Shown here piece after piece: positions 1 through 64,000 of a DNA stretch of 64,000 nucleotides. Every line of letters begins with the position of its first letter. Position 1 is the first letter of the stretch. Source of the DNA: Buddleja alternifolia. Its lineage: Eukaryota > Streptophyta > Magnoliopsida > Lamiales > Scrophulariaceae. The translations under genes and the position numbers were made by a program. Under the pieces are notes generated by a model. The model did no database searches and was not told the DNA's origin. It saw only the letters and a list, made by a program, of their open reading frames with translations. The stretch lies in assembly GCA_019426215.1 (NCBI GenBank), contig CM033396.1, positions 24,009,101 through 24,073,100 of the forward strand, read 5' to 3'.

Positions 1-260
1 GTGACCTCTTCAGCTGGTAAACGATCCCATTACACCAAGATTTGGCTAACAGCTCTATTGTTCTTCTTAATAATCCTTCTGCCAAGTATTGCCACTGGCA
101 TTAATATGGCATTCCCCTCATCAGTCAACATAGGAAAAGTTGAGGTCACTCTAGCATTAGTAGAAACTGATTTCTTTAACAAAGAGACATGGAACACATG
201 GTGGACTCTAGCATCCTCTGGCAATCTCAATCTGTATGCTACTTGGCCAATTTTCTCCAA
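1..260 (-). pseudogene. integrase C-terminus with chromodomain
   Basis: The segment [27 protein letters not shown] (260 to about 170) is the usual join between integrase and chromodomain. The block AILGRRII...VSQILV then begins a chromodomain, a module that in chromoviruses is thought to direct insertion to marked chromatin. A TAA at 27-29 interrupts it. The reading continues in frame with a WDRLPAEEVT stretch that matches the end of the chromodomain. The rest is outside the window. Confidence 0.8.
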
Positions 261-296
261 TATTTCAAATGGTCCACAATACTTAGGACTAAGTTT

Positions 297-1063
297 TCAC
301 ACCCTTTTATCCCTGAGTGTATGTTGTCTGTAGGGTTGTAGCTTCAAGTACACTAGATCTCCAATAGCAAACTCCCTTTCACTTCTCTTCTTATCTGCAA
401 ACTGTTTTATCCTATTTTGTGCAGTAGTCAAGTACCCCTTAAGATTTTGGATGATTTGTTGTTTCTTTGTTATCATATCTTCAACCCCAGCAACTAATAT
501 ATGCTTGTATGGCCCCAAACTAAAATGACTAGGTTGATATCCATATAGGGCCTCAAAAGGAATCATTTTAATACTAGTATGAAAGCTAGTATTGTACCAC
601 CATTCAACAAGACTAATCCATTTAACCCACTGCTTTAGATGTTGGTTGCACATACATCTCAAGTAAGCCCCTAAACACTGGTTCACCCTCTCCATTTGTC
701 CATCACTTTGGGGATGATAAGCTGTGGACATGGCCATTTGTACACCTAGAACATTCATCAACTCCTTGCAAAATTGGCTCACAAAACCTTGTCCTTGTCA
801 GTATTCAAAGTAGCAGGTAGCTCATGTGGTTTATAAACTTCATCCATGAAAACCTTGGCCACCTTAGAAGCTGGTAGAGGGTGTGAAAGAGGTATAAAGT
901 GGCTATATTTGGTCAATCTATCTACCACTACTAAGATGGTATCCTTGCCTTTAGATATTGGTAACTGTTCTATAAAGTTTAAACAGATATGATGCCAAGC
1001 TTGATCTGGTATAGGCAATGGCTGCAATAGTCCAGAGTAAGCAACATGCTCTCCCTTACACAA
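297..1063 (-). pseudogene. integrase catalytic core of the gypsy element
   Basis: Two overlapping frames cover the DDE core. The first part (1063-779) has the block ICLNFIEQLPISKG, in which the first catalytic Asp is replaced by Asn, and VVVDRLTKYSHFIPLSHP. The second part (782-297) carries AYHPQSDGQMERVNQCL with the catalytic glutamate and continues through WYNTSFHTSIKMIPFEALYG. The two parts are offset by a one-base frameshift in a T run near 780. Integrase would insert the cDNA into the genome; loss of the Asp and the frameshift both disable it. Confidence 0.87.
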
Positions 1064-1260
1064 CTAACAAACCTCACAACTTTCCACCATTTTTTGGACA
1101 TCCTGATGTACCCCTGGCTAATAAAATAGTAACTGTAATCTTTTCATTGTTGCTCTTACTCCTGAGTGGCCTCCAGAAGTTGAGGCATGCATAGAGTTGA
1201 TGATTTGCTGCCTAAGATCGGTACTTTTGCCCACAAACAACTTCCCTTTGAATCTTAAAA
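1063..1260 (-). pseudogene. integrase zinc-binding (HHCC) region of the gypsy element
   Basis: Translating the minus strand here gives an integrase N-terminal domain: a histidine pair in the block HASTSGGHSGVRATMKRL and a cysteine pair in SCEVC. Two TAG codons interrupt it, one after LLFY and one after CEVC. Both are explained by single C-to-T or G-to-A changes from common residues at those positions (inference). It lies between the RNase H and the integrase core in the expected order. Confidence 0.75.
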
Positions 1261-1279
1261 TCCCGCTATGAAATGAAAA

Positions 1280-1822
1280 TCAAGACACATCGAAAGGCCT
1301 CGGGATACAAGCTGTTAATACTTCTTTTACTTCATCATCACCTTCATATGATTCTATCAATTGCTGAATCAGTGCAGGTTGCACAGCTGTCACCACCATA
1401 CACTCTGACACTTGCTGATCACCAGATTGATCCTCCCTTCCCTGTCTAGATAATGCATAAGCAGCTCTATTTTCTAGGCCTCTTTTATAATTGAACCCCA
1501 TGAGTTTGGCTAAGTATTTTTGATGGAAAGCCGTGGTGATCTTCTTCTCTAGTAAATACTTTAAGCTCTGTTGGTTTGTTCTTATGATGAATTGAGTCCC
1601 CACTAGATAATGCCTCCACTTTGACACAGCTAGAATAACAGCTAAAAATTCCTTCTCATAAATAGACAGTCTCATGCTTTTGGGTTCCAAGGCTTTGCTT
1701 AGGTATGCAATGGGGTGTTCCTCCTGCATCAATACAACTACAATACCTCCATAGCAAGCATCTGTTTCTAGTACAAAGGTCTTGTCATAATCTGGTAAGA
1801 TCAGAACTGGAGTGCTAGACAT
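1280..1822 (-). pseudogene. RNase H domain of the gypsy element
   Basis: Starts with the RT-RNaseH linker typical of gypsy elements (STPVLILPDYDKTFVLETDA), then HPIAYLSKAL, the EKEFLAV block and a region ending in LSRQGRED. Of the acidic active-site residues, the first aspartate and the glutamate block are present. The later TDQ motif reads TNQ and the final DALSR reads YALSR, so two catalytic aspartates appear lost. In intact elements this domain degrades the RNA strand of the RNA-DNA hybrid. Confidence 0.85.
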
Positions 1823-2159
1823 GGCCCTTTTCAGTGACTTAAAAGCTTGCTCTGCTTACTCACTCCATAGAAATTGTCCCTTCTTTAACAAATTGGTCAA
1901 TGGTTTGGCAAGAACCCCATACTTATCCACAAGTTTTCTATAGTACCCAGTTAAGCCCAAGAATCCCCTTAACCCTTTTACTGTCTTTAGGTTGGCCACT
2001 CCACCATGCATTTTATCTTTGAAGGATCAGCTGATACACCCTCTCTAGTAATTACATGCCCTAAGTATTCAATTTTCTCTTAAGCAAAATAACATTTGGA
2101 CCTTTTTGCATACAATTGGTTCTCTCTTAGTTTTTCCAAAACTAACAGTAAATGCTTGA

Positions 2160-2604
2160 CATGTGTTTCCAAATCAGGGCTATAAACCAGTATGTCATCA
2201 AAGAACACTAGAACAAATTCTCTCAACTAATCTTTGAATAACACATTCACGAGGGATTGAAAAGTGGCTGGAGCATTTGTTAAACCAAATGGCATTACTA
2301 AAAATTCAAAGTGTTCTGACACAGTGACAAATACAGTTTTTTCTATGTCCTCTTTCTTCACTCTAATCTGATGATACCCAGTCCTTAAGTCGATTTTGGA
2401 AAATATGGTGGCCCCTTTAAGTTCATCCAGTAAATCTTCAATTATAGGGATGGGAAATCCATCTTTAATGGTGATGGAGTTCAACATCGTATAATCTACA
2501 CAGAATATCCAACTAATGTCCTTCTTTTTGACCAATAGGACTAGAGATGCAAATGGACTATTGCTATGTTGTATAATCCCAGTTTGTAGCATTTCTTCCA
2601 CCAT
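2160..2604 (-). pseudogene. reverse transcriptase of the gypsy element
   Basis: Contains the RT finger and palm blocks in order: [20 protein letters not shown], the [14 protein letters not shown] block with the first catalytic aspartate, and [14 protein letters not shown]. The open frame ends at a TAG near 2227. The FFDD catalytic box (family YxDD) follows in the same frame at about 2185-2200, beyond that stop. The domain is therefore nearly complete in sequence but interrupted just before its active site. It copies element RNA into DNA in intact relatives. Confidence 0.88.
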
Positions 2605-2686
2605 TCTTTCAATTTCTTATTTCTGCACATAGGAGTACCTATAGGGCTGCTGCTTAATTGGTTAAGCCCTAGGTTTTATCTTAATT

Positions 2687-3547
2687 TCATGGTCTCTGTG
2701 GAGGAAGTCCAGAGGGTTCAGCAAACACATCTCCATATAGGTCCAATAAAGTGTCCACTCCATGTGTGATTTCTATAGATAATGGTTGTTTTTCCAGTCC
2801 AGAAACCACATATAGCTGGCACAGTGGTACATAGGAACGCTTATCCAAAAAGTTTTGCATATTTTCACCCCTTATCATCTTAACCTCGGCTTTCCCTTGA
2901 ACTCCTTGTAAGGATATACAATCACTTCCTCTCACCATGGTAACCTTCTGACTATCAAAGTCAAAAGTCATCGGCCCAAATCTCTTTATCATATCCACTC
3001 CTAACACCATGTCACATCCTCCTAGCTTCAACATTCTCATGTCAAACTGAAATTCATAGTTTCTCATCTTCCAAGTAAAATTAGGGCATTTTGTATTGCA
3101 CTCCAATTTGTTGCCATCTGCAACAGTAACCAATTGAGGGTTGGTATACTCTATCTGAAATCCATTTCTCCTTGCTATATTGGGGTCTAGGAAGTTGTGA
3201 GTGCTTCCTATGTCTACTAAAATTGATATAGTGTTATTCTTCACATGCCCTAACAGTTTGATAGTATCTGGCACCTTCTTCCCCGCCAAGGCATAAATAG
3301 ATATGAGTAAATCTTCTTCCTCTCCCAATTTTGACTCTATGATTTCACCAGGTGATTCTTCTTCTATTTCCTCTGCTACAATAGTGAATAGCCTCTGGAA
3401 CTTGTGTCCAAAGTGATAAAGTTCATCACAATTGAAACACATGCCTTTCTTTTTTCTATTTTCAATCTCCTCAGAGCTCAGTCTCTTCACAGGCATTTGT
3501 CTCTCAAATCCAGAGTTGTGACTTCTAGGGTTAAGTGGTGATTGCAT
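2687..3547 (-). pseudogene. gag zinc knuckle and aspartic protease of the gypsy element
   Basis: Residues about 35-52 hold a CCHC zinc knuckle, CFNCDELYHFGHKF, in which the last cysteine has become phenylalanine. Residues about 95-200 are a retropepsin-like protease. The catalytic triad region reads LVDIGSTHNFLD, where the family has DSG or DTG, so the serine or threonine next to the catalytic aspartate is lost. The C-terminal part leads toward the RT, but a frameshift near 2690 and further stops separate the two. Product: Gag nucleocapsid end plus the protease that would process the polyprotein. Not functional as it stands. Confidence 0.82.
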
Positions 3548-3613
3548 TGGTGTATACCTGGTACCTCTCTGTCCACTAGGATTGACAGTGTGTGATGATT
3601 TATGCCAATTCTT

Positions 3614-4444
3614 TTACACTTTATCCACTGCCTCCAGTGATGTTTCTTGTGACTTGGCATAGTGCATAGTTTGAGTTAGTGTTTGAGGGTTGAACATTTG
3701 AACTACTATCTTGATCTCATCCTTTAAACCATTGATATAGCTACGCATAAAGTACTCATCAGTGAGATTCCTATTCATACTAACCATAAAGGATTTTAAC
3801 TCCTCAAATTGTTCTTGGTACACAGTCACTAGCCCAGTCTGCCTTAGCTTGTTGAATTCCCCAATGATACTTCCTTGTCCAGCATCCAAAAAACTTTCCA
3901 GTATGAGTTCACAAAATCTCTCCCAAAACATATTTTCTCTTCCTTCCACATAGTCTTGATACCATGTGTCGGCCTTCCCCTCCATGTTTACAGCAAACAA
4001 TATGATTTTCTCATAATTAGTAAGATGATTCACTAGAAAATACATGTTGCACCTCCTGATCCAATTTTTGGGATTATTGCCATCAAAACATGGGAAATCC
4101 AATTTTACTCCCTTTGTGAAATGAACAGTAGGAGTAAAGTGTCTCATAGGGTCATTACCTCTGGGATTCTGATGAGGCAGCCCAGAAATGTTTTCTGCGT
4201 GTGGGTTTACTGGAGATGAAGGTAGAATAGGTGAGCTCGATTGCGCAGCTTCTTTACTCTTCGCATTTTCTAAATTCCTCAGTAATGCTTCCTTTTGGAT
4301 GTTCATCAGATTTCTCATATTTGCCATGATTTCTTCGTTCTGCCTCTCCATTCTGGACTCGAGGTTTTCATTCAACTCTTCCAGCTGATGTTCGATCTCC
4401 TCAATACGTGTTGGATCCATTCTGCTTTGATTCCCTTTGGTCAT
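3614..4444 (-). pseudogene. gag of the gypsy element (capsid region)
   Basis: An open frame of 276 codons that encodes the structural Gag protein forming the retrotransposon particle. The N-terminal part (about residues 8-60) is a Glu/Lys/Asn-rich coiled-coil-like stretch. Residues about 110-260 match the retrotransposon gag domain, with the conserved FDGNNPKNWIRRCNMYF and ADTWYQDY signatures and the typical FNKLRQTG segment. The frame ends at a TAA at 3612-3614. Similar sequence continues in the same frame beyond it, so the stop looks acquired. Start taken at the first ATG, shortly downstream of the LTR and primer site. Confidence 0.85.
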
Positions 4445-4476
4445 TTCAGTCCCCAGGAATACGCTATGATGGCCAA

Positions 4477-4834
4477 TGTTAAGCTCAAATTAATTTTCTG
4501 GAATATTTATGGAATAAATATGATAAATCAACAAAATACTTCACTTACAATATTTTTCTATAAACAATTGCCACTCAAAATGATCAACTCTAACTCAGGA
4601 ACTATAATCCAATTTGCAATTAACAGATAGAATAGAATTAGGAATTTCAGAGCTCGGATAATGCAGCAATGGAGGAAAGAGAGAGAAGGGGAAGAGAAAG
4701 AATCATACTGCATCAATCAATTGTCCAACAAAAATGAGCTCCCTCCTTTTTTCACAGCATATAACTAATTGTCAGAATCTGTCCCCCAATTAACTAACTA
4801 ATTCTCACCTAATTAAACTAAGCCCTAATTAACA
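4477..4834 (-). repeat. 5' LTR of the gypsy element
   Basis: Seen: immediately upstream of gag (minus strand) lies a 358-bp block with inverted ends TGTTAA and TTAACA. Directly inside it (4462-4476) is a degenerate match to the initiator-tRNA-Met primer site, reading TTGGCCATCATAGC where TTGGTATCAGAGC is usual. The partner LTR is outside the window, so neither LTR identity nor the target duplication can be verified. The outer boundary rests on the terminal inverted repeat alone. Confidence 0.55.
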
Positions 4835-5359
4835 TCTTTTTATTCCAAACGAGGTCGCAACATAAAATGCATAACTACTTAAAGAAAAACGCTCAACACT
4901 TATTTATGTTTCTGAATTAGTTGAGCCTGACATTACAAAATTTAATTCAAACTTCTAAGAGAGAGTATTCTTACGAATTTTAGCTAAGCCCTTGTTTTAC
5001 ATTATACTATAGGATGACGCTTCACAAATCAATTGTCTAGGCTCAAACCATCACTTAATTTGTCAGATCTAGGCCCGTTACTTGGGCCCTGGGAAAAAGA
5101 ACGCTTGTTTCCTTTGCTTCTATCTGTCTCTATTAATATAAGGTATTAATTGTGCATTAAAAATCTATCAACCGATTTTAGCTAGGTGTGTATCAATCCG
5201 GATCTTCTATTGCATGCAACATCATTTTGCAATAGAGGATCTCGTGTGAGGTGTGTATGGCACATACTTTTCCTTATAAGTTCCAAATAGGATCTTCTAT
5301 TGCAATTCCTATTTCAATTGCCTATTTTTGCCACGCGCGAGCTAAGTTCCCTTTTCTTG
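4835..5359. other. gene-free stretch between gypsy LTR and LINE fragment
   Basis: AT-rich sequence with no coding signal or recognisable repeat. The short open frames here have no conserved motifs. Confidence 0.5.
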
Positions 5360-5760
5360 GTAACCAGCTGATCATGAAGCTTTTGCAACCTCCAAGTTTT
5401 GCTATGATCGACAATTCGGCACCACTTGCACATAAAACTATTTGCATGAGGACACTTGTTTGCATTTATGTCAAAAATGTCCAGTTTTTAAAGATACTAT
5501 TACTCTTCTTCCTTTATCTGAGTTAAATGGTCAATTTAATTTCCTTTTGATGCTTGCCAGGATAAGGGATTCGCTATATGTACGTTGTTTTGTTGTTTAT
5601 GCATTTTGGATTATTTGGCATGGAAAGAATGAAGCTCCTTTTCAAAATAAGACCATTAATTTGGCATCTTTATGGAAGAAAATCCAAATCCTTTTGTGCA
5701 ACTTTACCAGCTCATAAACAAATAGGGCGTCTCGTTCTAATCTTATTACGAACAAGCGCG
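5360..5760 (+). pseudogene. possible LINE ORF2 fragment (zf-RVT tail)
   Basis: A broken frame reads CLHLCQKCPVFKD and then FVVYAFWIIWHGKNEAPFQN. The second part resembles the segment that follows the zf-RVT zinc-binding region in plant L1 ORF2 proteins (an IW-x-x-RN-x-x-x-F pattern). There is no RT in view, so this is at best a short remnant. It is not a copy of the two other LINEs in the window at the level visible by eye. Confidence 0.38.
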
Positions 5761-5783
5761 TCTCCTTCACATCTGGGACGGTT

Positions 5784-5841
5784 AGGCTCTGTTTGGATGT
5801 GTTTTCATTTCATTTTCAACCATCATTTTCTAAAACATATG
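5784..5841 (+). mobile_element. left piece of a split Tourist-like MITE
   Basis: Begins after TTA with GGCTCTGTTTGGATG, a typical PIF/Harbinger (Tourist) end, and is cut off by the LTR element starting at 5842. The middle piece resumes at 15037 and the far end lies at about 25805-26003. The three pieces together are near 400 bp, close to the 389-bp Tourist-like element at 48090-48478. Confidence 0.5.
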
Positions 5842-5967
5842 TATTGGAAATTGGATATGGGACATGAGTAGCCCATGAGGGCTTGACCCTACCCATATTA
5901 ATTTGAAAGAAAGAAAAGGAGGGAATAGTTTTTGTAGGATAAAACTACCCCAATTCCCTCCCTCTCT

Positions 5968-6008
<41 letters not shown>

Positions 6009-6298
6009 TGTTTGAAATAAGATAAACAACAATACAGAAAAGAGAGAAAATTCGCAGCAAAAATGAGGGGCTAAAAGTGAAGGCATAAAATTGTTATTTT
6101 GGTGTGATATTGGCCAAGAAGATTCACCATTTGAAGTTGGATTGTGGATAATTGTCTCTCTCCCCGTGACAGAGGTGTGGATTGGTTTTGGAGCATCGAA
6201 ACCTTGTGGAAGAAGTGTGAAACAACCAACTAAAAATCCAAAATCCGGTAAGTGTTCATATATCGAATTCTCATGTTATGTGTGATTTATTTTCAACA
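5842..6298 (+). repeat. 5' LTR of the LARD-like element
   Basis: 457 bp. It begins TATTGGAAATT, where the 3' LTR has TGTTGGAAATT, so the canonical TG has become TA. It ends AACA. It shares its whole length with 14550-15036, including the block from TCTCTCCCCGTGACA through CAACCAA. A (TA)n microsatellite occupies about 5972-6006. Confidence 0.92.
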
Positions 6299-6299
6299 A

Positions 6300-6310
6300 T
6301 GGTATCAGAG
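6300..6310 (+). other. primer-binding site (initiator tRNA-Met)
   Basis: TGGTATCAGAG, one base downstream of the 5' LTR end, matches the complement of the initiator tRNA-Met 3' end used by most plant LTR retrotransposons. Confidence 0.9.
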
Positions 6311-8076
6311 TGAGTTTGGTTGTGTTCCAGGCTTGCTTTCACATGAAAATATGATAATTATATGCTTTGAAATCATGCTTTACCATGCTTCCCATTTTAT
6401 GTAGGATATGGATTTATCAATGGTGATTTTGTCAAATGTCCGTCTTATGCCATGAAATTCGAAAAATAGCATGCCTAGACCATGTATAAGCATGGTATGA
6501 AGTTATATGTAAGCATGCTTGACATTTGATGCGGAATTGAGTTTTTATGGTGATTTTTTCAGTGGATTTAAACATGATTTTGAACCCCGTTTTGTTGATA
6601 GTTTTGTGTATATTTTATATGGTTGTAATCCTTGTCTCAAGGGCTTTCCAACCATATATCGCATGTTCAAAACGGATTAGAAATGAGAGAGATATAGCCT
6701 CTCAAAGTTGTGGTCGCGAAATTGAAAAATCTGAAAATTATGAAAAAATAAGGAAGATGATGAACAGTAACCATTTCCCGTCCCATTCGCACGTACGGAG
6801 AGTGAAATCCACTCCCTACCTTAGACTGCTCGGAAAACAAAATGAAGACCACCTTTGGATTCACCATAGTAAAAAATGGGGGGTAGCCAAAATTTCTAAG
6901 TCGGAAAACAATGGGAAGTGGCTCGTGTGTTACATGCGCCACACTAGGTCACACGCCCACACGCCTAGGTGGCGCATGGGGGCACGTGCGTGGACTCTCG
7001 GGGCCATTTTTGCCCGAAAAATTCCCTTACGGTCAAAAATATATTTTGGGAATTTTTGGATATTTAAAATATATTTTTCGGAGAGGAAAAATATTTTTCT
7101 TTGATTTTTGAAATTAAAAATGATAGAAAAATATTTTTTGGGCAAGAAAAATTCTGAAATTTTTTGATGGCTACCAAGATGAAGAGTTTTGAACACTTTT
7201 AATACTATGCTCATTTTTTTTAAATGCATTTGGAATTGTTTTTACCCAAATTAAAATTGTTGGAGCATAATTATCAATTTTTATAAAGTGTTAAAATCTT
7301 CATATCAGATAATGTATTATGATTGGCTTCATGCCCAATCTAATACCAATTTTTTAATTTTCATAGATGGCGCGATTCCAATTTACGACTAGTATCCTCC
7401 ATAGGGGATTAAGAGCAAGAAGTACTCGTGTGCGTTTGACAAAGTTAGAATTGCTGAGGTGTTATAGAATGCGGCCCGAGCATTCTTTGTGTGAACATTT
7501 TAAGATAATGAAAATGAAGTACAAAGAGCTACTTCATTTGTGTCATTATTTTGGTGGTCCGGACCGAGAGAGAATTATGGAAAAAATTTCTAACTAAGTT
7601 TTGGAGAGGTGAATTTGATAGATTTACACTGAAAATAAAAACAGAGATCTACGTCTTTTGAAGTCTTTAATGGTTAAAGTGTGGAAATAGAGAGAGCTGG
7701 AATTCAAGACGAGGAAATTATTATCTTTGAGGTTGAATAATGGTCCTCGACGTCTTTTGAAATTTGCTCCTAGAGATAGATTCTCGAATGGGATGGTTAA
7801 TATGGTTTCTCGTACCTATAGAAATACTTAGAGTTCGTTATGTTAGTAAATCACATATATATACGTTCTTTGCTTTCAAAAGTTGTTGACATGTAGCTCA
7901 TGTGCATATGTTTATGAACGTATATGTTGTTTTCTTTATGACATTGAGCATTGACGACTTACATACATATGATAAGATGTGTTTTCTTATATATATATCA
8001 TGATATGCTTCGATCATGATATTAAGTGGGAGTTCTAAGGTTGGTTCAAGTGATACTTACCTAGAAATTTGTGAGA
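6311..8076 (+). other. interior of the LARD-like element, 5' part
   Basis: No retrotransposon domains seen. The most gene-like piece is a 76-codon frame at 7367-7597 rich in Arg/Leu/Lys (begins MARFQFTTSILHRG), preceded by a polypyrimidine stretch and AG. It has no recognised family and may be a gag remnant or chance. The rest is AT-rich with many stops on both strands. Confidence 0.5.
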
Positions 8077-8081
8077 GTTTT

Positions 8082-9566
8082 TGGTGGTCCCAAGTGGCAT
8101 ACGAAAGGGTCTAGAAAGGGGGGGGGGGGTTGAATAGACCCTGAAGTCTTTTTCGACTTCAAAAATTTCGTATCACTTTTAAAGATTTGAACGCTTAGAA
8201 GCTGAGCGCTTGGGTCAGGCGCTTCAGTAGAGATAACTTAGACTTAGTGATTTTAGCAATTTACCAAAGTAGGGTAATGCCTAGATCGCTTAATCAGGGT
8301 TAGCACAATGAAAATGATTTTTAGTGTTCGATTGGTTAATTAATTGCTTTGAAATTAGCTTGTCTTTTTCAAAGAATATAAAATAATGTAAATCAAGACA
8401 TTAATTAAAGTAAATGACACAAGAAATTGTAAGGTTCACTGGGTGATGTAATCCCAGCTACGTCCTTCTTCTCCTTTTTCACTTGGAGGAATTTACTAGG
8501 ATGATTTTCGAAGAATCACACAGAATCTTCTACAAGATAGTAAGGGATAAAAAAAGAAGATCTCGGACTCCTTGATCACACAGATTTCAGCACCAATGAA
8601 GATCGTCTTCTACATGCTTCTCTCACTCAGAAATATTGCCTGTAAGGGGTTTTCAACTTCTTTCTCACTCAGATGAAAGGTTGAAGGTTTATCACAAGGT
8701 TTTGTTTGTTTTTTGGGAAGATCAAACAACTTGAAATATCTCAATAGGAATTTAGGTTTCTTCTTTGGAAGAGGTTTGAGATATTTTGTGACTGTCTGGA
8801 ATGTAGATAAAAATCTTGAAGGAATTTTAGCTATGGAGTTTCTAAGCTTTTTCTTGTCCAGGTACATAAATTTCTCTTGTAATAATATGTACCATGTTTT
8901 TAGGGTTTGCTGAAGGTAAGGTATTTATAGGCAATTCTTGGGATCTGTCTGTTGGACACATGTGAGAACGTGCCTTTCATGCAGCGCGTGATTCTACCTA
9001 AAACCTGACATTCCTGAAAATTTGCTGGCGCCGATTGGATGGGAGCAACTATAAACTCTAAAGTTCTGACAGTCTAGTCAAAAGGTGGCTTGTCCACAAG
9101 TCACAGTGGCTTATCACATTTAATGCTCTTATCAGGCATTTGAATTTATTTCCCGTTGGAAATAAATGTCTGTTGAATGATTGCATTTAAGTCCTTCATG
9201 ACTTGAGGATTTAATTCAGGTGAATCTGACATCGGATCGCTAGAGTGATTTGAGCGCTTGATTCATAAATCTTGAAATAGTCCTTTAGAGTTTGACGGGC
9301 GCTAAGAACAAATCTTCATCTCAGTTGACTTCAGACGCTGATCTTCAACTTCTTCTCTAATAGACTCACCTAGAATTCTATTAGCGATTCGGTATCTAAT
9401 ACTTAGTCTAAAATCTATAAAGATAAAAATTACAAGCCTAAAAAATTACATACTCTCAAACGCTTATACAAAGATCTATCAAAGCAGAAACTTACATTGT
9501 ATTTGGGGTCTAACATAAAATCCTATCTTGTTATCATCAAAACATTTAAAATGAAATTTCCTAACA
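8082..9566 (-). mobile_element. solo LTR, Copia SIRE/Maximus-like
   Basis: 1485 bp starting TGGTGGTCCC and ending CCTAACA, flanked on both sides by GTTTT (8077-8081, 9567-9571). On the minus strand it starts TGTTAGGAAATTTC and then TTTTGATGATAACAAG, and ends in a C-rich tract followed by CTTGGGACCACCA. That is the pattern I associate with long plant Copia LTRs of the SIRE/Maximus type (recalled, not searched). No internal region accompanies it, so it is a product of LTR-LTR recombination. A 12-base G run lies near 8119-8130. Confidence 0.8.
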
Positions 9567-9571
9567 GTTTT

Positions 9572-12500
9572 TACGAGGAAGTTAAATTTGTGATAATGAA
9601 CATTTTGACACAGATAAGGATTGGGCACTTCGTGACCTTTCGAATCTATGCATTATGGTGAATTGTCATAAATGTTAATTTGCTTAGTACGAAATCAATG
9701 TTGTATAGATGGGCATGTATGATATCTCTAGTATGACCATGGCAACCAAAATCTCATGAGTATTGAGATTTTAGAATAGTATTAGATGAGTACTAATTAG
9801 TAGAAATTGTGACACATCGTGTCATAATATTTTGGAATATGTAAAATCGAATTAGATGCTCTAGAGGGCAATAACCAAGTCATGTAAGACTTATAGTGAG
9901 TCTTCCTACTCAATATAAAAGATCAATGAGTTTATCATGGGAAGAAAATAAGGTCCACTGCTTATGATGTCTTTGTTGATTGTATGATATATGATATCAT
10001 ATGCGACTGAGAAATCATATGCGACTGAGAAATCATACTCTTGATCTACAAGTGGACCAAATGAGTAATACATCCGTAAAATTGAACTGAATTGGGATTG
10101 TTGACTTTAGTATTTGATGATTAAAAGCATACCCGGAATAAGAGAACAATGAGTTGCTTTTTAAGGGTAATTCCAAATACTATTAGAAATTAAAGTCAAC
10201 AAACAATGACTTCTCTTATGAGAAGTGATGAGTTCAAGTATTGTACAATCTCTTTCTAATAATGAAGACATCTAAAAGGTCAAGTATTTTATTGGTGAAA
10301 AGACTTCCATAGTCAGCGTTAGCCATTTTGTGTTTTGTATATAAGAGGCTTATTGATTCTATGATAATGACTTCGGACTTTGTGGCTGATCTGTTTTAAA
10401 GAGAATTTGAGATTTTTATAGTAAACAAAATTAGAACAAAGAAAAATTCATGAAAGAGACATATGATGATTCTAGGGAGAGCAAACTTAACCACTAATGT
10501 GAATAGAAGTGGGCTAAAGGTAAAAGTGCTATATTGATATACTTTTGTCATTTTACTCGTGTATCCCATGAGTTGAAACAATTGACATACGGTTGGCCAA
10601 TTTTACTCGTGTATGCACTGAGTTGAAAACATAGCACTTATAGACGCTTATATAGTGCATCTTACATATTAAGCAATAAGATACTAAATCTTGTCCTATG
10701 TGGATTTAGGTTTATGGTTACGTGAAATCAATTAAAAAGCGCTTGAAATTCTAAAACGATCATTGGAAGTTGGTCTTTTGGATTGTTCTCCTGAGATTGT
10801 ATTACTCTTGGATTTGAGTTTTTGACTTGGTTAGTATCTATAGAATAGATACAAAAAGTGGTGCTAGATATGTTCCTTCTTGAATAGTTTGAGGGTGAAT
10901 TGTGACCAAGGCACATTGATTATTTGATCATAATCAATATGTGTTCATTAAGTAATGTGAACAACTATGTATGCATTTTTTGCATACCTGGTTAAGTCAT
11001 AATGAACTAAGACACTAAGCTAGTAGAGAAACTCTCTGAATAACCTTCGTAGTTAGTTGTCAACCTGTGGTAAATCACATGTGACAATTCGAAGATGAAT
11101 AAGTTGATCTTTCATTGCAGTTAACTTTGTTAGACTTCTGTGATTTAATTAATATGGAGTTTGGAAAAAATGAATCTTGTATCCCATTACTCCTTTACAT
11201 AAATTGATCTTGTCTAGTTTGATTTATCATAATATGAAACGTTATAATGTTTCTTTGAAAATTATGAGAGAATCAAATTGATGAATTTTTCTTTGAGAGG
11301 TTAAATTCAAAGGGACAATGTATCTGTATCTCGGAGATACGCAAATGATCTAAGGTGTACGTGTTCTAAGTGAACATGATGAGGTGGAAAATTAGTAAAT
11401 CACAGAATGTCCATAGAATTTTTTATTTGGATGAAGAATCTTGAAATTGCTAAACCTCAAGTCAGGTTTAATGATTCGTATAGTGGATTTGTACCTTACA
11501 AATCACTTAATAGAATTGTGTTCCCGAATTTGAGTGGAGCGTATTTACCAAAGTGATTAAGTAAAACTCGAATCATAATTTTGTGATATTTGCTTAAATT
11601 TACTGATTCTAATAATGGCTATGTGCCTTATAGATCACTTATGAGAATTGTGTTCCCGAATTTGAGTGGAAGAAAATTTATCGTAGTGATCAAGTTAGTT
11701 GAATCCAAATTTTATGCAAACACAAAATATTCTCTGAAAGATTTGATAGAGTATAATATAGTAAGACTCGGTCTTATTCTATTATCTGATAAGAATGAAT
11801 TAATGCAATGAAAGGGTATTTATAGAACTTACGAAATCTGTAAACATGTGTGGCACCAATAACTCGTGACAATTGCTGAGAAGGGGATAGTTGTCTGTGT
11901 GGTAGCAATTGCCCTCGTGGTAAGGTCGTAGCCAAAAATGTGATATTTCGACTTTCACATGGTTTAAAGATTTGAGTTGCATAGTTTCTATTAGATATCG
12001 TGTTATGAGTATATTGCAGTCACCCAATTATATATATAATTAAACCAAGTTTGGATTCTGGTTCAACATTAAACATGAGGATATTGAGAACTTTATGTGT
12101 TCTCGAAATCTACTAAGATGTTGATATTTAGATTTCGAGGTACAAAGCTCACCCCGTGGCAAATGGTATATATACATGCGTGTATATATCTTGAGACAAA
12201 CTTATTTGCTAGTAATGATATATTTTTTTTTGTTCATTATACTTTCTTGGTTATTATGGACATTTGAGATTTAGAATTATATCTAAATCGACACGAAACT
12301 ACATTTCTTGATAGGGATGTAATTAAAAAGATATGCATGGGAATACCTTGAGGATTCCAGAGACAACGGTCAGCAGGTAAAGTCTGTGAACTTATAACCT
12401 TTGGTGACTGGAATTTGTCTTCAAAATAATGGAGTATGAGATTTTATGAATACATGATCTTATACATGTGTTTTCATCATCATAGATGTAGACCATTATT

Positions 12501-14549
12501 TTGTTGTTTGTAAGTCCATTAAGATGCTTGAAGTTCTATCTCTTTATTGGTAATGTCTTATTAGCCGAGATGAGAAGGAGTACATTAAGCCATTGAGAAT
12601 GGTTTTCCTTTAACTTATGAAGTAGAGGACATGATGAGTAAAGTATTTGATTTTATGTTAAAATCTATGTAAATCGTTAAAGATGAATCTTGCTCAGTGT
12701 CGAGATCTATGTTGGAGTTTTCTATAGTACGATTTCATAATGGATACTTATAAGCTCATCAATACTCCTATAGTATAGAGTTGTAGCCTCGAAATGTGTC
12801 CAGAGAGTCCAAATAGAAATGTCTAGACCACCATATTTCTATAGTTGTTTGTTTTTTGGATCTTAAAGTACAATGTGACTTGTACTTGCTCCAATATCTT
12901 GTTATGCCATGGGTCATAAGGTATTGTCGAATTCTAGTATGACATATTGGACAATAGCTGGTAAACACTGTAGATGATTTCCTTAGTATGGAGGAAAGTA
13001 GGTGAAAAGAATACACATATGTGGATTTCAGGAGGGGATTTGTATAAGTGTGAGTCTGCCTCTGAATTTGCTTCTATTACAATGCTGACTTGAGAAGTAG
13101 CACGAAGCAAATTTGTGTAATGTTGTGCACAAATAAAATATAATTTGTGGCATATATATTTGCAGCGTTGAATGATGTTTGGTTAAATTTGTTTTATAGC
13201 ATGTGGGAGTTGTAAGCAATTATGTGGGAGCTGTGATTATATATGTGTATATATATTAGCAGCCAGTTAATGCTTACATAGAGGTCTTATTATTGACCTA
13301 TTGCTGTAAAATCGAATATCGACACATAATATAATTTTGTCAGAGATATCATTGTAAACCAATGAGTGGTGTTACAATAAGTGTATACGCATTTACAAGT
13401 GGCTAAAGCTAGTGCTTGGCCTTAGTCTAGAGATATATTTGTTGGTCAAGTTAGATCTCTAGAATTGCGTAGAATGTGATCTCTTTTGAACTAAAGGATG
13501 TTCATAGAGATTTATGCCCATAAATGTTCGACATTTGAGTGATGTGTTTTCTAAGCATGTATGTGATGATATGCACTTGATGTCTAAAGGTATGTCTGAT
13601 AAGTTGAGATTGGCTCTCTCACACGAAAAATTGCCTCTGACATTGAGTAATGTGCAGAGATGAGACATTTTTAATTTTGTGGCACACGAAATCATACGTA
13701 GAGATGATGTCGCCTTGATTGATAAACAAGATGAGATTACTAATATGAATTTATGTAATTGAAATGGATTCCCACCATCCATTGACTTATCTAGTAGCCA
13801 GATGTGAGTTTTCTTGAGGTTGATATTGATAGAGGACGAATAAGAAGAAAACTCAAGTTAAGTGTTGAGATACACTTGAACTAAGATCTATACAGTGTAT
13901 TTGATTTGAATCATGACATACGCTTCCAAATAGGAAGAAAAACACTGTAGCATTTGTTTCATATCTCGTGTGCTATATGACCGTTGGAGTAATGAGAAAA
14001 ATCCCTACTTTCTCATTGTGTGAGACCTAGAGGTTTATGTAACCTAAATTATACCCTTATGAATTTCGACTGTTTCTTAAAGCTTTATTTTATGGTTGCT
14101 ACTTTAGCCTATTACCAATAGCTATGAATGATATGCAGTATATGTCTAGGAAAGCAACTATAATATAGTTGAGAGATTATAGTGGGAAAGAAAGATTATC
14201 TTTATCTGACACGTATTTTGTATTCACAGGCCGGCCAATTATGTTAGACTTAGTATTTTAAACATAATGGTGAATACATAGAATTGATTAGAAGTCAAGT
14301 ATGTTCTTGAATATTGTTTAAGGGACAAGAGATACGTTGACTTGTGTAGTAAAAAGATGTCTGGGGTATAGCGAGATGTGGTCCTCATATTATTCAATAT
14401 TGAGTTGCTATATATCCTTAACCGGTGTATAGCTCAGAGCTCATCATATATGCTCGCTGGTCACACGATCCATTTGCTTGTATGAAATTGTGAATATGTT
14501 GTTACGGTTACACCAGATGTATGTCTAGCCTTCATTTGCGACTGGGAGA
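9572..14549 (+). other. interior of the LARD-like element, 3' part
   Basis: About 5 kb without recognisable coding. It contains a 20-bp tandem duplication (about 9998-10037, unit ATCATATGCGACTGAGAA), a pair of short repeats around TTTTACTCGTGTAT (about 10549 and 10599), and a 125-130 bp imperfect direct repeat at 11465-11713. The polypurine tract ACTGGGAGA (14541-14549) abuts the 3' LTR. Confidence 0.55.
11465..11713 (+). repeat. two-unit direct repeat inside the LARD interior
   Basis: Units at 11465-11582 and 11595-11713 share AGAATTGTGTTCCCGAATTT and GAGTGGA exactly, and the flanking bases with substitutions. No function is apparent. Confidence 0.75.
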
Positions 14550-15036
14550 TGTTGGAAATTAGATGTGGGTCATGGGTCGCCCATGAGGGTTTGATCCTAC
14601 CCATATTAATTTGAAAGAAAGAGAAGGAAGAAGTAGAAAAAAAGAGAAGGAGGAAGTAGAAAGAAAGAGAAGGAGGGAGTAGTTTTTGTAGGATAAAACT
14701 ACCCCAACTCCCTCCCTCTCTATCCCCCATACATATATATCTTATGTTTGAAATAAGATAAACAACAATACAGAAAAGAGAGAAAATTTTCAGCAAAAAT
14801 GAGGGGCTAAAAGTGAAGGCATAAAAGTGTTATTTTGGTGTGATATTAGCAAAGAAGATTCACCATTTGAAGTTCTTGGATTGTGGATAATCGTCTCTCT
14901 CCCCGTGACAAAGATGTGGACTGGTTTTGGAGCATCAAAACCGTGTGGAAGAAGTGTGAAACAACCAAGTAAAGATTCAAATTCAGTAAGTGTTTATATA
15001 TCGAATTCGCATGTTATGTGTGATTTATGTCGAACA
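14550..15036 (+). repeat. 3' LTR of the LARD-like element
   Basis: 487 bp, TGTTGG to GAACA. It is longer than the 5' LTR mainly because of an extra purine-rich duplication (14625-14680, unit AAGAGAAGGAGG-like), and it lacks the long (TA)n run. The purine tract just upstream and the ATATG duplication just downstream fix both ends. Confidence 0.92.
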
Positions 15037-15041
15037 ATATG

Positions 15042-15190
15042 GAAAAAGAGTTTTTTTTAATTTTTGTGTTAGAAAAGTGAAAAAAGTAAGTGTTTTTGGT
15101 TATGTTTTTTAAAATGGTTGAAATTGGTGATGGTGATGTGTGAAATGATTGAAAAGTAATAATTAGATGAATAGTGTTGAAATTGTTAAT
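15042..15190 (+). mobile_element. middle piece of the split Tourist-like MITE
   Basis: AT-rich sequence continuing directly after the ATATG duplication, similar in composition and wording (ATGATTGAAAAG, GATGAATAGTG) to the interior of the Tourist-like element at 48090-48478. It is cut by the LINE that follows; the exact join with the LINE is unclear. Confidence 0.4.
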
Positions 15191-15732
15191 TTATGTACTG
15201 TATAATCATCTGAAGGACAACTCCTTTTCTCTCACGTATGTGAGAATCCTCTCTGCATGAGAGTTCCCTAGGGTTTCATATCTACTGTGAGACATCTTCA
15301 ATCTATCTTCTCTTTTCCTTACTATTCGCTGCACACAGAAGAGTGATACACGAGAGCTGTGAGGGAGAGACGTAATACACGAGAGGAGAGTTAAAAGATC
15401 CAGTTGCTCTTCAGGTGTTGCTTGTGGGAGTTCTAGACGCATTGGTCGGATTCGGAATTTTTGAATTCTGATAGTGATTTTAATCTCATCTTCGTCCACC
15501 AATTCAGTCAATTTTTCGTCCAACCAGTGCCGCTAATCCCATCTCTTTCCTTTTCCTCTCCTTTTCCTTTATTATTTATGTTTGGGTTTGGATCTGAGTC
15601 GTTTGTGTTAATTCTTAATACATTTAATTTTCTGTGACAGTGTTTCGGGCTTGAGGAGTTTTTGTTCATTCACACTGAACTTTTGGTTGGTTTCATTTCT
15701 ACATTGATCATTGAATTGTCTACTACCGGACT

Positions 15733-16781
15733 ATGGAGGATCAAATCAATAGGATGGAACGGATACTACTCACGAATTTAGAAAAAATTGAAATTGAAAT
15801 CTGGCTGATGTGTGGAAACCAGGTAGTAACCCTTACGAGAGAGTCATAGTTGGTCGTTTACTTTCAGGAGCGAGATTTAATTTTGCTGTGTTTAAGAAGA
15901 CCATGTTGAATGCCTTCAAACCTAGGAAACGTGTGGATTTTGAAAAAATTGAAAATGGTCGTTTTCTTCTGAATTTTGAAAACCCTAATGTCCTGGAGAA
16001 AGTATTAGATGGGGGACCCTGGTGTTATGATAATGATCTAGTCATTCTCCAACTTTTACTCGAAAACGATGACCCCCTTACTGTCTCAATGATGTGGGCT
16101 GATTTTTACGTTTTGGCTAGGGGTCTTCCAATCAGTAAAATGATTGAGGAAATGTGATTGTTTATAGGGAATTCTATTGGGAAGTATCGTTCGGTTGATT
16201 TGGCCAGGAATGGAGTGTCTTGGGGATCCATTCTTCGCATAAGGGTCGAGCTAGATGTCTTTAAGCCTCTCCGTCGTGTCTCTTTTTTTGGAGCTGGCTC
16301 GAATAATTTCAATATCTCTTATACGTATGAGCGTCTACCAAATTTCTGTTATATTTGTGGAGTTATGGGCCATATTTTTCAATTCTGTGATTCCTCTAAA
16401 AATCTGACTTTAAAAACTCAAAAATTGATTTTCCTTTTGGTCCATCTCTTAAGGCTTCAAACAAAATGAGTTATCCGTATCGTTCTTTCAGAAGGGGTAG
16501 TGATTCTTATTCTCCACGTAACTCGAGGCCTTCATAGAGTTCTCAAGTAGATACTTGGAGAAAACAATCACGACCTCAAGTTAATCGCTCCAGCTCCTCT
16601 TTTCGAGTATCGCTTGAAGGATTCCAAAGAGGGTATCTCAGCTCATCTCTCTCCTGCCCGACCTATGATTTGGGAAAAACGGGCTCCATCCGGATCATCG
16701 CCTCCATAATCGCAAAATGCGATAACTGTGGGCTCTCTAATTCCAATGATCACGTCTCCTGTCCATATTGTCTCTCCTGGA
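15733..16781 (+). pseudogene. LINE ORF1, N-terminal part (DUF4283, CCHC knuckle)
   Basis: An RNA-binding Gag-like protein of plant L1 elements. The piece at 15810-16157 has the DUF4283 hallmarks: VGRLLSGARFNF near the start and NVLEKVLDGGPWCYDNDLV. After a TGA at 16155-16157 the same protein continues, with RVELDVFKPLRR and the zinc knuckle CYICGVMGHIFQFC (about 16347-16389). A frame change separates the candidate start at 15733 from the DUF4283 block. The solo LTR at 16782 then splits the coding region, which resumes at 18573. Confidence 0.85.
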
Positions 16782-18567
16782 TGTTGGGTTTCGTTCAAAA
16801 AAGCATAAACGCAACGGAAGGGATTTCAAAAATTAAAAACAAAAACCCAATTGGTACTCTAATTCGCATAATTGAATCTAAAAGCGTATAACGAATAAAA
16901 CTTACTCATTAATATGAATATGATGATGGAGAAAAACTTCTTCTTCTCCAAACTCGAAATATTGAAGCTTCTAAATCTTCAATCCTTTGGTTTGATTCTT
17001 CAAACTTGAATGTGATCCGAACAACGAAAATACGTCGTCTCTAAATCGTCACGCACGGATCAACAAACGAAAAATCCCCTTTCTTCTTTCTCTATGGTCA
17101 ATGGCTAAGTATAGAGGAAGGGAGGAATATTTTTCTTTTTTTTTTTTAGAGTTATGAGAGTTGTGTATTCTTCTTTTTTCTTGTTCTAAGTCAAAGAGTC
17201 CTTATATACCTCATGACTTATTAAACAAGTCAAAACAAAAGAGCCCTAATATGTGGCCTCTCAAAGACACCACTTTGAGGCCTCATAGGCATCCAATTGG
17301 ACTCCTTATTTAGCCCCGGGATTTGTTTTGTTTAATTAATTTCTTATTTCAATTAATAATTTATTATATCCAATAAATAAATTAATTAATTAAATAACCA
17401 AATTAATTAGATAAATTAATTCATTAATATATTTCACAAGGAAATTAATTAATAATTAATCTTATTATTATAATTAATTACTTCATCTAATGAATAATTA
17501 ATTATTTAATTTATCCAACAAATTAAAACTCTCAGAAGAAATAATAGAAATTCCTTTTTCTTCATTTTTCTTTGTCAATCCATTAGCGCGACTCTTTAGG
17601 TTCGTTTCGTTTAGCAATGAGAGGAAACCAAAGGAAGTGGGTAACACCTAACCAGTCACGTGGCCCACTTCGTAACCTAAACAAAAACGAATGATAGGAT
17701 CATTCCGAAACTTTCCAATTGTAAATACCGTATATGTATAAACCCTTTGTTCACGTTCCCCGGTCAAGTGAGAGTCATGGTTATGTCAAACTCCCTGGAC
17801 TTGACCATATGTATAAATCATAATAAATACGAGATCATTGAGATCGATTTAGTGCCAAGCACAATCGTCTCATTTGCTTTGGCCAAAGACTTTGATCTCT
17901 ATTTATCTATAATTACATAGGGTACATACTCATTCACTTACGAGAGAACAAATCTCATATTAGATATCTGCTAAGATTACCACTTGCCCATCAAGTCCGC
18001 ATTTCGAGGTTGACCCCACCAAAGGGTGAATTGGGTCTAACTACTCTAGTGAAAGACTTGACGTCACAAGTGCATCTTCAACCTGATACTTCAAGTCAAA
18101 GGTTCACATATACCTATTACGCATAATCAGTTCCGTCATTGACAGTCACAGAGTGAAAACCCATGTGACAGAACCGATGCGAGTCGTGTTCAAACATATC
18201 AGTTCCACTGACGTGTCTACAATCTTAATCTCCTATCATCCCATGATACCAGACAGGCACTCCCATGTCGGAGCTAAGATTGTACAAGTATTCGAAGTCC
18301 TTATTTGTCCATTAAAGACTTCATATTACTTGCGAACTTATTTTAGTAATCAAGATCGATCTCTCTAGTGCCAATCTTCCTATCCCATAGGAAGTAGAGT
18401 GATCGCACTGAAAACATGGATAAAACGTTTTACACAACTTATAGATGCAGATAAGAATTAAGTGAAAACTCAATAATGCCTTTTATTTAAGAAGAGTTTA
18501 AGTTTAATACAAGATATATGCCCTATACATTCTATCATCTATGGCATCTGAGGGTATAATCCTAACA
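16782..18567 (-). mobile_element. solo LTR in LINE ORF1
   Basis: 1786 bp, TGTTGGGTTT to ATCCTAACA, flanked exactly by CTGGA (16777-16781, 18568-18572). It is related along its length to 59302-61062: both carry TAGGTTCGTTTC, AACCAGTCACGTGG, GTGAGAGTCATGG and the terminal ATAATCCTAACA. No internal region or second LTR is present. Minus orientation is chosen because the TGTTAGGATTAT end looks like the U3 start (inference). Superfamily not determined. Confidence 0.85.
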
Positions 18568-18572
18568 CTGGA

Positions 18573-19052
18573 GACCGTGATCAACTGCCTCCTAACAGGT
18601 TTACTGATTTGGCAAAGCGGGGCACATCTCTTGAAGTTCAACCCATCACTACATACCCGGTTCAATCTCCAACGGATGAAACGCAATCTATACAAGTTAT
18701 TGTCCGAACACCAACTTCTCCCGCTTCACAGCGGCGCTTATTCCAAGAGGTTCAAGAGGACGGTGATCGAAATAAAACTTCATCCTCCCCAGCTGCGTCT
18801 CCGATGTTGATTAACATACCTTTACAATTTGCACTGTCCCCGGTTCAAAAAAATCATAAGGGTTTGAATTCTAGAAGTAGGAATCGTTCTTTTAAACAGC
18901 CCACTCCTCGTACCCTTAAGCGAAAAATGAATGATATTTCTTCTGTGTCAGTTGATGTTATTGAACCACTATCAAAACGCTCGAGTGTTCGGATCTCAAA
19001 AATCTCTGATTCTTCGGCGGAGGCTGCAGGACAGCCCCGCCGATCTCAATGA
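18573..19052 (+). pseudogene. LINE ORF1, C-terminal part
   Basis: Continues ORF1 after the solo LTR. From about 18609 the frame is open to a TGA at 19050-19052, with a low-complexity Ser/Pro/Arg/Lys-rich tail as in plant LINE ORF1 proteins (SRSRNRSFKQPTPRTLKRK). The stop overlaps the ORF2 start as ATGA, an arrangement that suits reinitiation or stop-start coupling on one RNA. Confidence 0.75.
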
Positions 19053-21462
19053 ATATTCTAAGTTGGAACTGAAGGGGTCTAGGGAGGGCTCTGGTAGTTC
19101 AAGAGTTGACGGATCTTAGCCGTTGTCATCGTCCTTTTTTAATTTTTTTATCTGAAACTAAATTTAATAAATCGTTTTTTGATTTTCTTAAGTTTAGGTT
19201 AGGTCTTTTGGTATTTGTATTGAGTCATCGGGTCTATCTGGAGGAGCTCAGCCTTTTGTGGATTAAAGGTTTAGATGTGGTCTTGCAATCTTTTTCTCAT
19301 TCACATATTGATGTTTTTATTTATTCTTCCCCGGAGTCTTCAGCCTAGCGCTTTACGGGGTTTTATGGTAATCCTAAAACTTCTTTGCTTAAAGACAGCT
19401 GGAACCTCCTTCGTAAGCTTTGTGTGGGTCATGTTTCTGCTTGGCTAGTCTGTGGTGACTTTAATGAAATTCTGAATCCGAATGAACAAGAAAATCGTAA
19501 TGATAGGCCCCTTTGGCAAATGCGGGATTTTCGTGAAGCTCTTTCTGATACAGGCCTTCACTATCTAAGTTTTTTGGGGGATATATTTACTTAGTCTAAT
19601 AATCACGAGTTCCCTGACACTGTAAGAGCCCAGTTAGATAGAGGTTGTGTTAACACGAGGTGGTGTGAGCTTTTTCCTAAAACAATTGTGTACCATCTCG
19701 ATGTGCTACATTCCGACCACAATCCTATTTTAATTTGCTCTTCTCCTGCCACTATTTCGACCTCCCCTAAAAAGAAAAAATCTTTAGATTTGAATCTGCA
19801 TGGTTTCGTAAATCTGAATGTGAGAAAGTAATTAAAAATGCATGGGATCCTAGCTTGAATGAGTCCTACGGTGAGAAGGTTAGAGTGAATATTAGAAAGT
19901 GTAGGATTGGCATATTAAATTAGGACAATTCCTCTCGCTCTTCTAATAAAAATTGAATTAAGGAGCTTGAAACTTTAATTGTTCAATTACGTAAAGGGCA
20001 AGTGTCGGCAGCTTCCAAGAATGAGAAATTCCAAGCACGAAAAGAGCTCGAGGAGCTTAAATCGTGCGAGGAAGACGCATGGAAACAACGTAGCCGTGTA
20101 ATTTGGATGAAAGAAGGAGATCATAACACGGGTCATTTCCATGCCCAAGCTACTAGCCGAATGAAAAGCAATAAAATCGATATAATTAAAGACTCGAGTG
20201 GTGATTGGTGGTCTAAAGATAATGAAATCCACTCAGTGATATCCGACTACTTCCAACAAATTTTCTCCTCAATAGATCCGCCGTCTACAATTCTTGGAAA
20301 AGTGCTGAATTTGGTCCAACCTAGAGTTTCAGAGGCTATGAATCGGTCTCTCTGCAACTCGTACACCGTTAAGGAAGTTAAAATTGCTTTGAATCAAATG
20401 CATCCTCTCAAGTCTCCGGGACCTGACGGTATGTCCCCCATTTTCTTTCAATATTTCTGGCATGTGGTTGGGAATGATATAACTCTTTGTGCACTTAATG
20501 CTCTCAATACCAAAACTCTTTTACCAAATTCAATTACACACATATTGTTCTTATCCCAAAGATTGACAAACCTAAGTTGGTATCCCATTTTCGCCCTATT
20601 AGTCTATGTAATGTGGTTTAAAAAATCATCCCTAAATGCATAGCTAACCGAATTAAACCATTCCTACATGATATTATCTATGAATCTCAATCAGCGTTTA
20701 TTCCTAACAGGCTTATCATCGATAATATCTTAATTGCTTATGAGATTAATCACTTTTTGAAAAACAAGAATTCCGAAAAAGATGGTTTTGCAACTCTTAA
20801 ACTCGACATGAGCAAAGCTTATGACAGGGTGGAATGGATTTTTTTGGAAAGGGTGATGGTAAGGTTTGGCTTTGATAAGAACTTCATCGATCTTATCATG
20901 ATGTGTGTGCAATCAGTTACGTATTCCTTTATGTTAACAGGAACCCATTTTGGATATTTAGCTCCACAGCGAGGTATCCAACAGGGTGACCCGTTATCTC
21001 CTCATCTTTTCCTTTTTTGTGCAGAGGTATTTAGTTGTCTTATCCAGGAAGAGGAACCGAAAGGCGAAATCAGTGGTATGAGCATATGTAGAGAGGCACC
21101 AGTTATATTTCACCTCTTATTTGCAGATGATACTCTTATTTTCACAAGGGCAGATGCGCAGTCGATGTGGGCAATTAAGGAAGTTCTTAGGAAATATGCA
21201 CTAGCTTCCGGGAAGGAAATTAATTTGCAGAAATCGTCTATGGTGGTTAGTAAAAATGTCCCGGTATAGGTAGCTCGAGGTTTGGTTACGATTTTAGGAT
21301 TTAAGCTATCAGAAAAACATGAAAAATACTTGGGTCTACCCTCTGTAGTTGGCCGATCAAAAAAGGAGATTTTTGCTTCACTAAGGAATAGAATACACAC
21401 TCAAATTGAGGGATGGAGTGCAAAGTTTTTGTCTCAAGCAGGGAAAGAAGTCTTACTGAAAG
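19049..21462 (+). pseudogene. LINE ORF2, endonuclease and reverse transcriptase part
   Basis: ORF2 starts at ATG 19049. Residues follow the APE-type endonuclease pattern: NILSWN at the start (with TGA where the usual cysteine stands), LSETKFN, LVCGDFNEIL (about 19450-19480) and the SDHNPI end box (about 19715). Stops occur near 19348 and 19593. RT follows from about 20002: LKSPGPDGMSP, KLDMSKAYDRVEWIFLERV, GIQQGDPLSPHLFLFCAEVF and the catalytic box LLFADDTLIF (about 21115-21142), all well kept although the frame shifts near 20550. The palindrome enters within KEVLLK at 21462. The protein would nick DNA and prime reverse transcription at the target. Confidence 0.9.
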
Positions 21463-22768
21463 TGATAAGCTCATATTTTACGCCTTTTAGGCGCCTCTTT
21501 TCTTGTATTTTGATGAGTTCTTGAGTGTATTTATGCCACATATGCTTTGATTTTGTGATTGGTTGTATTTTTATAGGTTATTTGAGAATTGGAGCAAAAA
21601 TGAATGAAAAGATCAAAGAAGTTCTCAAAATACTCCTTTAGCCACGACTATGAAGACCCTTAGCCATGGTGATCATGAAGGAACCTTTGTGCCTTGAAGA
21701 TATGAAGTTACCAAGGCTAAAATAGGCAAAAAACGTGAACAGCAGATTTTAGCCGTGGCTACCGTCTTTTTAGCCATGGCTAAGGGCCGATTTCAGCATC
21801 TACAAATACGCGTTATTAGGTCACAATTCGGGACTTTTGCCCACTTTTGAGGGTTTGACACTTTGAAACACACCAAGAGGGTTGAGAGAAGTCTGGGGAA
21901 GAAGAAGAACCCGAGGATACTCCATCTTTGTCTACGAAGACGGAGAATTCAAGCAAGATCTATCAAGAAACGTTATTAAGGAGTTTTAATTTCATGCTTT
22001 TAGATTTGTTTTCATTGAACATGTCTTTCAAGATGAATTATCTCTTCTTGTTTTACGATTATGACTTAATTTCCCTTTGATTGAGGCCATGTGAAATCCA
22101 ATTACTATGTTTGATTTATGAGTATTATTTTTTCGGATTAAATTTATTTTGGGTTATGTGTTTAATATTTGTTCTTAATGCTTATGATTGCTTAGCTACC
22201 AATCGTATGAATTTGTGCTTAGTTTTGAGACCGAGAGGAGATAAACTAGGGATGCATCTAGGTATTAAACACCACAACGTAAAATTGACTAGAGATAGAT
22301 TCGATTTCCTTGTGTGTGCTTTCTGTGAAAACGGGAAATTCCATGAATCTTTGTAATGCGTTTTCATTAATTTGATTTCATATAGAGATATAGAAATCAT
22401 TAATGAAAATAGAATTGCTATACCAAGAGATTGGATAGTAAGAAATTTAGGGAATTTCGCCTTAACCTAATCAATCTAATAATCCGGTAAGATAGAATCA
22501 TAGTCAAAGTGAATAATTGGTTGAATCATGTGCCTTAATCACTTTTCTCATTGATTTAATTCAAAGTTGATTTCTCTCATTAGTTGGTGATTGTTATTTA
22601 GTATTTTAATTCATAATTCATATCTTTATCTCTTGATTTAACTTAGAATTTGATAACACAGTAATTTCAGTACTTAAATACAATTGTCTCTAGGGTACGA
22701 TAATTCGGACTTACATGAACTATATTACTTGCACGACCTAGTACACTTGCTAGGATTTTTGTGTGTCA
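21463..22768 (+). repeat. left-arm LTR (Tat/Athila-like gypsy)
   Basis: 1306 bp from TGATAAGC to GTGTGTCA, followed 6 bases later by a tRNA-Asp-type primer site, the kind used by Athila/Tat gypsy elements. The open frame of 91 codons at 22081-22356 and its relatives lie within this LTR and show no protein family. Confidence 0.85.
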
Positions 22769-22774
22769 AGTTTT

Positions 22775-22792
22775 TGGCACCGTTGTCCGGGA
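22775..22792 (+). other. primer-binding site (tRNA-Asp), exactly 18 nt
   Basis: TGGCACCGTTGTCCGGGA resembles the complement of the plant tRNA-Asp 3' end (TGGCGCCGTTGCCGGGGA). The next base, 22793, is already the inverted LTR arm. Eighteen nucleotides is the length of tRNA normally copied into plus-strand strong-stop DNA. Confidence 0.8.
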
Positions 22793-24081
22793 CTAGCAAG
22801 TGTACTAGGTCGTGCAAGTAATATAGTGGATGTAAGTCCGGATTATCGTACCCTAGAGACAATTGTATTTAAGTACTGAAATTACTGTGTTATCGAATTC
22901 TAAGTTAAATCAAGAGATAAAGATATGAATTATGAATTAAAATACTAAATAACAATTACCAACTAATGAGAGAAATCAACTTGAATTAAATCAATGAGAA
23001 AAGTGATTAAGGCACATGATTCAATCAATTATTCAATTTGAATATGATTCTATCTTACCGGATTATTAGATTGATTAGGTTAAGGCGAAATTCCCTAAAT
23101 TACTTACTATCCAATCTTTTGGTCTAGCAATTCTATTTTCATTAATGATTTCTATATCTCTATATGAAATCGAATTAATGAAAACGCATTACAAAGATTC
23201 ATGGAATTTCCCGTTTTCACGGAAAGCACGCACAAGGAAATCGAATCTATCTCTAGTCAATTTTACGTTGTGGTGTTTAATACCTAGATGCATCCCTAGT
23301 TTATCTCCTCTCAGTCTCAAAACTAAGCGCAAATTCATACGATTGGTAGCTAAGCAATCATAAGCATTAAGAACAAATATTAAACACATAACCCAAAATA
23401 AATTTAATCCGGAAAAATAATACTCATAAATCAAACATAGTAATTGGATTTCACATGGCCTCAATCAAAGGGAATTATGTCATAATCGTAAAAAAAAAAA
23501 AGATAATTCATCTTGAAAGACATGTTCAATGAAAACAAATCTAAAAGCATGAAATTAAAACTCCCTAATAACGTTTCTTGATAGATCTTGCTTGAATTCT
23601 CCGTCTTCGTAGACAAAGATGGAGTATCCTCACGTTCTTCTTCTTCCCAAACTTCTCTCAACCCTCTTGGTGTGTTTCAAAGTGTCAAACCCTCAAAAGT
23701 GGGCAAAAAGTCCCGAATTTTGACCTAATAACGCGTATTTATAGATGCTGAAATCGGCCCTTAGCCATGGCTAAAAAGATGGTAGCCACGGCTAAAATCT
23801 GTTGTTCACGTTTTTTACCTATTTTAGCCTTGGTAACTTCATATCTTCAAGGCACAAAGGTTCCTTCATGATCACCATGGCTAAAGGTCTTCATAGCCGT
23901 GGCTAAAGGAGTATTTTGAGAACTTCTTTGATCTTTTCATTCATTTTTGCTCCAATTCTCAAATAACCTATAAAAATACAACCAATCACAAAATCAAAGC
24001 ATATGTGGCATAAATACACTCAAGAACTCATCAAAATACAAGAAAAGAGGCGCCTAAAAAGCGTAAAATATGAGCTTATCA
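22793..24081 (-). repeat. right-arm inverted LTR of the palindrome
   Basis: Reverse complement of 21463-22753 with scattered substitutions. It lacks the final 15 U5 bases (GATTTTTGTGTGTCA). It is also the first part of the 12.2-kb duplicated unit, and is repeated at 34967-36257. Confidence 0.92.
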
Positions 24082-24086
24082 GAAAG

Positions 24087-25773
24087 CTGTGGTTCAATCC
24101 ATTCCAACATATACAATGGGTTGTTTCCGGCTACCAGACTCTCTTATTCGTGAAATAGAATCTACGATGGCTAATTTTTGGTGGAATAATTGGGATAGTA
24201 AAAAGATTCACTTGATATCGTGGAGTAAACTGTGCAAGAGGAAAGATGAAGGGGCAATTGGATTTCGAGAATTGAAAATTTTCAATTTCGCAATGCTAGC
24301 AAAACAGGGTTGGAGACTTCTACAGAACCCTAACTCTCTTCTTAGTCGATTGATGAAGGCTCGTTATTTCCCAAAATTTGATTTTTTTACTATACAATTG
24401 GGTTCGGCTCCATCATATACATGGAGAAGCATCCTTGATGCTGGATACATTGTACAACAGGGGAGTAGATGGCGCGTTGGAAACGAAGATGATATTTCTA
24501 TTTGGTCGTATCCATGGTTGCCCTGCAAAACGGGTTTCCGGACCATTACTCCAAACCGTTTTTTGCCTTTCAATGCGAAAGTTAATTCACTGATTGATAA
24601 AGACACGGGATGGTGGAATTATGAACTTATCGATTCGGTTTTTTGCCCGAAAGATGCTCACTTGATTAAGACGATTCCTCTTGGCTCCAACCGTAACAAG
24701 GATCGGCTGATATGGGAGTTTTCGAAATCAGGTATGTTTGTTGTCTGTAGTGCTTATCATATGGCAAAGGAGATGGAGAGAAGAGGAGATGCCCCGTCTA
24801 GTAAGCCAACTCAGGAAGGGAAGTCTTGGCAATTCATTTGGCGCGCTCGGGTTCCACCTAAAGTTAGAGTTTTTGCATGGAAAGCATGCAAACAAGCATT
24901 ACCAACGTCATCAAATCTGCTCAAAAGACGCATTGAGGTATATCGGTGTTGCCAGCAGTGTGAGTCGGAAGATGAGGACCTATTTCACTGTCTGCTTCTA
25001 TGTCCTTTTTCACGGCAGCTTTGGGCTCTATTGGATTTGCCATCTAATATTATTTCAGCTGGGAAGGAATCGGTGGAATCATGGATTCGCCACTGCCATT
25101 CTGAACTTGAACCGGTACACTATGATCTTTTTCTTATATCTTTATGGTTTTTGTGGTATCATAGGAATCAAAAAGTGATGGAAAACAACAATATTCCAAT
25201 GGCTTCTTTGATTACTATGATCCACTTGTTCCATTCATCTTTTACTGCTTCGGAAGAAGTTCAGAAGGTGCAAGTTCTGGATATTACTTCTACCAATTGG
25301 TCCCCTCCTCCTATAGATTGTGTGAAGATAAATTTTGATGGAGCTCAACTTAATGAGCCAAAGGGTTTGGTATTGGAGTGATGGCTCGTGATTTAACTGG
25401 AGGCTGTGTTTATTGGCAAAGAAAATTTCTAGATCGTCAATCATCGGCTGAAATTGGAGAAGCACTTACGTTCTTGGAGGGACTCCGATTGGCATCTATG
25501 AAAGGTTGGAGTAACGTAGTTATTGAGGGTGATTGCCTTTCGCTCATTCAGAAAATTAATTCACCATCAGAGGACTTGTCCTCTGTGGGGCCTTTAGTTT
25601 CAGACATTCGTTTACTAGCTATTTCTTTTGTTTCTGTTAGTTTTTCTTTCATTTGTAGAACTGACAACGGTATTGCACATTGTTTAGCATGTGGTGCTTT
25701 TGTTTCGTCTTCTGGGGATACATCTAATATCCCTGAAGACATTTTATCTTTGATATTGGCTGAATTGGCCTAA
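24087..25773 (+). pseudogene. LINE ORF2 C-terminal half, copy A (zf-RVT, RNase H)
   Basis: Open for 430 codons (24089-25381). It covers the RT thumb region (SIPTYTMGCFRLP, ANFWWNN), the zf-RVT zinc-binding region (WRARVPPKVRVFAWKAC, then CCQQCESEDEDLFHCLLLCP) and the start of RNase H (KINFDGAQ). One base missing after GAGCCAAAGGGT shifts the frame, and the RNase H continues at 25378-25773 (EIGEALTFLEGLRLASMKGW, VIEGDCLSLI, RTDNGIAHCLA). The polypeptide ends at TAA 25771, followed by ATAAATTATCCC and the poly-A tail. Confidence 0.9.
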
Positions 25774-25804
25774 TAAATTATCCCTTTTCTCTTCAAAAAA
25801 AAAT

Positions 25805-26003
25805 TTAAAGAGAGAGAGTTTAAAAAACTGAAAGGAGATGAGTGATGTGAAATGTAATTTTAAAGAAATGATTGCAATTTATTGGGAACGTAAAAACGAG
25901 AATATTTTCAATTAAAAACAGTGTAAATTGTGTATTTTCATTTTCAAATGAAATTGAAAATGGAAAAAGTAAATTGAAATTGCAACCAAACAGCCCGTAG
26001 TGT
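25805..26003 (+). mobile_element. right piece of the split Tourist-like MITE, copy A
   Basis: Starts after the LINE poly-A and ends in CAACCAAACAGCCCG, the complement of a Tourist-like end (GGGCTGTTTGG). Just inside is a small hairpin (ATTTTCATTTTC...GAAAATGGAAAA), in the same place as a similar hairpin in the element at 48090-48478. Repeated in copy B at about 37990-38186. Confidence 0.55.
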
Positions 26004-27065
26004 TTCAAGATGTGGCTTGTGATGCCAAGAAATTCTATTTGTTTCTAATCCTCATATATTTAGGATGACAAGAAATTATATCTCCAAAAATTATTTTTTG
26101 ATTCTAGTATATTCATTCTTGATCTCCAAGATCAGAAATTGGAGAAGGAATAAAGTCCATTCCTCACACCACAAAATAGGCCGCCCCTTGCATCAATTGT
26201 AATTTCTTCGATTAGTTTTGTAATTTTGCTAGTAGAACTTACTCTATTTAATTACTCAAAAATCAATTCCGAGGAGAAAATGATATCAAAATTACCCTTT
26301 TGAAAAAGAGAATATATTATTGGAACTTAAAAATTTGTGATGAGATGAAAAGTCATCTAGCTTGTCTATCCATGAATTTAAAGGCAAGGTACCATTTATA
26401 TTTTTATTTTAAAATTAAGGCATGTTGCCATTGACATAGAAAGGAAAAAAAATTGCTTGACCACTGAATTATTATTGTTACTCAGGGCTTGTTAATATAA
26501 TGATACCAGCTTCCACTTTTAGTTGAGAGATCTTGGGTTCAATTCTAAATTATCAAGTTGTGACTTTTTTTTCCTTATTTAAAGTTTTAGAGGATCTGTG
26601 TGACCCATGATTTAAAACTACTATCAACTCGAATTTGCCGGGTGAAGGCATTCACTTGGTTTGGAACTTAAAAAAAGAAAAACGTGAATGATTTTTGTTA
26701 TAAAAAGGCACCCCAAAGTGTAGAAGCGTCACAAAATTCTAAAGAACTAATGGATTTCCTGTTCAACTCTTTTTTAATATGACTAAATTTGGCTGGTTTA
26801 GAAGCAGTCTAATTTGGGTTGAATGCCTACGTTGAATATACCTTTTTGTTGCCTGCCAAAGTAACAATACGTTCCTTACTTAACGCAGTATCACACAAAA
26901 CTGCACCAGATTTGACAGTAAATAATGGTTCATAATCATGATGAATGTGCCCTCGTCCAAGAGAATTGCTGAGACTTTAAGCTAACAGAAGCTTTCACGA
27001 ATTTTATTTAGGTATATTACAAACGCCATATACGAGCAAATCTTAATAAAAATCTTAATAAAAGC
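26004..27065. other. gene-free stretch, copy A
   Basis: AT-rich, many stops on both strands. No repeat or gene recognised apart from homopolymer runs. Confidence 0.5.
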
Positions 27066-28176
27066 AGACACCACCAACTTATAGGGTGTGCACCTTTGGA
27101 AGCCAGCCTAAAGTGTGTGCCTAACCCTCATCTTTGGTAGATGTTGCATTTCACCCTGTGCTCTGATCCGACTGAATCTTAGAAGATATACAATATTCAC
27201 TTTCTAGCGCATGTGTTACACGCATGGCATGAGTAAGGGTAATCATCACTCTGGGAGCAAAGTCCTATGCATCTCATAGGATTGGCCGGCTTTAGCAAAA
27301 CTTCAAAAAAAAAATTAAATTTGATCTTTGAATTTTTGTTTGAATTCATGATCTTTAATAATTTTAGTTAATTTTTTTAATCACGCCTTAGGAAAAACTG
27401 AGAAATTAATATAAAAAAATGAAGGATATTTCAGACAATTTCTCAAAGTTTAGAAAATTACAAATATTAGAAAAAAAATCTATAAATCAAGAAAAGAAAA
27501 TTAGAAAATCAAAAAAAAAAAGAGAGGGAGAGAGCAGAAAATCTAGAAAAATATAATGAAATATTTAAAAATTAAATTAAAAAAAGATAGAATTTTTTTA
27601 AAACTAGAAAAATAAAAAATAAAAAGCAGAAACAATGAAAAAACATGGTGTGATTTGAAGAGATTGGTGGTGCGCGGTTGTGGGGCATGGGTAGAGGTTC
27701 AACTGAGGAGGCGGTGGGGCATGGTGATGGAGGTGGGTTTTGATGGATTTGAGGAGAATTGTGGTGTTGCCTATGGTTCCCAGCCAACATTGGGAGCATA
27801 GGGTGGCAATGGTGGGTGTCCTGACGACAGCGAGGATGGGTGGAGGCGGCTAGGTCGATGAACTTTTCGGGAAGAAGGGGAAGGAACAAGGGAAAAGAGA
27901 AAGAAACGAAACAAAAGAAAATTAGGGGTGTGAGTAGACAAGCCCATATCCTATGGTGTAAAGAGCACCTTGCCCCCTGAATGACTATTTTGTCCTTACC
28001 CATATAACGTGTATGGCAAGTGCCCTGAAAAGTGAAAGAACTATTCTCTAAGATCATGTGGGTTTCAATAAAAGGGGCTTAAATGCTACATTACATCAAC
28101 CAAAGGTGAGCCCGTCGAGGGTTTATTTTGATAGGTTGTGAACAAAGTACACACCCTTTATAGGTTGGGGGCGTCT
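27066..28176. mobile_element. TIR element with GC-rich centre, copy A
   Basis: The ends match as inverted repeats of about 28 bp: AGACACCACCAACTTATAGG at the left and, reversed, AGACGCCCCCAACCTATAAA at the right, each followed by GGGTGTG. No clear target duplication. The centre (27655-27900) is much richer in G than the surroundings (GGTGGTGCGCGGTTGTGGGG). A 161-codon minus frame (27572-28057) crosses it, with a His/Pro-rich middle and hydrophobic ends. I see no known domain and do not call it a gene. The GC-rich part may be captured sequence (inference). Confidence 0.5.
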
Positions 28177-30442
28177 ATTATCGCTATTTAGTAAGTGATG
28201 GGTTTTGCATATAATTGTCTTTCTTTTCTTTTCTTTTTTTCATAAATATAAAACATTGTTATTCGTTTAATATTGTATATTTTTTTTTAACTTGTTATTA
28301 TTTCATTAATTAGATAATGATTAATGTCGATACTTCATTTTTTCCTATTAATTAATATGCTTCATTTTATTTGCAAGATTTCATGTGCTGATATATTTAA
28401 ATATATTAGTAAACAACATGTGTGTTGCATGTCAATCATATGATCTCGTTAAAATAAATCATATACATAGATATTGTTCAACTTGATGACTCTAAAACTT
28501 AAACAATAATTTAATTAATGAATTATTAAATATTAATTAATAAACTATAATTATTTAAAAAATCAAATATTGCTTGACATAAAATGTTGAATAAATGTTA
28601 GAAGAAGCTAAATTAACTTTTTTGTTCTCCATCATTGGATAATTGATGATCAACCGTTAAATCAAAAAATGATTCAAAAAAAAAAACTAAAATTTCAAAA
28701 AAATTCAGAAGAATTAGGGAAAAATAAGAAAAGTAAATATAAACATTGTGAAATTCAGAAAAAACATTATAAGTTGTAATTTAATTATATTATGGATGCA
28801 ATAGAAATATAGTTGATGCAATACCAAAATGAATGAGTTGAATGGATAAAATGAAATTTACCATTCAACAAATTAAACGAGGATAGTTGGATAAATAAAA
28901 ATAAAGTGGTGTGAAAGTCATCAGGAAGTAAAAGTGACAAATATTGAATTACAACCAAAGACGCCAATATATCTCCTAAGACCATGCAGGAAGAGTGGTT
29001 ACTCTTTCTTTTTTTGCATTATTATTATTACTATTATTTATTAATATTACTATTTAAATAAAATAATAAAAATGATGCCTGGCTTGTAAAGCTTTCCCAA
29101 GTCTTTCTTGGTAAGTTGTTTTTTGTATGCTTTTTGTAATGATATTCAATTTTCTCAATCATTGTAATATTCATTTAATTAATTAAAAAATTAGAATGTT
29201 AACAACGATATTCATATAAATTTATTTGTTCCAAGTTCAAGCAGATTAAGCTTTTTATCTTCTTTTTTTCTTTTAATGAATTAATTATAGTGTATACAAA
29301 AACATGATTCAAACAGACGAAAAACTCCCAAAATTATCAGGGGATTTGCTTCATCAAAGAATAAAATAAATGAGATAAATAATAATATAACTCATTTTAA
29401 AAATAACTAATTTGGATATCATAGTCAATTTTGAGTCCTTCAAAGAAACGAATTGTAACAATCATGAGCTAAACTACAACAATGTTTTGTATTAACTCAG
29501 TGCAGAATTAGTGATATATATTTTATCGTTTTAGGTTTTTTGGTTAAACATTTTATCATTTTAGGATAATTAGAAGATATTGTACCTTTGCAACAAATAC
29601 GATGTAGGAGGAGGTCCGATGGTTAAATGTGATTGTGATTCCATTATAGAGTCCTACTGTAACTATACACTTCATTATTATAAATTGTCAAAATAAGGGT
29701 GTCCTCGATTGAGTTTGGGCATTTTTACGAAAAAAGTTCAACACAACCCGACATGTGTTTGTTGACATTATCAAACTAACACATAATCATCTTTTCAAAC
29801 TGAGTGGTTTGAGTTAGGGGTTCAACTGTTCAAGGTTTTTGGCGAACAAATTGAAGGATATTTGAATCTTCATTATAGCTCCTACAACTTATTTATAGTT
29901 ACAAGTAATAAGGAACAAACTAAAGAACATAAATCTTATTGTAAATTTAATTGAAAAAATTTGAGTAGGTGAGATAAGAAACAACAACAAATAGATATTA
30001 TTAAATAAAATATATATTGTCATGATTTGAAATGAGTAAATATTATAAATATAATTTGTTATATAAATTCATCATAAGTATATATTTGTTTTCTTTGTTA
30101 TGAAATCAAAATTTTCGTTCAAATAAAATAAAAACAAGTTCTCAAACATGATACCAATTTCTTATCCAATTCATTCAAATAAAATATAATTGGATTACAT
30201 GAGTATGAATAAAACCATTCTTATTAGAAAGTATATATGTATGTATTTTTTCAAAGTTTTATATATAGTGGTTGGGTTGCGAGTTAAAATTATTAAACTC
30301 ACTATTCAACCCGAAAGTGGTGAGTCTATTAAATTGTTCCTATTACTTAAAAATTTTAAATCGGCATTTCTCGGGCAAATCAACTCGATTTTAGAAGTTT
30401 GGGAGGATTTATGTACACTCCTAATTCAAAATTTATTTTTAA
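28177..30442. other. gene-free stretch, copy A
   Basis: Strongly AT-rich with (A)n and (ATT)n runs. No gene or element ends recognised. Confidence 0.5.
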
Positions 30443-31056
30443 GAAAAATTACTAAAAAACCCCTAAAAATAAATTTTTATATCCAAAAAACCCTTGATAA
30501 AAATTTTCAATCCAAAAAACCCATTCACAAACTTTTCATTCCAAAAAGCCCAAGATTTAGGATTAATAAATTTATGGACTTACATGCCCTTAGCCTTCTA
30601 GACTAAAATTTTATTAATTATAGTTTTGTATAGAGATTTATTTATTTAGAAATTTTATATTGATAATTGATTAATGTAATTTTATTTTTAAATTTTTCAA
30701 ATTTTTAATCTTCTTAAAAATTTAAAGAAATATATTTTTTTAGATAATTATCTTAGTAAAATAAAAAAATAAATTATATAAAAGTATTAAAATTATTTAA
30801 TACTAAAAATATAAATTTATATTATTCAACTTATCAATTTGAGAATTTTAAAACAAAAAAAAAGTCAATAAAAAGATCAATTGATCGATTTTTAACTTAA
30901 TAAATGAAGGGTAATTTAGTTAAAGAAATTCATAATCATAATTTTTGGGGGTTTTTTGAATGGAAAGTTTGTAGAGTGGGTTTTTGAGATTGAAAAATAT
31001 TTTCATGGGTTCTTTTAATACAAAAGTTTATTTTAGAGGGGTTTTAGTATTTTGTT
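30443..31056. mobile_element. MITE with long TIRs (Mutator-like), copy A
   Basis: 614 bp with inverted ends of about 115 bp (left GAAAAATTACTAAAAAACCC, right ending GGGGTTTTAGTATTTTGTT). It is flanked by ATTTATTTTTAA on the left and ATTTATTTTTTAA on the right. A target duplication of this length and AT content fits Mutator-like elements. A diverged third copy is at 48077-49080. The 138-codon frame at 30190-30606 runs into the TIR and is not a gene. Confidence 0.75.
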
Positions 31057-33719
31057 ATTTATTTTTTAAAAATTTTTACCATTAAAAATTGAATTACATA
31101 TTTTAGGTACGTCAAAAGTTCCAAAAATTTTATATCATTATAGTTTGGATTCCAAAATTTGTGCGAAATGAGCTACCAAACTTAAATTTGTGCTTGATTT
31201 TTCATTCATATCCATTTTAACTTAAAAAAAAAAACTAAAAAATTATTGACGTATTCCTATTTCATGGAATTTAATATTAAATATTAACTTGTTTGTGACT
31301 TTGTGGTAACGTATATATGTGTACATGTTAGGGATATTTGATTTCCTATATTCTTCTTTAATAAATAAATATATAGAAATAATCTTATCTAGGTGTTATT
31401 TCATTGTAGACTCTTAATTTAATTATACTTCTTATTGTTGTAGATTTATAAAACTTATTTTTATTATTTGTTTTGGACTCTTTTGCCGTTAAAAAATTGA
31501 ATTCCTTAGGGATATATAAAAAATGTCAAAAAATCAACTCGTACATTTATAATTATAATAGAATAAATAAATAGATAGATAGATTTGTAGTATAAAAAAA
31601 ATCATAATGCCTCCTTTAATGCTAGGGTTTTGGCAATGTAACAATACTGTACGACTTCATGTCAAAGTAGACATATTTTAATTTTTAATCACTTGTTTGT
31701 TTGCTTCAGATATCAACGTAATTGCTAATTATGGGGAAACTTTCCATGCTGAATAATATTTTACAATTTAACAAACGTGCTAGCTATAGCTACTTAAGTT
31801 GATCATATAGCTTAAGTTTAGAATATAAAGAAAACAAATTCAGAAGCATGCCCAAAATCGAAGTTATGACAAGTGTGCACCTTTACTTGAATCTGAAATT
31901 AACTTTAATCAAAACGTTCGGTGACTCTTAAATAAGACAAATATGTAATAATTAACAATAAAAGATTATATTAGTGATTAAACGTGAAACAATAATACTA
32001 AAACTATCACCATAAATACATCATAATTGATAAAAAAATTTAGAGAATCACAGTAATAACTTTTATTTACAATGGTTGTTTAAGCTGTCCTTGTTGACAT
32101 TTTGAATCCTAACTTATCTTTGGGAAACTTATAAGCCTTTTACATTTAATGTTTTAAAGAGTTTAAGCTCACCAAAACACCCTCTTAATGACAGCACAAT
32201 ATAGTGACAATTATATTTATTGTTACTAAATTATCACTAATCATCAATGATTATAATAATTTCTGTATCGCTAATTGTGTCAAAAGTGACAATTTATACA
32301 CAACTTTTATCACTATAAAATTTGTGAAAATTATTTTTTATGACAAAATAAAATTTGTTGGCACTTGATGATAGATATATATAATTAATGGTAATTTTAA
32401 CATTGAAAATTGACGTCTTAGTCATTATGTTTTATATTTTATAATGAATAAACTAACAACTATCGAGCGTATAATAAATTACTATTACATAAACAAATAA
32501 TAAATTACTATTAAATAAACAAGTGCTCACATATAAATGATAGTCGAATTTGCAGACCTCGATTCCAACCAATAGTTCAAGAACATATCACTGACATCTG
32601 TGTTCATCTCACTTAATAAAAGTTTCGCATAAATCGCCGAAGCAGCATTCATTTGTTCCCTATTGAACCTTGAATTTTCTTTTTCTTACTGGCCAAAAGG
32701 GAAAAAAGAATAACAAAAAGAAGACGAATTTGTGGGCGTAAGAACGAAATACACGATATAGATTTATTATTTATCATAATTATATCTATTTTTAATTCAA
32801 GAAATGAAAATAATATGATCATAGTCAGAATGTATCAGGAATCTGTAGAAATGGTGGGATACTTGTGAGTTGTGATCATAATAATGTAACTGAAAATTAA
32901 TAGTAAATTCCAGAAGTTTAATTTTATCAATCTATTACTTGTCAAGTAAAAACGTTAACAAATTGTCCTTATCTGTTTGAAATTAAGTGCAATTGTACCT
33001 TGAACAGATTCACCGCACTTATGTTGTCCGAACTTATGTGTGAGATCATGACTTGTGAACACAGTCAAATTCTGGTCAACAGTGAGAAATTTCTCGACCT
33101 TTTCACGATTAATGACTAGGGGAATTTTATTTATTTATTTGGATAAATATGATTAATAGTCACGAAAATTTCAATTTTGTATCACTTTAGTCTTTAAAAT
33201 ATTTAATGTTATCCTATTATTTTCAAAATTAATTTAGCTATTTATGGTTGATTTTGGACGGATTTGGGAGTATTTGCACGTCAAGTATCACCTTTTAGAG
33301 GCAATTGTGAGGTGCATATGTTTACATGTGAAGTGTAGATGTTGCTCGATCCATCCAAAATCTATCCAAAAATGGCCGAAAGGACGAAAGTGAAACAAAA
33401 ACTAAACTTTAGGGATAATAGGATAATATTTGATACTTTCAAGATCAAAGTGATATGTACCTAAAACTTTATTGACTATTAGTGACATTCGCCTAAAAAC
33501 TTTTCTCAAGTAATACTTAAAACTCTTTAGCTCGATTCGCCCTCTTTCAAGTTAATAAATATTCCTATAATTCAAAAGAATATCAAGATAGACTATTGTG
33601 TGAAAATTTCAAATCTATAAAATCTCTAAATCAATATTTTCGATTTAAAAGTATTTGGAGCAACTCAAATTGATCATTGTGATAAAATCTCAATATGAGG
33701 TCTTGAATATTTTTGAAGA
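31057..33719. other. gene-free stretch, copy A
   Basis: AT-rich. Around 32180-32420 are short GTGACAA/TTGTCAC words like the subterminal repeats of the CACTA-like element at 56320, possibly a remnant of such an element. No coding seen. Confidence 0.45.
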
Positions 33720-34250
33720 AATGTGTTGAGTATTGGTGGAGTCATATGAAAACAAGAGTCAAAAACGGGAGCCAAGGGATAGCGAAATGGAGTCAAAGGG
33801 AACCGGGGCAACAATATGGAGGCACAACGCGATAAATTTCGCGCCGCATCTCTAGCTAGTGGTGCTGCAACGTGGGCTGGTCGAAGCAGCACTCTCAAGC
33901 TGCAGCGAACAGGTTTACTTGCTGCAACGCAAGGTGAAAGAGCGATTTCGTCGTTTTGACATGTTTTCACTCCTAAATTGTTTTGGAATTGTTTGGGATT
34001 TATTCCCTAGTATGTTATGATTGTTTTTCCTAGTCTTGTTAGGATTTTGACTCTTGTACTCTATAAAGAATAGAACTCAAAACTTCTAAATATTGAATAA
34101 CTTTGATAACTTGAATAATATCTAGTTGAAGGTGCCCTTGATTGGTTTCCGCCTAGAAAAATCATAGTCTCTTTATTACTTTATTCTCCCATTATGTTCT
34201 TTAAGTTTCCAAGTATTTTCACCGTTGAGTCGTGTGTTCTTAACAGAAAT
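33720..34250 (+). repeat. possible old LTR fragment, copy A
   Basis: A GC-richer island (33830-33960) followed by CCTAGTCTTGTTAGGATTTT and CTCTATAAAG, wording common in plant LTR promoter regions. I could not fix TG/CA ends or a target duplication, so this is a suggestion only. The 98-codon minus frame here has no family. Confidence 0.3.
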
Positions 34251-34923
34251 GGACTCACTATTTTCCCGGATGACTTAGTTAGCGTGAAGAGATTAAACTC
34301 ATTATATATATGTCCCAACATCCTTGTACGATTTCATGTCAAAATTTTACTATAGGAAGTGATTCACATATAAAACAAACTCAAGCAACTTGTGGGTACA
34401 TTTATTAGATAACTACAATGCTAACTTTTTTGATGCTCAATGACGTGACATTTACTAATTCACAAGTTAATACATATGTAATTTTGAGTTAATGCTCTTC
34501 GTTTATGCAAACCACAAGTTTATGTTTATGTGTTTTTCCACTTTTTCTCTTTTCTATTTTTACTATTGAGCAATTTATCGGAAGAAAAATACCAAGAACC
34601 AGAGATTGCTAATTAGAAACGGATAAATACTCAAAATATTAGTTTACCAATTGAGCTTTTAATTCCAAATCGTAAAAATATTAAGTAATATTATAAATGA
34701 TTGTTGGGCGAGGTAAATCCCCGTGGAGGGTAGAGTTCCAGGGGACAACTACTACTGACAGATACAATAATACTTATTTAGTGATTGGTTATTTATATCA
34801 ATTATATGCTATACTAAGTATAATTGATTCATAATTCGATACATTTAAATTGTCACCCCGAGGCCTTCCAGATTGAGCATATTAATTGAGGTGTTGAGTG
34901 GTCCTCTCAAAATTCCACAATTA
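34251..34923. other. gene-free stretch, end of copy A
   Basis: AT-rich. No feature apart from the duplication junction at its end. Confidence 0.5.
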
Positions 34924-34966
34924 CTAGGATTTTTGTGTGTCAAGTTTTTGGCACCGTTGCCCGGGA

Positions 34967-36257
34967 CTAGCAAGTGTACTAGGTCATGCAAGTAATATAG
35001 TGGATGTAAGTCCGGATTATCGTACCCTAGAGACAATTGTATTTAAGTACTGAAATTACTGTGTTATCGAATTCTAAGTTAAATCAAGAGATAAAGATAT
35101 GAATTATGAATTAAAATACTAAATAACAATTACCAACTAATGAGAGAAATCAACTTTGAATTAAATCAATGAGAAAAGTGATTAAGGCACATGATTCAAC
35201 CAATTATTCAATTTGACTATGATTCTATCTTACCGGATTATTAGATTGATTAGGTTAAGGCGAAATTCCCTAAATTACTTACTATCCAATCTCTTGGTAT
35301 AGCAATTCTATTTTCATTAATGATTTCTATATCTCTATATGAAATCGAATTAATGAAAACGCATTACAAAGATTCATGGAATTTCCCGTTTTCACGGAAA
35401 GCACACACAAGGAAATCGAATCTATCTCTAGTCAATTTTACGTTGTGGTGTTTAATACCTAGATGCATCCCTAGTTTATCTCCTCTCGGTCTCAAAACTA
35501 AGCACAAATTCATACGATTGGTAGCTAAGCAATCATAAGCATTAAGAACAAATATTAAACACATAACCCAAAATAAATTTAATCCGGAAAAATAATACTC
35601 ATAAATCAAACATAGTAATTGGATTTCACATGGCCTCAATCAAAGGGAATTATGTCATAATCATAAAAAAAAAATAGATAATTCATCTTGAAAGACATGT
35701 TCAATGAAAACAAATCTAAAAGCATGAAATTAAAACTCCCTAATAACGTTTCTTGATAGATCTTGCTTGAATTCTCCGTCTTCGTAGACAAAGATGGAGT
35801 ATCCTCGCGTTCTTCTTCTTCCCCAGACTTCTCTCAACCCTCTTGGTTTGTTTCAAAGTGTCAAACCCTCAAAAGTGGGCAAAAGTCCCAAATTTTGACC
35901 TAATAACGCGTATTTATAGATGCTGAAATTGGCCCTTAGCCATGGCTAAAAAGACGGTAGCCACGGCTAAAATCTGTTGTTCACGTTTTTTTACCTATTT
36001 TAGCCTTGGTAACTTCATATCTTCAAGGCACAAAGGTTCCTTCATGATCACCATGGCTAAGGGTCTTCATAGCCGTGGTTAAAGGAGTATTTTGAGAACT
36101 TCTTTGATCTTTTCATTCATTTTTGCTCCAATTCTCAAATAACCTATAAAAATACAACCAATCACAAAATCAAAGCATATGTGGCATAAATACACTCAAG
36201 AACTCATCAAAATACAAGAAAAGAGGCGCCTAAAAAGCGTAAAATATGAGCTTATCA
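34967..36257 (-). repeat. inverted LTR arm, copy B
   Basis: Second copy of the palindrome's right arm, ending ATGAGCTTATCA and GAAAG (36258-36262) before LINE sequence. Without a left arm here it is no longer palindromic. In places it is closer to the left arm than copy A is (for example GACTATGATTC near 35214). Confidence 0.92.
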
Positions 36258-36262
36258 GAAAG

Positions 36263-37953
36263 CTGTGGTTCAATCCATTCCAACATATACAATGGGTTGT
36301 TTCCGGCTACCAGACTCTCTTATTTGTGAAATAGAATCTACGATGGCAAATTTTTGGTGGAATAATTGGGATAGTAAAAAGATTCACTTGATATCGTGGA
36401 GTAAACTGTGCAAGAGGAAAGATGAAGGGGGAATTGGATTTCGAGAATTGAAAATTTTCAATTTCGCAATGCTAGAAAAACAGGGTTGGAGACTTCTACA
36501 GAACCCTAACTCTCTTCTTAGTCGATTGATGAAGGCTCGTTATTTCCCAAAATTTGATTTTTTACTATACAATTGGGTTCGGCTCCATCATATACATGGA
36601 GAAGCATCCTTGATGTTGGATACATTGTACAACAGGGGAGTAGATGGCGCGTTGGAAACGAAGATGATATTTCTATTTGGTCGTATCCATGGTTGCCCCG
36701 CAAAACGGGTTTCCGGACCATTACTCCAAACCGTTTTTTGCCTTTCAATGCGAAAGTTAATTCACTGATTGATAAAGACACGGGATGGTGGAATTATGAA
36801 CTTATCGATTCGGTTTTTTACCAGAAAGATGCTCACTTGATTAAGACGATTCCTCTTGGCTCCAACCGTAACAAGGATCGGCTGATATGGGAGTTTTCGA
36901 AATCAGGTATGTTTGTTGTCTGTAGTGCTTATCATATGGCAAAGGAGATGGAGAGAAGAGGAGATGCCCCATCTAGTAAGCCAACTTAGGAAGGGAAGTC
37001 TTGGCAATTCATTTGGCGCGCTCGGGTTCCACCTAAAGTTAGAGTTTTTGCATGGAAAGCATGCAAACAAGCATTACCAACGTCATCAAATCTGCTCAAA
37101 AGACGCATTGAGGTATATCGGTGTTGCCATCAGTGTGAGTCGGAAGATGAGGACCTATTTCACTGTCTGCTTCTATGTCCTTTTTCACGGCAGCTTTGGG
37201 CTCTATTGGATTTGCCATCTAATATTATTTCAGCTGGGAAGGAATCGGTGGAATCATGGATTCGCCACTGCCATTCTGAACTTGAACCGGTACACTATGA
37301 TCTTTTTCTTATATCTTTATGGTTTTTGTGGTATCATAGGAATCAAAAAGTGATGGAAAACAACAATATTCCAATGGCTTCTTTGATTACTATGATCCAC
37401 TTGTTCCATTCATCTTTTACTGCTTCGGAAGAAGTTCAGAAGGTGCAAATTTTGGATATTACTTCTACCAATTGGTCCCCTCCTCCTATAGATTGTGTGA
37501 AGATAAATTTTGATGGAGCTCAACTTAATGAGCCAAAGGGTATTGGTATTGGAGTGATGCATGGCTCGTGATTTAACTGGAGGCTGTGTTTATTGGCAAA
37601 GAAAATTTCTAGATCGTCAATCATCGGCTGAAATTGGAGAAGCATTTACGTTCTTGGAGGGACTCCGATTGGCATCTATGAAAGGTTGGAGTAACGTAGT
37701 TATTGAGGGTGATTGCCTTTCCCTCATTCAGAAAATTAATTCACCATTAGAGGACTTGTCCTCTGTGGGGCCTTTAGTTTCAGACATTCGTCTACTAGCT
37801 GCTTCTTTTGTTTCTGTTAGTTTTTCTTTCATTTGTAGAGTTGACAACGGTATTGCACATTGTTTAGCATGTGGTGCTTTTGTTTCGTCTTCTGGGGATA
37901 CATCTAATATCCCTGAAGACATCTTATCTTTGATATTGGCTGAATTGGCCTAA
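36263..37953 (+). pseudogene. LINE ORF2 C-terminal half, copy B
   Basis: Duplicate of 24087-25773 with its own lesions: one T fewer in the T run near 36560 (frameshift), a TAG in place of CAG at about 36987, and a 4-bp CATG insertion near 37560 at the start of RNase H. It lacks the one-base deletion that disables copy A at the same domain. All zf-RVT and RNase H motifs remain readable. It has no 5' half of its own, because the duplication began inside the palindrome. Confidence 0.9.
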
Positions 37954-37989
37954 TAAATTATCCATTTTCTCTTCAAAAAATTTTTTTTA

Positions 37990-38186
37990 AGAGAGAGAGA
38001 GTTTAAAAAACTGAAAGGAGATGAGTGATGTGAAATGTAATTTTAAAGAAATGATTGCAATTTATTGGGAACGTAAAAACGAGAATATTTTCACTTAAAA
38101 ACAGTGTAAATTGTGTATTTTCATTTTCAAATGAAATTGAAAATGGAAAAAGTAAATTGAAATTGCAACCAAACAGCCCGTAGTGT
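37990..38186 (+). mobile_element. right piece of the split Tourist-like MITE, copy B
   Basis: Duplicate of the piece at 25805-26003, with the same CAACCAAACAGCCCG end. Confidence 0.5.
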
Positions 38187-39247
38187 TTCAAGATGTGGCT
38201 TGTGATGCCAAGAAATTCTATTTGTTTCTAATCCTCATATATTTAGGATGACAAGAAATTATATCTCCAAAAATTATTTTTTGATTCTAGTATATTCATT
38301 CTTGATCTCCAAGATCAGAAATTGGAGAAGGAATAAAGTCCATTCCTCACACCACAAAATAGGCCGCCCCTTGCATCAATTGTAATTTCTTCTATTAGTT
38401 TTGTAATTTTGCTAGTAGAACTTACTCTATTTAATTACTCAAAAATCAATTCCGAGGAGAAAATGATATCAAAATTACCCTTTTGAAAAAGAGAATATAT
38501 TATTGGAACATAAAAATTTGTGATGAGATGAAAAGTCATCTAGCTTGTCTATCCATGAATTTAAAGGCAAAGGTACCATTTATATTTTTATTTTAAAATT
38601 AAGGCATGTTGCCATTGACATAGAAAGGAAAAAAAATTGCTTGACCACTGAATTATTATTGTTACTCGGGGCTTGTTAATATAATGATACCAGCTTCCAC
38701 TTTTAGTTGAGAGATCTTGGGTTCAATTCTAAATTATCAAGTTGTGACTTTTTTTTTTATTTAAAGTTTTAAAGGATCTGTGTGACCCATGATTTAAAAC
38801 TACTATCAACTCGAATTTGCCGGGTGAAGGCATTCACTTGGTTTGGAACTTAAAAAAAGAAAAATGTGAATGATTTTTGTTATAAAAAGGCACCCCAAAG
38901 TGTAGAAGCGTCACAAAATTCTAAAGAACTAATGGATTTCCTGTTCAACTCTTTTTTAATATGACTAAATTTGGCTGGTTTAGAAGCAGTCTAATTTGGG
39001 TTGAATGCCTACGTTGAATATACCTTTTTGTTGCCTGCCAAAGTAACAATACGTTCCTTACTTAACGCAGTATCACACAAAACTGCACCAGATTTGACAG
39101 TAAATAATGCTTCATAATCATGATGAATGTGCCCTCGTCCAAGAGAATTGCTGAGACTTTAAGCTAACAGAAGCTTTCACGAATTTTATTTAGGTATATT
39201 TCAAACGCCATATACGAGCAAATCTTAATAAAAATCTTAATAAAAGC
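38187..39247. other. gene-free stretch, copy B
   Basis: Duplicate of 26004-27065; nothing further seen. Confidence 0.5.
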
Positions 39248-40368
39248 AGACACCACCAACTTATAGGGTGTGCACCTTTGGAAGCCAGCCTGTGCCTAAC
39301 CCTCATCTTTGGTAGATGTTGCATTTCACCCTGTGCTCTGATCCGACTGAATCTTAGAAGATATACAATATTCACTTTCTAGCGCGTGTGTCACACGCAT
39401 GGCATGAGTAAAGGTAATCATCACTCTGGGGGCAAAGTCCTATGCATCTCATAGGATTGGGCGGCTTTAGCAAAACTTCAAAAAAAAATTAAATTTGATC
39501 TTTGAATTTTTGTTTGAATTCATGATCTTTAATAATTTTAGTTAATTTTTTTAATCACGCCTTAGAAAAAACTGAGAAATTAATATAAAAAAATGAAGGA
39601 TATTTCAGACAATTTCTCAAAGTTTAGAAAATTACAAATATTAGAAAAAAAATCTATAAATCAAGAAAAGAAAATTAGAAAATCAAAAAAAAAAGAGAGA
39701 GAGGGAGAGAGCAGAAAATCTAGAAAAATATAATGGAATATTTAAAAATTAAATTAAAAAAAGATAGAATTTTTTTAAAACTAGAAAAATAAAAAATAAA
39801 AAGCAGAAACAATGAAAAAACATGGTGTGATTTGAAGAGATTGGTGGTGCGCGGTTGTGGGGCATGGGTAGAGGTTTGACTGAGGAGGCGGTGGGGCATG
39901 GTGATGGAGGTGGGTTTTGATGGATTTGAGGAGAATTGTGGTGTTGCCTATGGTTCCCAGCCAACATTGGGAGCATAGGGTGGCAATGTGGCAATGGTGG
40001 GTGTCCTGACGACAGCGAGGATGGGTGGAGGCGGCTAGGTCGATGAGGTTTTCGGGAAGAAGGGGAAGGAACAAGGGAAAAGAGAAAGAAAACGAAACAA
40101 AAGAAAATTAGGGGTGTGAGTAGACAAGCCCATATCCTATGGTGTAAAGAGCACCTTGTCCCCTGAATGACGATTTTGTCCTTACCCATATAACGTGTAT
40201 GGCAAGTGCCCTGAAAAGTGAGAGAACTATTCTCTAAGATCATGTGGGTTTCAATAAAAGGGGCTTAAATGCTACATTACATCAACCAAAGGTGAGCCCG
40301 TCGAGGGTTTATTTTGATAGGTTGTGAACAAAGTACACATGTACACCCTTTATAGGTTGGGGGCGTCT
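39248..40368. mobile_element. TIR element with GC-rich centre, copy B
   Basis: Duplicate of 27066-28176. Differences include loss of a short TAAAGTGTG segment near 39290, an extra GTGGCAAT repeat near 39988 and an ACATGTAC insertion near 40338. These keep no common reading frame with copy A, which argues against the His/Pro-rich frame being under selection. Confidence 0.5.
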
Positions 40369-42634
40369 ATTATCGCTATTTAGTAAGTGATGGGTTTTGC
40401 ATATAATTGTCTTTCTTTTCTTTTCTTTTTTTCATAAATATAAAACATTGTTATTCGTTTAATATTGTATATTTTTTTTTGAACTTCTTATTATTTCATT
40501 AATTAGATAATGATTAATGTCGATACTTCATTTTTTCCTATTAATTAATATGCTTCATTTTATTTGCAAGATTTCATGTACTGATATATTTAAATATATT
40601 AGTAAACAACATGCGTGTTGCATGTCAATCATATGATCTCGTTAAAATAAATCATATACATAGATATTGTTCAACTTGATGACTCTAAAACTTAAACAAT
40701 AATTTAATTAATGAATTATTAATTATTAATTAATAAACTATAATTATTTAAAAAATCAAATATTTCTTGACATGAAATGTTGAATAAATGTTTGAAGAAG
40801 CTAAATTAACTTTTTTGTTCTCCATCGTTGGATAATTGATGATCAACCGTTAAATCAAAAAATGATTCAAAAAAACAAACTAAAATTTCAAAAAAATTCA
40901 GAAGAATTAGGGAAAAATAAGAAAAGTAAATATAAACATTGTGAAATTCAGAAAAACATTATAAGTTGTAATTTAATTATATTATGGATGCAATAGAAAT
41001 ATAGTTGATGCAATACCAAAATGAATGAGTTGAATGGATAAAATGAAATTTACCATTCAACAAATTAAACGAGGATAGTTGGATAAATAAAAATAAAGTG
41101 GTGTGAAAGTCATCAGGAAGTAAAAGTGACAAATATTGAATTACAACCAAAGACGTCAATATATCTCCTAAGACCATGCAGGAAGAGTGGTTACTCTTTC
41201 TTTTTTTGCATTATTATTATTACTATTATTTATTAATATTACTATTTAAATAAAATAATAAAAATGATGCCTGGCTTGTAAAGCTTTCCCTAGTCTTTCT
41301 TGGTAAGTTGTTTTTTGTATGCTTTTTGTAATGATATTCAATTTTCTCAATCATTGTAATATTCATTTAATTAATTAAAAAATTAGAATGTTAACAACGA
41401 TATTCATATAAATTTATTTGTTCCAAGTTCAAGCAGATTAAGCTTTTTATCTTCTTTTTTTCTTTTAATGAATTAATTATAGTGTATACAAAAACATGAT
41501 TCAAACAGACGAAAAACTCCCAAAATTATCAGGGGATTTGCTTCATCAAAGAATAAAATAAATGAGATAAATAATAATATAACTCATTTTAAAAATAACT
41601 AATTTGGATATCATAGTCAATTTTGAGTCCTTCAAAAAAATGAATTGTAACAATCATGAGCTAAACTACAACAATGTTTTGTATTAACTCAGTGCAGAAT
41701 TAGTGATATATATTTTATCGTTTTAGGTTTTTTGGTTAAACATTTTATCACTTTAGGATAATTAGAAGATATTGTACCTTTGCAACAAATACGATGTAGG
41801 AGGAGGTCCGATGGTTAAATGTGATTGTGATTCCATTATAGAGTCCTACTGTAACTATACACTTCATTATTATAAATTGTCAAAATAAGGGTGTCCTCGA
41901 TTGAGTTTGGGCATTTTTACGAAAAAAGTTCAACACAACCCGACATGTGCTTGTTGACATTATCAAACTAACACATAATCATCTTTTCAAACTGAGTGGT
42001 TTGAGTTAGGGGTTCAACTGTTCAAGGTTTTTGGCGAACAAATTGAAGGATATTTGAATCTTCATTATAGCTCCTACAACTTATTTATAGTTACAAGTAA
42101 TAAGGAACAAACTAAAGAACATAAATCTTATTGTAAATTTAATTGAAAAAACTTGAGTAGGTGAGATAAGAAACAACAACAAATAGATATTATTAAATAA
42201 AATATATATTGTCATGATTTGTAATGAGTAAATATTATAAATATAATTTGTTATATAAATTCATCATAAGTATATATTTGTTTTCTTTGTTATGAAATCA
42301 AAATTTTCGTTCAAATAAAATAAAAACAAGTTCTCAAACATGATACCAATTTCTTATCCAATTCATTCAAATAAAATATAATTGGATTACATGAGTATGA
42401 ATAAAACCATTCTTATTAGAAAGTATATATGTATGTATTTTTTCAAAGTTTTATATATAGTGGTTGGGTTGCGAGTTAAAATTATTAAACTCACTATTCA
42501 ACCCGAAAGTGGTGAGTCTATTAAATTGTTCCTATTACTTAAAAATTTTAAATCGGCATTTCTCGGGCAAATCAACTCGATTTTAGAAGTTTGGGAGGAT
42601 TTATGTACACTCCTAATTCAAAATTTATTTTTAA
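40369..42634. other. gene-free stretch, copy B
   Basis: Duplicate of 28177-30442; AT-rich, no features. Confidence 0.5.
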
Positions 42635-43249
42635 GAAAAATTACTAAAAAACCCCTAAAAATAAATTTTTATATCCAAAAAACCATTGATAAAAATTTTC
42701 AATCCGAAAAACCCATTCACAAACTTTTCATTCCAAAAAGCTCAAGATTTAGGATTAATAAATTTATGGCCTTACATGCCCTTAGCCTTCTAGACTAAAA
42801 TTTTATTAATTATAGTTTTGTATAGAGATTTATTTATTTAGAAATTTTATATTGATAATTGACTAAATATAATTTTATTTTTAAATTTTTCAAATTTTTA
42901 ATCTTCTTAAAAATTTAAAGAAATATATTTTTTAAGATAATTATCTTAGTAAAATAAAAAAATAAATTATATAAAAGTATTAAAATTATTTAATACTAAA
43001 AATATAAATTTATATTATTCAACTTATCAATTTGAGAATTTTAAAACAAAAAAAGAGTCAATAAAAAGATCAATTGATCGATTTTTAACTTAATAAATGA
43101 AGGGTAATTTAGTTAAAGAAATTCATAATCATAATTTTTGGGGGTTTTTTGAATGGAAAGTTTGTAGGGTGGGTTTTTGAGATTGAAAAATATTTTCATG
43201 GATTTTTTTAATACAAAAGTTTATTTTAGAGGGGTTTTAGTATTTTGTT
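42635..43249. mobile_element. MITE with long TIRs (Mutator-like), copy B
   Basis: Duplicate of 30443-31056 with the same flanking AT-rich duplication. Confidence 0.75.
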
Positions 43250-45911
43250 ATTTATTTTTTAAAAAATTTTACCATTAAAAATTGAATTACATATTTTAGG
43301 TACGCCAAAAGTTCCAAAAAATTTATATCATTATAGTTAGGATTCCAAAATTTGTGCGAAATGAGCTACCAAACTTAAATTTGTGCTTGGTTTTTCATTC
43401 ATATCCATTTTAACTTAAAAAAAATAAACTAAAAAATTATTGACGTATTCCTATTTCATGGAATTTAATATTAAATATTAACTTGTTTGTGACTTTGTGG
43501 TAACGTATATATGTGTACATGTTAGGGATATTTGATTTCCTATATTCTTCTTTAATAAATAAATAAATATATAGAAATAACCTTATCTAGGTGTTATTTC
43601 ATTGTAGAGTCTTAATTTAATTATACTTCTTATTGTTGTAGATTTATAAAACTTGTTTTTATTATTTGTTTTAGACTCTTTTGCCGCTAAAAAATTGAAT
43701 TCCTTAGGGATATATAAAAAATGTCAAAAAATCAACTCGTACATTTATAATTATAATAGAATAAATAAATAGATAGATAGATAGATTTGTAGTATAAAAA
43801 AAATCATAATGCCTCCTTTAATGCTAGGGTTTTGGCAATGTAACAATACTGCACGACTTCATGTCAAAGTAGACATATTTTAATTTTTAATCACTTGTTT
43901 GTTTGCTTCAGATATCAACGTATCTAGCTATAGCTACTTAAGTTGAATAATATTTTACAATTTAACAATCGTGCTAGCTATAGCTACTTAAGTTGATCAT
44001 ATAGCTTAAGTTTAGAATATAAAGAAAACAAATTCAAAAGCATGCCCAAAATCGAAGTTATGACAAGTGTGTACCTTTACTTGAATCTGAAATTAACTTT
44101 AATCAAAACGTTCGGTGACTTTTAAATACGACAAATATGTAATAATCAACAATAAAAGATTATATTAGTGATTAAACGTGAAACAATAATACTAAAACTA
44201 TCACCATATATACATCATAATTGATAAAAAAAATTTAGAGAATCACAGTAATAACTTTTATTTGCAATGGTTGTTTTAAGCTGTCCTTGTTGACATTTTG
44301 AATCCTAACTTATCTTTGGGAAACTTATAAGCCTTTTACATTTAATGTTTTAAAGAGTTTAAGCTCACCAAAACACCCTCTTAATGACAACACAATATAG
44401 CGACAATTATATTTATTGTTACTAAATTATCACTAATCATCAATGATTATAATAATTTCTGTATCGCTAATTGTGTCAAAAGTGACAATTTATACACAAC
44501 TTTTATCACTATAAAATTTGTGAAAATTATTTTTTATGACAAAATAAAATTTGTTGGCACTTGATAGATATATATAATTAATGGTAGTTTTAACATTGAA
44601 AATTGACGTCTTAGTCATTATGTTTTATATTTTATAATGAATAAACTAACAACTATCGAGCGTATAATAAATTACTATTACATAAACAAATAATAAATTA
44701 CTATTAAATAAACAAATGCTCACATATAAATGATAGTCGAATTTGGAGACCTCGATTCCAACCAATAGTTCAAGAACATATCACTGACATCTGTGTTCAT
44801 CTCACTTAATAAAAGTTTCGCATAAATCGCCGAAGCAGCATTCATTTGTTCCCTATTGAACCTTGAATTTTTTTTATCTTACTGGCCAAAAGGGAAAAAA
44901 GAATAACGAAAAGAAGACGAATTTGTGGGCGTAAGAACGAAATACACGATATAGATTTATTATTTATCATAATTATATCTATTTTTAATTCAAGAAATGA
45001 AAATAATATGATCATAGTCAGAATGTATCAGGAATCTGTAGAAATGGTGGGATACTTGTGAGTTGTGATCATAATAATGTAACTGAAAATTAATAGTAAA
45101 TTCCAGAAGTTTAATTTTATCAATCTATTACTTGTCAAGTAAAAACGTTAACAAATTGTCCTTATCTGTTTGAAATTAAGTGCAATTGTACCTTGAACAG
45201 ATTAACCGCACTATGTTGTCCGAACTTATGTGTGAGATCATGACTTGTGAACACAGTCAAATTCTGGTCAACAGTGAGAAATTTCTCGATCTTTTCACGA
45301 TTAATGACTAGGGGAATTTTATTTATTTATTTGGATAAATATGATTAATAGTCACGAAAATTTCACTTTTGTATCACTTTAGTCCTTAAAATATCAAATG
45401 TTATCCTATTATTTTCAAAATTAATTTAGCCATTTATGGTTGATTTTGGACGGATTTGGGAGTATTTGCACGTCAAGTATCACCTTTTAGAGGCAATTGT
45501 GAGGTGCATATGTTTACATGTGAAGTGTAGATGTTGCTCGATCCATCCAAAATCTATCCAAAAATGGCCGAAAGGACGAAAGTGAAACAAAAACTAAACT
45601 TTAGGGATAATAGGATAATATTTGATACTTTCAAGATCAAAGTGATATGTACCTAAAACTTTATTGACTATTAGTGACATTCGCCTAAAAACTTTTCTCA
45701 AGTAATACTTAAAACTCTTTAGCTCGATTCGCCCTCTTTCAAGTTAATAAATATTCCTATAATTCAAAAGAATATCAAGATAGACTATTGTGTGAAAATT
45801 TCAAATCTATAAAATCTCTAAATCAATATTTTCGATTTAAAAGTATTTGGAGCAACTCAAATTGATCATTGTGATAAAATCTCAATATGAGGTCTTGAAT
45901 ATTTTTGAAGA
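43250..45911. other. gene-free stretch, copy B
   Basis: Duplicate of 31057-33719. It includes a local replacement at 43922-43952 that copies neighbouring sequence. Confidence 0.5.
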
Positions 45912-46440
45912 AATGTGTTGAGTATTGGTGGAGTCATATGAAAACAAGAGTCAAAAACGGGAGCCAAGGGATAGCGAAATGGAGTCAAAGGGAACCGGGG
46001 CAACAATATGGAGGCACAACGCGATAAATTTCGCGCCGCATCTCTAGCTAGTGGTGCTGCAGCGTGGGCTGGTCGAAGCAGCACTCTCAAGCTGCAGCGA
46101 ACAGGTTTACTTGCTGCAACGCAAGGTGAAAGAGCGATTTCGTCGTTTTGACATGTTTTCACTCCTAAATTGTTTTGGAATTGTTTGGGATTTATTCCCT
46201 AGTATGTTATGATTGTTTTTCCTAGTCTTGTTAGGATTTTGACTCTTGTACTCTATAAAGAATAGAACTCAAAACTTGTAAATATTGAATAACTTTGATA
46301 ACTTGAATAATATCTAGTTGAAGGTGCCCTTGATTGGTTTCCGCCTAGAAAAATCATAGTCTCTTTATTACTTTATTCTCCCATTATGTTCTTTAAGTTT
46401 CCAAGTATTTTCACCGTTGAGTCGTGTGTTCATAACAGAA
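45912..46440 (+). repeat. possible old LTR fragment, copy B
   Basis: Duplicate of 33720-34250; the same uncertainty applies. Confidence 0.3.
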
Positions 46441-47118
46441 ATGGACTCACTATTTTCCCGGATGACTTAGTTAGCGTGAGGAGATTAAACTCATTATATA
46501 TATGTCCCAACATCCTTGTACGATTTCATGTCAAAATTTTACTATAGGAAGTGATTCACATATAAAACAAACTCAAGCAACTTGTGGGTACATTTATTAG
46601 ATAACTACAATGCTAACTTTTTGATGCTCAATGACGTGACATTTACTAATTCACAAGTTAATACATATGTAATTTTGAGTTAATGCTCTTCGTTTATGCA
46701 AACCACAAGTTTATGTTTATGTGTTTTTCCACTTTTTCTCTTTTCTATTTTTACTATTGAGCAATTTATCGGAAGAAAAATACCAATAACCAGAGATTGC
46801 TAATTAGAAACGGATAAATACTCAAAATATTAGTTTACCAATTGAGCTTTTAATTCCAAATCGTAAAAATATTAAGTAATATTATAAATGATTGTTGGGC
46901 GAGGTAAATCCCCGTGGAGGGTAGAGTTCCAGGGGACAACTACTACTGACAGATACAATAATACTTATTTAGTGATTGGTTATTTATATCAATTATATGC
47001 TATACTAAGTATAATTGATTCATAATTCGATACATTTAAATTGTCACCCCGAGGCCTTCCAGATTGAGCATATTAATTGAGGTGTTGAGTGGTCCTCTCA
47101 AAATTCCACAATTACTAG

Positions 47119-48076
47119 CATGCACTCATTGGTGTCTAGTTTTTGTGCACAAATATTTATTTTGGACTACCTCAAAAATTAAATAGCGAATAAATAATTT
47201 AAGGATATTTTGTAGAGGGATGGAGTCATGTATGAATAAGGTTCGTAATTATGTAGATTCCAATATAACATAAATCATAATGTAAGAAGAAGTAACATTT
47301 AGCAAATGAACAGAGCTTCAATACACGTCCACATGGGTTCCAGAGAGTTGTCAGTATCACATTCCATTTATTGTTGTAACCCTGTTATACTTTCTATCCC
47401 TCAATAATTTTGAACAAATTGTGTAAATCAAATTTTCAGTATTTCTAGATTTTGTAATGTGGATTGTGTGCTTTGTTGCCGTAATGCGGGTTATGATATT
47501 CATAATATTAAATATAATATAACTTATACTAACAATTCGATTAGAATAATCGAAAAGTATTAAAGAAATGGATAATTATATGCTTACCAACCCAAGGTTA
47601 AAAAAAATATTCTTTTCTTTTAGGACGTAATTAAGTCTCTCTTTTTTGCCTCATAAATTCATAGTGAACACATTCATCTCAAATGCATAACATTTGATTT
47701 TAGTAATAAATATTTCACTCTTTGACACTTGGAAGATCACATTAATTCTTTTGAGATGTAATGAGATTTACTAGTGGAGATTACTGTCATACGTAAAAAC
47801 GTGGAAATTATTACGAATGTCCAGTCACCTTCCACTATTTGTCGACTCCCATTATTATCGGAATTTTATCTAAAGGGAGAAAGAACATTTTTCAAAACTA
47901 CGCGTCAATTATTTTCCCAAAAGCCATATGAAAATCTAGTAATCCCCTAAAATTAAACTTTTTGTTAAAGAACCAAATATATAATTTCTCGAGAAAAGTT
48001 ACATTTTTCATTCCATAACTTTACCCTATTTCAGTTATGGTCTCAATAATTATTGGTTGATCTCATTTATTTCTAG
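47119..48076. other. gene-free stretch after the duplication
   Basis: Single-copy AT-rich sequence; no gene or repeat recognised. Confidence 0.5.
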
Positions 48077-49080
48077 GGAAAATTACTAAGGCTCCGTATT
48101 ATAGAAATTCGTGTGAAAATAATAATTTTTTGTTTGTTTGTTTGGATGTATTGAGAAATATTTGGAAATTGTATAGATGTGACATAAAATTGATTGAATT
48201 AGTTATTTATATAATGATGATGGGAGAAAAAATTAGAATAATATTTATTTATGATAAAGTAAGAAAGAGAATGTGTTGGATAGTTGAATTATTTAATTAT
48301 TGAAGAGAGAAAATGAAGTAATTGAATTGATGAAATAATGAGTAGTTATATAGGTGAATGTATAGTAAGATTTAAAATTTGAGTATTTTCTGTAAAATTT
48401 ATCTTGAAGTGTGCATTTTTATTTTCTGGATCACCAGAAAATGAAAATGCAACTTAAAAAACATAACCATACATAGCCTAAAAAACCCGTAAAATAATTT
48501 TTTTATATCCCCCATGATAAAAATTTTCAATCCAAAAAACTCATTCAACCAACTTTTCATTTCACAAAGCCTAAAATTTAGGGTTAATAAATTTATGGAC
48601 TTAATTGCTCTTAGTCTTCTAGACTAAAAAATCTAATCAGTTGTAATTTGTATAGAGATTATTTATTTAGAAATTTTGCATTGATAATTGACTAAATATA
48701 ATTTTATATTTAAATTTTCAAATTTTTAATCTTCTTAAAAAAATTTATAAATATATTTATTTTTAGATAATTACCATAGTAAAATAAAAAAATAAATTAT
48801 ATAAAATATTTAAAATAATTAATACTAAAAATAAAAAATTGTATCATTCAACTTATCAATTTGAAAATTTTAAAACAAAAAAGAAATCTATAAAAAAGAC
48901 CAATTAAACAATTCTTAAATTCATAAATGAAGGGTAGTTTAGTCCAAAAAATTTTTAATCTTAACTTTTAAGTTTTTTTGAATGAAAAATTTGTAGAGTG
49001 GATTTTTGAGATTGAAAAATATTTTGCTTGATTTTTTGTATATGAAAATTTATTTTAAGGGGTTTACTAGTGATTTTTCC
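48077..49080. mobile_element. third copy of the long-TIR MITE, carrying a nested MITE
   Basis: Ends GAAAATTACTAA and AGTGATTTTTCC, with the same interior as 30443-31056 (TAATAAATTTATGGACTTA-like and ATGAAGGGTA-like blocks) but clearly more diverged. The Tourist-like element at 48090-48478 splits its left end after TAA. Confidence 0.75.
48090..48478. mobile_element. Tourist-like MITE nested in the long-TIR MITE
   Basis: 389 bp from GGCTCCGTAT to ACATAGCC, flanked by TAA (48087-48089, 48479-48481), the 3-bp target duplication of PIF/Harbinger elements. It has a subterminal hairpin near 48411-48451 (GCATTTTTATTTTCTGG against CCAGAAAATGAAAATGC). Confidence 0.8.
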
Positions 49081-49440
49081 TTATTTTTTTATGATGTTCA
49101 AAATGTCAAATATCTAGTCTCATGAAGAAATCGATCAAAAATATTGACTAACTGAACGAAAATTTTAGTTGAAACTAAACGTGAAGGGGAAAAATGCAAT
49201 TTCCCCATAATTTCGTCTAGAAAACTCTATTTACATCATCAATACAAAAGCAGAAAGTCAAACAGTACAAGTAATTGATAATTTCGGTGTTATTTTTGTT
49301 TCTGTAAACAAGAAAACACAAACGCGAGGAAAATTAAAAGGGAAAAAGGTATGTGTACACAGTGCCAGAAATGGGTAACGCCCAAAAATTATCATGGACA
49401 GACACAACAGAAGTCGTAATAATAACCCATAACGCAAGTG
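49081..49440. other. gene-free stretch upstream of the HMA gene
   Basis: AT-rich intergenic sequence. The 140-codon minus frame overlapping 49258-49680 reads through the promoter and the C-rich leader and is not a gene. Confidence 0.5.
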
Positions 49441-49753
49441 AAACGACGTCGCATGAACGCCTAGTAACGCCTTCCATTGCACGTGCCACCTAGCACTATT
49501 TAACAGCCACGTCACTTTGTATGATGATGCTCTCCCACCTCCAGATCTGATAAACACTCCCCCCCCCCCCCAACCCCCACCCCCTTCTGCCCTTCTACAG
49601 ACTATTACTAAGAAAAAACAATCAACTTTGTAAGCCAAAGAAAAACACACACAGTGTAAGGTGTCTTTGTGTGTCTCCACAATTTCTTCATTCTTCTACA
49701 TTATCTATTTATCTCCACTCAATTACAACCCCCTGTGAAAAAGGAGAAAATCA
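49441..49753 (+). promoter_or_regulatory. promoter and 5' leader of the HMA gene
   Basis: Three ACGT-core elements cluster in about 70 bp: GACGTC (49445-49450), the G-box CACGTG (49480-49485) and CACGTCA (49508-49514). Such elements bind bZIP/bHLH factors and are common in stress- and ABA-responsive promoters. A TATA-like CTATTTAA lies at about 49497-49504. The leader contains an unusual C-rich tract (49559-49585, including 13 Cs in a row) and CT repeats near 49780 inside intron 1. The transcription start is inferred, not shown. Confidence 0.5.
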
Positions 49754-51567
49754 ATGGGAGAGGTCTTATTCTCTCTCTATGTCTCTCTCTCTCTCTAAAT
49801 TATTATATATCCAACCATTTTTTTCTTTGTGATTTAATGTTACTCATTTATATGTTATGTTCAGGAACAGAAGAAACCGGAGGAAAACAAAGCGGAGGGA
49901 GCCAAAGAGGAGAAGAAAGAAGAAGCTCCAAAGGCGGCGGAAGATGTGAAAAAAGATGAGAAGAAATCTGAGGATACCAAGGCGGCGGAAGAGCAACCGC
50001 CGCCACCTCCACCGCCGCCTCAAGAAATAGTTCTGAGGGTGTTCATGCATTGTGAGGGCTGTGCTAGAAAAGTCCGCAGGTGCCTCAAAGGCTTTGAAGG
50101 TAATTAAATTATTACATATATTATTTTATCATAAATATATATATGTCTTTTTCAAACTCTCTATTAATTCAGAAAAAAAATAATGGTCATTTGTGTCTAT
50201 CATGATATATATGTATATGTATATATATGTGTGTGTGTGCAGGAGTGGAGGGAGTGATAACAGATTGCAGGAGCAGTAAAGTGGTGGTGAAAGGTGAAAA
50301 AGCAGATCCATTAAAGGTTTTGGAGAGGGTTCAAAAGAAGAGCCACCGCCAAGTTCAGCTTATTTCCCCTATCCCAAAGCCGCCCTCTGAAGAAGAGCCT
50401 AACAAAGTTGAACAAAAAGAGGTGGTGCTCAAATCTCAAGAGAAAAAGCAGGAGGTTTGTTATTTCTTCTTATTATTATAATTTGTTACTTAATATATAT
50501 GACTATTGTTATTGTTATTATTATTATTGTGTTTTGATTTGAATAATTGTTGTTGTTACTACAGCCTGCTGTGATTACAGTGATATTGGGTGTGTACATG
50601 CATTGTGAAGCTTGTGCTCAAGAAATCAAAAAGCGGATTCAGAAAATGAACGGTATGATATATATGAATGATTTCTTTCTATTTTCATTCTGGAAATGAA
50701 ATAAAAAAAAGAATTGGCAATTTTTATTTATGGTCTTCTACTTTTAAATAATAATAATTGATGTGCTTTTTGTGCCTTTAATTACGTACCCTTTTCAGCT
50801 GTATCTGCAATCACAATTGTTTTCATCTCTTTTTGCACCTCTAAAATAGTATTAGTAAAGTTTATTTGATTGACGATTCTATATTGATTCTTAAAATAAC
50901 CTGCGACAATCTGTACATTCTTTGTATTTTGGAATATATATATATATATAATATTCAATTCTCTCCAGATTCTATTTTCAATTCCTTCAAACTAAGGTCA
51001 ATTCAAAATCTGTCTTTGTTAAGTATTAATAAATCAATTCAATTCAAAAGAATCTCGGAACATGGTTGGCAATAATTAATTTCTTTTCAGAGTTAATTGC
51101 ATTTAACACATTGTTTGGACGATACAGGAGTTGAGATTGCAGAGCCAAACCTGAAGAGCTCACAAGTGACCGTGAAAGGTGCATTTGAACCTGAAATACT
51201 CATCGATTACGTGCACAAGAAGACCGGGAAACACGCGGTGATCGTGAAGGTGGAACCCGAAAAGAAAGAGGAGGAGAAAGGGAAAGACGAGAAGAAAGCC
51301 GAGGAAGGAGAAAAGGAAGTGAAGAAAGACGTAGAAGTCGCCAAACCAAAGGAGGACGGTGGTGCCGATGGCGGCACTGGCGGAGAACCACCAGCTAAGG
51401 CGGAGGAAGAGGTGGAGGACCCAAAATTGGAGTTGAGAAAGAATGAGTTTTACTACTACTACCCACAGAACTACCAGTTGTACCCTCAAAGGTTTGTCCA
51501 GGAAATGAATCCATATCCTCCACAGATGTTTAGTGATGAGAATCCAAATGCATGTACTATTATGTAA
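49754..51567 (+). CDS. heavy-metal-associated isoprenylated plant protein (HIPP), two HMA domains
   Basis: Five exons by splice signals: 49754-49762, 49865-50099, 50243-50454, 50565-50652, 51128-51567. Every intron is GT-AG and phases agree, giving 327 residues. Exon 1 encodes only MGE. Residues 4-55 are Glu/Lys-rich and end in eight prolines. HMA domain 1 starts near 57, with MHCEGC at 64-69; HMA domain 2 starts near 155, with MHCEAC at 164-169. Both keep the CxxC pair that binds soft metals such as Cu, Zn or Cd. A charged Lys/Glu linker follows, then a Tyr/Pro-rich tail ending CTIM, a CaaX box for farnesylation that would anchor the protein to membranes. HIPPs are metallochaperone-like proteins linked to metal handling and stress responses. 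The architecture matches the two-domain HIPP group; the exact orthologue was not assigned. It appears intact. Confidence 0.93.
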
Positions 51568-52758
51568 ATTTGGAATAATGTGAGGGTAAAATGGGTAACC
51601 AATGTTTCCATCCATGAGAGCCATTTTACTCCTGACAACATGTTGATGTGGTCTACATGTGGCCCTGTCTAGGGATATTATAATATCATCATAGTATAAA
51701 TTAAGAGACAAGTTGTAGAGTTTTGTACCTTTTAGTTTTCTTTATTAATATAATCTTTTGTGAAATACGATGAATACTACTAGTATATATATATATATTA
51801 ACATATGGTATGTACATATATATATATATATGTTTATTATTATTGGTGAAGTATATACTTGAGTTTTGTTGTGTGGGTTGATGGTAGTTACTATTTTGGG
51901 ACTCAATATATTTCTTCTTTTCTTCCCTTATTCCAACTATTTGACTAGTAGGTGACCTTGTGGGGATGTGGAGTAACTATTGCAATAAATGTGAATTGAT
52001 ATTGGAAACTAAATTGTCATAGTAAAACATAGAAAAGAGCATATAATCTAATCATCACGCGTTTGTATGTATTGAAGGATTTGATATATGTTTTGATTGA
52101 AATGATGGCTAACTTCGTCGTTTAATATGCATTTCTATCAGGTGAAACCCTAAAAGTCAGTTTCTCTTAGAGAGAGAAAATGGCTAGGGTAGAGTTGAAA
52201 CTATAATTACTCCACATTACCAAAGCAAAAGCAAAACACAAACAATTTGATAAAATATATCATCCAGAATCACATTAGGTTTTTACAATGATCAAAATCG
52301 TTAGAATCAATTTCTCTCCCACCTTGAGTTTCATACTTGATAGATGTGTCTCAAAGAAAGAAAAGGAATATTTAAATTAATTTTACATATTATAATTAAA
52401 CAAAAAATATTTAAATCAAATATAAATAATTAATATTATTCTTAAATTTATGAAAGTTTCAGGTTTCAATCAAGATTTCAAGAAATGTCGGTGGATAATT
52501 TGCACAATACTTTCTAGTATTTTTTAAATTTGGGTTAGATTCAGAGAAAATTTCGGATTTCGATCGAAATTTTAATGAGTATTCTGCCAATATGGATCAA
52601 AAGTAAAATTTTGCTTTAAAACTTAAAGAGCACGAGCACGAAATTTTGGTCAAAATTTAAGATCATGAGTATATTAAGGACGTGCACTCCTCTTGCCACC
52701 GTTTTCTTCCTGACAAAGATGACGCAACTAAAAAAAAAATTGGACGATGGTCGAGGCA
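51568..52758. other. 3' flank of the HMA gene and gene-free stretch
   Basis: Presumed 3' UTR to about 51750 (ATTAATATAATC near 51744 could serve as a polyadenylation signal), then two (TA)n runs (51784-51800, 51817-51832) and AT-rich DNA without genes. Confidence 0.45.
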
Positions 52759-52763
52759 GTGAA

Positions 52764-53277
52764 TGTTAGAATTTGAAGTTTCAAAACTTCAAAGCTAATT
52801 TTAATTGCAGCATTAGTTTCATTAAAATACTTTGATAATAATCTCCCACATTGAATTTATTTGCGCTTTTAATTTGTAGGTTTCATCATACATTTTAGCA
52901 CAATATATAGGTCCTAGAGGTCTAGTTAGAACACACAACATTAACAAGCATACAACATTCATACACTTCTATATTTCTCTATATTTTGAACAACTAGGAT
53001 AAGGTTTTGTTCACAAAGTTTTCTTGTGAATGTGCTCACAAAGAAAACACCGGCATGACCTTCTTCGATTTTATCTTGAGGTGGTGGTGAGCCGACAATA
53101 CCTGCACGAGGAGAGGCCATCACGATCTTAGGACAACGTCAAATGACGTGACTCCTACAAGCCAACCGTTCTTACTTTTTATGCTTTTAAATTATATTAT
53201 TTATGCAAATATTTTACATGGAAATCTAAAGATTTATATTCGGTTATTGCATGAAAATATTGGAAATTTTCATAACA
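52764..53277 (+). mobile_element. solo LTR (Copia-like)
   Basis: 514 bp from TGTTAGAATTTGAAG to TTTTCATAACA. The flanks are GTGAA (52759-52763) and GTGCA (53278-53282), matching 4 of 5. Inside are AATCTCCCACATTG and a TATA box with start-like sequence CAATATATAGG (about 52902), as in plant Copia LTRs, which sets the orientation. No partner LTR is near. Confidence 0.65.
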
Positions 53278-53282
53278 GTGCA

Positions 53283-53749
53283 ATCCCTCGCGCTTTGTGT
53301 CGTTTAAGGTAGCAGAATGCGGCACCGCACCGAGTTGTTCAAGGTAGTGTATCCCTCGAGCATTATGATTTGTGTATTGTATTGCAGGAATTCAAAGCCT
53401 TCAATTCGAATCTCTATTAAGGATCATTTTGCAATGATATGGATTTCAATATTTTGGCTACTATTTTAACCTTACAATGGTTATTATGGATTTCAAATTT
53501 ATATAGAATTATTTGAAAGGGAAAAAAATAATATTTTTAAGTTCTTTCTTCAGATTCAAATAATTAAATCCGAACATTAGCTAATCGAAGACCGCTTGGA
53601 GGAGTGATTTGTGAAGTTTGTACTTCCATGTCTACATCCGAACATAAGCTAATTGGTCAATATAACTTAAGTTTGATCAATTCTTTTAGTAGGTATCCGG
53701 TACAAGATTTTTTTGGCTGAGATAAATTATTGTGAGAATACATGAACTT
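53283..53749. other. gene-free stretch
   Basis: No coding or repeat recognised. It starts with a GC-richer piece (CTCGCGCTTTGTGTCG) of unknown origin. Confidence 0.45.
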
Positions 53750-53767
53750 AAGTGTATTAATAATTTC

Positions 53768-53792
53768 TACTTATCAAAAAAAAGAAAAGAAA
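53768..53792 (+). mobile_element. tail-only retro-insertion
   Basis: TACTTATC followed by an A-rich run, 25 bp in all, flanked by an 18-bp duplication AAGTGTATTAATAATTTC (53750-53767 and, with one change, 53793-53810). This is the form of an extremely 5'-truncated LINE or SINE copy. Confidence 0.7.
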
Positions 53793-53810
53793 AAGTGTAT
53801 TAATTATTTC

Positions 53811-55586
53811 AAATTCAATTTCAAATGAATGAAATATATAGCTAATGTTTAAAGCAAGTCATTTATTCGGATATGAGTTAGACTGATCGACTAGACGAAT
53901 CTAGACGCTCCACATCTCATTCAACTGACGGACATATGGATCAAACAATCGTCACCATGCAGTTAATGGACACATCTCTATAAATTTTATAAATAGATTT
54001 TCCCTGAAATTTCCAGATTTCATTCATTCATACCAAGAATCACTTTCTGCATCTACACTTAAGTATACTTATCTCGTAAGTTTGTGCATTTTTGTCCTTT
54101 AAAGAAAGTTCCTAATGAATGTTTTGTTTGTAGTTATCAAGATTTGTAGTAAACTCCGGTTGTCGATTTATGGCCCCAAACAAGCTTCATAAAGCTGGAA
54201 GTTACGTTTTGATGAATTCGTTAAGGGTTACGATTTTGTCAAGAATGTATATGAACTGTGTGTGCTCACGTTTAATGAAGCGGTTAAGTGTTACGATTTG
54301 TCAAGAACGTATATGAGCTATATGTGCTCAAAATAAAATCCCTCTATCATGGGAGGAGACTGCCGAAATGCGCAAGCACGTACTACCGGGCAATCTAGTC
54401 TTAAGAGCAAAATTCTAACTTTTGCTTCGACTTTTATCATTATTAATATACATAAATTATACACCAATTCTCTCATCTTACACTAACAGCGTATATTAGA
54501 AAGCTGCTAGCCTCGATCTTGAGCGCTCCATCACGGGTCGAACCCTTCTTTTGATAGCATTCTACATACCACACCATGCTGTAGAGTAGATATAGAAGTG
54601 GAGAAGAAATGAAAACGAGAATAAAAGAAAAAGAAAATGAATAAAATTGAAGAGATAATTATACAATGGTGGAGGAGAAAAGAAGAATTGGTGAAGGAAT
54701 ATTATAGTAGTACATGGAGCAGAAGATTTTCTGTTTGACAGTCACATCAAGATGTTGGTTGGTGCATCCTTGGTCCTTGAGGGCCCTTTTTTTTCAAAAG
54801 AAAAAATTGCAAAACTAAGTACAGTAACAGTAAGGAACACAAGTCGGTAGGGGAGGTAGGGTGGGCCGGAGGCTGTCAAGTGATATTTGGTGGCTCTCGG
54901 AAGCTCAATTTTCGAAAAATATTCATCATATAGTGTTAAAATATGTGTGCGGTCTATCAAATATATATATATATATATATTTTATTATGTTATAATATTT
55001 TGTATGGTTGATATTTCTCAAGAGTTGGACTACTGAAATCATCAAATATCACCCGAGGTTGAAGGGCATTTAGAGAATCAGAATTGCAACACATTTATAT
55101 AGTTGGTGGAATAATAATGTTGAATTGACTGTACCTCTCATCTCATTCATTCTTAATTTATTATTTAGCCATTATATATATGATGACATTATAGACTCAT
55201 CATTAAATAAATGTCCCCAAAGTGAAATCATTTTAGCACTATATATATATATATATGAATATGATGATGATCATAAATTATTATTATACACTCTTTGTTT
55301 TTGCACCAAAGCATGTGCTCTCAAACTTATGCCCCCAACAACCCAACTGCTAGGGAATCATATTTTTGTTCACTTTTTACTCTACCCGCATCTATTGAAA
55401 TATTTTTCGTTTCAAATTGCGAGCCACTTAACTATTGGGTTCTTAATGTTGTTTTAATATTTCAGTCTATGAATATTTCATTTTTAAAATTGTATAATCT
55501 TCAAATATTTCTCATTCGAATTGAAAGAGAATGTTAGTAGTTAGTTGAAATATTGAAACACACGGCTAGAATGACTTCTATCTTGC
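53811..55586. other. gene-free stretch
   Basis: AT-rich. Short direct repeats around ACGATTTTGTCAAGAA...TATATGAACTGTGTGTGCTCA occur twice at 54228-54330. (TA)n runs are at 54961-54980 and 55240-55255. No gene. Confidence 0.45.
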
Positions 55587-55601
55587 AGTAATAATGCAGT
55601 C

Positions 55602-55620
55602 CTTTTCAAAAAAAAAAAAA
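55602..55620 (+). mobile_element. tail-only retro-insertion
   Basis: CTTTTC plus a run of 13 As between two copies of AGTAATAATGCAGTC (55587-55601; 55621-55635 with one change). The tail resembles the end of the LINE at 25780-25803 (TTTTCTCTTC plus As), so that family is a plausible source. Confidence 0.7.
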
Positions 55621-55635
55621 AGTAATAATGCTGTC

Positions 55636-56319
55636 AAATACGAATTTGTGTTTTCAAAATTAATTCTGGTGTGGTCAAAACGTATATATTGTTGGTGTTG
55701 TGAATATTACTTCGTTCTCCGAGTTGAATGCTTATTCAAGTTGAAATATTTTCCTTTAAAGTGAACTTTCACTTTGTTGATAATGTAAATTGACCTACAA
55801 TACAAATAGGCGTTAGGGAAGTCAAAATATTTTCGGGTTGAACTCTCCAACGATCAAGTCAATTCGAAATTCAAAAAAATTGGAAAACTAATTTAAAAAA
55901 AATAAGAAAAAATGCATCACCATAGAGTTCGTGCATATTTCACAATGGAACGACTTAATTATAAGCATGACAAGTGTGGATTTTCACTCGTTATGATTGT
56001 TGGTAACTAATTCTTCTCCTTTTTTTTGTTTTTTTTTGGTGAATGTAGGTAACTAATTCCAAATTTTTGTCGGGAACCCAAATTGTTAAATCCACATTTG
56101 GCCATGATACTTGACTTGCCATTTGATGGGTATAAAACAAAATAACAACCACTATAAATATATACTTGGTTGTCCGAAGCTTTATTATTAACCCTTGAAG
56201 GAATATGTACACACTCTACAAACAAATAATTTCTGAGTTTCTATATACTCTATGAGGTAAAAGGTAAAAATTTCCCTATTATCTAAGTAGCTCATTATCA
56301 CCCCATGAATGAATAAATT
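55636..56319. other. gene-free stretch
   Basis: AT-rich, no coding or element ends recognised. Confidence 0.45.
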
Positions 56320-56907
56320 CACTAAAGACATTACAATAAAAACTAATATTAGAGACAAAATTTAAAGTGTCAATTTTAAAATTGTCAATAGATATAGATA
56401 ATGAGGAAAAATTGCTAATAAGTATTTTTAGTGACAAGAGATTTTTTAAAATTGTCATTATTGATAATTAGTGACACGTGTATAGAGATAGTTTAGTAGC
56501 AACACAAATACAATGACGATCATAATTGTTATCACTATGTTGTCAGTAAAGGTGTATCACTAATTGTCAATAGTGTTAACTTTTTGAACACTAATTATCA
56601 AAAGTGACAAATTTCTATACAAATATTGTCAATATATATTAAGCATGTAAACAGAGACAAAGCTAAGATTTTATATCTAGGGGGCGAATACCAAAAAATT
56701 GGGGGAAAATTGATATTTTTAGGTTGTGGGGGGTAAAATTGAAAAGAAAAAATTATAAGATACAAAATATTTTTTCAAAAGTTGAGGCAGAAGACTGCTC
56801 CTACCAGCTTTTGGCTCCGCATCTACATGTACAACCTATTTTAATTAGTGACAAATTTCGACATTGTTGCTTGATATTTGTCTCTAATGTCTTTATTTTT
56901 TTTAGTG
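56320..56907. mobile_element. non-autonomous CACTA-like element
   Basis: Ends CACTAAAG and TTTAGTG. Further in, both ends share AAAGACATTAGAGACAAA-like sequence in inverted orientation, and many AGTGACA/TGTCACT words lie within, as in subterminal regions of CACTA elements. The 3-bp flanks (ATT, ATA) do not match, so the insertion is not proven. No transposase. Confidence 0.45.
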
Positions 56908-57035
56908 ATAGGTTAACCGAGCGAATCATCTAATTTGAATTTTATTGCAGTCAATCTGGAAACATATCTAATTATCATGTACGTTCTATGTGAGCTCTAT
57001 AACTGTACTCTTTCTATATCTTGAGAGGGGGTGTT

Positions 57036-57154
57036 CTATAATGGTCTCGGCCCAGCTCAGCCGTTGGATCCCCCAATAGGAGGGGGGGGATCATTTAGCA
57101 ATTTAACCCCCCATGTGAGAGATCCAACGGTTCTCGCTGGACCGAGACCAATAT
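57036..57154. repeat. short inverted repeat (MITE-like hairpin)
   Basis: ATAATGGTCTCGGCCCAGC...CCGTTGGATC pairs with GATCCAACGG...GCTGGACCGAGACCAATAT across a G/C-rich centre of about 50 bp. Each arm is about 30 bp with few mismatches. Confidence 0.7.
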
Positions 57155-58073
57155 AATTTTGGGACCAATGGTCTTGACCCAACATATAATTTCCCATTTT
57201 GAGAGTGCAGTGTAGTTTAAAATTATCCTTCACATGCATGGCACCCACATGTCACCTCTTTTCGAGCCCACATCCTCAGCATGGTAATTTCTGTTTTTAT
57301 TATTTGCAAAAAATTAGATCCAGTGAATTTATGATAAATACTTAAATAAAATAACAATCACATAATACTCTTTTCATTAGAGTTTGCGAAGACATAATTT
57401 TACTTGGTTATTGCAGACCTACCAATACACTAGAAAATAAATTATTACTCTTGTTAACAATATATTATAAATCGGTCGCTACCAGTCTATAATACACCTA
57501 TATGAAATACGAGTTCTATACATTGTGGTCCCTAGGTACTTTTTTTTCTATTATTAAATCAGTACAGTTTGGAACATAGTCATAGCATACAATAATCGAA
57601 TTTTCGTGTAGTCTGGAATCTGGACAATGATTTTCACATTCTCAGGCTTTTGGGGCCGCCTACATCCTTACATGAGTATGATCTCCATCTAGATTTCGAC
57701 GGGGAAATATATAAACCTAAAAGAGTATCTAATGAGAGCGAAAATCAGCAAAGTTTACTTAAAGGGAAAGTTGGAAAGAAATTCACAAATGAACTTATGA
57801 TTTAGTTCCAAACAAACATGCTAAGCTCTGCACTCCCTAATTTAAAAATCAAGTTTTTGATTGATTCTCTACCCATTTAAAATATACCAAATACCCTTAC
57901 ATTTACTATTTCCAAGCTTTTTTTGTTTCTTCCAAATTTAGTTCTCTTCTTCCAATTTTAATTCTTTTTTCCCCATCCTATCCCACCCGGCCCCCAACTC
58001 GTTCCTTTCATTCTGAACACAATATGGTTAAAAAAATATATGAAGTGTCGTTACAGCTAAAATGAATTATTGT
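57155..58073. other. gene-free stretch
   Basis: No gene or clear repeat. Confidence 0.45.
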
Positions 58074-58213
58074 TAAAGTAAACATGACGTATGATTATAA
58101 TGGAGAGGAAAAATGGCTAAAGCGAGCATGGAGTATGGTTACAGTAACCATACATCATGTTCGTTTTAACCCATACTTCCTCTACACTATAACCATACTT
58201 CATGTTCTCTTTG
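58074..58213. repeat. 140-bp imperfect palindrome
   Basis: Arms 58074-58140 and 58142-58213 pair along their length. The centre is the perfect palindrome TATGGTTACAGTAACCATA (58132-58150), and the arms diverge gradually outward. It could be a small MITE or a precursor-like hairpin; no RNA evidence is available. Confidence 0.75.
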
Positions 58214-58384
58214 ACCATACTTCTAGAATTTCACCTTTTACAATGCTTCACCTTAATTTTAACCATAATGAAGTATGTTATGCAATTGGATGTAGTATGT
58301 TGGACTTAAGTGTGTTGTATATTCTAATACATAATAAAATATGGTTACATCAAAGATGGAGCTATAAACAGTATATATACATTT

Positions 58385-58902
58385 TAGCTTACATTTGAAA
58401 AATAAATTATTTTATATTAGACATTTCTTGATAATGTGTTGTATATTTTTGCAAAGCGCTATAAGTCCAAAGGAAAAAAATGGTTAATGAATCCGAACAT
58501 TCTACAGTGAGTTATAAACTTTCTCGTGAAGTCGCGCAAAACTCTTGACAAATTTTAGCTTATGTTTCAAGAATAAACTGTTTCATACTAGATGTTTCTT
58601 GATGATATGTCATACATTTTCAAAAATCCCCTCGAATACAAAAAATTAATAAATTATGATTTTGAGCATCCTACACTACGTTATGGACTTTCTCGTGAAG
58701 CCGTGCAAAACTCTTGACAAATTTTAACTTACGTTTGAAGAAAACTTTGTTTCATGCTAGATGTTTTTTACTAATGTGTCCTATATTTTTGAAAATTCCT
58801 ATGTGTCTACTTTCAAAGGAAAAAAATGGCTTATGCTTCCGAGCATCTTACATTGCGTTTCGGACTTTCTCGTACAATCGCGCAAAAATTGTTGATAGAT
58901 TT
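58385..58902 (+). repeat. three-unit tandem repeat, about 170 bp per unit
   Basis: Units at 58385-58555, 58556-58724 and 58725-58902. Each begins with TAGCTTACATTTGAAG-like sequence, and contains a TTTCATGCTAGATGTTT-like block, then GGACTTTCTCGTGAAG and GCGCAAAACTCTTGACAAAT near the end. The units are clearly diverged from each other. Confidence 0.85.
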
Positions 58903-59036
58903 TAATTTAATGAAAGTTTTCAAATCTGAATTTCAATAAAATGTGTGTGAATTAATTATTAAAAAAATAATTATTCAGTTTTCTAGATACAACCAAACAC
59001 TATTATGGAATCATATTACTGAAAATTTGAATAACT
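58903..59036. other. flank of the second LINE
   Basis: AT-rich. The bases next to the T run (TACTGAAAATTTGAATAAC) should be part of the LINE target duplication; its partner lies outside the window. Confidence 0.4.
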
Positions 59037-59064
59037 TTTTTTTTAAAAGAAACCATAGATATTA

Positions 59065-59301
59065 TTAATCAAAATCAGCTAAAACAACAAAATTCACTTG
59101 AGGGGGTACAACAGTATCCCTATCAAGTTCACCAACAACAAAACGAGCTAACAAGTGAGCGGGCTTATTGCCCAAACGTCTAACAAAATTAAACTCAATA
59201 GAATAAAAAGAGGGAATAAACTCAAGAATATCACTAACAAGAAGGCCTAACGGGGAAAGGTCCCGGTTTTTTGCCGAAAGTAAATTAATAAGAGATAAGC
59301 A
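59065..59301 (-). pseudogene. LINE ORF2: last part of RNase H
   Basis: Continues directly from VEGDC at 61063 after removing the solo LTR and one AAGCA. It reads LISLINLLSAKNRD-like, then LVSDILEFIPSFYSIEFNFV and RRLGNKPAHLLARF, the C-terminal half of the plant LINE RNase H (RVT_3), and ends FVVLADFD and TAA. The first half of the open frame as printed from 59439 belongs to the LTR. Confidence 0.85.
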
Positions 59302-61062
59302 TGTTGTGAATCCTGGATTCATGCGTAGCGGACATGATAAAAACATATCCGAATTCACATTTGTATCACTTTTGGGTTTTAATAATTTTCCATGCAATTT
59401 CTGAAAAATATGTATGAGGATGAAATCTAATTCCATCATTTTTACTAACCTTTTGATTTTGATGAAAGTCTTGATCTTCCGTATAGCAGCAATTCAGAAC
59501 TTCTGCCTCTAGATATCACGTCAGAACGAGTTTCGAAGAAAAATTCTCCACCTTTAGACCTACTATGGTTGACGACTTACACTAGGGGGGGAGAGAATAT
59601 TTTTCCCTTCTTTCTTTGCAGTCAAGTCTAATTGTGAGAGTTAGGTTTTGATTGAACCAGTGATAGGTATTTATAAGGAGAGATGGACTTGGAATTAACT
59701 AATTCCTTGAGCCCATCAAACTCCTCCAAATCCGGCTATCACACGCCCCACCTTATTATTATTGGGCTAAGTTGACTTTCAGCTTAGTCCAATTATTAAT
59801 TATGTTCAATATATTTTAATCCAATTAAAATATAATACTAATTAATACTCCACCATATTAAATAATCTAATTATTTAATAAAAGGGTGAGTATAATAAAT
59901 AAGTCTATTTATTTATTATAATTAATTTATTTCCATTAATCTAATTAATCAAATAAATTAATGCGTTCATAATAAACACATCTAAGTATTTATTATTAAT
60001 TTATTTCCATTAATCCAATTAATCAAATAAATTAATTTGCTCATCAAATAGCAAATTACCTAATTTATGTAACTGACAACGAAAGAATTCTCTTTGCTCA
60101 ATTCCTTTTAAGCGCGATTCTCTAGGTTCGTTTCAATTGGCATTTGGAGGAAACCAAGGATGTGAGTGTCACTAAACCAGTCACGTGGACTCATATCGAA
60201 ACCCAATTGAAACGAATGGATCAACACAAACATTTAGGTCACAGATAGCATGTGAGTATAAGCCCTTCACTGTAACATCCTGATCGAGTGAGAGTCATGG
60301 AATATATCAAACTCACAGGACTTGATGTTGTGCTTTAGGGAATCATAGTAAGTTGAAATTAATGAACTACCCTTGTGTACTATACATAAGTTAGTTCTCC
60401 TACTTTAGCCAAAGACTTATAATTTCATTTACCTATGATCGCACAGGACGTTAACTCGTTACTACCCGAGACAGTGAATCCCCTATTGGCAATCACCGAA
60501 TAATTGCCACTTGTCCTTTTGAACCGCACTTTGAGGTTGACCCCACCAAAGAGTGAAATGAATCTAACTACTCTAATAACTCGTTCAGGGTCACAAGTCC
60601 AATTTTCGTGAATCCTCAGGTCTAAGGCTCACGCACACTACCGCGACCAATAACTCAATCATTGACTATCCAAGAGTAAATGCCCATGTGATCGTATTAC
60701 GGCGAGCCGTGTTCGAATATGTCAATTCCATTGACATATTCAAAGTGACCGACTGACACTCTTTGTCAAAGCTTGCGTCATACAAGTCTGGTCTTAATGC
60801 CTAATTAAGACTCGTCGACTTGCGAACTCTGGTTTAAATTAACAAGGAACTGATACTTCTAGTGTCCATCTCCTTAGACCATTGAGGAATAGAAGCTCTT
60901 TCTTGATTACCTTGGACTTATTTGTTCAATACTTATATTAATGCCATCAAGATTGATATGAACAAAAACTATGCCTTTATAAATGAATAAAAGTTTGTAC
61001 AACATAAATATAATGCCCTAATAATCTAATTCCTCTATGGCATGGAGGGCATAATCCTAACA
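59302..61062 (-). mobile_element. solo LTR in LINE RNase H
   Basis: 1761 bp, TGTTGTGAATCC to ATAATCCTAACA, flanked exactly by AAGCA (59297-59301, 61063-61067). Same family as 16782-18567: shared TAGGTTCGTTTC, GAGGAAACCAA, AACCAGTCACGTGG, GAGTGAGAGTCATGG, TGAGGTTGACCCCACCAAA-like and terminal blocks. Confidence 0.88.
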
Positions 61063-64000
61063 AAGCAGTCGCCTTCTACTTGAATGTTCCTCCAACCCAT
61101 CCTCCTGGCCAACCGAATTGCCTCTAAAGCAGCCAAAGCTTCCTCCACCTCCGGAGTTGCTCGATATCCCAATCTTTGCTGCCGCTACGCTACACATAAG
61201 CCATGCGAGTTTCTTCCAATACATCGGGCTCCGATTGCTAGTGAATTATCAAACACCACTCCATCAAAGTTCACCTTGATCACCGGCCCCGTTTGTGGTA
61301 TCCAGCGCTCGTCATGGTCCGCCAGTACTAGTGGTGGACACGACTCCATGGCCTCCTTATACCTAGAACAAATAGCTCTGCCCTTAGCAACAATGCCATC
61401 ATCAGGTGAAGTAGTAAGCTTATCCATGATAGAAGAGTTCTTATTGCTCTATAGCAACCAACATGAAGTTAAGAAAAGATGATAATCTTTCTTCTCCATT
61501 TTTGCGTGACAATGTCTGAACCAGGCTTCCACATCTGAGCTCTAAAAGGAAACTATATGCCAAGAGAGATTAGACAAAGCCCAATTTAGTCTCACAAAAG
61601 AACATGTCAACAGGGCATGCTTTGAATCCTCCTCTCTCGAACCACAAAAAGAACAACACGTATCCACCGAAACCCCACGCCTTTTCAAATTGCATGCCGT
61701 CGGGATCGCATGCTTGCTTCCCTTCTAGCCAAAGACCCTAATTTTTGGGGCCACCTTAGCACCCCATATGAACTTCCAAGTTCGATCCACGTATCCCTCA
61801 TTTGTACCCGACGAGGATCCCTTGGTTGTCGAAGCTATCTCCTTCGCTACATGATATGCGCTCCTCACTAAAAAACACCCATTCTTTGTGTAGTGCCAAA
61901 CAATCTTATCTTCATTATTTCGTGACCCCAATGGGATCAACATAATACATTTCACATCGTCCTGCCAAAAATTTTCCTCCAACCGCTGTATGTTCCACCA
62001 CCCCGTTTCTTTGTCGATCAAATCCCTAACTCTTGTGTCTTCCGGTAGAAGCCTCACTGGTGTTTGGATCATGAATTTTCTCGATCTAGGCAACCACGGG
62101 TCTTCCCATACTTGAATCTATTCCCCTGACCCCACTCTCCATCGGCAACCCCCTTTAAGAATGAAAAGAGCAGCCCTTATACTTCTCCAGGTGTAAGACG
62201 GGCCCGACCCTTCTGCCGCCGCAAAAAGATCCATCTCTGGGAAATAATGAGCCCTTAGAAATCGATTCAGGAAACACGCTGGGTTCTGTAAAATTCTCCA
62301 TCGTTGCTTAGCTAACATAGCTAAGTTAAATTCTTTTAGCACTTTGAACCCAATGCCACCCTCTTCTATCTTTTCACATAGCTTAGACCAAGCAAACCAA
62401 TGAATCTTTTTTACTTCACGGTTATTCCACCAGAAATTAGCCATTGAAGATTCTATCTCCCTAAGAAGATAATTTGGCAAAGTGAAATAACTCATGGCAT
62501 AAGTCGGTATTGATTGTATGACAGCTTTCAATAGAATTTCTTTCTCCGCCTGAGACAAAAACTTGGAACTCCATCCATCTAACTTATTATGAATTCTATC
62601 CTGAATTGATGCAAACACCTCCATCCGGGTCTTTCACACCACTACCGGTAGACCAAGATATTTGTCGTGCTTTTCTGCCAGTTGTACCTCCCAAACTACA
62701 CGCCAAATTTTCCTTCTCTCCCTCGGGCGTATTTTTACTAAAAACCACCATCGACTTCTGTAAATTTATTTCCTGTCCCAACGCCTTTGCACATCGCTGA
62801 AAAAGATTTTTTAAACACCTCATGGCCGTCTCCATCACATGACAATGCAAATAACAGATGACTCACACTCAGAGCAGTGCGTGCAATGCGAACCCCCACC
62901 AAATTTTCTGCATTCTTCTCCACCTGTAACATACAACTGAAAACCTCCGCACATAAAAGGAATAAATAGGGGGAAAGAGAGGGTCTCCTTGACGAATTCC
63001 TCTCTGGGGGATAAGGTAAGCAAATTGAGACCCCGTCAGCATAAAATATTATGAAACAGAAGAGATACAATGCATTATAAGTTCCACTAAGGAATGATGA
63101 AATCCTAACTTCTCTAAACTATCCGAAGAAAGATCCACTCGACCTTGTCGTATGCTCTGCTCATGTCAAGTTTTAGGGCTGCATGACCCTCTTTACCCCA
63201 AGACTTGTTTTTCAGATAGTGATTTATTTCATAGGCAACAAGAATATTGTCGGATATAAGACGGCTAGGGATGAAAACAGATTGGATTTCTGAGACAATA
63301 TCATGAAGAAAAGGCTTAATACGGTTAGCTATGGTTTTTGAGGCCATTTTATATATCACATAGCATAAACTAATGGGCCTAAACTAGGTAATGAACTCAG
63401 GATTATCACATTTAGGAATGAGGACAACATGTGTAAAATTAAGTTTAAGAACAAATTAACGGGAATTAAATAGGTTTAGAACACAAGAGGATACATCTTT
63501 TCCAACTATGGGCCAGGATTTCTTAAAAAATAAAGGAGACATACCGTCGGGCCCCGGGATTTCAACGGGTGATTTGTGAAAGAGAGTGTGTCAGCTCCAT
63601 TGTTGTGAATTTCGTCGTCATCTACTCGTTCATAACATCTATAACTCGAGGCTGAATCAATTCCATCACTAATTCCAAATCCTGAGTAGAAGGATTAATG
63701 GAAGCAACGATATTTCCAAAATAGTCAGTAATAATGCTTTGAACTTCCTCATCCTTATCTCGCCAAACCCCTTCACTATCTTTAAGATGCAAAATTGAGT
63801 TTCGTCTTCTCTTATCAGACGCACTCGTATGAAAGAAAGTGGTATTTTGGTCTCCATCTTTTAACCACGGTGCTCGGCTTCTTTGTTTCCAGCCGGTTTC
63901 TTCCTTTGCCAATAACTCCTCTAGCTCAGTTCTAATCACCTCTTCCTCTTGCCTAGATAAGTTTGAAGTCCCACATACCCGTAACTCTTTTAACCGTTCC
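61063..64000 (-). pseudogene. LINE ORF2: RT, zf-RVT and first half of RNase H
   Basis: From right to left: an RT N-terminal region (63939-63622, WLKDGDQNTTFFH), the PGPDG box near 63555, IANRIKPFLHDIVSEIQSVF and LKLDMSRAYDKVEWIFL (63359-63114), and LSPYLFLLCAEVFSCML (about 62960). The catalytic FADD box is missing: the frame reads SHLLFALSCDGDG near 62850, consistent with a small deletion. The thumb and zf-RVT follow (62624-61725, ending WKFIWGAKVAPKIRVFG and then a stop). RNase H begins at 61427-61185 with VIKVNFDGVVFDN, shifts frame, and reads to VEGDC at the solo LTR border. Inactive. Confidence 0.88.

What the first reader, a model, noticed from the sequence alone, without database searches (positions are those of the whole stretch)
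21463..24081. Integrated palindromic LTR with two U3 ends and no element body
Seen: a near-perfect 2.6-kb inverted repeat, both outer ends TGATAAGCTC..., flanked by one 5-bp target duplication (GAAAG) inside a LINE. Ordinary solo LTRs have one U3 and one U5 end. Here both ends are U3, yet the 5-bp duplication shows integrase-type insertion of one DNA molecule. Inference: an aberrant reverse-transcription product, LTR joined to its own reverse complement, was accepted by integrase. I know of palindromic retroviral cDNAs as by-products, but not of this as a described class of plant insertion.
Basis: partly seen in the sequence, partly recalled or inferred. Interest (0 to 1): 0.88.

Follow-up and report, generated by a model that had tools for sequence, protein, structure and literature searches.

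The report
Inserted palindrome of a retrotransposon LTR
A plant jumping gene appears to have inserted a faulty copying by-product, one end-repeat joined through the primer site to its own mirror image, and a second such joint elsewhere in the genome breaks at nearly the same copying landmark.

Summary
Window 21463-24081 is one insertion with two exact U3 ends and a 5-bp target duplication (GAAAG); a related LINE in the window shows the empty site. Copies elsewhere in this 854-Mb genome fix the LTR at 1306 bp and show that elements continue YAATTG after the primer-binding site (12 of 12). The palindrome turns round right after the 18th primer-site base (one base of ambiguity), the stop expected of plus-strand strong-stop DNA (+sssDNA). 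Its arms form a clade among 43 LTRs (bootstrap 99). A second tail-to-tail LTR joint, on contig C17, leaves the element at base 18 (up to two bases of ambiguity), enters the inverted LTR elsewhere and ends in an exact U3; its far end was not found, so its target duplication is untested. Best explanation: a displaced +sssDNA, a reported dead-end product in yeast Ty particles, was extended back along a plus-strand LTR to the U3 terminus, and integrase inserted the U3/U3 duplex. Later the loop edge became one end of a 12.2-kb tandem duplication with CTAG microhomology. Frequency and long-read confirmation remain open.

The parts
21458..21462 (.). 5-bp target site duplication GAAAG, left copy
   Evidence: sequence; empty-site alignment to the paralogous LINE
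21463..22768 (+). complete LTR (1306 bp), U3 end outward
   Evidence: LTR limits from 38 other copies in the genome
22769..22774 (+). AGTTTT spacer between LTR and primer-binding site
   Evidence: same spacer in 11 of 12 sampled primer-site-bearing copies
22775..22792 (+). 18-base primer-binding site, tRNA-Asp type (name recalled); right arm begins at the next base
22793..24081 (-). inverted LTR, positions 1291 to 1, U3 end outward
24082..24086 (.). 5-bp target site duplication GAAAG, right copy
20416..25770 (+). host LINE (approximate extent) interrupted by the insert: RVT_1 ORF 20622-21266 before, zf-RVT and RVT_3 ORFs after
62223..63557 (-). paralogous LINE without the insert, used as empty site
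22750..34923 (+). first unit of 12.2-kb tandem duplication; its left edge is CTAG at the loop edge
34924..47114 (+). second unit of the tandem duplication; holds a second copy of loop and inverted arm (34967-36257)
   Evidence: K2P 0.0123 over 12140 aligned sites

Best explanation
It is an integrated dead-end reverse-transcription product. Step 1: plus-strand synthesis from the polypurine tract made U3-R-U5 and copied 18 bases of the primer tRNA, giving +sssDNA (the break at base 18 is shown, the intermediate inferred). Step 2: the displaced +sssDNA moved its 3' end onto a plus-sense LTR strand, its own or another, at LTR position 1291, and was extended to that strand's 5' end, making a second exact U3 terminus (inferred). 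Step 3: the second strand was completed, giving a linear duplex with U3 at both ends (inferred; the least certain step). Step 4: the element's integrase joined both U3 ends to the LINE with the family's usual 5-bp stagger (ends and target duplication shown, enzyme inferred). Step 5: later, the palindrome's loop edge became one breakpoint of a 12.2-kb tandem duplication (shown; that the palindrome caused it is inferred).
For: Both ends are U3 to the base, with one GAAAG duplication and an unbroken empty site in a paralogue. Seven of the 38 sampled family LTRs are flagged as solo LTRs with 5-bp target duplications. Native sequence after the primer site is YAATTG in 12 of 12 primer-site-bearing copies; the palindrome departs there at base 18 or 19. 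LEFT+R1+R2 form a clade: FastTree support 0.957, 41 LTRs; ultrafast bootstrap 99, 43 LTRs. The arms share 5 variants found in two or fewer of 38 family copies; the mean over 703 family pairs is 0.34-0.35 and 9 pairs reach 5. Second joint at C17: LTR-AGTTTT-18-base primer site-7 further bases-inverted LTR from 1303, exact U3 end. In Ty3, (+)DNA synthesis first ends inside the tRNA, that strand is displaced, and dead-end (+)sssDNA accumulates (PMC5371799, section 6 read).
Against: The primer site in both duplicate copies shares two differences from the family's common form (positions 5 and 14); a fresh tRNA copy should have been exact. From one search counts I expect roughly 0.1 shared changes in 18 bases (hand estimate); none of the 12 sampled primer sites has these letters either. 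At both joints the letters after base 18 start like the native leader (C in the window, CA at C17), so the breaks may lie 1 and 2 bases inside the leader, which a tRNA-templated end would not give. At the strictest count the arms share only 1 private variant, which 48-49 of 703 pairs also reach. No complementarity is evident at the jump point. A simple fold-back gives a hairpin with one end. Only 2 joints were found; the second lacks a testable far end, and its arms (96.2% identical) are not sisters in the tree, with weak support of 56-57. Ty3 is described as copying 12 tRNA bases; 18 is the retroviral figure (recalled).
Confidence: 0.66

Rival explanations
1. End joining before integration: two separate double-stranded LTR-primer-site molecules were joined tail to tail by host end joining, one trimmed by about 40 bases, and the joined linear was integrated through its two U3 ends.
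For: Gives a duplex with two ends directly; the extra bases at the C17 joint and the 1-base overlap at the window joint resemble end-joining scars; both joints may lie 1-2 bases inside native leader; C17 arms need not share a source.
Against: Needs two abortive duplexes that each already have a free U3 end. The window's arms form a clade, which fits copying from one template at least as well.
Confidence: 0.2
2. Two cDNAs (or one long palindromic cDNA) were integrated through U3 ends, and the bodies were later deleted from the chromosome, leaving LTR-primer site/inverted LTR.
For: The C17 joint sits next to an element body and polypurine tract, so joints with body exist; palindromes invite central deletion.
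Against: A random deletion would have to stop within 0-2 bases of primer-site base 18 at two loci. At most one base of leader remains in the window copy.
Confidence: 0.08
3. Ordinary insertion followed by an inversion, or an assembly artefact.
For: No reads were available to me. The region also holds a 12.2-kb tandem duplication, a known source of assembly error.
Against: Exact U3 plus a matching 5-bp duplication at both ends, empty site without gap. Arms differ by K2P 0.021-0.025, so they are not one sequence read twice. The loop is present in both duplicate units with one difference in 48 bases. An inversion ending exactly at the LTR edge would be a coincidence.
Confidence: 0.05

Closest known systems
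Solo LTR
   Same: LTR sequence without element body, 5-bp target duplication
   Different: A solo LTR has one U3 and one U5 end and no primer site; this has two U3 ends, a primer site and 2.6 kb of inverted repeat
Dead-end plus-strand strong-stop DNA of yeast Ty elements (PMC5371799, section 6 read)
   Same: U3-R-U5 ending inside the tRNA copy
   Different: There it is an unintegrated by-product in yeast particles; here it appears turned back on itself and integrated in a chromosome
Palindromic retroviral cDNA by-products
   Same: LTR joined to its reverse complement through misprimed synthesis
   Different: Known to me as unintegrated DNA; here there is a target duplication
LTR hairpins from nested or tail-to-tail EVD insertions (PMC11624286, passages seen)
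   Same: Neighbouring LTRs in opposite orientation, a possible dsRNA source
   Different: The passages consider two insertions or rearrangements and report one nested case; here one insertion makes the inverted pair

Membership tests
Insertion by this LTR family's integrase | 5-bp target duplication flanking exact LTR termini | tested here: met
   GAAAG on both sides, empty site without gap; 7 solo LTRs flagged with 5-bp duplications among 38 copies
Solo LTR | one U3 end and one U5 end | tested here: not met
   both outer ends are U3
Solo LTR | no internal-region sequence | tested here: not met
   AGTTTT spacer and primer site present at 22769-22792
+sssDNA-derived product | plus-strand LTR sequence ends after the tRNA-copied primer site | tested here: met
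   break at base 18 in the window (1 base ambiguous) and at C17 (2 bases ambiguous); native continuation YAATTG in 12 of 12
+sssDNA-derived product | primer site identical to the tRNA at insertion | tested here: inconclusive
   C17 carries the family's common form; the window event has two shared differences; no host tRNA gene was examined
Ty3/gypsy of Tat/Athila type | encoded polymerase and integrase domain order | tested here: inconclusive
   one body ORF of 381 aa had no Pfam match; the rest of the body was not scanned; lineage guessed from the tRNA-Asp-type primer site only (recalled)
DNA transposon or foldback element with terminal inverted repeats | dispersed copies as inverted-repeat units rather than LTR elements | tested here: not met
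   sampled copies are LTRs beside a polypurine tract or primer site, or solo LTRs; 2 palindromic places in the genome by the pattern

The most novel reading that the evidence does not exclude
Integrated U3/U3 palindromes formed from discarded +sssDNA are a recurrent, overlooked class of plant LTR insertion. They record the dead-end product of multiple plus-strand priming, they create LTR hairpin loci in one step that could start silencing of the family, and they are fragile sites that seed tandem duplications.
Probability: 0.28. Interest if true: 0.8.

Novelty: new variant of a known kind. Interest (0 to 1): 0.63.

Why it matters
If right, genomes keep fossils of reverse-transcription intermediates that I know only as unintegrated by-products, so the plus-strand priming model from yeast could be tested in plants by sequence search alone. 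It would show integrase accepting two U3 ends in nature. It also gives a one-event origin for LTR inverted repeats, which have been looked for as triggers of retrotransposon silencing (PMC11624286, passages), and an example of such a palindrome's centre being a rearrangement breakpoint.

Tried and rejected
Rejected: two separate insertions (one matching target duplication, empty site without gap). Rejected: CTAG microhomology with the element's own leader as cause of the joint; the leader is YAATTG, so at most 1 base is shared. Rejected as a further palindrome: C10:12946355, no match to this LTR and no palindrome in the 9 kb fetched beyond short self-matches of about 120 bases or less. Weak test: asking whether arm differences coincide with family polymorphism. 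The post-duplication control pair gave 9 of 18, LEFT-R2 13 of 28 and C17 30 of 52, so it does not tell one source RNA from two; tree position and shared rare variants were used instead.

Led nowhere: family or primer-site patterns in viral contigs (0; 10 stretches, none plant-like by eye) and genome contigs (6 stretches, 5 not plant-like by eye, 1 plant-like, L013); plasmid search (none); tRNA and Rfam scans of the window (none). C17's 5' LTR was looked for in the about 26 kb beyond its 3' LTR (L060-L062) and not found. Other pattern searches for palindromes (10-base arms with 0-60 or 60-120 gap, deeper entry with CTAAGTTAAATC, two facing primer sites) did not complete.

Papers: all ten searches used. 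In their listings I saw no report of an integrated U3/U3 palindromic LTR, but the library lacks most subscription journals. Passages only were seen of PMC3187697, PMC12789967, PMC6547461 and PMC11624286; passages and section 6 of PMC5371799.

Full report
What is there. At 21463-24081 a 1306-bp LTR, a 6-base spacer and an 18-base primer-binding site are followed directly by the same LTR in reverse, from LTR position 1291 to 1. Both outer ends are the U3 end TGATAAGCTC. GAAAG stands on both sides. The target is a LINE: an RT domain lies before the insert, and zf-RVT and RNase H-like domains after it. A diverged LINE copy at 62.2-63.6 kb on the other strand runs straight through the site; with insert and one GAAAG left out the two align over 1373 columns at 66%, with no gap at the site. 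So this is one insertion with a 5-bp duplication, not two.

The family. The window lies in an 854-Mb assembly. The first look gave 2331 candidates, of which 40 were scored, and 42 rows were listed. Four rows are the window's own locus (three arms and the second loop); the other 38 are LTRs elsewhere, all of which I extracted. They fix the LTR limits: U3 starts TGATAA in 38 of 38; the U5 end is TGTGTCA in 37 of 38. Fifteen are preceded by a polypurine tract (TTGGGGGTGT in 12, close variants in 3). Seven are flagged as solo LTRs with 5-bp target duplications. Twelve carry the spacer (AGTTTT in 11, ACTTTT in 1), the primer site (7 of 12 with the common letters, 5 with changes), then YAATTG (12 of 12). 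Six pairs of rows lie 4.74-4.91 kb apart, giving elements of about 6.1 kb; one body ORF of 381 aa had no Pfam match, so the sampled form may be non-autonomous.

The turn-round point. The palindrome leaves native sequence right after primer-site base 18. The next native base, C, is also the first base of the right arm, so the break could be one base later. In retroviruses, plus-strand strong-stop DNA (+sssDNA) is U3-R-U5 plus the tRNA copy, which stops at 18 bases at a modified base (recalled). In Ty3 the first +sssDNA also runs into the tRNA (12 bases), is displaced by later rounds, and dead-end +sssDNA accumulates (PMC5371799, section 6 read).

Same source for both arms. In a 41-sequence tree the three arm copies form a clade with support 0.957. 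In a 43-sequence maximum-likelihood tree they form one with ultrafast bootstrap 99. They share 5 variants found in two or fewer of 38 family copies, against a mean of 0.34-0.35 per family pair; 9 of 703 pairs reach 5, and 3 of these 9 are the two LTRs of one element (with places). With stricter limits the signal is weaker: 3 variants at one or fewer (11 pairs reach this), 1 private variant (48-49 pairs). The C17 arms share 3 at two or fewer (18 pairs reach this). Left-right divergence is K2P 0.021-0.025; six paired LTRs in the sample range from 0.0046 to 0.0363. With a recalled plant rate of 1.3e-8 per site per year this is about 0.8-1.0 million years.

A second joint. The pattern TACACTTGCTAG - 0 to 60 bases - CTAGCAAGTGTA, whose motif is in 36 of 38 sampled LTRs, occurs at 2 places in the genome, with none in the reversed control: the window and C17:21837661-21837740. 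At C17, read on the minus strand, an element body (from body position 1988 of the one body I fetched), the polypurine tract, a complete LTR, AGTTTT and the 18-base primer site with the family's common letters are followed by CACAGTG and then the inverted LTR from position 1303, ending in an exact U3. CACAGTG begins like the native leader (CA), so this break may lie up to two bases later. The right entry differs from the window's, so the events look independent. Against this as a full sister case: beyond body position 1988 the DNA no longer matches the fetched body and includes a Ulp1-like ORF; this may be truncation or another body. No 5' LTR was found in the next 26 kb or so, so no target duplication could be tested. 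Its arms are 96.2% identical and are not sisters in the tree, though support there is weak; they may stem from two RNAs.

A search for the primer site followed by a non-native fourth base gave 89 hits; 74 continue YTTR, the leader of other elements, and 15 have other letters. I opened 32 of the 89: C17, C10, and the 30 returned as loci L067-L096, of which 1 is a close family copy, 3 are distant relatives and none has an inverted self-match of 150 bases or more within its 3 kb. A search for right-arm entries at about LTR positions 1236-1290 found only the window. Deeper entries were not searched because the tool did not complete. The count of 2 is therefore a lower bound.

Mechanism. Shown: ends, target duplication, empty site, break at or within two bases of base 18, common source of the window's arms, second joint. 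Inferred: the +sssDNA turned onto a plus-sense LTR strand and was extended to its 5' end, which by itself explains why the second terminus is an exact U3; the second strand was completed; integrase joined two U3 ends. The weak points are the completion of the second strand, the two shared primer-site differences in the window event, and the 1-2 leader-like bases at the joints. End joining of two abortive duplexes before integration is the strongest rival.

After insertion. A 12.2-kb tandem duplication begins at CTAG, the last bases of the left arm before the loop (22750-22753), and ends at CTAG at 47115-47118; the junction keeps one CTAG (34924-34927). Units differ by K2P 0.0123 over 12140 sites with 30 gap events, about half the arm divergence, so the duplication is younger. 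That one breakpoint lies on the edge of the palindrome's loop suggests the palindrome broke there. The second unit preserves loop and right arm, which is also an internal check that the joint is real.

Novelty. In the ten paper searches listed I found no description of an integrated U3/U3 palindromic LTR; the library is partial. I file it as a new variant of a known kind (aberrant LTR-retrotransposon insertion).

Noticed in passing
window 22750-47118: 12.2-kb tandem duplication (K2P 0.0123) with CTAG microhomology, one breakpoint at the palindrome's loop edge.
   Followed up: yes
window 30443-31067, 42635-43260, 48478-49089: About 600-bp repeat in three copies: two are the tandem-duplicate pair, the third is about 83% identical; copies also match in inverted orientation at about 69%.
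   Followed up: no
window 1283-4489 minus strand: Remains of a Ty3-type element: gag, protease and RNase H domains in separate ORFs.
   Followed up: no
L029, L064 (C3:48379815 onward): LTR preceded by a polypurine tract and followed by AGTTTTTG, then joined to family body at about position 2218: a tandem or jump joint that breaks two bases into the primer site. L049 also has AGTTTTTG after its 3' LTR.
   Followed up: partly
L030 with L021 (C2): 3' LTR followed by one extra A and then GTTTT, matching the GTTTT before the 5' LTR: possibly incomplete trimming of the U5 end.
   Followed up: no
L013 (BMWJ01000030.1, Streptomyces clavifer record): 3.9-kb contig with 37% GC and a plant-type LTR/primer-site junction; looks like plant contamination.
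   Followed up: no
window 21640-21790 (U3): Repeated short near-palindromic motif of the type TTAGCCRTGGCTA in U3.
   Followed up: no
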